Shown piece by piece: positions 1 to 64,000 of a stretch of 64,000 bases of DNA. The notes under the pieces are model-generated. The model saw nothing but the letters and a program-made list of their open reading frames with translations, searched no databases and was not told the DNA's origin. The stretch spans positions 3,244,501 through 3,308,500 of the forward strand of contig NZ_CP027806.1 in assembly GCF_003353065.1 (NCBI RefSeq). The letters run 5' to 3'. Source of the DNA: Cyclonatronum proteinivorum. Its GTDB lineage: Bacteria > Bacteroidota > Rhodothermia > Balneolales > Cyclonatronaceae. The position numbers were made by a program, and so were the translations under genes. The stretch's first letter is position 1. Each line of letters begins with the position of its first letter.

Positions 1-1312
1 CGGGATCGAGGGAGAACAGCTCGCCCCGGTTCTGGAAACTGAAGCCCGTGCCGGGCACCACAAAACCGGTGCCCATGCCACGGAAATTGCTCTGAATCAG
101 GGAGACCATGTTGCCCTCGCGGTCAGCCGTTGTGAGAAAAATCGTACCGCCGTCGCGCAGGCCTTCGATGCCGCTCGTGACCCGCTCAAGGGCGCGGTCG
201 CTGATGAGGGCGCGCCGCTCCGCCGCGTACTCTTTGCTGATGAGGCGCTCAAAGGGCAGATCGTTAAAATCGGGGTCGGAGTAAAATTTCGCGCGGTCTT
301 CGAAGGCGAGCTTCTTGGCTTCGATCATCAGATGCAGCGCCTCCGGACTGTTGAAGCCCATTTCGGATAAGTCGTAGCCTTCCAGAATGTTGAGCATTTG
401 CAGCACCGCGGTGCCCTGATTGTTTTGCCCGATCTGATGGACTTCGTAGCCGCGGTAGGTTGTGCTGAGGGTTTCGATCCATTCGGAGCGGTGCTGATCG
501 AAATCTTCGAAGCGGAGATAGCCGCCGTGCTCACGCATGAAAGCGTCAATTTTGCGCGCGATTTCCCCGCGGTAGAACACATCGCGGCCCTGCTCGCCGA
601 GCAGCCGGTAGGTATTGCCGAGGTCAGGATTCCGCATGATCTCCCCTTTTTCAGGACCGCGTCCGTCGATGGTGAAGGTCTCGATGAAGGCTCCGACGCG
701 GTTGGCGAGGATGCGCGCACTGCGGCGCCAGGCGTCAGCGATGACCTCCGGCACAGGGAAACCGTTTTCCGCATAGTGCACAGAGGGCGCGAGGATGTCG
801 GCCATCGGCAGGCTCCCGAAGCGCTCGTGCAGCTCGAACCAGCCGTCAATCGCGCCGGGCACGGAAACAGAGAGCAGAGATGAAGGCGGGATGCGGGTTT
901 CTTCCATCGCCTCGAGTTCGGCCATAAGCTGCTCGTAGGAGAGCCCGAGGGGCGAGCGCCCGCTTGCGTTAATCGCGTAGAGCTGCTGCGATTCCTCGTG
1001 CCATAAAATCGCGAACAGGTCGCCGCCGATGCCGTTTCCGGTCGGCTCCATCAGTCCCATCGCAGCATTCGTTGCAATCGCCGCATCAATCGCGTTGCCG
1101 CCCTGCATCAGGATTTGCAGGCCGACCTGCGCCGCAAGGGGATGGCTCGTTGCGACCATGCCGTTTGCGGCAACAACTTCGCTGCGGGTTATAAAATGCT
1201 CGTTCAGGCGGTCAAACTGCGCATCGGCCGTTTCATTAAACATAAGGAGGAAAATGAGGGTGAGGAAAACAGACGAAATCAGGAAAAGTGTGCGCATAGC
1301 TTGCATGGGCAT
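1..1312 (-). CDS. ggt: Gamma-glutamyltransferase family protein, 3' end outside the window
   Basis: Reading the minus strand from an ATG at 1312 gives an open frame through position 1 with no stop, so the C-terminal part lies outside the window. The N-terminus has a short hydrophobic stretch (residues about 7-20) that looks like a signal peptide, implying periplasmic or surface location. The sequence then has family hallmarks: VAANGMVATSHPLAAQVG, GGNAIDAAIATNAAMG, a GNGIGGDLFA segment, and near residue 390 DGGTIFLTTADREGNMVSL, in which the Thr after GG is the expected autoprocessing and catalytic nucleophile. These enzymes transfer or hydrolyse the gamma-glutamyl group of glutathione and related amides. 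In-frame ATGs at 1306 and 1297 are alternative starts; no clear Shine-Dalgarno sequence decides. The family is secure; the physiological substrate is not. Confidence 0.9.
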   Translation of the reverse strand, partial: MPMQAMRTLFLISSVFLTLIFLLMFNETADAQFDRLNEHFITRSEVVAANGMVATSHPLAAQVGLQILMQGGNAIDAAIATNAAMGLMEPTGNGIGGDLFAILWHEESQQLYAINASGRSPLGLSYEQLMAELEAMEETRIPPSSLLSVSVPGAIDGWFELHERFGSLPMADILAPSVHYAENGFPVPEVIADAWRRSARILANRVGAFIETFTIDGRGPEKGEIMRNPDLGNTYRLLGEQGRDVFYRGEIARKIDAFMREHGGYLRFEDFDQHRSEWIETLSTTYRGYEVHQIGQNNQGTAVLQMLNILEGYDLSEMGFNSPEALHLMIEAKKLAFEDRAKFYSDPDFNDLPFERLISKEYAAERRALISDRALERVTSGIEGLRDGGTIFLTTADREGNMVSLIQSNFRGMGTGFVVPGTGFSFQNRGELFSLDP

Positions 1313-1719
1313 ACCGTAAACTGTTGGTTATTTGTGTGATGCGAACAACAATAGCGCGCATCCTGTTTTAGCTCCGATAAGGTGAGGAATTGCGATGACT
1401 TTGGCAAGAAAGAAATGAACCCTCTGACCATATACCCATTCTTTTTCCTAAATCCGGGTTTTTGCGGGATTCACGGATATTCCGGCAGTATGTTAGCTAC
1501 CGGATACGATACGCCCCATATTCCTCAAAATGCTGTTGGCATTCAGACTCAGGATTGAGCCTTAAGCACAAAGCATAAAGACTTACCTGCTGTCTGTTGG
1601 ATGCAAAATTCCTCCGTCTTGACCCGCTTCCCTCAAATAAATGATCAGGTCAACTTTATAAAGTGTGCTCAGCATTAAGTTTTTTGAAGGCCGAACTTTC
1701 ACATTCTATTAGCCCGGTT
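1313..1719. other. Intergenic stretch, no gene seen
   Basis: About 400 bases between the start of the gamma-glutamyltransferase gene and the stop of the small membrane protein gene. No convincing ORF, RNA gene or terminator was found. It should hold the promoter of the transferase and the 3' end of the small gene. Confidence 0.5.
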
Positions 1720-1986
1720 TCAGTTGCTTTTTGGGTTATCAGATATTGAGGCATCCTGTGATTCATTTGACTTTGCACGTTCTCTGTTTTCGCGCCGTGC
1801 AGCAATGCTGTCCTTAACTATACTCCCGCCGAGGCCTCCCATTCCTAATCCGTAGAGCGTGCTTGTAGTCCAGTTTGAAGTAATAGCGCAGTTGCCGGTA
1901 TTACAGCCAATAAAGAACCAATAAGCAAAACCTGCAATACCACCTATCAGCAGGCCAGCTATGATAATCAGCAAATTTTTGTTCAT
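1720..1986 (-). CDS. Small membrane protein, DUF6132-like
   Basis: An 88-residue protein with two hydrophobic segments (about residues 4-25 and 45-60) separated by a short loop containing two cysteines in GCNTGNCAITSNW, then a charged C-terminal tail. The Cys-x-x-x-Cys followed by ITSN and a glycine-rich second helix (STLYGLGMGGLGG) resemble the short DUF6132 inner-membrane proteins of Bacteroidota, whose function is unknown. The gene stands alone: the upstream neighbour is a repeat element, the downstream one is about 400 bases away. The cysteine pair between helices could bind a metal or form a disulfide; that is inference only. Confidence 0.7.
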   Translation of the reverse strand: MNKNLLIIIAGLLIGGIAGFAYWFFIGCNTGNCAITSNWTTSTLYGLGMGGLGGSIVKDSIAARRENRERAKSNESQDASISDNPKSN

Positions 1987-2120
1987 AAACGTAGTTTTAT
2001 GGATTTGATTAAATAACTATGCAGTAATATAAGGCAGATCTATGGGAAATAAAAGCTGTCCGGTCACCGACATTCAGTTGCTTTTAGGCAACAATTCGTT
2101 CTTATTTTACCAAAACGCAT

Positions 2121-2144
2121 AAAAAAACCGCATACTTATGCGGT
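2121..2144 (-). terminator. Rho-independent terminator, minus strand
   Basis: Read on the minus strand, ACCGCAT and ATGCGGT form a 7-bp perfect stem around the 4-base loop AAGT, followed immediately by a run of six T. It would stop minus-strand transcripts coming from the gene-poor stretch before they reach the small membrane protein gene. Confidence 0.6.
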
Positions 2145-2244
2145 GCATAAAGTTCAGAAACCTGATATACTATTCAAATAGCCAATAACAATTCAGACAG
2201 GCTACCGGGTCTCCCAAGCATATCAACATTACAGGTTCAGTATT

Positions 2245-2475
2245 AGCCCGCATTATTCACTAATAAACAAGTTTTATTTGCTAAATGTATGTTTAAATTT
2301 GGCTTAGTGAAAAACACCAGTAGGCCAAATTTGAGTATGGTGTTAAGACTGCGAAATTTCCCCGCTGGCGGCGTTGAAGCTGAAAACTCATGCTCAGGGT
2401 ACTAAGGTACCCCTCCGCTGAGTTTTCAACTTCGCCTTGCCAGCAAGAAAATTTCTTGGTGAATAATGCGGGTTA
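2245..2475 (+). mobile_element. MITE-like element, copy 1
   Basis: About 230 bp bounded by near-perfect terminal inverted repeats: left end GCCCGCATTATTCAC at 2246-2260, right end GTGAATAATGCGGGTT at 2459-2474. The left half is AT-rich. The right half (about 2351-2451) is one long imperfect fold-back in which GAAGCTGAAAACTCA pairs with TGAGTTTTCAACTTC around a GGTACC-like centre. There is no ORF, so it is non-autonomous. A full copy in the opposite orientation lies at 30062-30319 and a shortened one at 41035-41233. Bases TA flank both ends here and could be a target duplication. Confidence 0.75.
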
Positions 2476-2906
2476 GATAGCTGAGTGCATTGCTGTCAGG
2501 TCAAACTGCCTGCAGCCTCAGCCTGTTTAGCGCAATTTGTGGGGTTCTGAATCTTACAGACAGACTCCGGCATTTGAATATGGTCCAATAAAAAAATATA
2601 CAGCGTGCAGTCCCTGACCGGACTGCACATTTTTTTTTGGTTCATATTGAACAAAGAGCATCCCCGGATATTCACAATAATACTTAATGGTCGTAAATCC
2701 GGTAAGGGCAAGTTTATCACCTGTGCGCACAGAGGTCTTTGACTGCACTTCTCTGCTTTTTTTGAGACAGCACTTATAGCAACTGCAAGCTGACGCATTT
2801 TACTGCTCGATGCAGCAAGTATCAAAGGCTGCAACTCCCTCAGCTTAGCCACTATTCCTACAGATGAGCTGCCAACCGGGTAAAGCGATTCAGATTTTTT
2901 ACAGGC

Positions 2907-2948
2907 AAAAAAAAGACCGCCTCGCTTAGTAAAGCTGCGGTCTTTTTA
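2907..2948 (-). terminator. Bidirectional terminator downstream of the lipoprotein gene
   Basis: AAAAGACCGC and GCGGTCTTTTT form a GC-rich stem around a roughly 16-base loop, with A-rich and T-rich flanks, so it can work on either strand. It lies about 70 bases past the stop of the minus-strand lipoprotein gene at 3017. Confidence 0.7.
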
Positions 2949-3016
2949 TTTGAAATGGTTTAAAACGAGGCAATGATACAATCTGTCGTTAAACTTTACT
3001 CATTGCCCGGGTTCGA

Positions 3017-3436
3017 TTATTCTATGCTTGAAGGAAGTTCATCGGGAATAGTGCCAAACTCAAGTTCATAGGCGCCGTCAGCAACAGGCTGATCCGTTTC
3101 AGCAATAATCTCTCCGTCTGAGAGCAACGCAAGGTTAACTGCTTCAACGTCGCCAATCGGACCAAGAATAATACCAAATCCTACAAAATCCGAACCTTCA
3201 ACATTATATTCAAATAAACCGGATTGCGGAATGGTAATGGTTTCAGAATTAAAGTCACCCGTGTTACCGTCCCAGGTATAGTAGGTCAGGAAAAAAGCAC
3301 TTTCCGCAGGTGCCTGCACTTCAATGGTAAGATCGCCATCAAGCCCCGGCTCACTGTCACTGCCTGAAGAAGAGCAGCCTGACAGGATGAGTGCGAGCAA
3401 AAGCGTCGTAAAAATACTGATTGAAAGATATTTCAT
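3017..3436 (-). CDS. Small secreted lipoprotein of unknown function
   Basis: The 139-residue protein begins MKYLSISIFTTLLLALILSG followed by Cys21, a lipoprotein signal peptide with lipobox, then a Ser/Gly/Asp-rich linker. The acidic mature part is predicted beta-rich, with phrases such as LTIEVQAPAESAFFLTYYTW, and may be a small beta-sandwich. I do not recognise a family. The open frame extends upstream to 3559, but that extra part would bury the signal peptide, so the ATG at 3436 is preferred. It appears monocistronic and is followed by a strong terminator. Likely on the periplasmic or outer-membrane surface. Confidence 0.7.
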   Translation of the reverse strand: MKYLSISIFTTLLLALILSGCSSSGSDSEPGLDGDLTIEVQAPAESAFFLTYYTWDGNTGDFNSETITIPQSGLFEYNVEGSDFVGFGIILGPIGDVEAVNLALLSDGEIIAETDQPVADGAYELEFGTIPDELPSSIE

Positions 3437-3850
3437 AAGAATAGTTCTTTTGGATTTGTATTTGATTGGGATCGAATGAATTAGAACATAGAAATTATGT
3501 ATTGAAAAAACAAATTTTACAATAAAACACGCTGATACGTCGAATAAAGTGACTTTCATATGTAAATAATTTTCAACTACAACATATCTGATATCCGATA
3601 TGTACTACCAATTATAAGTGCAGAAGTCAGGGCTTGGGTCCTCTGATACGATACTACCTCACGGTACCCTTCTGCAGGTGTAATGGGGCTCTTCAGCGCA
3701 CCGTGACTTTTTCACAAAATGAAAAACCCCGCCGGAATCAGATGATTCCTGACGGGGCTTTCGGGCGGGAAAGATTCCGGTTTGCTGTGCTGTACCATGG
3801 TGCTGCCTGCTGTTAGTCTGCACACAGCGAAGCGGCACCAAGCGTTTCGG
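3437..3850. other. Intergenic stretch with the amylase-gene terminator
   Basis: About 410 bases between the lipoprotein start and the amylase stop. The only structure I support is the terminator hairpin at 3721-3758. The AT-rich part near 3437-3620 should contain the lipoprotein promoter, but I cannot place it. Confidence 0.45.
3721..3758 (-). terminator. Rho-independent terminator of the amylase gene
   Basis: On the minus strand a long hairpin (CCCCG..GGAATCA pairing with TGATTCC..CGGGG, two mismatches) is followed by TTTTTC. It lies about 100 bases past the amylase stop codon at 3851 and fits as the end of the lacI-amylase transcript. Confidence 0.7.
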
Positions 3851-6736
3851 CTATTTCACGAGTAACATTTTGTTTGTGAAGGTCTGACCGTTGGCTTGCA
3901 TGCGCACAATATACACGCCGCTTGTAAGTCTTGAGCCGTCAAAAACTGCCGTGTGTGTTCCGACGGTTTGCAGGCCGTTGTGCAACAGCGCAACGCGCTG
4001 ACCCAGTACGTTGAAGACTTCGAGACGTACATCGGTGGTTTCGCCTACTTCATAGCGGACATTGGTTGTCGGGTTGAACGGGTTCGGGTAGTTTTGCAGG
4101 AGTCCGAATCCGGCAGGCTGCTCGAGCTGATCTTCATCACGAATTCCGACCGGCGTGAGGCCGCCTTCCGGCAGCTCGACGAGCTCCGTGGTGTAGATCA
4201 CGAACTCGCCGGGTTCGAGTACGACAGGCTCGTTGGTAGCGCTGAATTCGCGCGCTTCCTGCGCAAAGTAGTCGTACCACAGGCCCGTGTGCTGCAAATT
4301 GGCGTCAACTGTGCGCTGCTGAACATCAAAGTTACCGATGATAGCGACGTTCATGCTCTCATGGTTGAGCCATATCCGTTTTACAGAGGGCTGAAGATCG
4401 AGGGATACGTCTTCGGTGCGGAATGCTTCGCTGCTTTGGCGCAGGTGAATAATAGCGCGCCAGGTGTTGTAAAGCTCCACGCGAACAGGGTCTGCAAGGT
4501 AATCATCCCACATAACGGGCATGGGCGCGGTGCGGTTCGGCCCGGTCTCATCGAGCGGGATGTCATAGCCCAGCTCCCCAAATTGCCAGAGCATTTTAGG
4601 ACCCGGAATGGTAAAGAAAAAGGCACCGGCCAACATCTGACGCCCCATAGCGGTTTCAAAATCACGGATGTCATAGCCACCGGAGGAGCGCCCGAACTGA
4701 AGGTTACGGTACATCAGGCGCTGCTCGTCATGGCTTTCCATGTAGCCCACAAGGTTAGGCGCACTCCAGCCGCGGGACTGATGGAAGACGCCCGAGAAGT
4801 TCGACTGATTATTGCTGTGCCAGCCCATGGTAGCTTCATTGTAATTGAAGTTCATATTACCCCAAAGAAGCATGCCCGGCCGGCCTTCGTTGCGGCGCCA
4901 GTTTGAAAGCTCCATCTCTTCACTGTTGGCGGTGAAGTGCTCGAGTACAATCCAAAAATCCGGATCAATTTCCCAGATGGCATCTGCCATGCGCTTGAGG
5001 TTGGCGATGCGTTGCGCGTTGTAGCCGTGGTAGTTCTGATTGTTGAAGTTGGTCGCAAACCCTTTGGTGAGGTCGAAGCGGAACCCGTCAACACGGAATT
5101 CCTCAATCCAAAACGCGTTGGCACGGTCCATCCAGTATTTAATTTTCGGATGATCGTGATTCAGGTGGTTAAACACGTTAAACTCGTGCCCCGGGCCAAT
5201 CAGCGGGTTGTTCTGATGACCGTAGAGACCGATCAGCGGAGACAGGTCGGTCGCATGGTTGTATACAACGTCGAGCAGCACGGCCATGCCGCGGGAGTGG
5301 GCTTCATCAATCAGGCGCTTAAGCTCGAAGGCCGGGCCGTAGGATTTCTCGACGGCGAGATGGAAGTTCGGGTTGTAGCCCCAGCTGATGTTGCCGTCAA
5401 AATTAGATACGGGCATGAGTTCGAGGGCATTGATACCAAGCCGCTGCAGGTAATCCAGCGAATCCGCTACATTGCGATAGGTGCTTTCGTCCAGCCAGTC
5501 ACGGATGAGCAACTCGTATTTGATCATATCGCGGTGATCAATGCGCTCATAATCAGTTGTTTGCCACTCGTATTGCGGGGCAGCGGTCTGCAGAATGGAA
5601 ACCATGCCGCTTGTTTTACCGGTGGGATAGGGCATCAGGTTCGGATAAACCTCTTCACTGATAAAGCGGTCATTCCAGGGATCGAGCACTTTGTGGGAAT
5701 AAAGCTCTCCGATGCGGCGCTCTCCTTCTACCAGATACTGAAAGCCGTACTCAACACCAGGCGTAAGGTCTGTAACGGTCGTCCAGAACATCACGCTGTC
5801 CGGGTTCACTGTGTGACGGTTCATGAAAAACTCCGGACGAATTTCCCATTCGGTGAAATCGCCGATGACGTAGATATCATCAATGTAAGGTGCCCAAATG
5901 GCAAGCGTTACGGAGGTGTCGTCGTCGTGATAGTTGATGCCGTAACGGGTGCCGGCAGGGGGTGCCATTTCGGTTACTTCCGGATTGACTACAATGTATG
6001 TGAAGGCTTCTGCAACATCACCCGCATCATCTTCAACTTCCGCGCGCAGATCAATACGACCGGTAGAAGCTATGGTAAGGTCATAGGTGAGGTCAGCGAC
6101 ATCATCAGCGGAAGCCACAAGCACTTCATCGGCATAGAGGCGGAGTTCTGCGATTTCGGTTTCCAGCGCAAAGCCTGCAATGCGAACTTCAATCACATCA
6201 TCTAATTCAGCAAAAGCCGGATTGTATGGGTCGTTTGACGGGCTTGTAAAACGGACGAGCAACGGATCGTTGAAAAGATCAACAAAAATATCAGCACCGC
6301 CTACATCTTTTCCTTCCAGGAAACTGCCATTAACCTGCTCCCCGCTTCTGAATACAAAAGCCATCTGCAGAATCTGTTCACTCAGCGGTACGCCGTAGTA
6401 TTCGCGTATATTTTCAATATCAAGCTGGTACAGATCCTCACCGATACGGGTAAGCTTGGTTTCGGGCGTGTTCTGCCCCCAGTTGGTTTTAACGTACCGC
6501 CAGCCGGACGGGCCATCGCTGAGGTTAGTAATTACACCAGTGTGGGCATAGACGTCACCGGTGTAGCCCGCAAGGCCGCCGTTTCCTTGTGTGGCGTCAA
6601 AAATGATGGAAACGGGCTGATCTTCCGTAGGGAAATCCGGAATGGTAGTTACTACCTGTGCCTGAAGGTAGGCTGCAGGCATAAGCAGAATGAGCAGAAA
6701 AAGGAGCATCAGATGATGGAGCCTGGAGTATAGCAT
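3851..6736 (-). CDS. Secreted GH13 alpha-amylase-family enzyme with T9SS sorting domain
   Basis: This 961-residue protein has a signal peptide (1-27), two N-terminal beta-sandwich regions (about 28-255), an E-set/CBM48-like domain (about 265-350) and a GH13 barrel. The four GH13 regions are visible: DVVYNH (489-494), GFRFD with the expected nucleophile Asp555, the general acid Glu599 in IVLEH, and SHDE with Asp670. The last ~80 residues are a T9SS type A sorting domain (NYPNPFNPTT ... GVYIVRM ... LLVK), so the enzyme should cross the outer membrane and be surface-bound or released. It should cleave alpha-glucosidic bonds in starch-like or pullulan-like glucans; exact bond specificity cannot be read from sequence. 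It starts 21 bases after the LacI-type regulator gene, and the two probably share a transcript. Confidence 0.92.
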   Translation of the reverse strand: MLYSRLHHLMLLFLLILLMPAAYLQAQVVTTIPDFPTEDQPVSIIFDATQGNGGLAGYTGDVYAHTGVITNLSDGPSGWRYVKTNWGQNTPETKLTRIGEDLYQLDIENIREYYGVPLSEQILQMAFVFRSGEQVNGSFLEGKDVGGADIFVDLFNDPLLVRFTSPSNDPYNPAFAELDDVIEVRIAGFALETEIAELRLYADEVLVASADDVADLTYDLTIASTGRIDLRAEVEDDAGDVAEAFTYIVVNPEVTEMAPPAGTRYGINYHDDDTSVTLAIWAPYIDDIYVIGDFTEWEIRPEFFMNRHTVNPDSVMFWTTVTDLTPGVEYGFQYLVEGERRIGELYSHKVLDPWNDRFISEEVYPNLMPYPTGKTSGMVSILQTAAPQYEWQTTDYERIDHRDMIKYELLIRDWLDESTYRNVADSLDYLQRLGINALELMPVSNFDGNISWGYNPNFHLAVEKSYGPAFELKRLIDEAHSRGMAVLLDVVYNHATDLSPLIGLYGHQNNPLIGPGHEFNVFNHLNHDHPKIKYWMDRANAFWIEEFRVDGFRFDLTKGFATNFNNQNYHGYNAQRIANLKRMADAIWEIDPDFWIVLEHFTANSEEMELSNWRRNEGRPGMLLWGNMNFNYNEATMGWHSNNQSNFSGVFHQSRGWSAPNLVGYMESHDEQRLMYRNLQFGRSSGGYDIRDFETAMGRQMLAGAFFFTIPGPKMLWQFGELGYDIPLDETGPNRTAPMPVMWDDYLADPVRVELYNTWRAIIHLRQSSEAFRTEDVSLDLQPSVKRIWLNHESMNVAIIGNFDVQQRTVDANLQHTGLWYDYFAQEAREFSATNEPVVLEPGEFVIYTTELVELPEGGLTPVGIRDEDQLEQPAGFGLLQNYPNPFNPTTNVRYEVGETTDVRLEVFNVLGQRVALLHNGLQTVGTHTAVFDGSRLTSGVYIVRMQANGQTFTNKMLLVK

Positions 6737-6757
6737 AATTCAAAAAGTTTATTGCAA

Positions 6758-7816
6758 TTAATAGAGTACAGGTTTACCGCTGTTTTTTTCTTTAAATCGG
6801 GCAGACTTTTCCGCCATAGCCGCAGGGCTAAGCGTAGAACTGCGTAATACAAGTTCAGGGGCGTAGACCGTATGAGATATCTTGCCCCCGGGGTTATTGA
6901 TTCGGTTGAGAATTTTTTCTATGGCCATTTCACCCATTTCCCGCATGGGCTGCCGCATGGTGCTCAGGCCGAAAAAATCGGAAAACTGAATATCATCATA
7001 CCCGATTATGGGAATGTAAATACCATGATCCTGCATGGCTTTGATTGCGCCGATAGCCTGTATATCAGAGTTGCAAAAACAGGCATCCGGATGCTCGGGT
7101 AAACTGAGAAGCTTAATCATGGCTTCATATCCGTTTTTTTCGGTGAAACCGTCGCGGGCCGTGCTGTCTCCTGCTACAATAAGTTCAGAAAGCGCGAAGC
7201 GACCTGCATCTTCAAGGGCCCTTTTATAGCCACTCACGCGATCCTGTGTGGGTTTGGATCTGCTGAGCGCTGAAATCATAGCTATTCGCTGATAGCCCTG
7301 TTCAATAAAATACTGTGTTGCATTGTAGGCACCGTCGATACTATCCACGCTAACGGAGTCAAACTCAGCGCTGTATTCATCAACAAGCGTGATAGGCACA
7401 TCATATTTTTTGAGTTCATTCCATTGCTTTTCTGTGAAGTGAACTGAGATGATGACATATCCTTCTGCCATCCCGCGTTTAACACTGTATTCAACCTGCT
7501 CAAAGATGTCGTCAGAGAGCTTAACGTTGTAAATATTGAGGTCAAAATCGGAGTCACCGATCTTTTCCTGAATGCCCTCCAATACCTCCATGAAGAAGTA
7601 ATTGGACATTACAGGTACAATCAGGGAGATGAGCTTGCTTTTTTTCCGGGCCAGTCCCTGCGCCATGGCCTGCGGATGATATCCCATTTTCTTTGCAAGC
7701 TGAAGAATCTTTGTTCTCGATTTTTCCGACACATTGTTGCTGTTGTTAAATACCCTTGAAACGGTAGCTATACTTACCCCTGCCTCTTTGGCAATATCAT
7801 AGATGGTTACGGACAC
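6758..7816 (-). CDS. LacI-family transcriptional regulator
   Basis: 352 residues with the canonical LacI helix-turn-helix at the N-terminus (TIYDIAKEAGVSIATVSRVF, residues 3-22), the hinge helix region (GYHPQAMAQGLARKKS) and a periplasmic-binding-protein-like effector domain (about 62-335). LacI-type proteins bind sugars or sugar-derived effectors and repress or activate nearby genes. Directly downstream on the same strand is the secreted amylase, so control of alpha-glucan use is the obvious role. The expected operator is not identified with confidence. A strong terminator separates it from the upstream secreted-protein gene, so its own promoter should lie within 7817-7872. Confidence 0.92.
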   Translation of the reverse strand: MSVTIYDIAKEAGVSIATVSRVFNNSNNVSEKSRTKILQLAKKMGYHPQAMAQGLARKKSKLISLIVPVMSNYFFMEVLEGIQEKIGDSDFDLNIYNVKLSDDIFEQVEYSVKRGMAEGYVIISVHFTEKQWNELKKYDVPITLVDEYSAEFDSVSVDSIDGAYNATQYFIEQGYQRIAMISALSRSKPTQDRVSGYKRALEDAGRFALSELIVAGDSTARDGFTEKNGYEAMIKLLSLPEHPDACFCNSDIQAIGAIKAMQDHGIYIPIIGYDDIQFSDFFGLSTMRQPMREMGEMAIEKILNRINNPGGKISHTVYAPELVLRSSTLSPAAMAEKSARFKEKNSGKPVLY

Positions 7817-7872
7817 AATTCAGACCTCTCAAATTTGTGACGGGAGAAATGCAGGTTCATCGATTATTAAGA

Positions 7873-7909
7873 GAAAAACACCGGAGATCTTATGATCTCC
7901 GGTGTTTTA
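7873..7909 (-). terminator. Strong terminator between the secreted-protein gene and lacI
   Basis: A perfect 12-bp stem (ACACCGGAGATC with GATCTCCGGTGT), loop TTAT, flanked by A and T runs on both sides. It ends the minus-strand transcript of the gene at 7985-10078. Confidence 0.85.
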
Positions 7910-7984
7910 TTAAGCTGCTTTGGAAGGCATTGGTTTACTTTGAGCAAACAGCTTCCACAAGCTTTTTATCTAATGTTCAGCTGA

Positions 7985-10078
7985 TTATTTAACCAGCATC
8001 ATGGTACGCTGTGTTGTGAAGCTGCCGGACTGCAGACGGTACAAATAGACACCGGATGACAGGCGGCTTGCATCAAACTGTACGGTGTGTACACCAGCGC
8101 TAAAGGTTCCGTTCGCAAGCGTAGCTACGCGCTGACCCAAAACATTGAACACGTCAAGACGGATATCAGCTGATTCCGGCAGGGTGAAGTTGATGTTGGT
8201 TGTTGGGTTGAACGGGTTCGGGTAGTTCTGGCTGAGCGTGATGGCACGCGGCAGCTCGCTTCCGGGCTGAACACTTGTAGGTGTTGTCGGGAAGTAAACT
8301 GTACCGGAATACAGGTGATTGTTGGACTCCGGCTGTGTTTCGCGGGTGAGCGCAAACGTTTGTCCCCAGTCGAGCTGCGGGAAGTCTGAAAAGAGAACCG
8401 GAGCATCTGCTTCGCCCAGACCGTAATCCGGTGGCGCCGGGAAGTCGAGGTCTTCTGCTTTCCAGGTAATCTCATCAAAGGTAAAGCCACCAGCCGGCCA
8501 AAGGGTTACTTCGCCGATTACGGCTTCAGGCTCAATGTAACGGTAGTAGCGACGTCCGGCGTCAAATCCGCCGCCATTGATAACGTACGGGCCATCTTCC
8601 GGGCCGTAAGCAATACGGAAACCAAAGTGATTTTCCGTTGGAAGTGCGATTTCGAGCTCGAGCTCATACATCATCGTGTCACCGACACGGTTAAAGCGGA
8701 GACGATCACGCTGATCGGGATCATCGAGTCCAGGCTGTCCGTCACCTACAGAAAGATCTTGTGTGAGTCCGAAAATAGGTGTTTCAACCACAAGGAAGAC
8801 TTCATCATTAGCCGGGTCAAACGGATCTTCGTGCTCAAGGGCAGGAGCCATGTCGAGCGGGAAGGTTACGGTGTACGTGTCAGAACCGGTTCCTTCCACT
8901 GTAATCAGGGCCTGCTCAGGCAAGCTGTTGAAGAAGCCGATGTCACCACCGAAATCACCGGTAGCCACCTGGAAAGGCGTGCTGCCGAATTCGTAGAGGC
9001 GGTCACCGCCGCCGAATGCGCCTGGCTCTTCCCATCCGTTACCTGAAATCAGGTTAGGAATGAAGTTCGGGCTGTCTTCGTCGAAACGGCTTTCATCCCA
9101 GATAATGAAGTATTTGTAGGGAATCTGCTGACCTACTTCGCGGGTAAGAACAAAAGAACTTCTCCAAATGTCTTCGCCTTCATCGTAGGTCATGGATGTT
9201 GCTGAATCCCAGTTGTTGAATGCACCGGGAACCGCTACGCGATCGCCAATTCCGCGGTTGAAGTAACCGAGCTGCTCAAGGAGGCTTACGTTGGCACGGA
9301 ATTCAACTTCCGCTTCAATCACTTCGCCGCTTGGCGGTACTTCATTGTTGAAATTGGTCCAGCGGATAGTAGAGTCGGCAGCCGGAACAAAGAATGTTTT
9401 ATCCGCGCCGTCTTCCCACTGCACACCATCGGGCGTGTCGATAACGTACTTGTAAAGTACCTGACCGGTTTCCTGATTGTAGTTGCCGCGTACACCAACT
9501 ATGTGATCCGGATTTTCGGGATCATACTGTGATGTAGCAACCCGCGCCCCAACGTTCACCCGGAAGTGAACAGCGGTGAACCCTTCATCAGAAGGCTCGA
9601 AAGGAGCCGTACGACCTGCGTCTGTTCCGGCGAAGAACTCAATCGGAAGCACAATATCGCTGTCCGCGTCTTCAGGAACTTCAAACATGTAGTTTCCGCC
9701 GCCAACAGGATCAAATTCCCATCCGTCATTGAATCCAATGCCGTTTTCAGTGTCGTTTCCTGCCCAGAATTTATAGGCAAGCTGATCGCCCGGGGCCATC
9801 AGCACGTTAAATTCCCAGTAATCACCGGCGATGTTCTGCCCCTGAACAGAGCTTGAACCCCAGTTGATATTCTGGCCAAAGTAGTCTTCGTTGCTAAATT
9901 CAGAACCATTTACAGCACCACGAATTTGAAGCACCCCGTCTGCGCTGAGTGTATCAGCAACGGTTGAGGTGTTCACCCGGAAGGTGACCGTAATCGGGTC
10001 GTCTTCAGCTACTGCCTGCATGCTTACGCCAAAAACAAACAGCGCCAGCATCATCAGCATTTTGGTAAAGGTTTTCAT
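7985..10078 (-). CDS. Secreted multi-domain protein with starch-binding-like modules and T9SS sorting domain
   Basis: 697 residues: signal peptide (1-24), then at least three repeated beta-sandwich modules. Each contains phrases typical of CBM20/E-set-like folds, for example FRVN...IRGAVNGSEF, VRGNYNQE, and VAVPGAFNNWDS...IPYKYFI...GGGDRLYEF (about 250-370). The C-terminus carries a T9SS type A sorting domain (NYPNPFNPTT ... FNVLGQRVATL ... MMLVK). No catalytic domain is seen, so I infer a surface glucan-binding protein helping the neighbouring amylase. The start is supported by AAGAGGT six bases upstream of the ATG. It is separated from lacI by a strong terminator, so it is a distinct transcription unit. 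The glucan-binding role is inference from module pattern and neighbourhood. Confidence 0.8.
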   Translation of the reverse strand: MKTFTKMLMMLALFVFGVSMQAVAEDDPITVTFRVNTSTVADTLSADGVLQIRGAVNGSEFSNEDYFGQNINWGSSSVQGQNIAGDYWEFNVLMAPGDQLAYKFWAGNDTENGIGFNDGWEFDPVGGGNYMFEVPEDADSDIVLPIEFFAGTDAGRTAPFEPSDEGFTAVHFRVNVGARVATSQYDPENPDHIVGVRGNYNQETGQVLYKYVIDTPDGVQWEDGADKTFFVPAADSTIRWTNFNNEVPPSGEVIEAEVEFRANVSLLEQLGYFNRGIGDRVAVPGAFNNWDSATSMTYDEGEDIWRSSFVLTREVGQQIPYKYFIIWDESRFDEDSPNFIPNLISGNGWEEPGAFGGGDRLYEFGSTPFQVATGDFGGDIGFFNSLPEQALITVEGTGSDTYTVTFPLDMAPALEHEDPFDPANDEVFLVVETPIFGLTQDLSVGDGQPGLDDPDQRDRLRFNRVGDTMMYELELEIALPTENHFGFRIAYGPEDGPYVINGGGFDAGRRYYRYIEPEAVIGEVTLWPAGGFTFDEITWKAEDLDFPAPPDYGLGEADAPVLFSDFPQLDWGQTFALTRETQPESNNHLYSGTVYFPTTPTSVQPGSELPRAITLSQNYPNPFNPTTNINFTLPESADIRLDVFNVLGQRVATLANGTFSAGVHTVQFDASRLSSGVYLYRLQSGSFTTQRTMMLVK

Positions 10079-10200
10079 ATGTACCTCTTTTGTTGGTTTA
10101 GATTTACGGTTTCCCGCTTGTATTTCAGATTTATTCTGAAAAGAGTAAGGTGACTGTGCAAGCCATTACGGATTTCACAGCTACCTAAAATGGTTGAAGC

Positions 10201-11274
10201 TTAAAATTTGACTTTAAGTGAGAATCGGTTGGTTACCCCGAGTATTTTGTGGCTTTGCAGCGCGTAACCAATGTTCAGGCCCAGCCCGCCGCTCAGCTCG
10301 TAGTTCACCCAGCCGCCGGCTGCGAATTCAAACATCCGGTCGTCGAGCAACAGGTCCGGAAGACCCGCCTGCACAGCAAACAGCTCGTCAAAAAACGCCG
10401 CCTCTATACCCAGATTAACGCTCTGCGTGTTGTTGCTCGGGCTCACGCCGTCGGCCATCAGCGTTACGCGTACCGTCTCGGTTTTAACCCCGTCCCACGC
10501 CAGGCCCACCTGCAGCAACAGCGGCAGATCGAAGTCTTTAGTCTCCAGACGCGCAGGCACGTTCGGGTTGTTGCCCGCTGAGCCACGGTCAATATCCACC
10601 GGCACGTTCAGGTCTTTGCCCGTGATGTTGAGCTTCTGACCGAAGTTGGCAAAGCGTACCCCAAAGCGGATGCCGTCGAAGGGCGTCACGTAGGTCGTTC
10701 CCAGATCGAAGGCAAAACCCCCGCTGCTGGAATTCCAAATCTGCTCGTGCACATACTTGACCGTTGCGCCGATGGCGAAGTCACGCATGAGGAACTGTGA
10801 GTAGGTCAGTCCGGCCGCGTAGGAGTAGGCGCCAAAGAAACGGCCCGTGCCGTCCTGCTCCTGCATGGTGGTTTCTTCCATGTCGTCCATGGTCAGCGCG
10901 CTCACGCTCAGCCCTACCGTACCTGCGCCGGGTATCGGCAGTGCGATACCCACAAAGTTGTGACGAAGGTCGGCAAACCATTCCGAATGCTCAATGTGCA
11001 CCTGACGCTCGCGGACCATCGCCAGCGCTCCGGGGTTCCAGTACATGGCCGTCGCGTCGTTGACCGAAGCCGTGATCGCGTTGCCCACGCCCGTTGCCCG
11101 CGTGCCGACCGGAATGTTCAGAAACTCGGCCGCAGAGGTCCCCGATTTCGAGATCTCCTGACCCTGCACCTGCTGCGGGGCTGACAGCCAGCCCGCGCTA
11201 ATCATCACCGTGAATACCAGCACAGCCGGTAACAGGCGCTTCATGCTCAATTTCGTGTTCATTTGATTTCTCAT
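10201..11274 (-). CDS. PorV/PorQ-family outer-membrane protein, second operon copy
   Basis: 357 residues with a signal peptide and the PorV/UPF0164 pattern: GTSAAEFLNIPVGTRATGVG followed by NDATAMYWNPGALA, then alternating hydrophobic/polar strands of a beta-barrel ending in an aromatic-terminated strand (FSLKVKF). PorV is the outer-membrane shuttle of type IX secretion: it collects cargo with C-terminal sorting domains from the translocon and hands it to the surface attachment complex. The gene begins 12 bases after cargo B, whose stop overlaps the Shine-Dalgarno-like AGGGGGC, suggesting translational coupling. The protein is residue-for-residue identical to the one encoded at 14143-15216, while the DNA differs at about 16 positions. 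It is the last gene of the six-gene operon; I see no clear terminator after it. Confidence 0.88.
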   Translation of the reverse strand: MRNQMNTKLSMKRLLPAVLVFTVMISAGWLSAPQQVQGQEISKSGTSAAEFLNIPVGTRATGVGNAITASVNDATAMYWNPGALAMVRERQVHIEHSEWFADLRHNFVGIALPIPGAGTVGLSVSALTMDDMEETTMQEQDGTGRFFGAYSYAAGLTYSQFLMRDFAIGATVKYVHEQIWNSSSGGFAFDLGTTYVTPFDGIRFGVRFANFGQKLNITGKDLNVPVDIDRGSAGNNPNVPARLETKDFDLPLLLQVGLAWDGVKTETVRVTLMADGVSPSNNTQSVNLGIEAAFFDELFAVQAGLPDLLLDDRMFEFAAGGWVNYELSGGLGLNIGYALQSHKILGVTNRFSLKVKF

Positions 11275-11370
11275 TGGTTTAGCCCCCTATTTGATTACCG
11301 CGAATTTGCCAACCTTCTCTCCTATACCGGGCGCATCCACATGGTAGATGTACACCCCATAGGAAAGCTC
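10201..11370 (-). repeat. Direct repeat, copy 2 (PorV gene plus 3' end of the upstream cargo gene)
   Basis: This 1170-bp segment aligns without gaps to 14143-15312 (constant offset 3942). I count roughly 19 mismatches by eye, about 98% identity. The match ends abruptly inside the cargo C-terminal domain, then resumes patchily further into that domain (near 11445-11510 against 15390-15455). Confidence 0.85.
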
Positions 11371-14127
11371 GCGGTTTTCACTGGTGATCATATCCCAGAC
11401 GTAACGGCTTTCCGTAGCCGGGTTATCGACACGCAGGGTTTGGAGGAGCCGGCCTGATACGCTGAAGATGCGGATCGTAGCCTGCTGCGGCAGGTTGGTG
11501 AAGTGCAGCTGACGGCCGCCCGTGCGGGGTTCAGCTACATGCGTTACCAGATACGGATTCGGAACCACACGAATGAGGGAGAGCGGATCTTCCACTTCGC
11601 TCAGGTCGACATCAGGGAAGTTGGAGCCGTCAATGGTGAAGGTGAATTCATCGGCCGATGTAAGCGGCTTCACGGTAAAGAAGCGAAGCTCATCGCCTTC
11701 AGACGGATCAACTGTGAGGCCAAACGGGCTTGTTGCGGTACGGGCAAGCATGGATACCCGCCAGGTATCCCGAAGCTCACCGTCGTCGCGGACATCTTCC
11801 AGAATGTAGAGGATGTCGCTTCTTGACTGATTGTTGTTGTCAAAGGCAGCCCTGAAGCGGCGGAAATCCTCGGTCGCCTGCCAGGTCTGTCCCTGATTAC
11901 TGCTTCGGAGTCGGGTTGAGTTGGCGCCAACGGCTACGAGTGAAGACGTACCGCCTGCTATGCTCCCGATACCAAACAGCTCTACACCGGTACCGCTGTC
12001 AAGCGCTTCCCAGGTCTGACCGCCATCGGCGGTAAAGATGATGGCACCGCCGCGTCCCACAGACCAGCCGGTTGCGTTATCCGCAAAGGTGATGTCATTG
12101 AGCTGCTGATTGGTTGGGGTATCAAGTTCTGTCCAGGTTTCGCCGGCGTCTTCCGTTTTAAAGATACGGCCGCCTGTTCCTGCAACGTAGCCAGTTTGTT
12201 CATCGGTGAAATCCATCCCAAAAAACTCCAGGATTGGTCCAACCGGAAGAGGTTCCCAGTTAGTACCGCCATCCGTTGTTTTTAGGACACGGGAGTTGCC
12301 TGCGCCAAATATCAGGCCCGAAACATAGCCGGTCTGCGCGTCGGTGAAGACTACGTTGTTAAAGCGGTTCAGTACGCCCGAATCCTGTGTAACCCATGAA
12401 TCTCCGCCGTTTGTGGTTGCAATAATAACACCACCGTCGCCTACCGCCCAGCCGTTTTGCTCGTCCACGAAGTAAATGTCGCGAAGAATGGAGGTAATCC
12501 CCGTTTCCATGGGCGTCCATGTTTGACCGCCATCGGTCGTGCGGGTTACGGTTCCTTCGCGACCGGCTGCCCAGCCGTTTTGCGCGTCCACGAAATGCGC
12601 TGCTTTCAGACGCACACTTACACCGCTTTCCACGTTTGTCCAGATTTCGCCACCGTCTTCGGAGCGCTGTATCAGACCTGCGGCACCGAAAATCAGAATG
12701 TTATCGCTGCTGAGGTACACAACATCACGCAGATCCCGCGGAAGCTGCGGGTTGGTGAAGAACGCGTAATCTACTTCCTGACCGGTTACCGTGTTGGTAA
12801 TGATTACGTTAGTGCGCTCGGCAGGGATGTTTGTATTACCAATGGTGAAGGGGAGCGATTCACGCACCGGCTCATCAAAGAATTCAAAGCGGTAGTCTGA
12901 GGGCGTCGGGTTTCTGCCGGATACCCCGATTACAAAGTTGTGAATATTTGATTCTTGTTCGGTGATCCACTCCGTTCGCTCTTCATCTACTGCTACACGG
13001 TTGGGAATATCATCAATGAAAAACAACAGCCCCTCTTTAACCGGCAGCTCCACACCCTGAAAATTCTCCAGGCGGTCGAAAAGGACTTCGCCGGTTGTTG
13101 TATTGGTGAGGGAGACGCTCTTGGTAACGAGATCCACAACATTGCCGGGCCGCTCAATGAGGGTATCGGTAAATGCTATGCTGTAGTTGTGACCGCCGCG
13201 GAGGGCGTCGGGATCAATAACCTGCACATCAATGGTACCGGAACCGGAGCCGCTAATTTGCTGAACCATAGGATCCTGCGGCGCAACAAAGCCTGCGGCG
13301 CCACGCTGCGGTGTTACCGCAACGACGTTTACGCCCGTAATCACAGTTCCGTCCGGCAAAATCTCAATGTCCAAACCTGAGTCAAGTGGCGGGATGGTAT
13401 AGATAGAGTTAGGAAGCGGTATAATCGGGACGTCATCTTCATCAAACTCAATCGGCAGCTCAAACTCGGGCAGGGCGTCGCCGTGTGTGAAGGATACAAC
13501 GGCGTAGTAGTACGTACGTCCGTTGGTGAGACCGCTGTCTTCCCAGATACGGCGGATGCCGGTATCGGAACCCATCCAGATGCGCTGCCCGCCTACTGAA
13601 GCCGGATGGTATCCGGTGATGTCATTCTGCAGATCAAATACATCTTCAAAAGCCAGACGCTGTCTGTTGCCCTGATTGTCGGTAATGCGGAGTGCGTCGG
13701 TGAACTCAGGATCCGTTGACCTGAAGACCATGTAGCCCTGAAAGTTATTCGGGTTTGCAAACACATCCTCAAAAACCCCCGTAGCAACCGGGCGCTGATA
13801 CACCACGTAGCCGTCGAAGAATGGATCGTAGTGGAATTCCGCGGCGTCATCCCAGTAGAGCAACACGCTGCCGTCGCCGACAACTGCGCTGAGCTGCGGC
13901 TTGGGCGGACGTATCGGCTGAGGTCCGTTGTCATCATCCTGCGGAAAAATAAAGATTCCGCTGCTCTGCTGCTGTGCCTGAAGCTGACTTTGCGCGCTGA
14001 ACCCCGCCCCGATAAGGGCGGTGACGGCAAAGCTCATCAGCATCGTAACAAAAAATTTCATAGAAAACCTTGGGTGACCGGATTGTATCCGTTCGGAGAG
14101 GGTCTTTTGATTGGTTGTAGATTTCAT
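11287..14127 (-). CDS. T9SS-secreted surface protein with a Ycf48-like beta-propeller (cargo B)
   Basis: 946 residues. A hydrophobic signal segment lies at about 23-50 after an unusually long 22-residue n-region. The ATG at 14127 is nevertheless favoured because GGGAGGG lies 8 bases upstream. Next comes a fibronectin-like module (about 75-220) and a long region homologous to cargo A. From about 475 to 775 there are six or so Ycf48/BNR-type propeller repeats (TTDGGQTWTPMETG, FVDEQNGWAVGDGG). The end is a sorting domain (VVPNPY ... FSVSGRLLQTL ... GEKVGKFAVIK) almost identical to that of cargo A. The function is unknown; propellers of this type usually bind proteins or scaffold assemblies. It sits between two PorV genes in the operon. 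Confidence 0.8.
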   Translation of the reverse strand: MKSTTNQKTLSERIQSGHPRFSMKFFVTMLMSFAVTALIGAGFSAQSQLQAQQQSSGIFIFPQDDDNGPQPIRPPKPQLSAVVGDGSVLLYWDDAAEFHYDPFFDGYVVYQRPVATGVFEDVFANPNNFQGYMVFRSTDPEFTDALRITDNQGNRQRLAFEDVFDLQNDITGYHPASVGGQRIWMGSDTGIRRIWEDSGLTNGRTYYYAVVSFTHGDALPEFELPIEFDEDDVPIIPLPNSIYTIPPLDSGLDIEILPDGTVITGVNVVAVTPQRGAAGFVAPQDPMVQQISGSGSGTIDVQVIDPDALRGGHNYSIAFTDTLIERPGNVVDLVTKSVSLTNTTTGEVLFDRLENFQGVELPVKEGLLFFIDDIPNRVAVDEERTEWITEQESNIHNFVIGVSGRNPTPSDYRFEFFDEPVRESLPFTIGNTNIPAERTNVIITNTVTGQEVDYAFFTNPQLPRDLRDVVYLSSDNILIFGAAGLIQRSEDGGEIWTNVESGVSVRLKAAHFVDAQNGWAAGREGTVTRTTDGGQTWTPMETGITSILRDIYFVDEQNGWAVGDGGVIIATTNGGDSWVTQDSGVLNRFNNVVFTDAQTGYVSGLIFGAGNSRVLKTTDGGTNWEPLPVGPILEFFGMDFTDEQTGYVAGTGGRIFKTEDAGETWTELDTPTNQQLNDITFADNATGWSVGRGGAIIFTADGGQTWEALDSGTGVELFGIGSIAGGTSSLVAVGANSTRLRSSNQGQTWQATEDFRRFRAAFDNNNQSRSDILYILEDVRDDGELRDTWRVSMLARTATSPFGLTVDPSEGDELRFFTVKPLTSADEFTFTIDGSNFPDVDLSEVEDPLSLIRVVPNPYLVTHVAEPRTGGRQLHFTNLPQQATIRIFSVSGRLLQTLRVDNPATESRYVWDMITSENRELSYGVYIYHVDAPGIGEKVGKFAVIK

Positions 14128-14142
14128 CGTTTGTACCCTCCC

Positions 14143-15216
14143 TTAAAATTTGACTTTAAGTGAGAATCGGTTGGTTACCCCGAGTATTTTGTGGCTTTGC
14201 AGCGCGTAACCGATGTTCAGGCCCAGCCCGCCGCTCAGCTCATAGTTCACCCAGCCGCCGGCTGCGAATTCAAACATCCGGTCGTCCAGCAACAGGTCCG
14301 GAAGACCCGCCTGCACGGCAAACAGCTCGTCAAAAAACGCCGCCTCTATGCCCAGATTCACGCTCTGCGTGTTATTGCTCGGGCTCACGCCGTCGGCCAT
14401 CAGCGTTACTCGTACCGTCTCGGTTTTAACCCCGTCCCACGCCAGGCCCACCTGCAGCAACAGCGGCAGATCGAAGTCTTTAGTCTCCAGACGCGCAGGC
14501 ACGTTCGGGTTGTTGCCCGCTGAGCCACGGTCAATATCCACCGGCACGTTCAGGTCTTTGCCCGTGATGTTGAGCTTCTGACCGAAGTTGGCAAAACGTA
14601 CCCCAAAGCGGATGCCGTCGAAGGGCGTCACGTAGGTCGTTCCCAGGTCGAAGGCAAAACCCCCGCTGCTGGAATTCCAAATCTGCTCGTGCACATACTT
14701 GACCGTTGCGCCGATGGCGAAGTCACGCATGAGGAACTGTGAGTAGGTCAGTCCGGCCGCGTAGGAGTAGGCGCCAAAGAAACGGCCCGTGCCGTCCTGC
14801 TCCTGCATGGTGGTTTCTTCCATGTCGTCCATGGTCAGCGCGCTCACGCTCAGCCCTACCGTACCTGCGCCGGGTATCGGCAGTGCGATACCCACAAAGT
14901 TGTGACGAAGGTCGGCAAACCATTCCGAGTGCTCGATGTGCACCTGACGCTCGCGGACCATCGCCAGCGCTCCGGGGTTCCAGTACATGGCCGTCGCGTC
15001 GTTGACCGATGCCGTAATCGCGTTGCCCACGCCCGTTGCGCGCGTGCCCACCGGAATGTTCAGAAACTCGGCCGCAGAGGTCCCCGATTTCGAGATCTCC
15101 TGACCCTGCACCTGCTGCGGGGCTGACAGCCAGCCCGCGCTAATCATCACCGTGAATACCAGCACAGCCGGTAACAGGCGCTTCATGCTCAATTTCGTGT
15201 TCATTTGATTTCTCAT
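14143..15216 (-). CDS. PorV/PorQ-family outer-membrane protein, first operon copy
   Basis: Identical in all 357 residues to the protein encoded at 10201-11274, with the same signal peptide, GTRATGVGNAITASVNDAT motif and terminal barrel strand. It begins 12 bases after the stop of cargo A, and the stop codon overlaps the AGGGGGC ribosome-binding sequence. Cargo B starts 15 bases beyond its own stop. The arrangement cargo A, PorV, cargo B, PorV suggests that each cargo gene is accompanied by its own shuttle gene. Silent differences between the copies are scattered rather than clustered. Full function would require the rest of the T9SS machinery, which is not in this window. Confidence 0.88.
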   Translation of the reverse strand: MRNQMNTKLSMKRLLPAVLVFTVMISAGWLSAPQQVQGQEISKSGTSAAEFLNIPVGTRATGVGNAITASVNDATAMYWNPGALAMVRERQVHIEHSEWFADLRHNFVGIALPIPGAGTVGLSVSALTMDDMEETTMQEQDGTGRFFGAYSYAAGLTYSQFLMRDFAIGATVKYVHEQIWNSSSGGFAFDLGTTYVTPFDGIRFGVRFANFGQKLNITGKDLNVPVDIDRGSAGNNPNVPARLETKDFDLPLLLQVGLAWDGVKTETVRVTLMADGVSPSNNTQSVNLGIEAAFFDELFAVQAGLPDLLLDDRMFEFAAGGWVNYELSGGLGLNIGYALQSHKILGVTNRFSLKVKF

Positions 15217-15312
15217 TGATTTAGCCCCCTATTTGATTACCGCGAATTTGCCAACCTTCTCTCCTATGCCGGGCGCATCCACATGGTAGATGTACACCCC
15301 GTAGGAAAGCTC
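14143..15312 (-). repeat. Direct repeat, copy 1 (PorV gene plus 3' end of the upstream cargo gene)
   Basis: Partner of 10201-11370, same orientation, 3942 bases apart. Because the repeat includes the end of the cargo reading frame, recombination between the two copies would cleanly remove cargo B and one PorV gene while leaving cargo A with an intact sorting domain. Confidence 0.85.
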
Positions 15313-18300
15313 AAGATTATCTTTGGTGAGCATATCCCAGATATAGCGGCCATTATCGATTGAATTATTTACGTTTAGCGTCTGCACGAGGCGGCCTGAT
15401 ACGCTGAAGATGCGGATCGTAGCCTGCTGCGGCAGGTTGGTAAAGTGAAGCTGACGCACGCGTGTCTGATCAGCGCCTGCCGGACGAGGTTCTCCAAGAT
15501 GCGTACCGATGTACGGGTTGGGTACTACCCGGATATTATCGAGCTGGTTTTTGGCCAGTTCGGGATCTACATCAGGCAGGTGTGAGGCGTCGATGGTAAA
15601 TTCAAAAACATCTTCACTGGTAAACTCTCCGCTTTGATTCAGCGTGATGATATCGCCCGGCTGTGCTGCGAAGGGCTGATTCGCTTCGAAAGGCTCGAGT
15701 ACGAGTTCCCAGGCAAGCTCTTTTTCACCGGTTTCCGGATTGGTCTCGCGGATGTAGATGAGGTCGCTGTCGGTACGGCGCTGAGCGTTGTTATAAACAG
15801 CGGCGAAACCTGCATGACCGCGCTGTGCGTCGCTAATTGACGGATGCGGCAGGTAGCCAAACTCAACCGGTTCATTGGTGCGGGTGTTGATGATGCGGAA
15901 ATTCACATCGCGGGCAGGTGCCTGCATGGTGAGTGACCCCCGCTGTACCTGAACGGGTACGGAGCTGCTCTTACTGATCGCCGCATTCCGGCGGGTATCA
16001 AAGAACTCAATCCGGTAGTTTTCCATGCTGCCGTTGTGACGAATCGCGCGGATGGTCGCGGGGGTATCCGAACCGGTGCGGCTGCTCCAGCTTTGCAGAC
16101 GCAGCCTTGTGTTTGGACGCTCACCGGCAACTTGCGATGGCGCGAAGGCATCGTTCACCACGATCATTTTCACGCCGTCAAAAACAGGCAGGTCTTCACC
16201 GTTAAACTCATCTCGCTCTTCAAATATGATGCGGTCGTTGGTTACATCCGTTACCGTGAAACCGGTTGTCTGCCGCCAGGTCTGCCCGTTAGCCGTCACT
16301 TCTTCGTCCTGGAATTCGATGCGGTAGGTTGTGTTCACCTGAAGCTGACGCGGATCGAAAATACTGGTGATAATCGTACCGGTCGCACTTCCGGTACCGC
16401 CTACGCGGTTCACCGAAATTTCGGCGGGTCCCACATATCCGGCGGCAGGTCCGCCGGGTACGACAAGCTGCACATTCTGACCTGCGGTCAGCGAGCCGTC
16501 AGGATTAATACTGATGTTAACCGGTGATTCCGAAGGCGCAATATCCGCAATAGCGGCACCGCTGTTGTAGGCCGTTACGACGTAGTAGTACTGACGACCG
16601 TTGATGACATCCGTATCCACGAAATGACGCTGCAGGCCGGTATCGCTGCCGAGGAAAAACTCCAGGCCGTTGATATCAATCGGATGATTTCCGGTAATGC
16701 CGTTGGCGAGGTCAAACTGCGCGATGGGCTGCAGGAACTGAATGTTACCCCGGCCATCCGTAATGCGGCGGCTGTCGGCCAGCGCAGGATCGGTGGAGCG
16801 GTACACGCGGTATCCTTCGAAGTTACGCGGATTAACGCCAAGGCGGTCGAGGAAGCGGTCGAATACGTCTTCAGCTTCATCATCCCAGTATAGTACGACG
16901 TGTCCGTCGCCCGGAACTGCGCGCAGAAGCGGCGGCGGCGGGGCAATCGCAAACTGATAGTTGGCATCGAAAGCGCGGAAGGCGTTTTCAAGCTGCTGCG
17001 TAACCAGCTCTTCATCTGCGGTATTGGTGGTGGTTCCGGTTTGCGCTACAGAAACAGCGATAGCGAAACGCTGTACGGAACCTGCACGGAGCGGGAAGAA
17101 GCTGGAGGTAATCATCTGATCGGTATCCTGCGTAGCCGGAGGCGCGGGCGGGAACAAACCCGGTACCATAAAGCGGCGCCAGATGAGTCCGTCGTTGAAT
17201 TCCAGAGAACCCGCAGGAATCGAAGTTGCAGAGGTAATACCGATGGCGTCGGTTTCGCGCACATCTGTTTTATCAATATTCGGCTCACCAGGGAAGGGTG
17301 TGAACGCGCCTGAACTTGGGAATCCGTCCCCTTCACCGCGGGCACCGCTGCCTTCTACGCCGTCGATACCGACATCATCACGCAGGGTCCAGTCCTGATT
17401 GTTGTCAAAGAAGTCTTCTCTCGATTCATCAATCATAGGCGCTGCCGTGAACTGATTGAGGAAAAAGCGATCGAAATGAGATTCCGGGAAAACCGGATTA
17501 TTGATTCGGCTGTAAAGGTTTCTGAGCGCTTCCTGATAATCGTTAATGAAATCTGCAAATTCGGAATCATTGTTCATGCGGCGCTCAATCCACTGATCGG
17601 GAATGATCATCCCGCGCTGAATAAAGAGGCTGTCGGTCGGCACCCATTCGCCGTTGACCTGTGACCAGCCAACCGGATCAATGCCCGGGTTGCCGGCATG
17701 GCCTTCGTAGTAGCCATCCCACAAATAATTGATGAAGCGGACGGCACGGGTAACCGGCTGCGGCTGTCCCGGCAGGAAGCGTGTTAGGGTGAGGTGATTG
17801 GGCTGATTCTCATCAATCAGACCGTTGAGATCATCATCGATAAGGTTTCGGTGCCGCGCCTGCAAGGTGTCTTCCCGAACGGTCATTCCGCCGGCAGGCA
17901 GGAGGACTTCCCGGGCCACATCGCGTGCGTCGTAGGTTATCATCGTTACATCACCGGCTTCTGCGGGCGGATAGCGGAACAGGCGACGGTTGCCGTCCTG
18001 ATCCATAAGTACGATGGGATCACCGGGTTGTAGCTGACGCTCGGCAAACTGCGCTTCCGTAAACTGCGGCACGACTTCGTTGGCAAGCACATCGCGTGAA
18101 GAAATGAAGCCACCGCCATCAACGGTCAACAGGCTGTAGAGATCAACGTTACCCGGATCAAAGAGCGGACCACCACCGAGGTAGAAGTCGCTGTCGCCGT
18201 CGTTGTCGATTCCGTCAACGTCGTTGCCGGGTGTTTCCAGGAAGCGAATCGCAGCTACCCCGATTGCGGTACCGTCAAACTCCGGAGGGGATTGCGTGGG

Positions 18301-19206
18301 CATGATATCGGTGTAGAAAGCAATCGAGCGCTCCTGGTCGAAGAACGGGAGGTCATTTTCGGGGGTCCCTACCCAGTCAGCCGTCCAGAGCATAAAGGAT
18401 ACTTTATCGTAATCGAAGCGGCTGTCGTTGCGGATTTCGAAGATATTGAAATGCACGCTACTGATAAGGTTCTGCGTCCAGGCCAGAATACGGGTGTCCA
18501 TAATGAGGCCAAGACCGCCGCGGCTCGGATCTTCGGGATCCGGCAGCCAGTTACCGCCCGCTGATAGGCGGGTGTACTGATCATCACCGGAACGGTAGTA
18601 AAACTCCTGATCGGCATTGAAGATGTCTTTGCCGAAGAAGCCGTTCCACTGATTCGGCCATCCGGGATCAGAGGGGTCGTCCAGCTTGTCAGGCCAGAAT
18701 GCAGGCCAGGTATTGCCGCGGGCTGAGCCGGGCCCCTGATCGCTTCGTGCGATTTCTTCAGAGTCAGGGTTAAAGTATCCGGTAACCGGGTTTTTCGCCC
18801 AGCTGTCCCCCGTTTGAGGATTGGTGCGGTAGTTGGGCGCTACGACAACCTGTGTAGGGTCGCCGGTTTGCTGATCTATGACTTCAGCACCGGTAAAAAT
18901 CGACACGAAGTACAGGTAGCGCCGGTTGGTGTTTTTAGGAAACTCAAAGTAGAGTTCATCGACGTTTGCGTCGGTGGTCCGGCCTGCGAAGCCAAAGTTA
19001 TGGTAGGTCGCACGCAGGTTGTTGGCATCCAGGATAGACTTGCGCCGCTCTTCAAAAGAGGACCGCTCATCACTGGGAATGTTGCCGGTCTGAGTCTGTG
19101 CCAGCGCACCCCCAGCCGTAACCAAACCCGCCAGTAACAGCGCCGTCATCAGAATTAAGGATTGCTTAAGAGACATAATCCGTAGTGTTTTGGAAATCTT
19201 TTTCAT
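15229..19206 (-). CDS. Large T9SS-secreted surface protein (cargo A)
   Basis: 1325 residues with a signal peptide ending near Gln37. The long N-terminal part (about 40-780) matches no family I recognise; it is rich in Asp, Asn and Pro and has an Asp-rich calcium-loop-like stretch (DVDGIDNDGDSDFYLGG, near 345). Around 800-930 lies a fibronectin-like module (DGHVVLYWDDEAED ... GRQYYYVVTAYNSG) that is clearly related to the N-terminal module of cargo B. The C-terminus (VVPNPY ... IFSVSGRLVQTL ... GEKVGKFAVIK) is a T9SS sorting-type domain. The ATG overlaps the TonB-receptor stop (TAATG), so translation is probably coupled to the receptor. This gene and its receptor may form one functional unit on the cell surface. 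Molecular function unknown. Confidence 0.8.
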   Translation of the reverse strand: MKKISKTLRIMSLKQSLILMTALLLAGLVTAGGALAQTQTGNIPSDERSSFEERRKSILDANNLRATYHNFGFAGRTTDANVDELYFEFPKNTNRRYLYFVSIFTGAEVIDQQTGDPTQVVVAPNYRTNPQTGDSWAKNPVTGYFNPDSEEIARSDQGPGSARGNTWPAFWPDKLDDPSDPGWPNQWNGFFGKDIFNADQEFYYRSGDDQYTRLSAGGNWLPDPEDPSRGGLGLIMDTRILAWTQNLISSVHFNIFEIRNDSRFDYDKVSFMLWTADWVGTPENDLPFFDQERSIAFYTDIMPTQSPPEFDGTAIGVAAIRFLETPGNDVDGIDNDGDSDFYLGGGPLFDPGNVDLYSLLTVDGGGFISSRDVLANEVVPQFTEAQFAERQLQPGDPIVLMDQDGNRRLFRYPPAEAGDVTMITYDARDVAREVLLPAGGMTVREDTLQARHRNLIDDDLNGLIDENQPNHLTLTRFLPGQPQPVTRAVRFINYLWDGYYEGHAGNPGIDPVGWSQVNGEWVPTDSLFIQRGMIIPDQWIERRMNNDSEFADFINDYQEALRNLYSRINNPVFPESHFDRFFLNQFTAAPMIDESREDFFDNNQDWTLRDDVGIDGVEGSGARGEGDGFPSSGAFTPFPGEPNIDKTDVRETDAIGITSATSIPAGSLEFNDGLIWRRFMVPGLFPPAPPATQDTDQMITSSFFPLRAGSVQRFAIAVSVAQTGTTTNTADEELVTQQLENAFRAFDANYQFAIAPPPPLLRAVPGDGHVVLYWDDEAEDVFDRFLDRLGVNPRNFEGYRVYRSTDPALADSRRITDGRGNIQFLQPIAQFDLANGITGNHPIDINGLEFFLGSDTGLQRHFVDTDVINGRQYYYVVTAYNSGAAIADIAPSESPVNISINPDGSLTAGQNVQLVVPGGPAAGYVGPAEISVNRVGGTGSATGTIITSIFDPRQLQVNTTYRIEFQDEEVTANGQTWRQTTGFTVTDVTNDRIIFEERDEFNGEDLPVFDGVKMIVVNDAFAPSQVAGERPNTRLRLQSWSSRTGSDTPATIRAIRHNGSMENYRIEFFDTRRNAAISKSSSVPVQVQRGSLTMQAPARDVNFRIINTRTNEPVEFGYLPHPSISDAQRGHAGFAAVYNNAQRRTDSDLIYIRETNPETGEKELAWELVLEPFEANQPFAAQPGDIITLNQSGEFTSEDVFEFTIDASHLPDVDPELAKNQLDNIRVVPNPYIGTHLGEPRPAGADQTRVRQLHFTNLPQQATIRIFSVSGRLVQTLNVNNSIDNGRYIWDMLTKDNLELSYGVYIYHVDAPGIGEKVGKFAVIK

Positions 19207-22082
19207 TAGAATTGCATCGAGAAGCCGAACTGAACTCTTCGGGGTTCAGCGAATCGTGACGGGTCGGCATACCATCCCGGATCAGCATCTGCAAGCGGGT
19301 TAAGCGGCAGGTCCGGACTTCCGGTATCATTAAATACAGAGCTGGGGTTTCGGGCATCAAAGATGTTGAAGATGTTAAAAAACAAGCCCATCGTGTAGCC
19401 GCTGACTTCAATATTCTTATACATATTCAGGTCAACGGTAAAGGTTGCCGGCATGCGCAGGCTGTTGGTAATGATGTCGCCGGTTGAGGTAATCCCAACG
19501 CTGCGCGGTACGGAAGCCGACGGAGTGTAGGGCAGACCGCTGCTGAAGCGTTGCACGATATTAAAGCCCCAGGTATCCTGCGCATAAAAGAAAGATGAGT
19601 TCAGCACGTGCGTACGGTCCCAGTTGGCGGGTGTAAGGAAGCGTGCCAGGTTGCTGCCGGTTGTATCACCGGAGGCAACAGCGGCAAAAAACTCGGCTGC
19701 GGGATCTGAGTTGGAATCTTCCGCAATAGAAAAGGTGTAATCGACCCCAAAGCTCACGCGACGGGTTACGCGCTGATTGATGGCAGCGGTGATACCGCGG
19801 ATGTTGGCATAGTCGCGGTTAATCCAGGTTCCGTAGCGAACACTTGGGATGGCCGTCGGCTGTATCGGCCCGGAAGACACGTAGTCGCGCTTATCTTCAT
19901 AAAAAATACTCAGATCGAGTGCGGTTCCGGTGAAGATCTCCTGTTGAAGACCGAGCTCATATTTCACACTTTGCTCAGGACGCAGGTCGGGGTTTCCGAA
20001 CGGTCCCTGTGCACCGGATATGTTTGCCAGAATCAGGTTTGAGCCGTTATACAGGTTTGAGTAATTGGGCACCTGAAAGAAGTAGCCATAGGAGAAGTGA
20101 ATCACCCCGCGGGCTGAAATCGGATAGGCAATCCCCAGACGCGGACTCAGCTGATATTTGGGGCTTGCTTCAGACCAAAAGCTTGCGTCGCGCTCGTCAA
20201 AACGCTGCGTCAGGCGAGGACGGTCGGAAGCGGGGATACGGCCGTTGGGCACGAAGTAATCAAACCGAAGACCTGCATTGATGATAAGATTTTCGTACTC
20301 AATGCGATCCTGAATGTAAGCGCTGAAGGTAACCGGTTTGCGGGTCCACACTTCGTGTCCGATGGTGTTTTCAAGGGGAATGCCGAGTTCCGGCAGAAAT
20401 TCCCGGTCGAGTACCCTGTCCGGGAAGGGCTCAAGGTCTGCACCGCCTGTAATGGGCACAAGGCCGTAATTTCTGTAATTGAGCACATCGGCCTGAACGT
20501 CAATACCTGCCTTGATAAAGTGCTGATCATTCACCTGATGGTTGTACTCGATCTTCCCGATAAAGGTCGTGGTGTTTCGGTTGAAGAATCCGTTGTTGGT
20601 TCCGAACCTGGCAAAGCGGCCGTCACGCGGCTGAAATGCCTGCGGGAAATCACCCGTGCGCTCAAAATTCAAATGCCGCGGATCGTAGGGATCACCAAAA
20701 AGATTGCTTTCAAACGCATTGTAGCGCATAGCAAAGTTCGACGTAAAGAACATGTTAGCCGAAGGCGTGAAGGTCGTGCGCAGGTTCACAAAGTAGTTGT
20801 TCCGCTCGGTCTGTGTGTTGTTCTGCGCTACGAGCCGTCCGCCGTGATTGTAGCCCTGACTAAACTCCTGACTCCAGTTTCCGATGAGGTTGAACCGCAG
20901 CATGTTGGTGGCGTTATACTGCACATTGCCCTGAAAACTGACGGTTTCGAAGGGGTGCATAGAAACCATGGTGCTGTCGCGGAAGCCTTCATCGCGGTAG
21001 CGGATAAACTCGCCGTCGTTCTCTACGATGTTAATCCAGGGGTCATCCCCATTGATGAAATGTCCGTAGCGGTTTACCGGATTGCTGACCGGTACTTCAT
21101 TATACCCGCGCTCCCAGGTCAGATTACCGGCTTCATCCTGCAGCGGCAGAATGGGACCCTGCGGAGAAAAAGCGTTGTAGCCGTATAGCCAGCCTTCGTT
21201 ACGGAAGCGGCGGCCGCTTAAAAAGAAGGTTACCTTATCCCGAACAATCGGCCCGGAAATACTGCCTTCCACATTGTACTGATGTACGGGGTCAATTTCA
21301 CTGAAAGTGCCGGGTGCGCCGGGAAACAGGCCCGAGCGGGTAGTCGCATATTCACCGCCCCAAATGCGCAGGTTACCGCGCCAGTCGTTGGTTCCTGAGC
21401 GGGTTGCAATATTAATGATACCAGAAGTTGCCTGCCCGTACTCTGCGTTGAAGGCACCGGAAATAACCTGCAGCTCTTCAATCGCCTGATTTTCAACCCG
21501 CAAGCCAGAGCCACGATCAAAGTCATCCGAAACACGCACGCCATCCACAATATAGGCCACTTCTGACGCGCGACCGCCGCGGATGTGAATACTTCCGCCG
21601 GGTCCGACCGTCACACCGGCCTGCAGCGATACGACCTCACCCACGTCCTGCACGGGCAGCCGTTCCAGATCCTGCCGGCTGACGCGCGATTCAGTACTCG
21701 TAAGGTCGCGGATCACCACATCGCGCTGCGCCCGAACAACGATTTCTTCCCCTTCGAGCACAGACTCCGAGAGCTGCATGTCAACGACGGTGTTGAGATC
21801 GGTTCTGACCAGCACATCTTCTACAATTTGTGTCGTGTAGCCGATGTAGCGAAACTCCAGGGTATAGGTACCCGGCCGCACATTTAATATTCGAAAGTTG
21901 CCGTCGAAGTCCGTAGTCGTACCCTGGGTTGTCCCCTGAATAATAACCTGAGCTCCGATAATGGGTTCCCCATCCCTCGCATCCGTAACGTTACCGGTTA
22001 TCCGACCGGCCTGCGCATGCAGACTTTCGGCTGCAAACAGGAATACGAAAACGGCGAACAGTAATTTCGTAGCGTTATTCAT
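19206..22082 (-). CDS. TonB-dependent outer-membrane receptor
   Basis: 958 residues: signal peptide (1-23), a carboxypeptidase-regulatory-like beta-sandwich (about 26-105, GRITGNVTDARDGEPIIGAQV), a plug domain (about 115-230, including SIHIRGGRASEVAYIVDGVR and GQATSGIINIATRSG), and a 22-strand-type barrel ending in Phe (VQFGFSMQF). Such receptors import ligands across the outer membrane using energy from TonB-ExbBD. The domain layout is that of FCB-group receptors, but there is no SusD partner nearby, so it is not a standard Sus pair. It follows the PPIase lipoprotein gene by nine bases, and its stop overlaps the start of cargo A. The ligand is unknown; a link to cargo A is inferred from coupling. 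Confidence 0.9.
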   Translation of the reverse strand: MNNATKLLFAVFVFLFAAESLHAQAGRITGNVTDARDGEPIIGAQVIIQGTTQGTTTDFDGNFRILNVRPGTYTLEFRYIGYTTQIVEDVLVRTDLNTVVDMQLSESVLEGEEIVVRAQRDVVIRDLTSTESRVSRQDLERLPVQDVGEVVSLQAGVTVGPGGSIHIRGGRASEVAYIVDGVRVSDDFDRGSGLRVENQAIEELQVISGAFNAEYGQATSGIINIATRSGTNDWRGNLRIWGGEYATTRSGLFPGAPGTFSEIDPVHQYNVEGSISGPIVRDKVTFFLSGRRFRNEGWLYGYNAFSPQGPILPLQDEAGNLTWERGYNEVPVSNPVNRYGHFINGDDPWINIVENDGEFIRYRDEGFRDSTMVSMHPFETVSFQGNVQYNATNMLRFNLIGNWSQEFSQGYNHGGRLVAQNNTQTERNNYFVNLRTTFTPSANMFFTSNFAMRYNAFESNLFGDPYDPRHLNFERTGDFPQAFQPRDGRFARFGTNNGFFNRNTTTFIGKIEYNHQVNDQHFIKAGIDVQADVLNYRNYGLVPITGGADLEPFPDRVLDREFLPELGIPLENTIGHEVWTRKPVTFSAYIQDRIEYENLIINAGLRFDYFVPNGRIPASDRPRLTQRFDERDASFWSEASPKYQLSPRLGIAYPISARGVIHFSYGYFFQVPNYSNLYNGSNLILANISGAQGPFGNPDLRPEQSVKYELGLQQEIFTGTALDLSIFYEDKRDYVSSGPIQPTAIPSVRYGTWINRDYANIRGITAAINQRVTRRVSFGVDYTFSIAEDSNSDPAAEFFAAVASGDTTGSNLARFLTPANWDRTHVLNSSFFYAQDTWGFNIVQRFSSGLPYTPSASVPRSVGITSTGDIITNSLRMPATFTVDLNMYKNIEVSGYTMGLFFNIFNIFDARNPSSVFNDTGSPDLPLNPLADADPGWYADPSRFAEPRRVQFGFSMQF

Positions 22083-22091
22083 ATTGTTGAT

Positions 22092-23825
22092 TTATAATTG
22101 TATTGGTATCGATAATAATCGGTCGGTGTACACTTTGGCGCCGAAACGCTCCCGGGCTTCACCGATTTTCCGGATTTTCAGTTGCTCCTTAGCCTCCGAG
22201 CGAAGCGCGCGCTCCACCATTGGGATGGCTTCCTCAAATGTCAGCTGCCGGGGTTCAATCCTGCCATGACATTTAAAAATGTGAAAGCGGGAGCCCGTAA
22301 TCTGAAACGGTCCCGCATATTCACCCGGCTGAATGTTGACCAATGAAGGCGACATCATGCCAAACTGTTGTATGGGAATAAAGCCAAGACGCCCCATATT
22401 TTCGCGCCCTGCCGGATCAGCCGTAAACTGACGCAGCACATCATTAAACTCACGACCGGCTTCCAAAGCCGCCCACGCCTGATCAGCCGCTTCCTCGCTT
22501 GTTACAACTATTTCCGCCATATCAAGCTGAAGCGGTTCCACATATTGGGCCGGATTCCGGTGAAACTCTGCGTAAATTTCATCCTCGCCAACCTGCACCT
22601 GTGCTTCCAGATATTCATCAAACATCTGATTCAGATAGTTGTAGAAGGTCTCATCCGCTGTGCGCTGCACGTAACGCGCGTTAAAATTGGGATGATTACG
22701 CACCTCCGCAATCGCCATCGCGCGGTAGGCCATAGCCTTAACCTGTCCTGTAAAATCATGCACGTTACGGGCCTGCCGGCGCTGACTAAAAGTCGTAAAG
22801 AAAGCTTCCCGCAGAAAATCGTCCGTCGTAAACACAAAATCCCCGTAGCTTATCAGCGTCTGACCGGCAACTTCGGGGGAAAGCCGGACTTCAAGACGTA
22901 CAAGCTCGGGGTTAAACTCGAGATAGGCATCCGGGTCGTTCCGTACATCATCCCAAAGCTTCTGCATCAGCGCCGGATCGTAGTCAAAAGCATCCATGGT
23001 GCTGCGCAGGTGATTGCGCACGGCAAGTTCCGCTTGCTGATCGCGGGCAATAGCGGCCAGCTCGTTTCTGCGCTGTGCGAACTGCGTTTCTGTGATGACG
23101 GGCGTCTCAACAATATCCGTCACCTTTATAATGGAAAAGCCCCGGCTTGTCTGCACCGGCGCTGAGATGTCACCAACGGCCATTCGGAAGGCCTGATCTT
23201 CGAAGGAGATATCCATATCGTCCAGGGTGAAAAACCCGAGATCCCCGCCATTGCGGGCCAGCTCAGGGTTCTGAAACACCTGCGCTGCAAGTGCTTCGAA
23301 ATCATGCCCCTGTTCGAGCAAGGCAAAAAGGGAATCGGCTTCATGCCGGTTGCTTGCAAATAAATGGGAAGCCCGTACGCTTGTGTTGGCCCGGTAAAAC
23401 AGCTCACGAAGATCGTTTTCACTGATGGTGAGCTCGTCAATAATAAAACGCCGCTCAAACTCTTCCATCAGCGCTTTGCGCTCAATCATCTCTCGGGTAT
23501 GGTTTACGTCGGGCTCGTTGTGCCACCCCTGATCCATCGCGTAGGTCACGATTACATAGCGGTTCAGGCGCTGATTCAGCACCGCTTCCATCACATCCGG
23601 ACTCAGGTTCATGGCATAGCCGGCACGGGCATTAAAGCGCTGCAGCTCATTCAGAAAATGGGTGCGCGTGATGTCGTATGATCCCACAGCCGCAAGCACC
23701 TGTTCACCTTCATCAACGGGCTCATCCGTAGAACAGGAGCTAAGGCCTGCCAAAAGAATGAGCAAGGAAGTGATGAACAAAAATTTGTAGATCAAAAAAG
23801 GATATCGTATTTGGCTTTGGGCCAT
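22092..23825 (-). CDS. PpiC/SurA-type peptidyl-prolyl isomerase lipoprotein
   Basis: 577 residues with a lipoprotein signal (lipobox LAGLSS before Cys31), an N-terminal helical chaperone part resembling SurA (about 45-140), a parvulin domain at about 148-238 (RASHLFASNR ... GGDLGFFTLDDM ... PVQTSRGFSIIKV) and a second parvulin-like region at about 425-530 (GRLGFIPIQQFG ... GPFQITGSRFHIFK). Proteins of this type help fold outer-membrane barrels and secreted proteins in the periplasm. As first gene of an operon encoding a barrel receptor, two big secreted proteins and two PorV barrels, it is probably a dedicated folding factor for them. The mature N-terminus should be lipid-anchored. Confidence 0.88.
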   Translation of the reverse strand: MAQSQIRYPFLIYKFLFITSLLILLAGLSSCSTDEPVDEGEQVLAAVGSYDITRTHFLNELQRFNARAGYAMNLSPDVMEAVLNQRLNRYVIVTYAMDQGWHNEPDVNHTREMIERKALMEEFERRFIIDELTISENDLRELFYRANTSVRASHLFASNRHEADSLFALLEQGHDFEALAAQVFQNPELARNGGDLGFFTLDDMDISFEDQAFRMAVGDISAPVQTSRGFSIIKVTDIVETPVITETQFAQRRNELAAIARDQQAELAVRNHLRSTMDAFDYDPALMQKLWDDVRNDPDAYLEFNPELVRLEVRLSPEVAGQTLISYGDFVFTTDDFLREAFFTTFSQRRQARNVHDFTGQVKAMAYRAMAIAEVRNHPNFNARYVQRTADETFYNYLNQMFDEYLEAQVQVGEDEIYAEFHRNPAQYVEPLQLDMAEIVVTSEEAADQAWAALEAGREFNDVLRQFTADPAGRENMGRLGFIPIQQFGMMSPSLVNIQPGEYAGPFQITGSRFHIFKCHGRIEPRQLTFEEAIPMVERALRSEAKEQLKIRKIGEARERFGAKVYTDRLLSIPIQL

Positions 23826-24280
23826 AAGTACTACAAACGATTAAAAATCAAATATTTAATGAACATCATTTATCTGCCCGGTACCTGAGAAAAACAAGCT
23901 GATTTAATTCAGACGCTTTTATGGAATACGTTTATGCGCAGACAGTTAAATAATTTTCGGATTTGGCATCAGGCAGTTCAGTCGGGCTGATAGCGTTGCT
24001 GAAAGATGACATGCACGTATCAATAATACGTGAAAGCGCTTACATTTTCAAGCGTAAAACAAACCTTTTTTGGCTTCGCGCAACCTCATTAAAAATAATC
24101 TAATATCAGACATTGATTTTGCCTTTAATCCGCTAAAGCGCTGATTTTACAACTCCAACAAAGCCATCTGAAGCCCGCGTAACATCCCGCTACACACCCC
24201 AACTTTGCCACAGCACCCAAGGTGCAGGGCAGGCTTCTGCGGTCGGAACAAGGCGACCTGAGCAAACCCGCCTTTTTATT

Positions 24281-24410
24281 TTTTTATGGGAAAACTCCGT
24301 GCACCTCACTGTTTTTCGTAACAGGTCGAAAACCCCAAACCTAAGATGAATCCCTTGCTTTTTTTCTCCGCAATTCGGTCCGAAACGTATCCTATCATAC
24401 CCCTAAAACA
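24281..24410 (+). repeat. Dispersed repeat family 2, copy A
   Basis: Shares blocks in the same order with 30391-30540: GGGAAAACTCCG against GGGGAAACTCCG, then CAAACCTAAGATG followed by CCTTGCTTTTT, then ATCATACCCCTAAAA against ATGATACCCCCTAAAA. Sequence between the blocks has diverged. No coding potential seen. Both copies lie in gaps between minus-strand genes. Confidence 0.55.
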
Positions 24411-24613
24411 CGCGCCTTCTGAACCCGCCAAATCCTGAATACTGCATGGTGCAAAAACAACAGCCTGAACCCAAACTGAAACCCATTTCATTTTTCTATC
24501 CGCTCGCTGTTTCTGCACACCGTCTGCAAGCGCGGCTGACTCCCGCTAAACTTTACTCTGCATGATTCACCAAAAATATTCTTTGCGCCAGCTATTCGCG
24601 CTGCCCAAACATG

Positions 24614-24655
24614 AAAAAAGCCCGGTATTCGCTAAGACACCGGGCTTTTCTTTTA
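24614..24655 (-). terminator. Terminator of ispG
   Basis: AAAAGCCCGGT and ACCGGGCTTTT form an 11-bp stem around a 12-base loop with A and T runs on both sides. It lies just past the ispG stop codon. Confidence 0.85.
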
Positions 24656-24676
24656 CAATAAGGGAGATGGCTCAAA

Positions 24677-25909
24677 TCACACCTGTTCCGCTTCTTTGCG
24701 GCCAAAGCGCTTCATGATATAATCGTCAAGCATGGTGCGGAACTCTTTTCCGATATGGTCGCCGCTCAGCGTTACGCGATGTTCGCCATCCACGTAAACC
24801 GGCGCTTTTGGCTCTTCGAAAGTACCCGGCAGGGAAATACCAATATCCGCGTACTTGGATTCACCCGGACCGTTGACCACACAGCCCATTACGGCAACGT
24901 GCATGTCTTCAACCCCTGGGTACACATCCCGCCAAATCGGCATCATCTCGCGGATGTAGCCCTGAATTTCATCGGCAAGCTCCTGAAAGTAGGTGCTCTT
25001 GGTGCGGCCGCAGCCCGGACAAGCCGTTACCTGCGGAATGAAGTTGCGGATACCCAGCGACTGCAGGATTTGCTGTCCGACCCGTACTTCTTCGGCACGA
25101 TCGCCACCGGGCATGGGCGTGAGTGAAATCCGGATGGTGTCGCCAATGCCTTCATTCAGCAATATGCCGAGCGCCGCAGAGCTTGCTACAATGCCTTTCA
25201 TGCCCATACCGGCTTCGGTAAGGCCAAGGTGCAGCGGGTGATCAGAAACCGCTGCCATCCGGCGGTAAATGGTAATGAGATCCTGTACCCCCGACATTTT
25301 ACAGCTGATGATGATCTTATCCTTCGCCAGGCCCACTTCCTGCGCAAGCTGAGACGAACGAACCGCGCTTTCGATAATGGTATCCATCATCACTTCCTTC
25401 GATTCCTTCGGCACAGGAAGCTGATTGTTCTCATCCATTTTCTGTGCCAGCAATTGCTGATCCAGCGACCCCCAGTTCACGCCAATGCGCACCGGCTTGT
25501 CATAGCGGATGGCCTGTTCTACAATCGTAGAGAAATTCTTGTCCCGACCGCGGGTACCGGTATTCCCGGGGTTGATTCTGAACTTGGAAAGCGCCTGCGC
25601 ACAGTCCGGAAACTCCGTCAAAAGTACGTGCCCGTTGTAGTGGAAATCGCCTACAAGCGGGGTATCAACGTTTTTCTTGAGAAGCTTTTCCTTGATGTAG
25701 GGCACCGCTTTGGCCGCATCTTTATTATTGACCGTAATGCGCACCACTTCCGAACCCGCGTCGGAAAGTTCGGCCACCTGTTTTACGGTATCATCGATAT
25801 CGGCAGTATCGGTATTGGTCATGCTCTGTACCACTACAGGCGCATTTCCGCCAATGGCGACATCGCCGACCATGACCTGTATGGATTTTCTTCTGTTGCT
25901 CGTATTCAT
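24677..25909 (-). CDS. ispG: 4-hydroxy-3-methylbut-2-en-1-yl diphosphate synthase
   Basis: 410 residues, the length of the compact bacterial form without the extra middle domain. It starts [28 protein letters not shown], typical of GcpE. The 4Fe-4S cluster ligands are visible as Cys297 and Cys300 in ACPGCGRT and Cys343 in [10 protein letters not shown], with the conserved glutamate at 350. The enzyme reduces methylerythritol cyclodiphosphate to HMBPP in the MEP isoprenoid pathway, feeding the polyprenyl synthase (uppS) encoded elsewhere in the window. It has its own terminator. Confidence 0.97.
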
Positions 25910-26047
25910 GCGGGTTGAAAAATTAGTTGTGCTGGAAAATTATAATAGACGCGCAGTAGCTTTGGGAAACTGATTCATGCGCACTATGACCTAAGTCTTA
26001 CGGGCACATAACAAAAGGTACCGCGCATTGGTTCTGATGTGCCGGAA

Positions 26048-26920
26048 TTAGTTCCGGCGGCTGAGCTCGAACAGCGTTCGTTTTTCTTCGGCGGTAAGGC
26101 CGTCGTAGCCCGACTTGGATATTTTTTCGAGAATGCGGTCCAGTTCATCCTGTTCTACTTCATCGAGAATTTCGGCATCATCTACCGCGTAAAGCTTTGA
26201 TTTTCTGCCACTGCCGGACTGTGCCCGCATTTCAGGGGCTTTCTTTTTGGGTCTCAGCTTTTCACCAATGGCCGTAAGCCAGGCATCGTAATCGTAGCCG
26301 CGATACCAAAGCTTAAGAAGTATGAAGCCGAAAGCGGCGCCGCCCAAGTGCACGATACGGGCGATGTTATCCGAAGCTGAAATAAACAGAATATCAATTG
26401 CTATAAGTCCGGCTACCACGAAGCGGGCTTCGATGGGCGGGAAGAAGATGAGCATCAGCTTGTAGGTCGGAAACAGCATCGCAAAGGCGACCATGATCCC
26501 GAAAACCGCCCCGGAAGCGCCAATGGTCGGGATAAGCGCCCCGCCAAAAATGCCGGTCACAACGGTGTTGACCAGTGCCCCGCCAATCCCGGAGCCAAAA
26601 TAAATGGTCAGGAAGTTTTTCGTGCCGATGTGATCTTCCACAATCCGGCCCAGAAACCACAGCCACAGCATGTTGAACAACAGGTGAAAAACGCCCCCAT
26701 GCAAAAACATGTAGGTAACCAGTCGCCAGGGCTGTGTGAAGGTAAGGTAGGGCTGAGAGAAAAAGCCGAAGTTCTGATTGAGAAAAATCCGGAAACTCGT
26801 CCCCCCAAGCATGCCAATCACAAAGACCGCTACATTGATGGTAATCAGCCACCGGATTCCGGGCGGCATCATCAGCCATCCCCGTTTAAACGCCTGCCCG
26901 AATGATTCCTGTTGATACAT
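26048..26920 (-). CDS. Rhomboid intramembrane serine protease with cytosolic tail
   Basis: 290 residues with about six transmembrane helices (25-205). Catalytic features are present: Ser136 in GASGAVFG, His191 in IVHLGGAAFGF, and the HGGVFHLLFNM segment (74-84) that supplies the oxyanion Asn and His. After the membrane part comes a basic linker and an acidic C-terminal helix pair (DEVEQDELDRILEKISKSG ... LTAEEKRTLFELSRR), a tail often seen on FCB-group rhomboids. It starts six bases after the stop of a second rhomboid gene. Substrates are unknown; rhomboids cleave single-pass membrane proteins within or near the bilayer. The stop codon sits inside a small hairpin (GCCGGAA/TTCCGGC). Confidence 0.92.
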   Translation of the reverse strand: MYQQESFGQAFKRGWLMMPPGIRWLITINVAVFVIGMLGGTSFRIFLNQNFGFFSQPYLTFTQPWRLVTYMFLHGGVFHLLFNMLWLWFLGRIVEDHIGTKNFLTIYFGSGIGGALVNTVVTGIFGGALIPTIGASGAVFGIMVAFAMLFPTYKLMLIFFPPIEARFVVAGLIAIDILFISASDNIARIVHLGGAAFGFILLKLWYRGYDYDAWLTAIGEKLRPKKKAPEMRAQSGSGRKSKLYAVDDAEILDEVEQDELDRILEKISKSGYDGLTAEEKRTLFELSRRN

Positions 26921-26926
26921 AGGCGC

Positions 26927-27520
26927 TTACTCCAGATCGGTGGGTAGTTTCCAAAGGCGAATGAGAATGAATCCGACAACCATACCACCAAGGTGTGCAA
27001 AGTGCGCAATGCCGGTTTGCAGGTTGGAAATCCCCATCATCAGTTCAAAGACCCCGTAGATAATCACGAAATACTTGGCGGGGATGCCGACCGGTATCAG
27101 CAGCATGTAGATGCGCCGGTTGGGAAACATCACCCCGAAAGCAAGCAGAATGGCGAATACGCCCCCCGAAGCGCCAATTACGGGTGAGCCGGTCGTAATC
27201 ATGTGGATGATTGCGGCCCCGACTCCCGCGGCAAAATAGTACAGGGCAAAAGTTCGCGTCCCCCAGACGGATTCAATGGCCGTGCCGAAAATCCACAGGG
27301 CGAACATATTGAAGAAGATGTGGAAGAGTCCGCCGTGCAGGAACATGTAGGTGATGAGCTGCCACGGGCGAAACAGTCCGCTTTCGATCGGAAAAAGGGC
27401 AAAATTGAAGAACAGCAGATTTTGCAGCGCAGGCGTGTTCAGCGCGAGAAAAGACAACCCGTTTATGATAAGCAAGTGCTTTACGGCCGGCGTAAATGCG
27501 GAGGTCTGATAATAATTCAA
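26927..27520 (-). CDS. Rhomboid intramembrane serine protease, short form
   Basis: 197 residues, six predicted membrane helices, with Ser118 in GASGGVFA and His176 in HFAHLGGMVVGF as catalytic dyad and HGGLFHIFFNM (62-72) as the helix-2 motif. It lacks the cytosolic tail of the neighbouring paralogue. The pair probably arose by tandem duplication and then diverged, as the two proteins share motifs but not overall close similarity. It lies 18 bases downstream of the oxidoreductase gene, so co-transcription is likely. Confidence 0.92.
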   Translation of the reverse strand: MNYYQTSAFTPAVKHLLIINGLSFLALNTPALQNLLFFNFALFPIESGLFRPWQLITYMFLHGGLFHIFFNMFALWIFGTAIESVWGTRTFALYYFAAGVGAAIIHMITTGSPVIGASGGVFAILLAFGVMFPNRRIYMLLIPVGIPAKYFVIIYGVFELMMGISNLQTGIAHFAHLGGMVVGFILIRLWKLPTDLE

Positions 27521-27538
27521 GCTGTTGGGAGAGGTTGA

Positions 27539-29050
27539 TTAACTGTCGTTTTTCTTAATCCGGTAATATACGTTTATTCCGCCTAATGTGACGCCGGGAA
27601 TTCCCTGACCGGGGTAGGAGGTGTCGCCGCACTGATACAAACCGGGGAAGGGCGCTTCGGTTTGGGTCCAGTCCACCAGCGAGCGGCTCATGCTCTGCGG
27701 AATGCCGCCAACCCGTCCGTCCTTGCGGTACACCCAGTTCTGCCAGGTCACCGGGGTTGCCGGAAACGCGAGCTTGACGCCCGATTCTTCAAAGCCCGGA
27801 AAATTTTTGCGCAGGAAATCCAGGATGAAAGCCTGCACCCGCTCCTTCGTCGGCTCATAGGCATCGCCCATCTCGAACCACTTGCGGGCCGGTGTGTGAC
27901 AGGAAATATTCAGCGTGCGTTCGCCTTCCGGTGCACGGCTCGTATCGCCGCGGGCTGACATGGAGACAAACACCGAACCCGCTTCGGTCTCAGGCATGTG
28001 TTCGCCCGCAGGCAGGTGCAGCTGATGGTGCAGGGTCAGGTGCGGATCGTAGGCATCCCCCGTTACAACGCCCATAGTAAAAGCGCCCCAGGCTTCGTCG
28101 TAGCGCTCAGACTCTTTACCATAATACAGCCCGAGTTCCCCTGTGCTGATTTCCTTCATGTTCCAGATCGGAATGTTGGACACCACCTTTGGTGCGTAGT
28201 ATGCTTCCCCGTTTTCGGTTTCGGCCACATAACCGCCCCGATCATGCTCAGAAAGCTTAACCACTTTGCGGCGCGTCTTAAGCGCTCCCCCTGACTTCAA
28301 AAGCTTTTCTTCAAGCTCCCGCACCATATTCAGCAAACCGCCCGGCACGTAGTAGTTGGAGTAGCAGGTGTAGGTAATACCAGCCGCTCCGAAAATGAAG
28401 GGGGTGTCTTCGGCCTTGGCCTGCGCGGTAATCATGAGCTGTTCATCCACAAAGCGCCTGAAATTCGGGCTGTCCACTTCATACTTTTTCATGATGGAAG
28501 CCATGCTCTGAAAAGCGTACCGCAGCACCGGCGCATCTGCAGGATTGTTATTGATGGCAAGCTGAAGCCAGTCCGTAGCCCGCTTAGGCGGGAAATACAC
28601 ATTCTTCTTGGAAACTTTCCAGACGGTATCCGCCACATGAAAAGCTTCATCCCAAAAAGCCTTCTGATTACTCCGGGGTATTTCAGGGAAAGCGCGTGCC
28701 GCTTCATCAATCCAGGCCTGCCGGTTTTTATACCGGATAATCTGATCGCCGTCGAGATGAACCGTCATCGACGGATTGATTTCCTTTTTGCTAAGGTTTA
28801 TGCCGAGTTCATCTTCGAGCGTACGAAGCGGCTGATTTTCGTCGAATCCGATCAGCGTTGTGGCGCCGCTTTCAAAAACGTAGCCCTTTCTTTTATAGGA
28901 TGAGCTGCATCCGCCGGGTACGTGCGCGGCTTCAAGCACCGTCACTTTATAACCGTCTTTCGCCAGCATACAGGCAGCACTCATGCCGCCCATTCCTGAA
29001 CCGATTACGATTACGTCTGATTTAAAAGTCTTTGTTGATTTCATGGGCAC
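27539..29050 (-). CDS. CrtI/RetSat-like FAD-dependent oxidoreductase
   Basis: 503 residues beginning with a dinucleotide-binding motif (DVIVIGSGMGGMSAACMLA, 12-30) followed by VLEAAHVPGGCSSSYKRKGYVFESGAT, the FAD-contacting stretch of the phytoene desaturase/carotenoid isomerase superfamily. The C-terminal FAD motif is GLYQCGDTSYPGQGIPGVTLGG. The family includes desaturases, carotenoid isomerases and retinol saturases; I cannot assign the reaction. No phytoene synthase or other carotenoid genes are in the window. It is followed by the two rhomboid genes and preceded by an enoyl-CoA-hydratase-like gene. Confidence 0.85.
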   Translation of the reverse strand: MPMKSTKTFKSDVIVIGSGMGGMSAACMLAKDGYKVTVLEAAHVPGGCSSSYKRKGYVFESGATTLIGFDENQPLRTLEDELGINLSKKEINPSMTVHLDGDQIIRYKNRQAWIDEAARAFPEIPRSNQKAFWDEAFHVADTVWKVSKKNVYFPPKRATDWLQLAINNNPADAPVLRYAFQSMASIMKKYEVDSPNFRRFVDEQLMITAQAKAEDTPFIFGAAGITYTCYSNYYVPGGLLNMVRELEEKLLKSGGALKTRRKVVKLSEHDRGGYVAETENGEAYYAPKVVSNIPIWNMKEISTGELGLYYGKESERYDEAWGAFTMGVVTGDAYDPHLTLHHQLHLPAGEHMPETEAGSVFVSMSARGDTSRAPEGERTLNISCHTPARKWFEMGDAYEPTKERVQAFILDFLRKNFPGFEESGVKLAFPATPVTWQNWVYRKDGRVGGIPQSMSRSLVDWTQTEAPFPGLYQCGDTSYPGQGIPGVTLGGINVYYRIKKNDS

Positions 29051-29170
29051 GGTAACAGCAAAGGGCGCGGGGTCGTTTCTGCGGTGCGGGGTTCACGGAC
29101 AATTAAGCTGCGCGGACAGCACCCTTGGGGGAATCAAAATCACAGGTAAACCTGCAGCCGCTGTTTCTCC

Positions 29171-29956
29171 TTATCCTTCAAACCAAACAGCCGGCTTCTT
29201 CTCAAGAAAAGACTGAATGCCGTGCTGACAGTCTTTGGTACCACGGGCTTCCGCATTTAGCTTCACCGCTTCTTCGAGCGCCTGATCAAAAGAGATTTCA
29301 CTCACCCGGTTGATCAGCTTTTTGGTTTGCGCCATCGCCTGTCCGCTGCATTTGTGAATCAGGTTATAAATCACCTCATGAACCCGCGACTGATACTGAT
29401 CCAGCGACACAACCTCAGAGATCAGCCCTATAGCTGCCGCCTCCCTCGCATTAATGAGCTTACCGCTCAGCAACAGATTCCGGGCATGGGTTTCCCCCAC
29501 CTTGCGGACCAGAAACTGCGCCACAATGGCCGGCACAAACCCGATCCGGGTTTCCGTGTAGCCAAACTTTGCATTTTCCGCAGCAACCGTAATATCGCAA
29601 ACCGAAGCAAGTCCGCAGCCCCCGGCAATAGCATGTCCGTGAATCGCGCCCACAACCGGCTTTTCCCCCTCGTGAATAATCCGGAACAGCTCCGCAAGAT
29701 GTCTCGAATCATGCAGGTTGTCTTCATAGCTTGCCTCCTGAAGTTGCTGCAGCACCGCAAGATCGGCACCGGCACAGAAAACATCCCCCTCTCCCCTCAG
29801 CTTAATAACCTTCACCTTATCATTCTGAAAAAAATCAGCAAACGCAGCTTTAAGCCCGCTTACAAGATCATAATTCAGGGCATTTCTTTTATCAGGGCGG
29901 TTCAGGCTAATCGTACCCAAGCCTTCACGAATATTGGTAAGAATCATAGTTTTCAA
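29171..29956 (-). CDS. Enoyl-CoA hydratase/isomerase family protein, LiuC-like
   Basis: 261 residues of a crotonase fold, with oxyanion-hole segments FCAGADL (60-66) and AIAGGCGLASVCD (109-121) and the motif FGYTETRIGFVPAIV (131-145). In classical crotonase two glutamates act; here the first position is Gly115 and the second (Glu135) is kept. A similar pattern occurs in LiuC-type methylglutaconyl-CoA hydratases of leucine breakdown, so that or a related hydratase is likely. No other leucine catabolism genes are seen nearby. Start at the ATG encoding MKTMILTNIREG. Confidence 0.85.
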   Translation of the reverse strand: MKTMILTNIREGLGTISLNRPDKRNALNYDLVSGLKAAFADFFQNDKVKVIKLRGEGDVFCAGADLAVLQQLQEASYEDNLHDSRHLAELFRIIHEGEKPVVGAIHGHAIAGGCGLASVCDITVAAENAKFGYTETRIGFVPAIVAQFLVRKVGETHARNLLLSGKLINAREAAAIGLISEVVSLDQYQSRVHEVIYNLIHKCSGQAMAQTKKLINRVSEISFDQALEEAVKLNAEARGTKDCQHGIQSFLEKKPAVWFEG

Positions 29957-30061
29957 TCAGATTTAAATGGTTTCAGGTCTTTTCAGCCTGCCAAAATAAA
30001 CCGTTTTACCGAAGTTTGAAATGCACATCTGTCCGGACCCGAACCGACCAAAGCCTTACCC

Positions 30062-30319
30062 AACCCGCATTATTCACCAAGAAATTTTCTTGCTGGCAAG
30101 GCGAAGCTGAAAACTCAGCGGAAGGGTACCCAAGTACCCTGAGCATGAGTTTTCAGCTTCAACGTAGCCAGCGGGGAAATTTCGCTGCGCGGGAATCGCT
30201 TTGCTCGGTACGCAGTCTTTACACCACACCCAAATTTTGGCTACCGGTATTTTTCACTAAGCCACACTTAAACATACATTTAACCAATAAATACTGTTTA
30301 ATTGTGAATAATGCGGGTT
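30062..30319 (-). mobile_element. MITE-like element, copy 2 (inverted relative to copy 1)
   Basis: 258 bp with perfect 16-bp terminal inverted repeats: AACCCGCATTATTCAC at 30062-30077 and GTGAATAATGCGGGTT at 30304-30319. Reverse-complemented, it matches copy 1 nearly end to end, including the fold-back (30081-30181; GAAGCTGAAAACTCA against TGAGTTTTCAGCTTC) and the block around TGGCTTAGTGAAAAATACC. It is longer than copy 1 by about 27 bases between the AT-rich and fold-back halves (a GCGTACCGAGCAAAGCG-like stretch, also present in copy 3). No ORF. Confidence 0.78.
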
Positions 30320-30390
30320 AAACTTCGGATGGTCTGTAATCCTCACAGGGTAAGCCGGCCAATGGCTGCATGAATGGTTCAAGTCTTGTT

Positions 30391-30540
30391 TTTTTTGGGG
30401 GAAACTCCGAGAGCATCAGGAGTTGCGGTGCCATGTCATAAGCCCCCAAACCTAAGATGGGGGCCTTGCTTTTTGGTCAGGGCGCTTCCGGCTTTATTAG
30501 CCTTAAAAAACGCAGGACTTATGATACCCCCTAAAATGCA
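30391..30540 (+). repeat. Dispersed repeat family 2, copy B
   Basis: Partner of 24281-24410 (shared blocks listed there). This copy keeps a clean hairpin, GCCCCCA (30442-30448) with TGGGGGC (30458-30464) around AACCTAAGA, followed by CTTGCTTTTT. On the plus strand this looks like a terminator or the 3' end of a small RNA. Confidence 0.55.
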
Positions 30541-30621
30541 AGACTCATGCATTTGCAGCTTCCCACAAAACAAAAAAACCGCGGCAGCACCTGCGCGGAT
30601 TAAACCAACATGACCACCAAT

Positions 30622-30652
30622 AAAAAACGGGTCGCTTTTCAGGGCGACCCGC
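30622..30652 (-). terminator. Terminator of pckG
   Basis: CGGGTCGC and GCGACCCG form an 8-bp stem with a T run (TTTTTT) on the minus strand, about 60 bases past the PEP carboxykinase stop. Confidence 0.8.
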
Positions 30653-30714
30653 TTGTGTTCAAACTTTTCATCTACTAACTAACTAACTACTATGAAAACA
30701 TAGATTTGTGTGCC

Positions 30715-32556
30715 TTAGTGTGGGCGTTCCGGCGCCAGGCTGAAATGCTCTGGAGAGCGCCACAGGCCGGATACAAGAAGCTCACGCATGAAGAAGACTT
30801 CCTTCGGCAGCTTGTTGTACAGCTTGCTGAAGAGCTCTTCATGGCCCAGAAGTTCTTCCTTCCAGACTTCGGTATCGATATCCATCACTTCGTTGAATTG
30901 CTCCTCAGTGAAGTCGAGACCTCTCCAATCGAGATCCTGATAGCGTGGCATCCATCCAAGCGGGCTTTCAACGGCGGAAGTTTCACCCTTCACGCGCTCC
31001 ACAATCCAGCGGAGAACGCGCATGTTCTCGCCAAAGCCCGGCCATGCAAACTTGCCGTCTTCATTCTTACGGAACCAGTTTACACCGAAAATGCGTGGCG
31101 GATCCTTGATTTCGCGGCCCAGCTGCAGCCAATGGTTGATGTAATCGCCCATGTGGTAGCCGGCAAACGGAAGCTGTGCGAAAGGATCGCGGCGAACTTT
31201 ACCCATCTGACCGAAGGCAGCGGCGGTCATTTCGGAGCCCATAGTGGCTGCGAGATACACACCGAAGTTCCAGTTAAACGCCTGATAAACAAGGGGTACC
31301 GCGGTTGCACGACGTCCGCCGAATATAAAGGCGCTGATCGGTACACCAGCGGGATCTTCCCAGGCCGGGTCAATAGAAGGACACTGCGAAGCAGGTGCGG
31401 TAAAGCGCGCGTTCGGGTGTGCCGCAGGCTTGCCGTTGCTTGGATCGTAGGGCTCACCCTGCCAGGTAATCATGTTGGCGGGTGCTTCCTTGGTTTTACC
31501 TTCCCACCAAACTTCACCGTCCTCGGTCAGACCGCAGTTAGTGAAAATCGTATGCGACTTGATACTCTCCATCGCATTCGGGTTGGTATCGTAATTCGTA
31601 CCCGGTGCTACACCAAAGAATCCGGCTTCAGGGTTAATGGCGTACAGCTTGCCATCCGCACCCGGCTTAATCCAGGCGATGTCATCACCGATGGTGGTCA
31701 CTTTCCAGCCATCCATTTCTTTCGGCGGGATAAGCATTGCAAAATTGGTTTTACCGCAGGCACTTGGGAAAGCTGCCGCTACATAGGTTTTTTCGCCTTC
31801 AGGAGATTCTACACCCAGAATAAGCATGTGCTCAGCCAGCCAGCCGTTGTCGCGGGCCATGGTAGAAGCGATACGAAGCGCGAAGCATTTCTTACCAAGC
31901 AGGGCGTTTCCGCCGTAGCCGGAACCGTAAGATTCAATGACTTTCTCTTCGGGGTAGTGTACAATGTACTTGGTAGTAGGATTACATGGCCAAGGCACAT
32001 CTTCCTGACCTTCTTCGAGCGGTGCGCCAACAGAGTGAACACACTTCACATAGTCGCCGTCTTCGCCGAGTACGTCAATTACTTTGCGGCCCATGCGGGT
32101 CATAAGGCGCATGTTTACCACTACATACTCAGAGTCGGTAATCTCGATTCCGATTTCAGCAATGTCCGAACCAATTGGTCCCATGCTGAAGGGAATCACA
32201 TACATGGTACGGCCTTTCATACAGCCGTCATACAGCCCGCGAAGGGTTTCTTTCATTTTAACAGGGTCTTCCCAGTTATTGGTAGGACCGGCGTCTTCTT
32301 TTCTGCGGCTGCAAATATAAGTTCTGTCTTCAACACGCGCTACGTCGCTGGGATCAGAGAAACAGGCGTAAGAGTTGGGGTGTTTTTCGTCGTTCAGTTT
32401 CTTAAAAGTACCGCCATCTAACAAGCGATTAATCATCACATCATTTTCTTCTTCAGAACCGTCACACCAGTGAACACTGTCTGGCTTAAGCAACGCGGTC
32501 ATTTCGTCGACCCATGCTACGAGTTCTTTGTGTTTTACTTCATTCCTATAGCTCAT
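30715..32556 (-). CDS. pckG: Phosphoenolpyruvate carboxykinase (GTP)
   Basis: 613 residues, the normal length of the GTP-dependent enzyme. Visible motifs are the kinase-1a P-loop FPSACGKTN (263-271) with the reactive Cys267, the PEPCK-specific [10 protein letters not shown] (215-224), and [15 protein letters not shown] near the C-terminal half. It interconverts oxaloacetate and PEP with GTP/GDP and is the entry to gluconeogenesis. The ATG is preceded by GCGGAG about ten bases upstream. Monocistronic, with its own terminator. Confidence 0.97.
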
Positions 32557-33112
32557 AAATAATACTCCGCTTTTTTGCGTCTGATAAAACAGGATTATGA
32601 TTTTGGTTGATTGCCAGCTTCATGGTTGATGTCCTTGAGTGACAACGCTCATAATATAGGGAGTGCAAATAACTAAATCAAACCCTGATATTAGAATATT
32701 GTTACACCCATAGTCGGTCGAACCACGAAGTTGCATTTCAAGCACTAAAAAAGCGCTTTTATTTTGAATATTCAAGTTAGAAAAAGATTTTAACCTGCAC
32801 TTTTGCAGCCTTTTGAAAGAAAAAAACCGCTTTTGCAAGCAATGTGAAATCATGTGGTTAGGAAGAGGGGTAGCGATGATCTTTCCGGCAATGATTTGGA
32901 TATTCTGATGGAAAAAAATCTCTTGAGAGCCAACTTTAAGCACGAACATACAACAACTATTCAGCGATGTGGCTGATACCCTTTACATACAAGCTCAAAA
33001 GCAAAACCTAACCTTCTACAGAATTCCTTTAAGTCCGGCCGATATAATGAAGGGGTTCTCTTCAATTAACCGCTGGAATGTGGTGGTTAACACGCAAATT
33101 GAAAGGGCAAGC
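32557..33112. other. Intergenic region upstream of pckG
   Basis: About 550 AT-rich bases between pckG and the transposase gene. A 109-codon minus-strand frame at 32620-32949 shows no protein-like features. A small inverted pair (TTAACC/GGTTAA) lies near 33066-33090. The pckG promoter is expected here but I cannot place it. Confidence 0.45.
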
Positions 33113-33757
33113 CTATTCAATCAGGGATAATCTTTTCAACTTTTCTGTATGGGCTGCGTCATGCAACTTCAAAAAAGAATCAATGCCACCAGCCCAAACT
33201 AAGCCTTCATCCCTGCATAATTTCGTGGGTTTTTCAGAAAGGTATGCCTGATATGAACTGTACCGCCATCCCGCCGGATGTTCAGCAAACTGATGTTTTA
33301 CCGGATTATGGTGTATATACAACAAAAGCGTGAGAAAATGGTCTGGTGACACAATGGCTCTTCGCTTAAAATTTGACATAAACAGACTTCCTTTCCGGCT
33401 GTAGCGCTTGTTATACGCCTGTGTGTAGCTATTGAAAAGGTGTGAAAACTGACGGCTAATCTCGAGACTTAACCTTCCAAGAGTTCGCAACCCTTGGAAG
33501 GTTGTCACGTCCCGATTTCTTTTTTGACTCACAAAATGGGCAACGGTCTTCTCTGACTTGATACGCACCATAAAGTGAATGTGGTTTGGCATCAGGCAAT
33601 ACGCAAATGTATCAGCAACCGGCGAGATATATGTGTCATACTTGCGAAGAAAAAACAGATAATTCTGATCTTCAGTGAACAAATTATCTTTCCCGTTGGC
33701 ATGTGTCCAAACATGGAATACCTGATGGGCCTCAAAGGGTTCGGAATATTTTTTCAT
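33113..33757 (-). CDS. REP-associated tyrosine transposase (Y1 / IS200-like)
   Basis: About 214 residues from the preferred start MKKYSEPFEAHQVFHVWTH; the frame is open 13 codons further, to 33796, but that extension is atypical. The HUH motif is NHIHFMV. The later block with LLYIHHNPVKHQF and GWRYSSYQAYL matches RAYT proteins. These single-strand endonucleases are linked to short palindromic REP sequences and are usually domesticated single-copy genes rather than active insertion sequences. A 33-bp palindrome lies in frame within the coding sequence, encoding TFQGLRTLGRL between the HUH block and the helix starting SLEISRQFSHLFNSY. No flanking terminal repeats were found. Confidence 0.88.
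   Translation of the reverse strand: MKKYSEPFEAHQVFHVWTHANGKDNLFTEDQNYLFFLRKYDTYISPVADTFAYCLMPNHIHFMVRIKSEKTVAHFVSQKRNRDVTTFQGLRTLGRLSLEISRQFSHLFNSYTQAYNKRYSRKGSLFMSNFKRRAIVSPDHFLTLLLYIHHNPVKHQFAEHPAGWRYSSYQAYLSEKPTKLCRDEGLVWAGGIDSFLKLHDAAHTEKLKRLSLIE
33471..33503. repeat. 33-bp palindrome inside the transposase gene
   Basis: Arms AACCTTCCAAGAGTT (33471-33485) and AACCCTTGGAAGGTT (33489-33503) are inverse complements with one mismatch, separated by CGC. The length is eleven codons, so the reading frame is preserved. It looks like a REP-type unit of the sort recognised by RAYT enzymes. Confidence 0.75.
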
Positions 33758-33843
33758 AGGTAAGAAATTCGAATAGGACTTGTTAACCAAACGCAAAGAC
33801 GCTCAAACCCGAAATTCCTTACATCTAAAAATTACTCTGCCCC

Positions 33844-33884
33844 AAAACACCGCAGGCCGGCTTCATCATAAGAAACCGGCCTGC
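33844..33884 (-). terminator. Terminator-like hairpin after the EF-G paralogue
   Basis: GCAGGCCGG and CCGGCCTGC form a perfect 9-bp stem around a 15-base loop, about 45 bases past the stop codon at 33927. The following minus-strand T run is weak (GGTGTTTTGG). Confidence 0.55.
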
Positions 33885-33926
33885 AGATAATCCAATCAAA
33901 AAAACGCCTTTGGCTTAGCTTTTGCC

Positions 33927-36053
33927 TCAGTCTTCGTCTTCCTTTTCGGCGTTTTCTTTCATTACGCGCTCCTGAATGTCGCGGGGTACCTGCGCGTAAT
34001 CGGCGAAGCGGCGGGTGTGACTTGCGCGGCCCTGCGTCATGCTTTTCAGGTGCGTAGTGTAGCGCCCGAGCTCTGCAAGCGGCACGCGCGCGGTTACCTT
34101 CTGAAGGCTTCCTTCCGAATCCATACCCACAATCTGACCGCGGCGGCCCGAGAGATCGGTCATGATTTCACCCATGAACTCAGCGGGAACCAGCACGTCG
34201 ACTTCATAAATCGGCTCAAGCAGCTTCGGACCCGCTTCCATGAAGCCTTTCTTGAAGGCCATCATACCTGCGGTTTTGAAAGCCGCTTCGTTGGAATCCA
34301 CCGAGTGCATGGCGCCGTCATAAACAGATACGCGCACATCGCGGGCGCGGCAGCCCGATAGCGGACCATTCTCCATTTTATCCATCACCCCTTTCAGGAT
34401 GGCCGGCATGAAGCGGTTATCAATTACGCCGCCCACAATGCAGTTGTAGAATACGAGCTTGCCGCCCCACTCGAGCGGGTATTCATCACGTCCCCTAACA
34501 TTCAGATCAGGGGGATCAGCCATACCTTCGCTCCAGGGTTCGATGTACAGGTGCACATCCGCGAACTGCCCGGCACCGCCCGATTGCTTCTTGTGGCGGT
34601 AATGTGTTTTCACAGCCTTGGAGATGGTCTCGCGGTACGGAATACGGGTCTCGCCAAATTCGATGTGCAGCTTATACTGATTTTCGAGCACGTGCTTCAC
34701 CTTGTTCAGGTGTTCTTCCCCCTGACCACTCAGAATGAGTTGTTTCAGCTCAGCATTGTGATCCACAAGCAGGGCCGGATCTTCGCGCTGCAGCTGATTC
34801 AGAGCCATCCCGACTTTTTCCTCACTGCCGCTGTCAATAAGTACGGCAAGACTGATGGTAGGCTCGGGATACGTCACTTTGCGGAAACTCACAAGCGACG
34901 ATTTATCGCAGAGCGTGTCATTGGTAGTGCAGTCCTTGAGCTTTACCGCAACGCCGATATCACCGGCATGCAGCTCCGCTACTTCAAGACGCTTGCCGCA
35001 CTGCGGTACAAAAAGAGTACCCAGACGGACCGTATTGTTGGTGCGCTCATTGTAAAGATCCATGCCTTGTTTCAGAATGCCGCTCGTAACCTTGAAATAC
35101 ACGAGATCACCGACATGCTCTTCATTGGTGTGTTTGAAGATGAAAACGGAAGCAGGCTTATCCGGTGAAATTACAAACTCAGAACCATCCTCAAGGGTTG
35201 AAGGCACCCCGTCCTGCGGGGACTCAACTGCCGCGTCGATGAATCCCATCACCCGGCCTGTTCCCATATTGCGCTCCGATGAGACGCAGAAAACAGGATG
35301 AATGGTACCGGCCCGCATGCTCTTGCGGAAGCCGTCGATCAGTTCTTCCTCATCGAGCGTGCCCTTTTCAAAATAAAGATCCATCAGAAGCTCATCATTT
35401 TCCGCAATGGCTTCAACGAGCTCGTTGTGCAAGAGATCGGCACGCGCTTTCATGGATTCCGGAATCGGAAGCTTTTCCGGCTTTCCGCCTTCTTCCGGAA
35501 ACTCATACATCGTCATCTTCATCACATCAATAATCGCATTGAAGCCTTCCCCGGTTTCATAGGGGAACTGAATGGTCACGACCGAGCGCCCAAAGCGCTC
35601 TTTGCAGCTTTCCAGTGCTTTTTCAAAATTTGCATTCGGGTGATCCAATTTGTTGATCACAATCATAGAAGTCGTGCCAAAGTCGCGCGCATATTTCCAG
35701 AGCTGATCTGTGCCTACCTCTACCCCATGCTCGGCGTTAATCACAAAAATATTGTTGCGGGATATGCGAAGCGGTGCCACCACTTCACCAATAAAATCGG
35801 CGGTCCCGGGTGTGTCAATCAGGTTAATTTTATGGCCGCGCCAGTCGAGATTCAGAACCGTGGTAAAAACGGACTTCTCTTTTTCTTTTTCCATCGGATG
35901 ATAATCCGACATGGTTGAACCGGCAGCGACACTGCCTCTTCGTTTTATAGTGCCCGCTTCAAAGGCCATGGTTTCGGCAAGGGTGGTTTTGCCTGAACCG
36001 GAATGCCCCAGCAGGACGACGTTCCTGATTTTGTCGGTTTTGTACACATTCAT
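33927..36053 (-). CDS. Elongation factor G-like translational GTPase (EF-G paralogue)
   Basis: 708 residues. GTPase motifs are GHSGSGKT (16-23), DTPG (80-83) and NKLD (134-137), followed by EF-G domains II to V (for example RVSVYDGAMHSVDSNEAAFKTAG in domain IV and a C-terminal GRRGQIVGMDSEG segment). The P-loop GHSGSGKTTL, rather than GHVDHGKT or GHIDAGKT, and the KRRGSVAAGSTMSDYHP switch I region point to the FusA2/EF-G-like clade, not the main EF-G. Members of this clade often have unclear or auxiliary roles. The true fusA would normally be beside rpsL/rpsG, absent here. Downstream a terminator-like hairpin; upstream the gene is divergent from the asparaginase gene. Confidence 0.9.
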   Translation of the reverse strand: MNVYKTDKIRNVVLLGHSGSGKTTLAETMAFEAGTIKRRGSVAAGSTMSDYHPMEKEKEKSVFTTVLNLDWRGHKINLIDTPGTADFIGEVVAPLRISRNNIFVINAEHGVEVGTDQLWKYARDFGTTSMIVINKLDHPNANFEKALESCKERFGRSVVTIQFPYETGEGFNAIIDVMKMTMYEFPEEGGKPEKLPIPESMKARADLLHNELVEAIAENDELLMDLYFEKGTLDEEELIDGFRKSMRAGTIHPVFCVSSERNMGTGRVMGFIDAAVESPQDGVPSTLEDGSEFVISPDKPASVFIFKHTNEEHVGDLVYFKVTSGILKQGMDLYNERTNNTVRLGTLFVPQCGKRLEVAELHAGDIGVAVKLKDCTTNDTLCDKSSLVSFRKVTYPEPTISLAVLIDSGSEEKVGMALNQLQREDPALLVDHNAELKQLILSGQGEEHLNKVKHVLENQYKLHIEFGETRIPYRETISKAVKTHYRHKKQSGGAGQFADVHLYIEPWSEGMADPPDLNVRGRDEYPLEWGGKLVFYNCIVGGVIDNRFMPAILKGVMDKMENGPLSGCRARDVRVSVYDGAMHSVDSNEAAFKTAGMMAFKKGFMEAGPKLLEPIYEVDVLVPAEFMGEIMTDLSGRRGQIVGMDSEGSLQKVTARVPLAELGRYTTHLKSMTQGRASHTRRFADYAQVPRDIQERVMKENAEKEDED

Positions 36054-36485
36054 ACGTTTGTTCTCCTTTTTTCGGCAGTGCGTTGCCGTTTTGGTATGGG
36101 TTTCGGCCGCTACAAAGAAGGCAGGCCCGCTGCCTGTAGGGTATCGTAATTCAAATACTTTAGCGCACGATCAGCTCGCAAAGGCACGGATTCATCAAAC
36201 AATTCATCGTCGGTTGCGGTCGAATCTGTTTTTAAGCCGATTAAAATGGTTTCTGCGCCAGCCCTGTTCTGAACTTCGGTTTTCATGCTTTATAGCAGGT
36301 CGGTTTTTTGAATTTATTTACCGATGCAATTAATCAGAATTTAGGGAATGAAGCAAGTGAAAAAATCCAATTTCTAATATTTATATCATATTATTCAAAT
36401 AGAACGGGGATGCCTTTTTTCGAACATTTACCTTACCTTATGCGACCTCACTTTATTCACCTTTTTCGACTGTACCCACATCCAC
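36054..36485. other. Divergent intergenic region between the EF-G paralogue and asparaginase genes
   Basis: About 430 bases, increasingly AT-rich toward 36400. It must hold promoters for both divergent genes. I found no hairpin, repeat or convincing short gene. Confidence 0.45.
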
Positions 36486-37493
36486 ATGAAGCGTATTCTC
36501 CTCCTGCAAACCGGCGGCACCATTGCCATGCAAATCCGTCGGGATGCTGATGGCCGCTTAAATAACCTGCCCTCTGACAGTCTGGAAAAATACATCCCCG
36601 AACTTTCCGCTATTGCGGATATTGAATGCCTTGACCTGTTTTTTAAAGACAGCTCCGACATGAATCCGAACGACTGGGTTACGCTGGCGCGGGCGATTGA
36701 ATCGAATTATGATGCTTATGATGGCTTCGTGGTACTTCACGGCACCGATACGATGGCCTACACCGCTTCCGCGCTCTCGTTCTGTTTCAAAAACCTGACG
36801 AAGCCCGTCATCTTCACCGGCAGTCAGCTGCCGCTTAGCGTGATCCGCTCTGATGCAGGCCGCAACCTGATCAATGCGGTGCAGATGGCAACCCTGCCGT
36901 TCTGCGAAGTCGCCATCTGTTTCAGCGACAAAATTCTGCGCGGCAACCGCTCAACCAAGGTCAGCATTGGGGATTTCACGGCTTTCACCTCCCCCAACCA
37001 TCCTGCGCTGGCCGAAATCGGGATTGATATTCACGTTAAACACGCGCTGCGCCCGAGCGGCAATGCCATGGAATGCTATCCTGCATTCAGCGAAGAACTG
37101 ATGGTGCTGCAGCTTTTCCCCGGAATCAAGCCCGCCCGCTACATCCCCTTGCTTGCCGAGCAAACCCGCGCGGTCATCATTTCCGGATACGGCAGCGGCA
37201 ACTTCCCGAGCAGCGGCGACTACAGCCTCATCCCGTTTCTGGAAGCCTGTATGGAACGGAATATTTTTATGGTGATGGCTTCACAGGCCGTATTTGATGC
37301 CGTTGACCTTGAAAAATACAGCAGCGGGCGCATTGCGCGCGAACTCGGCGTCATCAGTTCCGGCGACATGACCATAGAAGCGGCGGTTACCAAAATGATG
37401 TACTTGCTTGCCCGGTACAGCAGTCCCTATCAGATCCGCGATGCGTACGTGCGCGTGCTTCGCGGGGAAATGACGCCCGTCCACACAAGCTGA
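36486..37493 (+). CDS. ansA: L-asparaginase, type I
   Basis: 335 residues, the length of cytoplasmic type I asparaginases, with no signal peptide. The two active-site signatures are LLQTGGTIAM (6-15, with Thr12) and HGTDTMAYTA (85-94, with Thr87 and Asp88), followed by KPVIFTGSQLPL. It hydrolyses L-asparagine to aspartate and ammonia. It is the first gene of a plus-strand group, but the next gene has its own promoter-like element, so an operon is uncertain. Confidence 0.93.
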   Translation: MKRILLLQTGGTIAMQIRRDADGRLNNLPSDSLEKYIPELSAIADIECLDLFFKDSSDMNPNDWVTLARAIESNYDAYDGFVVLHGTDTMAYTASALSFCFKNLTKPVIFTGSQLPLSVIRSDAGRNLINAVQMATLPFCEVAICFSDKILRGNRSTKVSIGDFTAFTSPNHPALAEIGIDIHVKHALRPSGNAMECYPAFSEELMVLQLFPGIKPARYIPLLAEQTRAVIISGYGSGNFPSSGDYSLIPFLEACMERNIFMVMASQAVFDAVDLEKYSSGRIARELGVISSGDMTIEAAVTKMMYLLARYSSPYQIRDAYVRVLRGEMTPVHTS

Positions 37494-37557
37494 TCCTGTG
37501 TACCGCAGCGCCCGAATATTCCCGCATTGCGGGTACCGGCAGCAACGCCCTGTTGCG

Positions 37558-37565
37558 TATATTTG
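37558..37565 (+). promoter_or_regulatory. Bacteroidota-type -7 promoter element
   Basis: TATATTTG matches the TAnnTTTG consensus of the Bacteroidota housekeeping sigma factor and lies 48 bases upstream of the ATG at 37614. No good -33 TTTG partner was found at the usual spacing. Its position supports the shorter start of the downstream gene. Confidence 0.4.
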
Positions 37566-37613
37566 CCCTTCACGAATTCATTTCCAAAAACAGCAACTTT
37601 CCGAATAAGAATC

Positions 37614-37973
37614 ATGTCTGAAGAGTCTCCCAAAAAAATTATTACCATCGTTTACTCGCTCCTTCTTGTTCTCGGGCTGTTCATGCACATGAGCATTTCA
37701 GGCGTGGAAGTCGGCGGCCTTATCATCGGCATTTTTACCGAACCGACGGGAATTCTGACCTTTCTTGGCACCGTAGCGGGATGGCTGTTCAGCTTCATTT
37801 TCAAAGCCCACACCATCTACATGGCGGGCACAGCCCTCATCCTGTGGTTTGTCGTGCTGCCGATGCTGGTGCGCTACCGTATCCTGCAGGTTCGGGTGAC
37901 CTTCCTCCTGTCCCTTAACGTTACGCTTTTCCTGTTCCTTTTTCTGAAGATGTACGGCTTCGTGCCGCTATGA
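37614..37973 (+). CDS. Small integral membrane protein of unknown function
   Basis: 119 residues with a short charged N-terminus (MSEESPKK) and three to four hydrophobic helices (about 9-27, 32-60, 66-88, 95-115). No family recognised. The open frame extends upstream to 37527, but the ATG at 37614 fits the membrane topology and follows a promoter-like element. The gene lies between asparaginase and the glycosylase-like gene on the same strand. Confidence 0.65.
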   Translation: MSEESPKKIITIVYSLLLVLGLFMHMSISGVEVGGLIIGIFTEPTGILTFLGTVAGWLFSFIFKAHTIYMAGTALILWFVVLPMLVRYRILQVRVTFLLSLNVTLFLFLFLKMYGFVPL

Positions 37974-38053
37974 GCCCGCAGCGATCGCCAAACGATTAGC
38001 ACCAAATCACAGTTTTGCGGGTTACTTCAAACAATCATCCTCCATAGCCTGCC

Positions 38054-39016
38054 ATGCCGTTTAGCTGGAAATTAAAGTCTGTAGCGCCCCACGATTTTTT
38101 TATTTCTCTGGATATCGATGCTTATTTCGATCACGAACACGAGCCCGCTGAAATTCCTGAAAAAGGCATGCTCAGGCCTCTGAGCCTGACCCATACCGAC
38201 GCCTTGGTCCGGATTTACTTCAATGGCGATCCCGAAAACCCCTCTTTTCAAATAGAGTGTGAAGAACACCTTTCGGAAGATGAAGTCGCAGAAGCAAACC
38301 GTCAGCTCGCGCGTATCCTGGGCACAGATATTGATTTAAATCCGCTGTATGAAAAAGCCTGGGATGATCCCATATTGGGACCTTTATTTAAAGAGTCCTA
38401 CGGCTTTAAGCGCATGTCGCGGGCAAGCTTTTTTGAAGACGCGCTCAACCGAATCATCATTGCGCAAATCAGTCATAAGCCAACGGCGCGACGGATGGTG
38501 TACGGGGTGCGGGAACAGTACGGCACGCGCCTCGAAAGCAAGTTTGGACGGCTGAGTGCCTGGCCCAGGCCATATCAGCTGGTCGGGGCGGAACCGGCTT
38601 CCCTCAAAAAACACGGCCTTTCCCTGCGCAAAGGCGAATACGTAACCGGTCTTGCCCATTTGCTGGTCTCCGGAGAAATCCCTTCTCAGTATGAGATTGA
38701 GAACCTCCTGCCCGCAGCCTTTTACGAGCTCATGCTGGGCATACGGGGAATCGGGCCGACCACCGCTCAGGACCTGATGATGTTTCGGAACCGGACCGAT
38801 GCCGTTTTTCCTTCGCACGTTCAGAAAGGAGAAGAAAAAGGACTGCGCCGGTGGATTTCCTTATCTTACGGCTGCGATCCGGATAACACCGATGAATCAC
38901 AGTTTCAGGAGCTGATACGAAGCTGGCAGGGCTATGAAAGCGTCGCACTCGAATATCTGCACCTCAACTATGTGTTGGGCGAGAAAGCCCGCCGCATGAA
39001 AAAGCAATCCGTTTAA
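38054..39016 (+). CDS. DNA glycosylase-like HhH-GPD protein with altered active site
   Basis: 320 residues. The C-terminal half has the AlkA/OGG1-type arrangement: a helix with SFFEDALNRIIIAQIS, then the helix-hairpin-helix LGIRGIGPTTAQDLMMF (about 228-244) and the loop DAVFPSHVQKGEEKGLRRW. In glycosylases of this superfamily a catalytic Asp sits two residues after the Pro of this loop (as in PVD of OGG1); here that position is His255. It therefore may lack normal base-excision catalysis or use another residue. The N-terminal ~100 residues resemble the beta-sheet domain of AlkA. No signal peptide. Neighbours give no clue: a membrane protein gene lies on either side. Confidence 0.75.
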   Translation: MPFSWKLKSVAPHDFFISLDIDAYFDHEHEPAEIPEKGMLRPLSLTHTDALVRIYFNGDPENPSFQIECEEHLSEDEVAEANRQLARILGTDIDLNPLYEKAWDDPILGPLFKESYGFKRMSRASFFEDALNRIIIAQISHKPTARRMVYGVREQYGTRLESKFGRLSAWPRPYQLVGAEPASLKKHGLSLRKGEYVTGLAHLLVSGEIPSQYEIENLLPAAFYELMLGIRGIGPTTAQDLMMFRNRTDAVFPSHVQKGEEKGLRRWISLSYGCDPDNTDESQFQELIRSWQGYESVALEYLHLNYVLGEKARRMKKQSV

Positions 39017-39052
39017 ATTCACGATTTTACCACCGCAATTCTCTACATACGC

Positions 39053-39622
39053 ATGGAAAAGAACTACGAAAAAGACATCACGATTGAAGCCTTCAAAAAC
39101 CTGAACGTTGCACGGGCTGTAGTCGCCATTATGATCGCCAGCGGACTGGTGCTCGTTTTTCTGTTTTGGCTGATCTATTTTCGGGATGGTACCGAGATCG
39201 TACCCGACTGGGTAAGTATGCTTCCGGCAGTAAACGCAACGGTAAACAGCATTGCCACCATTTTCTTAATTCTGGCATTTGTCGAAATTAAGAAGCGGAA
39301 TTTTGTGCAGCACATGCGCTATAATCTGGCAGCCTTTGTAGCGTCAGCCGTTTTTCTCATCAGCTATGTACTCTACCACAACTTCATCGGGCACACCCCT
39401 TTCCCCGGTGAAGGCATGGTAAGGCCGATCTATTTTACCATACTGATTTCCCACATTATTTTATCCGTTGTGGTTGTGCCGCTCATTTTATCGAGCTTTT
39501 TCTTTGCTTTTGCCGGGAAATTCAGCCTCCATCGTAAAATTTCAAAGTTCACTTTCCCCATCTGGATGTATGTATCCGTGACAGGCGTCGTGATATTCTT
39601 CTTCCTGAATGCGTACACCTGA
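39053..39622 (+). CDS. DUF420 / CtaM-like membrane protein
   Basis: 189 residues with five predicted transmembrane helices. The hallmarks of the family are PAVNATVNSIATIFLILAFV, FVQHMRYNLAAF with the conserved His, SYVLYHNFIGHTPF and a C-terminal HRKISKFTFPIWMYVSVTGV. Homologues in other bacteria are needed for maturation of heme-copper cytochrome oxidases. No oxidase genes are in the window. It begins 37 bases after the glycosylase-like gene, probably co-transcribed, and is followed by a bidirectional terminator. Confidence 0.9.
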   Translation: MEKNYEKDITIEAFKNLNVARAVVAIMIASGLVLVFLFWLIYFRDGTEIVPDWVSMLPAVNATVNSIATIFLILAFVEIKKRNFVQHMRYNLAAFVASAVFLISYVLYHNFIGHTPFPGEGMVRPIYFTILISHIILSVVVVPLILSSFFFAFAGKFSLHRKISKFTFPIWMYVSVTGVVIFFFLNAYT

Positions 39623-39733
39623 TTTATTCATTTCATTGCTCTTGCAGTTCAGCTGAATCCTGTAGTACGCTAACTACCATTTCGGTACACCTTCCGATCC
39701 ACTGTTGGAGAGTTTTATTCGGGCAGGCTATTT

Positions 39734-39769
39734 AAAAAGCCCCATTCTTTACCGAATAAGGCTTTTTTT
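39734..39769 (+). terminator. Bidirectional terminator between convergent genes
   Basis: AAAAAGCC (39734-39741) pairs with GGCTTTTT (39760-39767), with an inner ATTC/GAAT pairing and T runs on both strands. It separates the plus-strand DUF420 gene from the minus-strand CobW gene. Confidence 0.7.
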
Positions 39770-39785
39770 GTGTGAATACCAGGTC

Positions 39786-40985
39786 TCAGACAGGCCATCC
39801 GTCATCAATGGGCTGTGCGGCTTTTTTAAACGCCTGATATTCTTCCGGTGATGCAAGACAGGAATCCAAACCTCTCCTGATTTCATGTTCATCCATTCCG
39901 ATGCCGATAAAAACCAACTCATTGAGCCGGTCACCGAAAACATCATCCCAACGGCTCTCAATTAATGCACGATTTTCGAGATAAGCCGAGCTTTGGATAC
40001 GTTGCGTTTCGGGGTATGATGCCCACCAACTCCCTGCACGATCAGCCCGAACAGAACCACCAGCCTGACTAAAATTGAGCGCTTGTTCCGGCCGGCTTGC
40101 CAACCAGAATAGTCCTTTTGAGCGCAGTACTGCCTGCGGAAACGCACGGGTTGCAAAGTTTAGAAAACGCTCCGGATGAAATGGATGGCGTGCCCTGTAA
40201 ACAAACGAGCTTATGCCGTATTCATCGGTCTCGGGCGTATGTTCTTTTTCGAGCTCATCGATCCATGCTTTTGAACCAGCTGCAGCTTCAAAATCAAACA
40301 TGCCCGTGTTCAGAATTTTATTCAGCTCAACTTTTCCAAAAGTAGCAGGAATAATTTTAGCCGTTGGGTTTAGCTTTTGAAGAATGGCGCGGAGCTCATC
40401 TTGCTGTTTTTGATTCACAAGATCAATTTTATTCAGGACGATTATATTGGCAAATTCTATTTGCTCAGTTAGCAAATTCACGATAGGGCGAACGTCGGAG
40501 ACATCGTTGCCCAAGCCGTGATCAACCAATGTTTCAGATGAACCGTAGTCCGTTGCGAATTCCGCTGCATTTACAACCGTGACCATTGTATCCAGCTTTG
40601 TGACCGATTCCAGGGGCAACTGAAGCTCATCACTATCAAAAAAGAAGGTTTGGGCAACCGGTAAAGGTTCCGAGATACCCGTGGACTCTATAAGCAAGTA
40701 GTCAAACCGACCGCTTATAGCCAATCGAGCGACTTCTTCGATTAGGTCTTCCCGAAGGGTACAACAAATACAGCCATTGCTCATCTCAACAAGTTTTTCT
40801 TCTGTTCGTGAAAGATGCGCGCCCTCTTCTACAAGTCGTGCGTCCACATTTATCTCGCTCATATCGTTCACAATTACAGCAACGCGAAGGCCATGCTTAT
40901 TGGATAATACATGGTTCAGAAGGGTTGTTTTTCCGGAGCCAAGAAAGCCACTGAGTACGGTTACGGGTAGTTTTTTTTCCATCAT
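39786..40985 (-). CDS. CobW/ZigA-type GTP-dependent metallochaperone
   Basis: 399 residues: P-loop GFLGSGKTT (13-21), the metal-binding GCICC motif (71-75), [12 protein letters not shown] (99-110), NKIDL (about 188-192) and a CobW C-terminal domain with the HPERF motif (RHPFHPERF) near 275. The family delivers Zn or another metal to client enzymes using GTP hydrolysis. The GCICC motif is intact. A 17-bp palindrome between the putative promoter elements 40 bases upstream suggests metal-responsive repression (see that entry), which points to a zinc-starvation role. Client unknown. Confidence 0.9.
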
Positions 40986-41016
40986 TAATCATTTTGGTGG
41001 GTTTTGAAATCAGGCC

Positions 41017-41040
41017 AAATATATGCAACAAAGTTGCATT
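41017..41040 (-). promoter_or_regulatory. Promoter with Zur-like operator for the CobW gene
   Basis: On the minus strand ATGCAACAAAGTTGCAT is a perfect 7-3-7 palindrome (41024-41040), directly followed by TATATTTG (41017-41024), a match to the TAnnTTTG promoter consensus, 32 bases before the ATG. A repressor bound there would block RNA polymerase. Because CobW-type genes are often under the zinc-responsive Fur-family repressor Zur, I infer a Zur-like operator; the exact binding consensus in this lineage is not known to me. Confidence 0.5.
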
Positions 41041-41233
41041 TAATTCACACCAATCACAAACAGATTCAATTTATTTTCTAAATGTTTGTTTATAATTGCT
41101 TTATCAAAATAAATCGATAGTCCAAATTTGGCCTGGTGTAAAGACCGCGTACCGAGCGTAGCGAATACCACGAAATGAAAATTCCTCGCTGGCGACATAG
41201 AAGCCGAAAAAGTCTTGATGAATAATGCGGGTT
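41035..41233 (+). mobile_element. MITE-like element, copy 3, shortened
   Basis: The right end ATGAATAATGCGGGTT (41218-41233) matches the terminal repeat of copies 1 and 2 with one change. Upstream it keeps CTAAATGTTTGTTTA, CCAAATTTGGCCTGGTGTAAAGAC and GCGTACCGAGCGTAGCGAA-like blocks, but most of the fold-back half is deleted (GAAGCCGAAAAAGTCTTG joins straight to the end). The left end is degraded (GCATTTAATTCAC). It inserted into or formed part of the CobW promoter region. Confidence 0.62.
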
Positions 41234-41299
41234 AAAAAATCTTTTATCCTGCTCGTTGTGACGCTTTTTTTAAAGTCCATAATTTTAATCCGTAAGCCG

Positions 41300-41307
41300 T
41301 ATATTTG
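41300..41307 (+). promoter_or_regulatory. Bacteroidota-type -7 promoter element for the kinase operon
   Basis: TATATTTG, identical to the consensus form TAnnTTTG, lies 33 bases upstream of the kinase ATG at 41341. The -33 partner is not clear. Confidence 0.45.
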
Positions 41308-41340
41308 CTCCTAATTCATTGACGCACCTCGGTCCGCTAA

Positions 41341-43443
41341 ATGCCCCTACGTACCCGCTTTTTACTCCTTCTTTTGTTCATTTTCCTGAGCATTTCTGCC
41401 ATAGTATGGTTTGTGGTTCGCCCTGCCTACGAAGAAGTACTTTTGAATGAACGAACGACTATTATAACAGAAAATCAGCGGGAACGGATTGACCGGCTGA
41501 ATGCACAGACCAACAGCTGGATCGATATGATGTTTGAGTACGAGCAGGTGCTCGTGCGCACCGGCAGTATCAATCAGACGGAATTGCTGTTCAGGGGCTA
41601 TTCAGCCATTTTTCCGGCTTTTGAAATTCTCCGGCTGATTGAAGCGGAGACCGGCGAATACATCGAATTCCGGTCTCAGGATTCGTACGGGGAACTGCGC
41701 TTTGATCTGATAATTCCGTATATCGAGCCCGCAAACAACAGCGATGGAGAGCCTGCATACAGCGTGCAGTGGATTGCGGATTTAGATACCATTGTCCTGA
41801 GCCGGTACATCGACCTGGGCGGTGAAATCTTTCTGGTCACCGGCGTATTTAATGCCTCTTATTTTCAGGATACGCTGTTCCGCTTCAACCTTGGTTTTCC
41901 TGCGAAAGCGGCTCTGTGGCTTTCGGATGGCAGCGGGGTTGGTCTGAACGGCATTGACATGCCGGCACCTGCGTTCTCTCAGCTCACCCTTGTTGAGCAA
42001 CAGCTGTTTGAAAAGGAAGTGCGTATTATGATTGCCTCGCCTGTTCCGCTGTTCGGGGCGCAGCACGCCTTATACTTTGCTTATGATGACCTCCGCCGGG
42101 ACGTCCAAACGCTCTTCCTGCAAAATCTCGGATTGCTGATGCTTGCCTTTTTCGGGATTTGGATAGCTTCCTTCATCCTCTTTGAAAAACTCACCAAGCC
42201 TCTGCGCACCTTTATCACCGACCTGCAGCCCTTCAGTAGTTTTGATTTCGGGAAGCCCCTACGCCCCATCGCCCTTCCTGAACTCAGAGAAGTTTCTGAA
42301 ACGATGGAAGGTATCCGGCAAAAGCTGCAGCATTATCAGGAAATTAATGTCGAAAAAATAATTTCGAGTCAGCAGCGGATTATGACGATGACGGAGCACT
42401 CCTCTGATCTGATTGCTTTTTTCGACGGTTCAAACAAATTTGTGCGGTTTAATGCACAGTTCAAACAGCTCTTTAGCGAGCTTGAAAGTCCAATGCCGCA
42501 GGATATCACTTCCCTTTTTGAGATGGCCAATGTGCGGGTGATGAAAGAAGGCGTCGCGCAGCAGGAAGCGGATCCGCCTGTCACCATTCAGAAGCGTCAG
42601 CTTGAGCTTGCCTTCACCATTGGCGAAGAAAAAGAGTACTACTTCACAGCTCAGGTACTGCGGCTGTTCAATGAAAAGGGGGATCCGCTGGGTGGGCAGT
42701 TTATGCTGTACGATCTCACTGATGAGCGTGAACTTGACCGCAAGCGCAATGAGATGATCAACATTATCGTGCATGAGCTCAAGAATCCGATTACGGGTAT
42801 TCAGGGGCTTATCACCATTCTGCGAAGTGAAGAGCTTGGAGAAGATGACCGCAAAGAATTTTATAAGATTATCGATGACAGCGCCTCTGACCTCTTCGGC
42901 ATTGTACAGCGCTTCCTGCAGGTTGCCAAGCTGGAATCGGGCGGCATTCAGGGTGAAGCCGAATCGGTTGATATGGCAGCCCTGATCACCAGAATCAGCC
43001 GCGACCTGGAAACCACCCTGCGCGACAAAAAAATCCGCTTCAATCAGATTATTGAAGAAGATATCCCACCCGTTGAAGCGGTACCTGATCTCATGAACGA
43101 TGTGATTCGCAATCTCCTCTCCAATGCCGTGAAATACGGCCCGGAAAACCGCACCATCGATGTTTCAGCACAAACCGAAATCACAGACGAAGGCACACGG
43201 CATTTTGTATTCGCCGTAACAGATTACGGCTTCGGAATCAAGGAAGAGTATAAGGATCAGATTTTCAAAAAGTTTTTCCGGATCAAGGAATACAAGGCCG
43301 TGCAGGGTACCGGGCTCGGGCTGCCTTATGTGAAAGAAATTATCGAGAAACACCGCGGCAGCATTACGGTTGATTCCAATGAATCGATTGGAAGCCGGTT
43401 TACGGTGCGCCTCCCCTACCCGATTATCAGCAAAGACGATTAA
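41341..43443 (+). CDS. Membrane sensor histidine kinase
   Basis: 700 residues. One helix at about 6-26, an extracytoplasmic sensor domain (about 30-250, unassigned), a second helix at 257-280, a HAMP-like linker, a PAS-like domain (about 340-465), then HisKA with phospho-acceptor His478 in IIVHELKNPITG and an ATPase domain with N box (RNLLSNAVKYGPEN), G1 (DYGFGI) and G2 (GTGLGLPYVKEI). It would sense a periplasmic signal and phosphorylate a response regulator, but no regulator gene is adjacent. It is followed after seven bases by a FecR-domain protein gene and then the PKD-repeat gene, indicating an operon devoted to surface sensing or structure. Confidence 0.92.
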   Translation: MPLRTRFLLLLLFIFLSISAIVWFVVRPAYEEVLLNERTTIITENQRERIDRLNAQTNSWIDMMFEYEQVLVRTGSINQTELLFRGYSAIFPAFEILRLIEAETGEYIEFRSQDSYGELRFDLIIPYIEPANNSDGEPAYSVQWIADLDTIVLSRYIDLGGEIFLVTGVFNASYFQDTLFRFNLGFPAKAALWLSDGSGVGLNGIDMPAPAFSQLTLVEQQLFEKEVRIMIASPVPLFGAQHALYFAYDDLRRDVQTLFLQNLGLLMLAFFGIWIASFILFEKLTKPLRTFITDLQPFSSFDFGKPLRPIALPELREVSETMEGIRQKLQHYQEINVEKIISSQQRIMTMTEHSSDLIAFFDGSNKFVRFNAQFKQLFSELESPMPQDITSLFEMANVRVMKEGVAQQEADPPVTIQKRQLELAFTIGEEKEYYFTAQVLRLFNEKGDPLGGQFMLYDLTDERELDRKRNEMINIIVHELKNPITGIQGLITILRSEELGEDDRKEFYKIIDDSASDLFGIVQRFLQVAKLESGGIQGEAESVDMAALITRISRDLETTLRDKKIRFNQIIEEDIPPVEAVPDLMNDVIRNLLSNAVKYGPENRTIDVSAQTEITDEGTRHFVFAVTDYGFGIKEEYKDQIFKKFFRIKEYKAVQGTGLGLPYVKEIIEKHRGSITVDSNESIGSRFTVRLPYPIISKDD

Positions 43444-43450
43444 TACCCCC

Positions 43451-45253
43451 ATGCTTACCTTTTTCCCGGCGGGCTTCTGCAAAACAGCGCTGCCGCTTCT
43501 TTTAGGCCTGTTGCTGCCTCTCACGCTTCAGGCACAGCAAACCGACAGTATTGACTTTCCGGCTTCACAAATAGCCGAAATTTCGACCCGTTTCGCTGGC
43601 TCCCCCCAAAACTGGCCCATCGTAAACAGCCTTGCGGAGTATGATCCGCAGACCAACCGGTTTTACCTGAGCGCGGCTGACATCAACCTTCTTCGTGCCT
43701 TTCGGGACGGATTTGCTCAGGTTGAAGAATCACGCGCGCTGTATACTACCCTTATCGACCGCGGGGCCCGCGTGCTTGCACGGGAAGAGCTGCAAACGCT
43801 TGAAGGGAAATTCGACCGCTTCCGCGCACATGTGAATGAAGCCGCCATTACCGCGGCAACCGAAACAGCCGCTGAGATAGCGGCATTTTCGCAAGATGTA
43901 AGCGAGCTTGTTGAAGCGCGGCGTCTCATGCAGGTTGAAGCACGCCTGGAAGAGATTGAAAACATTGTGGAAAGCCGCCGGGGATTGCTGGGAAGGTGGG
44001 CTTCCGCCGAAACCGGTGATCTCTTACAACAAGACGACGGCATTCGTACCGGGGAAGATTCTCAGGCAAGGCTCGAATTCGTGGATGGCAGCGACATCAC
44101 CCTCTCCGCCAATACGACCGCGGTCATCCGGAAATCTTCGGTTGATCGTATCACGAACCGCTCCGAGGTCGATATCGAGCTTTCAAGCGGGGGCGTACTC
44201 ACCCGGCTCTCCGCAGCCGCCCGGAATCAAGCGACCTACAACCTTGAAACCCCCACAAGTAGCAGTCAGATCAACTCCTCGAGTTTTTGGGCCGAAAACC
44301 GCTCCGACGAAATCACAACCATGTCCAACTATGACGGAATCGTACTCGTGAGCGCCGGTAATATGGAAGTCAACCTTGCCGAAAATGAAGGCACCATCGT
44401 TCGCCGCGGTCAGGGCCCTTCTGCCCCCATCCGCTTGCTGCCTGCGCCTTCAACCGACTGGGCACGACCTGATACCGTCATTTATATAAACCGTCTCGAT
44501 CTCGCATGGCAGGCGGTTTCCGGTGCAAGACGTTACGAAGTGGATTTAGCCCGTCGTGATACCTTTTTGGGAAACGTGCGCACCTTTCGCGCCAACGAGC
44601 CACAGCTTACGCTCACGGACATCCCAACCGGGCTGAATTATGTGCGGATAAGGGCTTTCGATGAAAACGAACTGCGCGGCATTGACAGCCGCACGCTTCA
44701 GGTGCTGTATGTGGAAAGCACAAGTCCGCCGCCCCTGATTCTCGACAGTGCCTTTCGTCCGGAAGTTGTGTATTCGTTTTCCCGCGAAACGGAAATCACC
44801 GGCACAACCGAAGCCCGTTCCCGACTGCAGATCAACGGGGAGCGCGTTTCAGTCGGACCTGACGGACGTTTCCGAAAGCCGCTCACCATAACCGGTGAAG
44901 CCCTTGAAGTAAGCCTTACGGCAACCAATGCCGCCGGACTCACCCGCGAAGTTAACCGTACCCTCCGCTATGTTGATACCGCGCGGCTTTTTGACCTGAA
45001 CTGGTCTGCACCGGTACAGGATGGTCAGCTGCAACGTATGCCGCGCATGCTTGTAAGGGGCCGTGCCTACGCATTTCTTACCATTGAAGCTCAAATTAAC
45101 GGGCAGGTGCTGCGGCAGCGGGCAGGCAACAACGGCGACTGGGCCCTGCAGTTTGAGCCCGACGAAGCTGCGCAAATTACCATCCGCTTCATTGACCGCG
45201 AAAGCGGCAATACGGTCGCCGAACGATCTTTTCCATTTACCCCAATCCGATAA
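43451..45253 (+). CDS. Periplasmic FecR-domain protein
   Basis: 600 residues from the ATG at 43451, which gives a signal peptide (cleavage near LQAQQ, about 29); a longer frame to 43370 would overlap the kinase gene and bury it. After a helical region (about 90-185) comes a FecR-like domain (about 190-320: LLQQDDGIRTGEDSQARLEF, a strand-rich core and TYNLETPTSSSQI). Then follow two fibronectin-like or E-set modules. FecR domains normally relay signals to ECF sigma factors; in this setting, without a sigma gene, it could instead be a periplasmic scaffold. No membrane anchor seen at either end after signal cleavage. Confidence 0.85.
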   Translation: MLTFFPAGFCKTALPLLLGLLLPLTLQAQQTDSIDFPASQIAEISTRFAGSPQNWPIVNSLAEYDPQTNRFYLSAADINLLRAFRDGFAQVEESRALYTTLIDRGARVLAREELQTLEGKFDRFRAHVNEAAITAATETAAEIAAFSQDVSELVEARRLMQVEARLEEIENIVESRRGLLGRWASAETGDLLQQDDGIRTGEDSQARLEFVDGSDITLSANTTAVIRKSSVDRITNRSEVDIELSSGGVLTRLSAAARNQATYNLETPTSSSQINSSSFWAENRSDEITTMSNYDGIVLVSAGNMEVNLAENEGTIVRRGQGPSAPIRLLPAPSTDWARPDTVIYINRLDLAWQAVSGARRYEVDLARRDTFLGNVRTFRANEPQLTLTDIPTGLNYVRIRAFDENELRGIDSRTLQVLYVESTSPPPLILDSAFRPEVVYSFSRETEITGTTEARSRLQINGERVSVGPDGRFRKPLTITGEALEVSLTATNAAGLTREVNRTLRYVDTARLFDLNWSAPVQDGQLQRMPRMLVRGRAYAFLTIEAQINGQVLRQRAGNNGDWALQFEPDEAAQITIRFIDRESGNTVAERSFPFTPIR

Positions 45254-45262
45254 TACCCAAAT

Positions 45263-48200
45263 ATGCGATTTGGTTTTCCCCTCCAAAAACCCACGCTAAT
45301 CACCCTCCTGATCCTGATGGGCCTCTCGGCAAATGCCATGGCTCAGGAAGTTTACTTTTCCATCTCCGGCAAAAGTACAACCGTTAGCTCGGGCGACCGG
45401 CTCGGGCAATACGACTACTGGCTGCGCCCTGCCCCCGGGGTGGATATTCCGCGCCCCGCAACGGTTGAGATTTTTGACGCGGGCCTGGGTGGTTTTGCGG
45501 ATGTGATTGCCGGTCAGCCCAACACCCGCACGACCTACAGCCTTCATACCTTCCGGAACTTATATGAAAAAGGGACGCGGGAAATACGCCGCAGCGCAAC
45601 AAGCGGCCGCTTTCAGCCGCTGGATCAGCAAACGACCTTCACCGAAAGCCGCTTCCTGAACCGCTGGGTCCCTTTCTTCACGCTTCAGGAACAAGAAGCT
45701 TCCACCGAAGGCTTCATCATGCGCGTGGAAACCGACGAAGGCAACGACGTCAACGATTTCCGGATCCGGATCACCGGGGACGGCGCTTCCGACTGGGAGC
45801 TCATCACCCTGAACCTTTCTGTTGGCCTGATCAGCTCCGCACCTGAAAACAGGTTTCAGTTCCGCCCGCTATGGGATGACGCCCCGCCGCCGGTATTCAG
45901 CCTTTCCGGGCAGGAAGACAGCCGCATCTTTCTGATGGACGCCTTCGGAAATACCAACGCCCATGACCGTAACTGGCGGGAGTGGGAACCGGAACAGTAC
46001 GGCCTGCCCAACAGCTGGGCCGTTGTCATGACCGGCTCAGCCGTACGTATCAACAACCGGGTACTCGCCGGGCAGGACGCCATCATCCCTTTTCGCACTG
46101 ACTTTGTAACCCTGAATGAAGACCGGATCGAAGCGCCGCAGGTTGAGATTCAGACCTTCAGCGGACAGTGTCAGCAATACGGACTCCGTGCAAATTACCG
46201 CGGATTTGTCCTCAACATGCAGCAGGCCGAGTGGCGGACAGACGGGCAGCGGTTTGCAGGCAGCAGCTTTAGCCACGAATTTTCCGCATTCGGCCTTACC
46301 CCCTGGACGCTCATCGTGCCCGTTGAAGGCCGTCATGTACCCCGCCATTTTGTAAAAGAAGGTCAGCTGAATGTGAACGCGCCACCGGTGATTCAGGTGG
46401 AAGGCTACCGGGAAATGCTTTCTCCGGGTGAAGCACTTGTGCTCGACGCTTCTTCCTCCTTCAATCCCGACGGCGGCAGCTTCAGCTATCGCTGGTTTGT
46501 GAACGGGGAACCCCGCGGCAGCAGCAGCAGCTTTCGGTTTCAGAGCAGCGTTTCAGGAGCCTACGACATCCGGCTGCGCCTTACCGACAGTGCACGGAAT
46601 GCAAGCTGTACCGAAACCACGGAAGACTTTCCGGTAATCGTCAATACGCAGCCCTATGCCGAAATTGACTTCAACCGCGTAATCGCCAAAGATGTACCTA
46701 ATACGATAGCCGCATTCCGCGACTTTGACCCTGATGGCAATGAGCTGGCTTTCCGGTGGGAAGGCCCCGGCATTGTTTCGACAGCAGAAGGGCGTGAAAT
46801 TCAGGTGCAGCATGCGCAGGCCGGCACCTTCAGGATTCAGCTCACCGCAGACGATCAGACGGGCACCCAAAACGCTACCTATACCACAACAGTCGAGTAT
46901 AAAGTCAACGCCGCACCCGTACCCTCCTTTGCGGTGCCATCCATCGAAGCGCCCGGCGAAACGATCGCGCTTGACGCTTCAGCCTCTTTCGACCCCGACG
47001 GCGATCCGCTGACCTACATCTGGGAAATTTCTGACGGAAGAGAGCTCAGCGGTGAACGTCAAAACATTAGCTTTACGCAGCCCGGACTCTACACCATTAC
47101 GTTGTTGGCCAACGACGGTGAAGGCGTCGAAAACTCCGTACAGCAGATTTCGCGCGACATCCGAATCAACCGCGCCCCTGTTCCCGATATTGCGGCTACC
47201 GACTTCACCAATCAGGCCATTGTGGATTTTGACGCCTCCGCCAGCATTGACGCCGATCAGGGCATTGTAAGCTGGGAATGGGATTTCGGAGATGGTCAGA
47301 CGGCAAGCGGCGAGCGCGTCACGCATGCCTATCAGGCCTACGGCACCTATACCGTGCGCCTGACCGTGGATGACGGGCAGAATGTCTCTAACAGCCGTCA
47401 GTACACGGAGCACACCGTTACCATCAACAGTAACCCGGTAGCCGTGATGGATTTTCCTACGGTTGTAGCCCCCGGCGATGAAATACCGCTCGACGGAAGT
47501 CAGAGTTTTGACCCCGACGGAGAAGTTACGGCCTGGCAGTGGACGGTAAATAATCAATCCGCAGGGGAAGGTGAGCGGAGCAGCGGACGCATTGATACAC
47601 CGGGTGTTTTCGAAGTAAACCTGCAGGTGCGCGACGACTCTCCCTTCGATGACGCCACGAGTACCACTTCCGGACTCATCCGCGTAAATCACCCGCCTGT
47701 GCCGGTTTGGGAAAACAGCCCAAGGGTTACCGAACCCAACCGCCCCACCACATTCGACGCTTCCGGAAGCTTTGACCCCGACAATGATCAGCTGAGCTAT
47801 CGCTGGGAATTTTCAGACGGGGAAGTTTTTGAAGGCGAACAAATCACCAGAACCTTTCCCGCTTCCGGCACAGCCTTCTTTACCCTGTATGCTGATGATG
47901 GCGAAGGCCTTGCGAATTCGGTTTCATCGGTTGAAGGCAGTGTGAGAATCAACATGGAGCCCATCATCATAACAGAAACGGACATCATGAGTAACAGCCT
48001 TCAGGTTGAGCTGAACGCTTCGGAAAGTTACAATCCCGATGGGGGCACCCTTACCTACCTCTGGATTCTGCCGGATGGCAGCGAACAGCGGCAGGCACAG
48101 TTCACCTGGACCGCTCCGGAGCCCGGCATTCACACGCTCAGCCTTCAGGTTGATGACGGGGAAGGGCTGGAAAATTCCGTCAGTACAGAGCGCATTACCG

Positions 48201-50050
48201 TAACAGTGAACCGTCCGCCGGTAGCGGTCATCGATGAGCGCATTGACGGTTGTACCGATCAGCTGATCGTCTTTTCCGGCGCAAGAAGCTTTGATCCCGA
48301 CGGGGACAGCTTCACTACCCGCTGGGAGTTCGGCGACGGCAACAGCAGCAATGAAATTAACCCGGTACACAGCTACCGCAGACCGGGCACCTACACCGCG
48401 CGGGTTTTCCTGAATGACGGCATTGCAGCTGAACCAACCATTGCAGAGCTGCCGGTTGTAATTGAAGGTTCTCCGCAGGCGCAGATTAATTTTGATGAAA
48501 TCACGGTATGCGCCAACAGCCCCATCACCTTCGACGGCACCGAAAGTACGGATCCCAATGGCATAGTCGCCTCTTACAACTGGGATTTTGGGGATATGAA
48601 CAGCGCGGTGGGCTCGCGAACAACGCACTTGTACACCCGCCCCGGTACCTACCGCGTTTCGCTCACCATTACCGGCTCAGGCACCGGAACCTGCCCTAAC
48701 ATGAGTCAGCAGACCGCTATTGTGAACGTAGTAGCCGCACCAGAAGCCGTTTTTGAAATTCCTTCCGTCGTCAGCCCGGGCACAGCCGTTACGCTGGACG
48801 CAGGCAACTCCGTTACGGAAGACCAAATCACCAGCGTGGCATGGCGCATTACTTCTGAATCAGATGAGCAGTTTGAGCCTATTGAGCGCAGCGGAATGCT
48901 GCAGGAGATAAGTCTGGATCAGCCGGGCAGCTACATTGCTGAACTCACCATCAATACGGACAACGACGCGGGTTGTGCAAGCAACACCATCACCCGCAGA
49001 ATAGTGGTGAATCAGGCACCCGAAGTGGTTTGGAACACCCCGGAAATCTGGATGAAGAACAAACCTTTCCTTCTTTCCGCTGAAGGAAGCCGCGACGCCG
49101 ACGGTTTTATCACCAACTACACCTGGACGATTGATGGCGAGCCCTTTGCTGAAAGCCTGTCCGCACGACTACCTGTACAAGAATTTGGCTCCTTTGAAAT
49201 CGGACTCGAAGTCACCGACAACGCCGGGGTTGAAAACAGTACGGTGCAGAAAACACAGCGCCTGACGATCAACCCTTCGCCGGTGCCGCAGTTCGAACTG
49301 CCCGCCTACCTATGGCTGGGCGAAACCCTGGAACTCAACCCCGCAGAAAATCGTGATCCGGCAAGTAACCCGGTGTACAGCAGCTGGCGGATTAACGGGG
49401 AGCTTTTCGATGAACAGGAAGTCCGTATCGAAACGGACCGCCCGGACTACCTTATCACTCTCATTCAAGACGACCGTCTCGGCCTTGAAAACTCGGTAGC
49501 CACCGTTACCCGGACTTTCCGGGTGCGCATGCCGGAAGAACTGACGGTCCGCATTCCTGCAGGTATCATTGCCGGAAGCAGCCTCGATCGGTCCATCACA
49601 GGCCTGAGACAGCCCTACGTTTTTATGGAAAGCGATCAGCCCTCCGAAACCTGGCAGGCACCTGACATCAGCGGCTCAGCCGGAGCTTCTGAAATCGCAG
49701 ATTTCCGAATCGGATGGCAGCCCCGAAATCAGGTTCTGCACACAGAAAGCCGCCAAATCGAAGTTTTTGCCCCGCTTCAGGCTGCACAATCGGAAGTACG
49801 GGAAACGGTAGCCTTCAACCCGGTAAACAACACGGCCCTTGTTACGGCACCGGCAGTCAACCGCCCGTCAGCGCACGGCCTGCGCTACGAATGGCGGCTG
49901 CGGGGCACCAATGATGTAATTACACGAGGCCGCAGCATTCACCTGCCCATCATGCAGGGCGATAACCTGTTTGACCTTGTCATAACGGAAACCGACGCCA
50001 TCATCGGAAAATCCGAACTCATCGTACCGGTGCACATTATCGCCGAATAG
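45263..50050 (+). CDS. Very large surface protein with about twelve PKD-like repeats
   Basis: 1595 residues: signal peptide (about 1-28, ending NAMAQ), an N-terminal region of about 350 residues that I do not recognise, then twelve or so tandem PKD/Ig-like repeats of 85-90 residues. Each repeat starts around a Pro-x-Val strand and carries a core such as DASASFDPDGDPLTYIWE or FDGTESTDPNG followed by a GxYxxxLxxxDG strand. The last ~150 residues form a different beta-rich end. There is no T9SS sorting domain and no C-terminal hydrophobic anchor. PKD arrays usually act as extended stalks or adhesive surface fibres. It is the last gene of the kinase-FecR operon, nine bases after the FecR gene, followed by a terminator. 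Confidence 0.88.
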   Translation: MRFGFPLQKPTLITLLILMGLSANAMAQEVYFSISGKSTTVSSGDRLGQYDYWLRPAPGVDIPRPATVEIFDAGLGGFADVIAGQPNTRTTYSLHTFRNLYEKGTREIRRSATSGRFQPLDQQTTFTESRFLNRWVPFFTLQEQEASTEGFIMRVETDEGNDVNDFRIRITGDGASDWELITLNLSVGLISSAPENRFQFRPLWDDAPPPVFSLSGQEDSRIFLMDAFGNTNAHDRNWREWEPEQYGLPNSWAVVMTGSAVRINNRVLAGQDAIIPFRTDFVTLNEDRIEAPQVEIQTFSGQCQQYGLRANYRGFVLNMQQAEWRTDGQRFAGSSFSHEFSAFGLTPWTLIVPVEGRHVPRHFVKEGQLNVNAPPVIQVEGYREMLSPGEALVLDASSSFNPDGGSFSYRWFVNGEPRGSSSSFRFQSSVSGAYDIRLRLTDSARNASCTETTEDFPVIVNTQPYAEIDFNRVIAKDVPNTIAAFRDFDPDGNELAFRWEGPGIVSTAEGREIQVQHAQAGTFRIQLTADDQTGTQNATYTTTVEYKVNAAPVPSFAVPSIEAPGETIALDASASFDPDGDPLTYIWEISDGRELSGERQNISFTQPGLYTITLLANDGEGVENSVQQISRDIRINRAPVPDIAATDFTNQAIVDFDASASIDADQGIVSWEWDFGDGQTASGERVTHAYQAYGTYTVRLTVDDGQNVSNSRQYTEHTVTINSNPVAVMDFPTVVAPGDEIPLDGSQSFDPDGEVTAWQWTVNNQSAGEGERSSGRIDTPGVFEVNLQVRDDSPFDDATSTTSGLIRVNHPPVPVWENSPRVTEPNRPTTFDASGSFDPDNDQLSYRWEFSDGEVFEGEQITRTFPASGTAFFTLYADDGEGLANSVSSVEGSVRINMEPIIITETDIMSNSLQVELNASESYNPDGGTLTYLWILPDGSEQRQAQFTWTAPEPGIHTLSLQVDDGEGLENSVSTERITVTVNRPPVAVIDERIDGCTDQLIVFSGARSFDPDGDSFTTRWEFGDGNSSNEINPVHSYRRPGTYTARVFLNDGIAAEPTIAELPVVIEGSPQAQINFDEITVCANSPITFDGTESTDPNGIVASYNWDFGDMNSAVGSRTTHLYTRPGTYRVSLTITGSGTGTCPNMSQQTAIVNVVAAPEAVFEIPSVVSPGTAVTLDAGNSVTEDQITSVAWRITSESDEQFEPIERSGMLQEISLDQPGSYIAELTINTDNDAGCASNTITRRIVVNQAPEVVWNTPEIWMKNKPFLLSAEGSRDADGFITNYTWTIDGEPFAESLSARLPVQEFGSFEIGLEVTDNAGVENSTVQKTQRLTINPSPVPQFELPAYLWLGETLELNPAENRDPASNPVYSSWRINGELFDEQEVRIETDRPDYLITLIQDDRLGLENSVATVTRTFRVRMPEELTVRIPAGIIAGSSLDRSITGLRQPYVFMESDQPSETWQAPDISGSAGASEIADFRIGWQPRNQVLHTESRQIEVFAPLQAAQSEVRETVAFNPVNNTALVTAPAVNRPSAHGLRYEWRLRGTNDVITRGRSIHLPIMQGDNLFDLVITETDAIIGKSELIVPVHIIAE

Positions 50051-50070
50051 CGCAGGTTTTGTCTCTGTGA

Positions 50071-50106
50071 AAAAGGGTTACCGACTGAGGTTGGTAACCC
50101 TTTTTT
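50071..50106 (+). terminator. Terminator of the kinase-FecR-PKD operon
   Basis: AAAAGGGTTACC pairs with GGTAACCCTTTT around a ten-base loop, ending in a run of six T. It lies 20 bases past the stop codon. Confidence 0.85.
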
Positions 50107-50197
50107 ATGTATTCCAGGTATTCCTGTAGGGGGCTCTTCCGCATTGGTCAACCCCACGCATCAGGCCAACACATATTTACGAATTGACTGCGCTGCG

Positions 50198-50911
50198 CTA
50201 TTCATCTTCATCCGGCTCAGATTCATCCGGATCATCAGAAACTTCACTCAGGTAAAACCGCTCAATAAGCGCACGCTCGGTGCCGTCTCGCTGTGCCCGG
50301 CCGGCCAGGCGGTCAAATACCGGATTAATCAATCGCAAAATACCGGGGGCACGGGTATCACTATAGGCCGCGAAAACAGCTGTATGGGCGATGTCCAGCG
50401 GCAGGCCGTCCTCATCTGTCATACCGGCATTGACCAGCCCGTAGAGGATGTAGAGTGATTTTTCGAAGCCCTGACTCCCCGGCTCAATGCGCACCTGAAA
50501 GACGGCTGTTTCGTCACTGTCGTTGAAGAAATAATGGACATCGTTAATCTCAGCGCGAACGGTTTCACCGGGTCCGATCTGATAATCGGTCCCGTTTACG
50601 TGTACACCAGTCTGACCTTCAACGCCCGTAAAAATCTCGGCAAACCGCTGATGAAAATGAGGCCCGTTACTTCCGCCGGGTTCGAGGGTAATTTCAAGAA
50701 GCGTGTACGCGCCGTCGGTTTCGTGGGATTTGCGCAGGAAAGTCGTGTGGTGTTTCGCGAGCGTGTTATAGATCGTTCGGTTAAGATTTTCCGGAGGCGG
50801 CATGGTATAAAATTCAGAGCTCTCCCGATCGAAGGGCGCACCAAGTGACCAAAGAAAAATGAACGGGATAGCTATGAGTAACAGGGTAATACTGATCAGA
50901 ATCTTTTTCAT
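50198..50911 (-). CDS. Membrane-anchored cupin protein
   Basis: 237 residues with an N-terminal membrane helix (about 4-24). The cupin barrel (about 65-150) has motif 1 with PHFHQRFAEIF, supplying His85, His87 and Glu92, and motif 2 GPGETVRAEINDVHYFFND with His126. That full 3-His/1-Glu set suggests a bound divalent metal. The C-terminal part is acidic (SDDPDESEPDEDE). Cupins of this sort include dioxygenases and isomerases; I cannot assign a reaction. The gene stands alone, convergent with the PKD operon. Confidence 0.8.
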   Translation of the reverse strand: MKKILISITLLLIAIPFIFLWSLGAPFDRESSEFYTMPPPENLNRTIYNTLAKHHTTFLRKSHETDGAYTLLEITLEPGGSNGPHFHQRFAEIFTGVEGQTGVHVNGTDYQIGPGETVRAEINDVHYFFNDSDETAVFQVRIEPGSQGFEKSLYILYGLVNAGMTDEDGLPLDIAHTAVFAAYSDTRAPGILRLINPVFDRLAGRAQRDGTERALIERFYLSEVSDDPDESEPDEDE

Positions 50912-51013
50912 GTTCTCCGGATTTTTATTGTTGGTTTATTCTTAGCTTATTGATTACCCTTAACTTATTCAAGTATGTCCGGCCCAAAGCTGAAATTCTG
51001 AATTACTTTTAAC

Positions 51014-51052
51014 AAAAAAAAGGCTGCAACGTTTAAGTCACAGCCTTTTTTT
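51014..51052 (-). terminator. Terminator after the Skp cluster
   Basis: AGGCTG and CAGCCT stem flanked by a long A run and a run of seven T; works in both directions. It lies 20 bases past the stop of the last OmpH/Skp gene at 51074. Confidence 0.75.
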
Positions 51053-51073
51053 GTGGAAATGGGTTACCGTTTG

Positions 51074-51625
51074 TTATCGTCTGACGCCCATGCGGTCCAT
51101 CACACGATTCGTTATATCGTAGTTTTCACGCATTTCAGCGGAAGCGTAGAGAACAACCATATCACCGTTGTTTACCATCTGATTGATGACATAAGACAGG
51201 CCGAGTTCATTGGCAACGTCGTTGATGGTGTCCATAATGCGGCTGCGGAGGGGGGCAATCAGATTTTCCTGACGCTCCATCAGTTCCTGCTGATACTCCA
51301 TCTGAAACTGCTGCAGACGCATGGCCATGCTTGAGAGGCGCTCTTGCTCAGCCTGACGCGCACTTTCAGAAATAACGGCTACTTTTTGCTCGAACTCTTC
51401 ACGGGCCTGAAGGAATTCTGCTTCAAGCTGTGCAAACTCACGGCGCTTGCGGTTGGTGAATCCGTCAAGCTGATCCGATACGTTTTCAAGTTCGGGCATC
51501 ATCATCAGGATTCTTCCTGCGTCAACAACACCGATTTTAAGATCCTGTGCCTGTGCGGGCTGTGCATGGAAGGAATACCCCAATACAAGGAAAAGGGCAA
51601 AAAAGAATGTCGAAACTTTGTTCAT
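51074..51625 (-). CDS. OmpH/Skp-family periplasmic chaperone, third copy
   Basis: 183 residues with a signal peptide (about 1-26), the Skp opening strand LKIGVVDAGRILMMMPE, two long coiled-coil helices (about 45-130) and a closing beta segment (LSYVINQMVNNGDMVVLY). Skp trimers form tentacles that hold unfolded outer-membrane proteins on the way to BamA. It is the most distal of three related genes behind bamA and is followed by a terminator. Confidence 0.9.
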   Translation of the reverse strand: MNKVSTFFFALFLVLGYSFHAQPAQAQDLKIGVVDAGRILMMMPELENVSDQLDGFTNRKRREFAQLEAEFLQAREEFEQKVAVISESARQAEQERLSSMAMRLQQFQMEYQQELMERQENLIAPLRSRIMDTINDVANELGLSYVINQMVNNGDMVVLYASAEMRENYDITNRVMDRMGVRR

Positions 51626-51655
51626 AATAGATATAGTTGGAAAATTTTGGTTGCG

Positions 51656-52180
51656 TTAGCGGTTCATCCGGGCAATCACTTCATCTGTGATATTGACCGA
51701 GTGCGGGTTATCTCTGATGATGAAAAAGATGGGTTCTGCATTGCTGGTTTCGGACTGAAATACGTAGTCGAGGCCCCTTTCTTCAGCAACGGCTTCGATA
51801 GCGCGGTTTATGCGCTCTACGATGGGGATCAGCAACTCGGCTCTGCGTTCTTCAAACATCACGCCGAACTCCTGCTGCATGAGCGTGAGCTCTTCAACCA
51901 TCTGGCTCAGCCGCGCTTCTTCCTGTCTGACCTGAGCGGATGAAAGCTGATTACGGCTTTCTTCAAACAAGAAAAGTTCTTCGCTGTAGCGCTCATACAT
52001 CTGATTGTAGTCCTGCTCCCATTCATTGTAGAACGCTTCCAACTGTGTTTCTACTTGTTCACGCTCCGGAATGCTGTCAAGGATACGCTGTGGTTCAGCA
52101 TAGCCAATGCGCTGCTGCGCAAATAGCTGACTTACACCGAGTACCAGCATCAATACGGATACGAGTATGATTCTTTTCAT
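51656..52180 (-). CDS. OmpH/Skp-family periplasmic chaperone, second copy
   Basis: 174 residues: signal peptide (about 1-21), QRIGYAEPQRILDSIPE as the Skp N-terminal strand, an acidic coiled coil (about 40-130), and DYVFQSETSNAEPIFFI. It is clearly a paralogue of its neighbours but only distantly similar in sequence, so the three are an old duplication. It lies 30 bases before the third copy. Confidence 0.9.
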   Translation of the reverse strand: MKRIILVSVLMLVLGVSQLFAQQRIGYAEPQRILDSIPEREQVETQLEAFYNEWEQDYNQMYERYSEELFLFEESRNQLSSAQVRQEEARLSQMVEELTLMQQEFGVMFEERRAELLIPIVERINRAIEAVAEERGLDYVFQSETSNAEPIFFIIRDNPHSVNITDEVIARMNR

Positions 52181-52265
52181 TCGGTTATTCTTTTAGGATG
52201 AGTGTACTTCTTTTTGGTAAGGTCTTTACGTTTCAGGATTACGCTTAAGTATACTTCGAGTGTCA

Positions 52266-52829
52266 CTAAGGCCGGACATCTTCATCTACCTGAATGCCAA
52301 GCTCCAGTAAAACATCAATACTGAGATCCCACTGCGGGTTGGTATAAAAAAGGAGGTATTCGCCGCTTCTGTCAATGATGAAGTCAAAACCGTCACGCTC
52401 TGCAATCCGACCCGTTGCTTCAACGATCTGACGCTGAATCGGACTCAGCAACTCACGCTGCTGTCTCAGGTAATCACCTTCAGGCCCAAAGCGCTGATTG
52501 ACAAGCCGCTCCCTTTCCCGCTTTTTGTTCTGAATTTCCTGCTCCCGCTCCTGTCTGATTTCGGGGGTAAACAGGATTTCCCGCGCTTCAAAATCACGCT
52601 GCAACGATTCAATTTCTTCATCAAGTTCCGTGATTTCCCTCCGCCAGGTTTCGGTTAGCTGACGTAGCCGCTGTTCAATACCTTCATACTCAGGAATTTG
52701 GCTGAGTATAAAATCCGTATCAATAAAACCAAATTTTTGATTTTGCGCTTGAACTGCACTGAGTGAAGAGAAGGCGAAAGCCACTAAAATCAGTGTAAGG
52801 ACTTTGGAAGTACATGAAACAGTTCGCAT
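52266..52829 (-). CDS. OmpH/Skp-family periplasmic chaperone, first copy
   Basis: 187 residues with signal peptide (about 1-28), KFGFIDTDFILSQIPEY, a highly charged coiled coil (about 50-130) and a closing DFIIDRSGEYLLFY strand pair. It starts 43 bases after the bamA stop. This is probably the principal Skp-like partner because it is closest to bamA. Confidence 0.9.
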   Translation of the reverse strand: MRTVSCTSKVLTLILVAFAFSSLSAVQAQNQKFGFIDTDFILSQIPEYEGIEQRLRQLTETWRREITELDEEIESLQRDFEAREILFTPEIRQEREQEIQNKKRERERLVNQRFGPEGDYLRQQRELLSPIQRQIVEATGRIAERDGFDFIIDRSGEYLLFYTNPQWDLSIDVLLELGIQVDEDVRP

Positions 52830-52872
52830 GGCGGAAGATGGTTTTTGAAAAATAATTCCTAAGCCGGTTTTA

Positions 52873-55353
52873 TCAGAACGGAGATCCGATGTTGAAGAGG
52901 AACTCCCACTGCCCTGCGTTTACATTGGTTCCCGGTATGCCATCAAGACGATAGCCATAACTCAGGTCAATAAGCCCCAGAATGGGCAGGAAGACGCGGG
53001 TTCCGATACCTACTGCGCGCTTCACCCGGAACGGGTCAAATTCATCAAAATCAGCATAGGCGTTACCTGCTTCGAAAAACAGGTAAGGTACGAGGGTAAC
53101 CTGCTCTGAAGAAACAGCCGGGTAGCGGATCTCAGCAATATACTTGGAGTAAATACTGCCACCAATCGGCTCGCCATTCAGGTAAGGCGAAATAGAACCG
53201 TTTCGGCCACCGGGGAAGCCGCGGAGTTCGATGTTGTTCTGATAGAAGGTTTGCTGTTGCTGAAGAAGCGTCCCGCCAAGGTAGAAGCGCTGATACTGAC
53301 TTCTGTTGTTGTCATTGAACCAGCCCAGATATCCGTACTCAAAACCGGTCGACGCGACGAGTCGCCCAAAGAGCGGCACATGCTGCGTAAAGCTGATGTC
53401 GGCCAGATAATACTGGTCAAGTCCGGCAAGCGGTGCAGCAAGCTCAACACCAATATCAAAAGTTGAACCGCTGTTAGGCGAAATGGGATTGTCTAAGGAG
53501 TTCCGGTTCAGGCCAAGACGCAGCGATAAACTTTTGGAGCGGCCCGGCTCAATAAGACCGCGGGGGAATGCAGAATCAAACAACTGGAACCGCAGGGTTG
53601 TGACCTGTGTGAAAAAGTCATCAGGGAAAGTAAGCCTGCGCCCCAGGGTCATGAAGGTGCTGAACTGCTCGTAGCGCTCGTTCTGACCACTCAGGTTTGA
53701 GAACCGGAAGTAGCTGTAGTTTGCCCCAAAACCCAGGGAGTTGGGCAGACCAAAAAGCCAGGGTTCCTGAAAACTAAAATTGTAGCTTCGGTATCCGCGG
53801 CCGGTGAGCTGCACTCCAAGAGAAAGCCGCTGACCATCACCGCTTGGCAGCGGTCGCCACGATTCTCCGTTGAGAATATTCCGTGCCGAGAAGTTATTGA
53901 AGTTGACACGTGCCGAGAGAATAACACCGAATTGGCGCCCGCCAAAACCACCGGAAAGCTCGAAGTTATCGGAACCCGCTGTTTCATCGAGGGCGTAAAT
54001 CACATCAACCTTGCGGTTTTCAAAATCCACATCAAGATCCGGCATGATGTTTTCCGGAACAAAGTACCCGAGCTGTGCAAGCTCACGAACGGTACGCTGA
54101 ATGGCTGAGCGGCTGTAGTTGCCACCGGGAATATTCCGCAGGTTTCGGCGAACTACGTGATCATGCGTTTTGGTATTGCCAAAAAACTCAACGCGGTTAA
54201 TGGTTGCAATGTCGTTTTCAACCATCCCGATAAAAATATCGAGTGAATCACCGGGCGCGTCGCGAATGTCAATATCAAGGTCGAGAAAAAGGTGACCAAT
54301 GTCGTGATATAAGGCTGTTATATCGTTGTTGCGACGGTTCCCGTACATATTTGACTCGAAGCGCTCCTGATCAAATACGTCACCGCGCTCAAAACCAAGC
54401 GAAGCGATAAGCTCTTCTTCGGTGTAGATGGTGTTGCCGTCAAAAGCGATGTTCCTGACGCGGTACTGCGGGCCTTCTTCAAGGCGCATAAATACACCTA
54501 TGCCTTCACGCCCCCGTGAACGTTCAAATACAAAGACCGAATCTTCAACGATACGAATGTCACGGAAACCATTTTGCTGATAGAAATTGATCAGATTTTC
54601 TTGTGCTTCTTCAAAGCTTGCCTGATCAAAAGTTTGGCGCGTAAGCGTACGCCACAGGTTGGTGCGCTTGATTTCACGAAGCTCGCCTCTCAGCTTGCGG
54701 TCAGAAAAAGACTCGTTGCCTTCAAAGGTAATTTCGTGAATCTGAATACGTCTGCCCGGGTCAACCTGAAATTCAAGGGTGACGCGGTTCCTTACTTCGT
54801 CCCGATCGCGCTCTACAATTACGACCTCCGTATTGCGAAAACCGCGCTCGCGATAGTAGCGCATAATCGCGTTGACCGACTGTGCTTTGGTTGATTCGGT
54901 AACGGCAAAGCCGGGAATCATGGGGATGAGATCGCGCAGGTCGCGCCGCTGTGAGCGTCTTGGCCCGGTTATCTCAAAGCGGTCGAGGCGCGGTTGCTCC
55001 CGAACTTCGATCTCAAGATGAACCTGTGAGCCGGTCCGCGAAATCTGATAAATCTGCACATCTGAAAACAAGCCGGTACGGAACAGCCGCTGAATAGCGT
55101 CACCAATTGCAGGTCCCGGTATGGTGATTTGTTCTCCAACGCTGAGTCCCGCAGTTGCGAGAATCATAGATTCGCTTCGGGTTTCAGCTCCGGTTACGTC
55201 AATTTGCGTAATGGTAAGCGATCTTGGCGGGGTATCAAGAGGGTTAGTAATGCGCAGTGTCGGATCCTGTGCGCTAACGCTGACAGCTAATGCTGAAAAA
55301 AACAGTCCGGTAATAAGTACAGCTGCAAACGTAATTCGAAAATAATTCTGCAC
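52873..55353 (-). CDS. bamA: Outer-membrane protein assembly factor BamA
   Basis: About 826 residues from the preferred GTG at 55353, which gives a normal signal peptide (ending VSVSAQ). The frame is open to a TTG at 55437, giving an odd 57-residue leader. No ATG exists before the first POTRA domain, and neither start has a clear ribosome-binding site. Five POTRA domains follow (about 40-420), then a 16-strand barrel with the GGFGGRQFGV, the RGFPGG segment typical of loop 6 (VRGF/Y-like) and a terminal strand ending in Phe (FNIGSPF). BamA inserts barrels into the outer membrane. It lies between uppS and the Skp genes, a common FCB-group arrangement. Confidence 0.95.
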   Translation of the reverse strand: MQNYFRITFAAVLITGLFFSALAVSVSAQDPTLRITNPLDTPPRSLTITQIDVTGAETRSESMILATAGLSVGEQITIPGPAIGDAIQRLFRTGLFSDVQIYQISRTGSQVHLEIEVREQPRLDRFEITGPRRSQRRDLRDLIPMIPGFAVTESTKAQSVNAIMRYYRERGFRNTEVVIVERDRDEVRNRVTLEFQVDPGRRIQIHEITFEGNESFSDRKLRGELREIKRTNLWRTLTRQTFDQASFEEAQENLINFYQQNGFRDIRIVEDSVFVFERSRGREGIGVFMRLEEGPQYRVRNIAFDGNTIYTEEELIASLGFERGDVFDQERFESNMYGNRRNNDITALYHDIGHLFLDLDIDIRDAPGDSLDIFIGMVENDIATINRVEFFGNTKTHDHVVRRNLRNIPGGNYSRSAIQRTVRELAQLGYFVPENIMPDLDVDFENRKVDVIYALDETAGSDNFELSGGFGGRQFGVILSARVNFNNFSARNILNGESWRPLPSGDGQRLSLGVQLTGRGYRSYNFSFQEPWLFGLPNSLGFGANYSYFRFSNLSGQNERYEQFSTFMTLGRRLTFPDDFFTQVTTLRFQLFDSAFPRGLIEPGRSKSLSLRLGLNRNSLDNPISPNSGSTFDIGVELAAPLAGLDQYYLADISFTQHVPLFGRLVASTGFEYGYLGWFNDNNRSQYQRFYLGGTLLQQQQTFYQNNIELRGFPGGRNGSISPYLNGEPIGGSIYSKYIAEIRYPAVSSEQVTLVPYLFFEAGNAYADFDEFDPFRVKRAVGIGTRVFLPILGLIDLSYGYRLDGIPGTNVNAGQWEFLFNIGSPF

Positions 55354-55455
55354 GTTGGAGGGCTTGATCGAAGGAAAAATTTGAGGGTTAGGAATCGTTA
55401 AAATCAAAAGAAATATGACCTGTTTAACCGCTGTCAACAGCTTAAATATGAAAGT

Positions 55456-56277
55456 TTAAACGGAGGTAACGGCTTTTTCTTTTGATCCGTGGCTTAATTG
55501 TTCGGAAATCATTCCAAAGCGGCGTTCGCGGTTTTGATAGGTTTCAATGGCCGTGTAAACGTCATCACGCCGAAAATCAGGCCAGTATTTTTGGGATACA
55601 TAGAGCTCGGTGTAAGCACTTTGCCAGAGTAAAAAGTTACTAATCCTGAACTCTCCGCCGGTACGAATCAAAAGGTCAGGGTCGGGCATATTTCTTGTGG
55701 AAAGGTGACGCGAAATAAGCTCATCATTGATATGATCAACATTCAAAACACCTTGTTTAACCTGTTCGCTGATCGACTTTACGGCGTTGGCGATATCCCA
55801 TCTGCCTGAATAGCTAAGGGCAAGCGTTATTACCATCCGTGTGTTGTCTTTGGTCATTTCCATGCCTTCCTTGAGCTCTTTCAGGCAGATGGAAGGCAGC
55901 CGGTTCAGTTCACCTATTGCATTCAGGCGAATATCGTTTTTGTTCAGACTCAGGGCTTCATTGCGGATGGTCTGTATGAGAAGCTTCATCAGCGCACTTA
56001 CTTCAGCTTTGGGTCTGCGCCAGTTTTCAGTTGAAAAGGCATACAGCGTGAGGTGCCCGACGCCGAGCTGCGCACAGCATTCCACGACATCGCGGACAGA
56101 TTCAACCCCGGCTTTATGCCCCTGAATGCGCAACCGATTGCGTGATTTAGCCCATCTCCCGTTACCATCCATGATAACAGCAATGTGCTCAGGGATTTCC
56201 CCTCTTTCTTTTAACAGACGCTGCCGAAGAACATCTTCTTTGGTCTGTTTTTTCTTGGTAAGTGCGATTTTTTCCAA
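55456..56277 (-). CDS. uppS: Isoprenyl transferase (undecaprenyl diphosphate synthase)
   Basis: 273 residues of a cis-prenyltransferase. The signature HIAVIMDGNGRWAK contains the catalytic Asp37. Next comes GHKAGVESVRDVVECC, TLYAFSTENWRRP, and the C-terminal DLLIRTGGEFRISNFLLWQSAYTELY with the RxxxxxxS/LLWQ substrate-binding motif. It builds the C55 polyprenyl carrier used for peptidoglycan and glycans from the isopentenyl units of the MEP pathway. The N-terminal ~28 residues form a charged extension. It is upstream of bamA on the same strand and probably co-transcribed. Confidence 0.97.
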   Translation of the reverse strand: MEKIALTKKKQTKEDVLRQRLLKERGEIPEHIAVIMDGNGRWAKSRNRLRIQGHKAGVESVRDVVECCAQLGVGHLTLYAFSTENWRRPKAEVSALMKLLIQTIRNEALSLNKNDIRLNAIGELNRLPSICLKELKEGMEMTKDNTRMVITLALSYSGRWDIANAVKSISEQVKQGVLNVDHINDELISRHLSTRNMPDPDLLIRTGGEFRISNFLLWQSAYTELYVSQKYWPDFRRDDVYTAIETYQNRERRFGMISEQLSHGSKEKAVTSV

Positions 56278-56443
56278 AATGGTCTGAATCTGATTTAAGC
56301 CTAAGTAGGTTAAAATACGAATAAAGAATTTGCTGTACCAATCAGCCTTCCAGTTTCATGGACATCTTCGCAATTTCTGATTCACCGGAGATGAAGCGGT
56401 TTATGTATGCACCTAAACCGCGCAAAGCAAACAGGTATTCAGC

Positions 56444-56920
56444 CTACAATTCCCTGAATTGTTCCAGAAGCGACATCATCTCAATCGCTGTCATAGCGGC
56501 TTCTTCCCCTTTGTTACCGGCTTTGGTACCCGCACGCTCAATAGCCTGTTCAATGGTATCTGTGGTTAAAACGCCAAAAATTACAGGAATACCCGTGCTG
56601 TGATTCACATTAAGGACGCCGCTGTTCGCAGCACCGGCAACAAAATCAAAATGGGCTGTAGCACCGCGAATGACAACACCGATTGCGATAATGGCGTCGA
56701 ATTTGCCCGTTTCAGCCATTTTTTGGGCAGCCAGCGGAATTTCATACGAACCGGGGCAGTAGGCAACCGTAATTTGTTCTTCCGAATATCCGTGTTTTTT
56801 CAGGCTATGAATGGCGCCGTCACGCAGGCGGTCCGTAATGAAGTGATTCCAGCGGGAAACCAGAATCCCTACATTACCCTTGCTATAGTTTAGTTTTCCT
56901 TCAATTTCCTTGATAGCCAT
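56444..56920 (-). CDS. ribH: 6,7-dimethyl-8-ribityllumazine synthase
   Basis: 158 residues, standard length. Conserved features are [12 protein letters not shown] with the aromatic residue near 24, [29 protein letters not shown] with catalytic His90, and GNKGEEAA. It makes the riboflavin precursor lumazine from ArP and DHBP. Other rib genes are absent from the window. It lies 166 bases upstream of uppS on the same strand. Confidence 0.97.
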
Positions 56921-57044
56921 TTCAGTTTTATTTAAAAAGTGTTTTGATTATTCCAGAACCGGAAGATCTAAAGACGCTTCGGTCTGTGTTCGTTTTGTTA
57001 CAGCATACTTTGCTGATTGGATGGATGTACCGGGGCTGCGGGAG

Positions 57045-57890
57045 TCAGTGAAGCTGCCCCTGCATAGTGCATTGCTTCAAAAGCGCATCGACCCAGCTCT
57101 TATCTACATTCACCGTACCAAACCAGGAGTTACGTGCGGCTTCATATCCGTGGAAATCACTTCCGCCGCTTTTAAGCAAATTGCGGGACTCACACAGTCT
57201 GAGATACTTTTTTTGCAGTTCATAGGTATGGCTCGGGTGCACGCACTCAAAGCCATTAATGCCTGCCGAAATCAGCTCTTCAAGCTCACTGTCTGCATAA
57301 TAGGCAGCGGGATGGGCAACTATGGTTACGCCCCCGGCAGCACGAATGAGGTTTGCAACCTTCTCTACCGTATCATATTCGGTTTTGTGGTAGGCGGGGG
57401 CATGATTACCAATATATTTTCCGAAAACAAGGCGCTTCTGCGTGCTGTATCCTTTGGAGACCATGAGCTGTGCCAGGTGATTCCGGCTGATGTTCAGGGT
57501 ACCGGCTTCAGCAATGACTTCCTCAATCGTCAGATCAAATCCCATCTTGTTGAGGTTTTCCACCATTTGTTTGGCCCGCTTGTGACGCCGCAGCTTTTGC
57601 TGACTCGTAAATTGAAGAAGTTTTTCATCATGCACATCGAAGCCGTAAGCCAGTATATGCACTTCTCTTCCTTTAAAATCGCAGGTTATTTCCATACCCG
57701 GAATGACCTCTATCCCGATTTCCGCACCCCGCTTTCGTGCAGGCTCATAACCGGAGTAGGTATCGTGATCAGTGATTGCGATCGCATAAAGGCCTTCAGC
57801 TTCGGCCTTGTTTACTACCGCTACGGGTGTGCATTTGCCATCTGAGGCAGTTGTATGAATATGCAGGTCAGCTTTAGGCGGCTTGGGCAT
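57045..57890 (-). CDS. PHP-domain phosphoesterase (YciV-like)
   Basis: 281 residues with the PHP metal-ligand pattern: DLHIHTTASDG (8-18), AITDHDTYSGY (38-48), PGMEI (64-68), VIVAHP-type motif TIVAHPAAYY (about 189-198) and SGGSDFHG (about 241-248). The family includes nucleoside 3',5'-bisphosphate phosphatases and 5'-3' exoribonucleases with this single-domain layout. Its ATG overlaps the stop of the S41 protease gene by one base (TGATG), so the two are translationally coupled. Confidence 0.92.
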   Translation of the reverse strand: MPKPPKADLHIHTTASDGKCTPVAVVNKAEAEGLYAIAITDHDTYSGYEPARKRGAEIGIEVIPGMEITCDFKGREVHILAYGFDVHDEKLLQFTSQQKLRRHKRAKQMVENLNKMGFDLTIEEVIAEAGTLNISRNHLAQLMVSKGYSTQKRLVFGKYIGNHAPAYHKTEYDTVEKVANLIRAAGGVTIVAHPAAYYADSELEELISAGINGFECVHPSHTYELQKKYLRLCESRNLLKSGGSDFHGYEAARNSWFGTVNVDKSWVDALLKQCTMQGQLH

Positions 57891-59527
57891 CAGGGTGCAG
57901 ACAGAATTTGGGTGTAGGCGCCGGTATCGTTGATCAGGGCAATGGCACGCGTAACAAGCGGATCGAGTTGCACGCTTGTTTTCATCCGAAGGGCCGTTCC
58001 GTCAACCCTTGCACTCAGCTCAAGATAAATTTCACGCAGGATGGCTTCCCTTACCTCATCAAGTTCCCGCAACCGTTTAGCTTCGAGATCAGACTCAAGT
58101 TCCGCGAGAAAACCTTTCAGCGGTCCGGCCTCATCTCCATAATCGGCCCGTAGCTGATCACGCAAATCTTTGACGCGTTGCTGTGAGGCCGTAGCGTAGC
58201 TGAAATCAGCATTATTCAGGTACTCCCGAAAAGCTTCCATCACCCGATCATCATCCTGTCCCGGTTCGGGCATGGTCGGGTCCGAAGCCATGAACTCGTT
58301 TGCAAACTGAAAAAAGTGACTGCCACGATGGAGCTCAATCTCGAGCATGGTTTCGGCATGCTGTTCCGCTTCTATATCCGGATCAATACCGGTGCGCTGC
58401 ACGACCGGCCTGCCGCCTGCAGTTTCAAAGTGCTGTGGCAGGTCAGTATCCGCTTCCCCGTTGTAGTCAACCGACTGAATGTAGCGCCCGCTCGGGATAA
58501 AATATTTGGATGTCGTAATTTTCAGCGCAAGACCGTACGAAATCGGTCGAATAATTTGAACAAGACCTTTCCCGAAGCTGCGCTGCCCCATAATCACGGC
58601 GCGATCATGATCCTGAAGGGCTCCTGATACAATTTCCGAGGAGCTGGCGCTGCCGTGATTCTGAAGCACAACAACCGGACGATCTCCGAAAAATGATGGG
58701 TTGCTCGTACTATACAGCTGACGGGTTTGGGGCGCACGGCCACGGGTATGTACGACAGGCTCATTTTCGGGCAGGAAAAGATCCGCAACACGCACCGCTT
58801 CAATAAGCAAACCGCCGGGATTATTCCGCAAATCGAGAATGAGTCCGTTTACGGTATATGTTTCTTCAAGCTCTTCAATGGCGCGGCGCATTTCGCTTGC
58901 CGCATTCTGACCAAAACGAGAGAGCATGATAAAAGCTATACCTTCCGCCTCATCGGCCATCCCGAACCAGTCAATATTCCGGACTTCAATACGCTCGCGT
59001 TCAAGGGTGAACGTAAGCTTATCAGAAATACCAAAACGACGCACAACCAGCACGACTTCGCTGCCGATCTGACCTCTCATCTGCATGTTAAGATCATCCG
59101 GACTGAGTTCCGTAGCTGAAATTCCGTTTACGGATACGATAACATCACCAGCCCTCACCCCCTGACGGTGCGCGGAATAGCCTTCGATGGGAGCAATAAC
59201 AACAAGCTCACCATTTCGGGCACCGACCTCAATGCCGACCCCGGCATAGCTGCCCGTGCTGATTAAATCGATATCCTGTGTCTGCGACTCATCAATCAAA
59301 ACCGTGTACGGATCCAGCGTCTCAAGCATGGCGTTGATTCCCCTGCGAATGGTGCGCTCGGGGTCCACTTCAACGACATATAGCTCATTAACTTCCTGAA
59401 TGACTTCACTGAAGATGGTGAAGTTCTTCCGAATCTGAAAAAAAGCGTCGCTTGCTGTTACGAATCCTGCAAAAAGAAGGGCCGCGATTACCAGAATCGC
59501 GGCCTTTTTAGGTTTTGATAAAGTCAT
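57890..59527 (-). CDS. S41-family C-terminal processing protease
   Basis: 545 residues: N-terminal membrane anchor or signal (about 9-27), a leading helical region, PDZ domain (about 85-175, GSYAGVGIEV), then the tail-specific protease core with LDLRNNPGG (232-240), the Ser cluster HGSASSSEIVSGALQD (291-306) and Lys320 in RSFGKGLVQ, the Ser-Lys dyad. A C-terminal helical region of ~130 residues follows. Such proteases trim or degrade periplasmic proteins and in some species control peptidoglycan hydrolases. It lies six bases after the lytic transglycosylase gene, which might be a client. Confidence 0.94.
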   Translation of the reverse strand: MTLSKPKKAAILVIAALLFAGFVTASDAFFQIRKNFTIFSEVIQEVNELYVVEVDPERTIRRGINAMLETLDPYTVLIDESQTQDIDLISTGSYAGVGIEVGARNGELVVIAPIEGYSAHRQGVRAGDVIVSVNGISATELSPDDLNMQMRGQIGSEVVLVVRRFGISDKLTFTLERERIEVRNIDWFGMADEAEGIAFIMLSRFGQNAASEMRRAIEELEETYTVNGLILDLRNNPGGLLIEAVRVADLFLPENEPVVHTRGRAPQTRQLYSTSNPSFFGDRPVVVLQNHGSASSSEIVSGALQDHDRAVIMGQRSFGKGLVQIIRPISYGLALKITTSKYFIPSGRYIQSVDYNGEADTDLPQHFETAGGRPVVQRTGIDPDIEAEQHAETMLEIELHRGSHFFQFANEFMASDPTMPEPGQDDDRVMEAFREYLNNADFSYATASQQRVKDLRDQLRADYGDEAGPLKGFLAELESDLEAKRLRELDEVREAILREIYLELSARVDGTALRMKTSVQLDPLVTRAIALINDTGAYTQILSAP

Positions 59528-59532
59528 AAAAA

Positions 59533-61524
59533 TTAACGTGCAACCGGAATTTGTAGCGTCTGTCCGGGACGTATAACAGAGTTTCTGAGATTATTTTGCT
59601 GCATGATGGCATTTACAGTTGTGCCATGCGCGCGGGCAATGTTGTGAAGATTATCATTACGCCTTACCGTGTACGTAATGGTCTGACCTGAAGCGGCAGC
59701 AATTTGATTCTGCGGAATGCCTGAACGTCTGCGCTCGGCCATCATCTGATTCTTTTGCTGACGGCTCATTTGCGTGACCTGAGAAAAGTACTCTTGCTGA
59801 TTGGCCGGAACGTACACGTTCAGGCGCTGACCAACGCGAATGGTGTTGCCAATGTTGTTCCAGGAGCGCACGCGCCATGCCTGCGTATTGTACCATTCTG
59901 CGATGTGCCCTACTGTATCACCCGAACGGACGGTGTAGCTCAGCCGCACGGTTCCGGCAGGTGCAGGAGCCGAAGCCTGCGATGAAGCGGATCCGGCTGA
60001 AGCCGTCAGCGTTCTTGCTTCGCGGGCATTTGATGGGGTATTGGGCGATATGGCCACATTTGAGCCGCCGGGAACCGGGATGATGACTTCCTGCCCCGGA
60101 TGAATCAGGGAAGTCAGGTTGTCATTGGCGCCGTAAAGGGCGCGTACCGTAACCCCGTAGCGGTTCGCAATGGCGCCAAGGGTTTCGCCCCTGCGTACCG
60201 TATGAACCACAAGCGTTTGACGCATGGATTCGGGCATTTGGCGGTATTCAGCAAGGAAGGTATCCCGGCTGCCTTTTGGAATTTTGAGCGGGTAAGGACG
60301 TGCACCGGGTGGCGTTGCGAAGCGCAGCAGCTCAGGGTTAAGGTTGCGCAGCTCCTGCGTGCTAATGCCCGCGAACTGAGCCAGCACACGAAGTTCAACT
60401 GAACCTTCGATTTCCACTACATCATATTCGTACACGCGGGTTGTTACCGGGGTTTCAAAGCCGAAATCTTCGTGATTCATCGCTACGAGTGCGGCGGCGA
60501 TAAATCCGGGCACGTAACCGCGTGTTTCACGGGGCAGGTGCGGGTAAATGGTCCAGAAATCACGCACACCGCCCGAAAGGTTAATCGCACGACGCAGTCC
60601 GCGCGGGCTGATGTTGTACCCGGCCAGCGCCATGTGCCAGTCGCCGTTCCAGGTGCGGTGCAGGTCACGCAGGTGACGCGCAGCTGCACGGGTCGATTTC
60701 TCCGGGTCGCGGCGCTCGTCAATCCACCAGTTGACTTCCAGGCCGTATGCTGCACCGGTAGCCTGCATAAACTGCCACAAGCCAACGGCACGCGCACGCG
60801 AACGTGCAACCGGTACGAGTCCGCTCTCTATCATCGACAGGTGTATCAGCTCGATAGGCACGCCTTCTTCCTCAAAAATGCGCTTCATCATGGGGAAATA
60901 ATAGGTAGAGCGCTCAAGCCAGCGCTCCATAATTTCGGGCCGGCGCTCGGTAAGGAAATGAATCTGGTTGTTAACTTGCGTATTGATGATGAGCGGCACA
61001 TCAAAGTTTTGCTCATCGAAGCCGGGCGGCATGGCAAAGTAGCTGCCGTCGAACCAGTCATCCTGAGAAAAGAAATCGTCACGGATCTCAAAAATATCGC
61101 CTTCAAAGCTGATTACAGGACCTGACATCCCGTAAAACTCATGATATTCAGCCATCACAGACCGGAAGGTTTCGTTGAACCTGCGGTTGTTCTGCACCTC
61201 AGGGTGCTCGTTCATCAGGCTTTGCAGGGCCTCAACGGCCTGCGTGATATAATCTTCGGCAAGCAGCAGATCGTCATCAACCTGTGCTTCCATAGCCATA
61301 AAATTGAGTCTGTTGATATCCGTCACGCGCTGCAGCAACTCACGGTTCAGCGGATCAGATTGCACCGAAGCCGGACTCCATGACTGGCTTCCCTGCAATT
61401 CAATCGGGTTCAGGAAAGGCAGCTCAATTTCCGGAAGCGGCACATTGAGCTGTTGTTGCTGCGCCTGTGCAGGAAGCACAAACATGCCGGCAAGTGCGCC
61501 GGTGAGCATTATTTTTTTGAGCAT
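59533..61524 (-). CDS. LysM-containing lytic murein transglycosylase (MltD-like)
   Basis: 663 residues: signal peptide (about 1-22), helical N-terminal region, a soluble-lytic-transglycosylase domain (about 205-330) with the catalytic Glu233 in HLSMIESGLVP, followed by ARAVGLWQFMQATGAAYGL and ALAGYN, and three C-terminal LysM modules (about 438-480, 528-572 and 617-660, each TVRRGDTL-like). It cleaves glycan strands of peptidoglycan to anhydromuropeptides while the LysM modules bind the wall. It is the first gene of an apparent three-gene operon with the S41 protease and the PHP phosphoesterase. Confidence 0.94.
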   Translation of the reverse strand: MLKKIMLTGALAGMFVLPAQAQQQQLNVPLPEIELPFLNPIELQGSQSWSPASVQSDPLNRELLQRVTDINRLNFMAMEAQVDDDLLLAEDYITQAVEALQSLMNEHPEVQNNRRFNETFRSVMAEYHEFYGMSGPVISFEGDIFEIRDDFFSQDDWFDGSYFAMPPGFDEQNFDVPLIINTQVNNQIHFLTERRPEIMERWLERSTYYFPMMKRIFEEEGVPIELIHLSMIESGLVPVARSRARAVGLWQFMQATGAAYGLEVNWWIDERRDPEKSTRAAARHLRDLHRTWNGDWHMALAGYNISPRGLRRAINLSGGVRDFWTIYPHLPRETRGYVPGFIAAALVAMNHEDFGFETPVTTRVYEYDVVEIEGSVELRVLAQFAGISTQELRNLNPELLRFATPPGARPYPLKIPKGSRDTFLAEYRQMPESMRQTLVVHTVRRGETLGAIANRYGVTVRALYGANDNLTSLIHPGQEVIIPVPGGSNVAISPNTPSNAREARTLTASAGSASSQASAPAPAGTVRLSYTVRSGDTVGHIAEWYNTQAWRVRSWNNIGNTIRVGQRLNVYVPANQQEYFSQVTQMSRQQKNQMMAERRRSGIPQNQIAAASGQTITYTVRRNDNLHNIARAHGTTVNAIMQQNNLRNSVIRPGQTLQIPVAR

Positions 61525-61628
61525 AGAAGCTTCTTGACCTATAGTTTGTCGTTTTTAGATGAGTTGTATCCTATTCAGCACTAATTTCGCAATATAACCA
61601 ATGGAACACTTTTCACGAAGAAAATCAT

Positions 61629-61648
61629 AGGGCTTAACGCCCTTTTTA
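61629..61648 (+). terminator. Weak terminator-like hairpin after nadE
   Basis: AGGGC, loop TTAAC, GCCCT, followed by TTTT on the plus strand. The T run faces plus, while the adjacent nadE gene is on minus with only a weak ATGATTTT tail, so its role is unclear. Confidence 0.35.
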
Positions 61649-61680
61649 CGTATAAGGTGGCAAATTACAGCCCTTGCACC

Positions 61681-63363
61681 CTACGTTTGTGAAGTCCATT
61701 GCTGCACAATGGGAAGCCGTCTGCCGCTGCCAAAAGCTTTAGCACTTACCCGCAATCCCGGGGCGGCCTGCCGCCGCTTATATTCGTTCAGGTCAACGAG
61801 TCGCAGCACCCGTCGTATTTCGGCCTCGTCCACCTCCTGCAGCGCCTTCGTGATTTCTTCCCGGCTTTGCTGCAGCTCGATATAGCGGTAGAGAATGGCG
61901 TCGAGCACATCGTACTCCGGCAGGGAGTCCGTATCCTTCTGATCGGGACGCAGCTCAGCGCTCGGCGGCTTGGTGATGATGGCATTGGGGATGAGCTCCC
62001 GGCCGTACCAGCTGTCGTTGAGCCAACGGCACATCTCAAAAACCTCGGTTTTGTATACGTCGGCAAGTACTGAAAGCCCGCCCGCCATATCCCCGTACAA
62101 GGTACAGTAGCCAACCGCCATCTCTGATTTATTTCCCGTGTTGAGAAGCATGTGACCAAACTTGTTTGATACGGCCATGAGCAGCACCCCGCGGCTGCGG
62201 CTCTGCAGGTTTTCCTCCGCAATTCCAAAGGCAGTACCCTCGAAGAGCGGGGCTAAAGCATGCAGATAAGCGTCATACAGGTTTTTGATGGGGATTTGCT
62301 CGAACTGAATACCCAGGTTTTCCGCCAGCACGCGCGAGTCTTCCACACTGCCGCCGGACGAAAAAGCCGAAGGCATTGTAATCGCCGTCACATTCTCCGG
62401 TCCAAGGGCTTCCGCGGCAATCACGCTCACCAGGGCGGAATCAATGCCACCGCTCAGGCCCAGCACAACTTTGCTGCCGAAGGCCGTCTTTCTCAGATAA
62501 TCGCGAAGTCCCATCACAAGCGCCCGGAACAGCCGCTCGGGTCGCGCAGGAAGCTGCACCTCAGCGGCCGGACCTTCGGTATCCCATCGTCCGTCTTTTT
62601 TGAAGAGCGTTACATCCTCCGTGCCGGTTCCGAAAAGCGCCGCCCGGCAGATAATTTCCCCGCGGGCATTCAGCGCCATACTGTCACCATCAAAAATAAG
62701 CTCCGTATTGGCACCGGCCTGATTCACGTAAATAATCGGCAGTTCCAGCTTTTCCGCGTGGTTCTGAAGCATACGCGCACGCAGCTCCGGCTTTTTCTGC
62801 GTGAATGGGGAAGCCGAAATATTGATCAGCACTTCCGCCCCGTCCCGCTTCAGTTCCTCTGCCGGATTGATATCGTACACGTGGTAAATCACCTCGTTTT
62901 CGTTGTTCCAGATGTCCTCACAAATCGTGATACCGAGTTTCACGCCCTTAAAAGAAACGGTTTTGCGTGAAGTCTCCGGCTCGAAGTAGCGGAACTCATC
63001 AAACACATCATAGGTAGGCAGCAGGCTTTTGCGTGCCGTTTGCAGGATTTTGCCGTGCTGCGCCAGCAAAGCTGCGTTATACAGCGGGCGGCCGGCTCCG
63101 TTTCTGTTGCGTACCGGTGATCCGAAAATCACGCCCGTCTCACCGGTTGAAGCGATGAAATCCTCAACATGCCGCTCAATGGACCGGATAAAATCGCGGC
63201 GCTCGAGCAAATCAAGCGGCGGATATCCGCACACGCAAAGCTCGGGAAACACCAGCAAATCCACCTCATCCTGAAGGGCTGTTTCATAGGCCTCACGCAT
63301 AAGCCTGAGATTTCCGGAAATATCACCAATGGTGGGGTTCAGCTGTGCGAGTCTGATTTTCAT
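61681..63363 (-). CDS. nadE: Glutamine-dependent NAD+ synthetase
   Basis: 560 residues in the two-domain form. The N-terminal nitrilase-type amidase (1-260) has the catalytic Glu41 in VFPELCVCGYPP, Lys112 in RKSLLPTYDVFDE and Cys148 in GITICEDIW. The synthetase domain carries the pyrophosphate-binding SGGIDS (304-309) and VGYCTLYGDMAGG. It converts deamido-NAD, ATP and glutamine-derived ammonia into NAD. Start at the ATG encoding MKIRLAQLNPTIGD; next upstream gene is divergent. Confidence 0.96.
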   Translation of the reverse strand: MKIRLAQLNPTIGDISGNLRLMREAYETALQDEVDLLVFPELCVCGYPPLDLLERRDFIRSIERHVEDFIASTGETGVIFGSPVRNRNGAGRPLYNAALLAQHGKILQTARKSLLPTYDVFDEFRYFEPETSRKTVSFKGVKLGITICEDIWNNENEVIYHVYDINPAEELKRDGAEVLINISASPFTQKKPELRARMLQNHAEKLELPIIYVNQAGANTELIFDGDSMALNARGEIICRAALFGTGTEDVTLFKKDGRWDTEGPAAEVQLPARPERLFRALVMGLRDYLRKTAFGSKVVLGLSGGIDSALVSVIAAEALGPENVTAITMPSAFSSGGSVEDSRVLAENLGIQFEQIPIKNLYDAYLHALAPLFEGTAFGIAEENLQSRSRGVLLMAVSNKFGHMLLNTGNKSEMAVGYCTLYGDMAGGLSVLADVYKTEVFEMCRWLNDSWYGRELIPNAIITKPPSAELRPDQKDTDSLPEYDVLDAILYRYIELQQSREEITKALQEVDEAEIRRVLRLVDLNEYKRRQAAPGLRVSAKAFGSGRRLPIVQQWTSQT

Positions 63364-63460
63364 ATTCTGTAAAGCAGTTAAGTTGAGTACCTTTTAAGCT
63401 TTTCAATTCCGGCTGCATTTCCGGTTTTAGCAAACGCGCCATCCTTCAATCCAAACCTGT

Positions 63461-63958
63461 ATGCCCCACGCTGAATTCCCGCTGCAAGGCCATCCCGCAA
63501 ACGAGATCCGGATCGAACGACTTCCCCGCAAAGAGCTGGGCCGGCTTTCTGAACTGAACTTCGAAATTTTCCGGGAAAAACGCATCATCAACCACAAAAC
63601 CCATCCCTTTCTGGTCATCCTCGCAGCCTTCGCGGGTGACATCCCGGTGGGCTTCAAAATCGGATACGGCAGAAAAGAAGGTGAATTTTACTCGGCCAAG
63701 GGCGGGGTGCTGCCGGGCTTTCGGCGCCGGAAACTTGCCGACACCATGATGAAGCAAATGCTCGAAATTGCCCGGGAAGCACGCTATGAAGTTTTCACGT
63801 ACGACACTTTTCCGAACATGAATCCGGGCATGCTGATTATGGGCTTCAGTTACGGCTTCCGGGTGACCTATGCCGGCTACAACGCCCGCTACAACGACTA
63901 CCAAATCACCCTAAGCCTCAAGCTGAAGGACCTTCCCGCCTCAAAGCTTTTGAAGTAA
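63461..63958 (+). CDS. GNAT-family acetyltransferase
   Basis: 165 residues with an acetyltransferase fold: a short basic N-terminal part, the core strand ILAAFAGDIPVGFKIGY, then SAKGGVLPGFRRRKLADTMM, which resembles the Q/RxxGxG/A acetyl-CoA loop in a modified form (GFRRRKLA), followed by helix and the strands YEVFTYDTFPNMNPGM and GFSYGFRVTYAG. Substrate unknown. It is divergent from nadE, with a short 97-base spacer, and the last gene in the window. Confidence 0.78.
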   Translation: MPHAEFPLQGHPANEIRIERLPRKELGRLSELNFEIFREKRIINHKTHPFLVILAAFAGDIPVGFKIGYGRKEGEFYSAKGGVLPGFRRRKLADTMMKQMLEIAREARYEVFTYDTFPNMNPGMLIMGFSYGFRVTYAGYNARYNDYQITLSLKLKDLPASKLLK

Positions 63959-64000
63959 AAGCCCGAAATCCTTATTCATTTCAATAAAACGCCTCAGCAC

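Follow-up and report, generated by a model that had tools for sequence, protein, structure and literature searches.

The window analysed here is the whole 64,000-nucleotide stretch of NZ_CP027806.1 from 3,244,501 to 3,308,500, and its parent is a closed contig of 4.29 Mb. Six minus-strand open reading frames run from 23825 down to 10201 and encode, in this order, a PPIase, a TonB-dependent receptor (TBDR), a large protein referred to as cargo A, a PorV-like barrel, a second large protein, cargo B, and a second PorV-like barrel. Genes for a CBM20 protein, a LacI-family regulator and a GH13 enzyme come directly after this run. The features are as follows.

22092..23825, minus strand: PPIase, parvulin-type, probable lipoprotein (LSSC); Pfam Rotamase_3, 83.5 bits
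19206..22082, minus strand: TBDR with CarboxypepD_reg, plug and barrel; PF00593 (99 bits), PF07715, PF13715
15229..19206, minus strand: cargo A, 1325 aa, proposed to be exported by the T9SS and to bind glycan at the surface as the receptor's partner; cross-phylum family and predicted fold
15232..15531, minus strand: C-terminal domain (CTD) of cargo A, VVPNPY...GKFAVIK subtype; CTD model A8, 159.6 bits
14143..15216, minus strand: PorV/PorQ-family barrel, copy 1; NF033709, 162 bits (cut-off 90), module clade
11287..14127, minus strand: cargo B, 946 aa, with an Fn3-like region, a Ycf48-type beta-propeller and a CTD of the cargo A subtype; PSII_BNR, 93.7 bits
11848..12771, minus strand: beta-propeller region of cargo B (approximate); repeating strand pattern, model residues 453-760
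11290..11589, minus strand: CTD of cargo B; CTD model A8, 139.7 bits
10201..11274, minus strand: PorV/PorQ-family barrel, copy 2; protein identical to copy 1
7985..10078, minus strand: T9SS type A protein with CBM20, in a SusE/F-like position; CBM_20 24.3 bits, Por_Secre_tail 40.9 bits
6758..7816, minus strand: LacI-family regulator; PF00356 and Peripla_BP_3
3851..6736, minus strand: GH13/CBM48 alpha-amylase-family enzyme with a canonical T9SS CTD, in a SusG-like position; PF00128 76.4 bits, Por_Secre_tail 41.3 bits

The receptor stop and the cargo A start have base 19206 in common, and the remaining gaps within the six-gene run measure 9, 12, 15 and 12 nt. These coordinates and gaps agree with an initial annotation of six tightly packed genes, and Pfam and NCBIfam matches bear out its PPIase and TonB receptor. 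Its view of the neighbourhood left out the adjoining CBM20, LacI and alpha-amylase genes, which point to glycan uptake. Promoter and terminator scans performed no better than on shuffled sequence, and neither gave evidence for an operon. The lipobox of the PPIase was noticed by eye; a strict lipobox pattern, too narrow to inform, occurs in 21 of 53 homologs.

Relatives of cargo A, collected by scanning named genomes with a cargo A alignment, are found in Balneolia, Ignavibacteria, KSB1, Calditrichota, Neomarinimicrobiota and Delongbacteria, and on one contig labelled Spirochaetes. In an even sample of the window's phylum, the family is present in 60 of 148 genomes. Most loci of sufficient length carry a module of PPIase, TBDR, cargo A and a PorV-family gene in that order with short gaps; the order recurs in the first six of these groups, and in most of the phyla sampled, module loci have the PPIase gene ahead of the receptor. 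The conserved co-occurrence of the four gene types that the initial annotation considered is thus found in related genomes, and because the order recurs across phyla, the arrangement in the window is not due to chance. The module is ancient. Cargo B occurs only in Balneolia-type loci among those read, and one of these (L056) has cargo B without a second barrel gene beside it. In the window's family, a second cargo, a beta-propeller protein, and a second barrel gene have been added to the core.

The surroundings of the module are rich in glycan genes. Among 65 genes downstream of it there are 9 GH13, 9 CBM20, 7 GH53, 6 CBM48 and 4 LacI matches, and among 48 genes upstream, 8 GH13, 7 LacI and 3 GalT matches. 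In one uniform search, glycan genes made up 115 of 635 ORFs in module loci versus 2 of 232 in controls cut from the contig starts of the same genomes (Fisher p = 1.7e-14). The ratio is approximate, since the core genes are counted among the module ORFs and the queries themselves were drawn from module loci. Relatives of the CBM20 protein adjoin the module in many loci. One locus (L102) reads cyclomaltodextrinase, PPIase, TBDR, cargo A, PorV, CBM20 protein and GH97, and corresponds part for part to a Sus locus (SusA, SusC, SusE/F and SusB) with cargo A in the place of SusD. Ignavibacteria such as that of L071 have GH53 instead, which suggests galactan.

SusCD is the textbook polysaccharide uptake route of Bacteroidota. 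SusD (PF07980) gave no match in 6 of the 15 module genomes searched, and most of these six hold several triads (TBDR, cargo and barrel) each. The window's own genome has seven PF07980 matches, and Balneolia genomes carry SusD too; none of the seven lies within the window, and no SusD/RagB lipoprotein gene is found beside the receptor. The receptor itself scores 111.3 bits with the SusC model TIGR04056, under the cut-off of 368.25. In functional terms the locus does qualify as a polysaccharide utilisation locus, having a TonB receptor together with glycan-binding, glycan-cutting and regulatory genes. With a probability of roughly 0.6, we read it as a Sus-like alpha-glucan uptake locus without SusD, in which a glycan-binding protein, exported by the T9SS and held by a PorQ-like barrel, would stand in for SusD.

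A wider role, in which the receptor cassette imports ligands generally (peptides, cell-wall pieces, metals) and glycan neighbours mark one subtype, appears somewhat unlikely to us. It draws on two sister cassettes, one with an M20 peptidase gene nearby (L020) and one with peptidoglycan-recognition and serine-hydrolase genes nearby (L027), whose neighbours suggest that their ligands may not always be glycans. In the window's subtype, however, it is glycan genes that consistently adjoin the module across many phyla, and general import is in any case compatible with glycan uptake at the window's locus.

Both barrels of the window score 162.2 bits with NF033709 (PorV/PorQ superfamily; cut-off 90) but only 47.9 bits with NF033710 (PorV; cut-off 250) and 93.2 bits with NF033711 (PorQ; cut-off 220). 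The original label of PorV is therefore right as to the PorV/PorQ family, while the genes are paralogs that fall under the cut-offs for both PorV and PorQ. A separate canonical PorV beside PorU, whose existence the initial annotation had considered, is encoded elsewhere in the genome, at C1:1093246-1094286 (285.9 bits), adjoining PorU (955 bits); the PorV count that it had also considered comes to about ten PorV/PorQ-family members in this genome. In the barrel tree, the barrels of TBDR modules group away from canonical PorV, groups with PPIase-type modules have support of 0.96-0.99, and the window barrel falls in the module clade with support of 0.993. The canonical porV beside porU and the barrel tree rule out that the two copies are housekeeping porV.

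The two barrel copies are the same protein over 357 aa, and their genes differ at 16 DNA positions, all silent (dN 0, dS 0.065). The repeat extends into the last ~80 codons of both cargo genes. Over their last 80 residues cargo A and cargo B are 79% identical, compared with 35% over the preceding 100; for any A against any B in the window's family, the corresponding ranges are 64-88% and 22-35%. Given these similarities, the notion that each cargo has a PorV of its own is not supported, and the identity of the barrel proteins rules out separate cargo-specific barrels for A and B.

The same repeat is visible in related genomes. In six relatives (G002, G004, G005, G006, G007 and G009), contigs end 16-73 nt past the cargo A stop, and cargo B was recovered on contigs of its own, only 3.0-3.4 kb long, that carry fragments of the barrel gene at one end or at both; for G005 the two sides are both visible. 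With loci grouped by record titles and the barrel tree, a contig end lies at most 300 nt from cargo A in 12 of 22 Balneolia-type loci versus 1 of 44 others (p = 1.4e-6). Short-read assembly breaks in this way at a near-identical repeat. We reject the idea that the two copies stem from an assembly artefact, because they differ at 16 silent positions within a closed contig and because contigs of the relatives are interrupted at this repeat too. Cargo B orthologs are only 50-80% identical among species of the window's family, while the barrels agree within a genome, which points to probable concerted evolution of the barrel copies, most simply by gene conversion. The cargo tails follow the same concerted pattern: the B tail of G006 is 88% identical to its own A tail versus 70% to the B tail of the window.

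With respect to the export signal, both cargos have CTDs, yet at 16.7 bits (cargo A) and 20.7 bits (cargo B) both stay under the cut-off of 23 bits for the T9SS type A CTD (TIGR04183), which refines their earlier description as T9SS cargos. The same model gave no match for the cargos of L071 and L102. Type A CTDs are Ig-like and seven-stranded; by strand count only, residues 853-944 of the cargo B model have seven. No type B CTD (TIGR04131) or PorP/SprF was found among the NCBIfam matches, the barrels being of the PorV/PorQ family.

A model of the CTD subtype gave four strong matches in the window's own genome, namely cargos A and B and two further cargos, at 2.78 Mb and 3.74 Mb. A barrel gene lies directly downstream in three of the four; the remaining cargo gene, which shares its strand with a TBDR, is ~7 kb upstream of a barrel gene. 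PorU, beside canonical PorV, ranks next after these four. Across nine genomes, a PorV-family gene directly follows 70 of 79 matches of at least 60 bits and 38 of 41 matches of at least 100 bits, a layout known from type B/SprF pairs. Around strong CTD matches in eight genomes (38 loci), a TBDR is directly upstream in 32, a PorV-family gene directly downstream in 33 and the cargo A N-domain present in 37. A PPIase precedes the receptor in only 7 of them, so the window represents one subtype of a larger set of triads; the Rhodothermus marinus plasmid pRMAR01 carries another triad. Over all genomes the triad members co-vary (r 0.75-0.85, with none of 2000 permutations as high). Among paralogous triads within single genomes the co-variation is less clear and mixed; two genomes had enough triads to compare cargo A with PorV, and in one of these their co-variation is weak. 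SprA was over its cut-off in all 15 genomes tested (1541.6 bits in the window's own). The module includes no translocon and SprA is encoded elsewhere in every module-bearing genome tested, which means that export still needs the SprA of the genome and that the earlier proposal of a self-contained module is not supported.

A rival reading is that the barrels are cargo-specific shuttles only. They would take the cargo from SprA and hand it to PorU, where its CTD would be cleaved and the cargo linked to A-LPS, and would then be recycled; they would form no permanent anchor, and nothing but co-regulation would tie them to the receptor. PorV does act as a shuttle in P. gingivalis (PMC5562754), and every type A CTD studied uses PorV (PMC12618676). 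However, a recycled shuttle would need no gene copy per cargo; one canonical PorV gene serves dozens of cargos in this genome, and the GKFAVIK C-terminal end is very conserved. That cargo B is followed by another copy of the barrel gene, with an identical product, is easier to reconcile with a one-to-one anchor than with a shuttle that is recycled. We consider a purely shuttling role unlikely.

The nature of the putative anchored protein was explored with predicted structures. The AF2 model of cargo A covers residues 38-1130 (pLDDT 85.7, pTM 0.80), and a Foldseek search of the PDB with it gave no match at E <= 0.001. When the Foldseek candidates were aligned with VIA-align, the best was a glucodextranase (Z 18.6, 3.0 Å over 236 residues); GH94, GH116 and other enzymes reached similar Z, followed by GalM-type mutarotases (Z 10-13). 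SusD was absent among the structural matches listed for cargo A. The supersandwich is common to these carbohydrate enzymes and the GalM-type mutarotases. The model therefore most likely contains a galactose-mutarotase-like supersandwich, a carbohydrate-type domain built from two sequence stretches with a long insert. Such a predicted fold match gives the type of domain, not binding. The suggestion in the initial annotation that cargo A is a ligand-capturing partner of the receptor fits both this predicted carbohydrate-type fold and the glycan-locus setting.

The enzyme families among the best matches (GH15, GH94, GH116 and PL26, all supersandwich-bearing) would also allow cargo A to be a surface enzyme acting on glycans and not a capture protein. 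We find this quite unlikely: the alignments span only 236-276 residues and correspond, for several matches (GH15, GH94), to the N-terminal portion of the enzyme, GalM-type folds match too, a Pfam search of cargo A gave no hydrolase or lyase match, and separate enzymes are encoded next door. For cargo B, the model matched Ycf48 (5ojr, E 7.5e-14) and a seven-bladed propeller (7bie, TMt 0.86), with PorZ also among the structural matches; cargo B as modelled is a seven-bladed propeller of the Ycf48 type, followed by a tail. It is highly improbable that the PPIase, a FadL-type barrel and a surface protein make up a machine for outer-membrane assembly resembling the BAM canopy of Bacteroidota. BAM of F. 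johnsoniae and B. thetaiotaomicron does include surface proteins, PPIase folds and a barrel of the FadL family (PMC12611786, PMC12578637), but the module has many divergent copies per genome, glycan neighbours and nearly always a TBDR, and BamA is encoded elsewhere in the window.

In the glycan-uptake mechanism that we propose, with starch as the putative substrate, cargo A would cross the outer membrane via the T9SS of the genome (SprA), guided by its distinct CTD subtype, and its CTD would dock on the PorV/PorQ-family barrel encoded directly downstream. This barrel would be mainly a stoichiometric, membrane-embedded anchor and not a recycled shuttle, comparable to PorQ holding PorZ. At the surface, the supersandwich of cargo A would bind glycan and pass it to the neighbouring TonB receptor, while the CBM20 protein would bind, and the GH13 enzyme cut, the polymer outside the cell. 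LacI may regulate the locus, and the PPIase may help the large surface parts to fold. Cargo B would be a second surface subunit on the second, identical barrel copy, giving one barrel per cargo.

Like SusCD uptake loci, the locus combines a TonB receptor with CarboxypepD_reg, a gene for a surface partner beside it, a CBM protein, GH13/GH97 enzymes and a regulator. Unlike them, the module lacks SusD; its partner protein is large, combines a supersandwich with a T9SS CTD and comes with a PorV-family barrel, and its receptor stays under the SusC cut-off. The module would work like SusCD, while its proteins classify as neither SusC nor SusD.

Within the attachment complex of the T9SS, PorZ-PorQ and PorU-PorV pair up at the surface, PorZ being held by PorQ (PMC5562754). 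By analogy, the module would also have a CTD surface protein held by a FadL-type PorV/PorQ barrel. As in PorZ, a propeller and a CTD are combined in cargo B, and the module barrel scores nearer PorQ than PorV. In contrast to this housekeeping complex, the module has many paralogs per genome and occurs in TonB-receptor and glycan operons. SprF/PorP barrels hold type B cargos (PMC9143113, PMC12618676), as SprF holds SprB (PMC9143113), and type B cargos and their shuttles are believed to be synthesised in corresponding quantities (PMC12618676). As in these pairs, the cargo gene of the module is immediately followed by a gene for a dedicated barrel of the outer membrane, whereas its CTD type and barrel family differ.

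Another related arrangement is that of the Rhodothermus marinus alginate locus, for which a figure legend lists tonB-hypA-hypB as neighbours, hypA being of T9SS type and hypB of the PorV/PorQ family, with no mechanism stated in that legend (PMC9530828). As listed there, a TBDR, a T9SS CTD protein and a PorV/PorQ-family gene lie among alginate enzymes; the substrate differs and the cargo gene is shorter, at 2181 nt (PMC9530828). In the literature searched, which included few subscription papers, this listing was all that was found of a TBDR-CTD-PorV triad, and no description of it as a system.

We put at about even odds the broader proposal that, in several phyla round Bacteroidota, a receptor triad of TBDR, T9SS-exported supersandwich protein and dedicated PorQ-like anchor barrel fills the place that SusCD has in Bacteroidia. 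In this proposal, each genome would have many paralogous triads that deal with different ligands, and a T9SS signal subtype of its own would be reserved for these barrels. Within the window's family, duplication would have produced another anchor gene along with a second cargo, and gene conversion would keep the barrel copies identical, one barrel per cargo. Ignavibacteria, Neomarinimicrobiota and their relatives are common in oceans, sediments and soils. If the triad is the equivalent of SusCD, it would explain how these organisms capture glycans and would give a function to many genes annotated as PorV/PorQ family or hypothetical. It would also mean that type A-like T9SS signals can have dedicated barrels, in contrast to the present view of a single PorV for type A CTDs.

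PorV-family genes are abundant in the Ignavibacteriales genome G015, which also carries locus L082: about 40 were found in this single genome, and about half of them adjoin a protein with the C-terminal tail subtype of cargos A and B.

In C. proteinivorum itself, a propeller protein of 513 aa that ends in a T9SS-like tail precedes two tandem, differing PorV-family genes (L024:8517-12127, ~2.245 Mb). A further gene run, at ~3.73 Mb, resembles an operon:

L021:9086-18918, protein of the cargo tail subtype, T9SS protein, 505-aa lipoprotein, TonB receptor (TBDR), PorV-family gene and 444-aa NHL-like lipoprotein

The 505-aa lipoprotein had no match in Pfam or NCBIfam. In the window, a 1595-aa protein contains many PKD domains (45263-50050), and a BamA-like Omp85 protein is encoded at 52873-55437.

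The gene order differs at three loci (L160, L162 and L119), running receptor, barrel gene, cargo A, with the PPIase at the end in two of them. A TBDR-cargo-PorV triad is also present on the Rhodothermus marinus plasmid pRMAR01 (L027:9104-18778), followed by peptidoglycan-recognition and serine-hydrolase genes, and CRISPR-Cas operons flank this whole stretch.

Within cargo A (15229-19206), residues 54-326 share 47% identity with a 634-aa ORF that stands alone (G000:C1:3551498-3552271). Residues ~330-340 hold a near-invariant acidic motif, DGIDNDGD, which resembles a calcium-binding loop.
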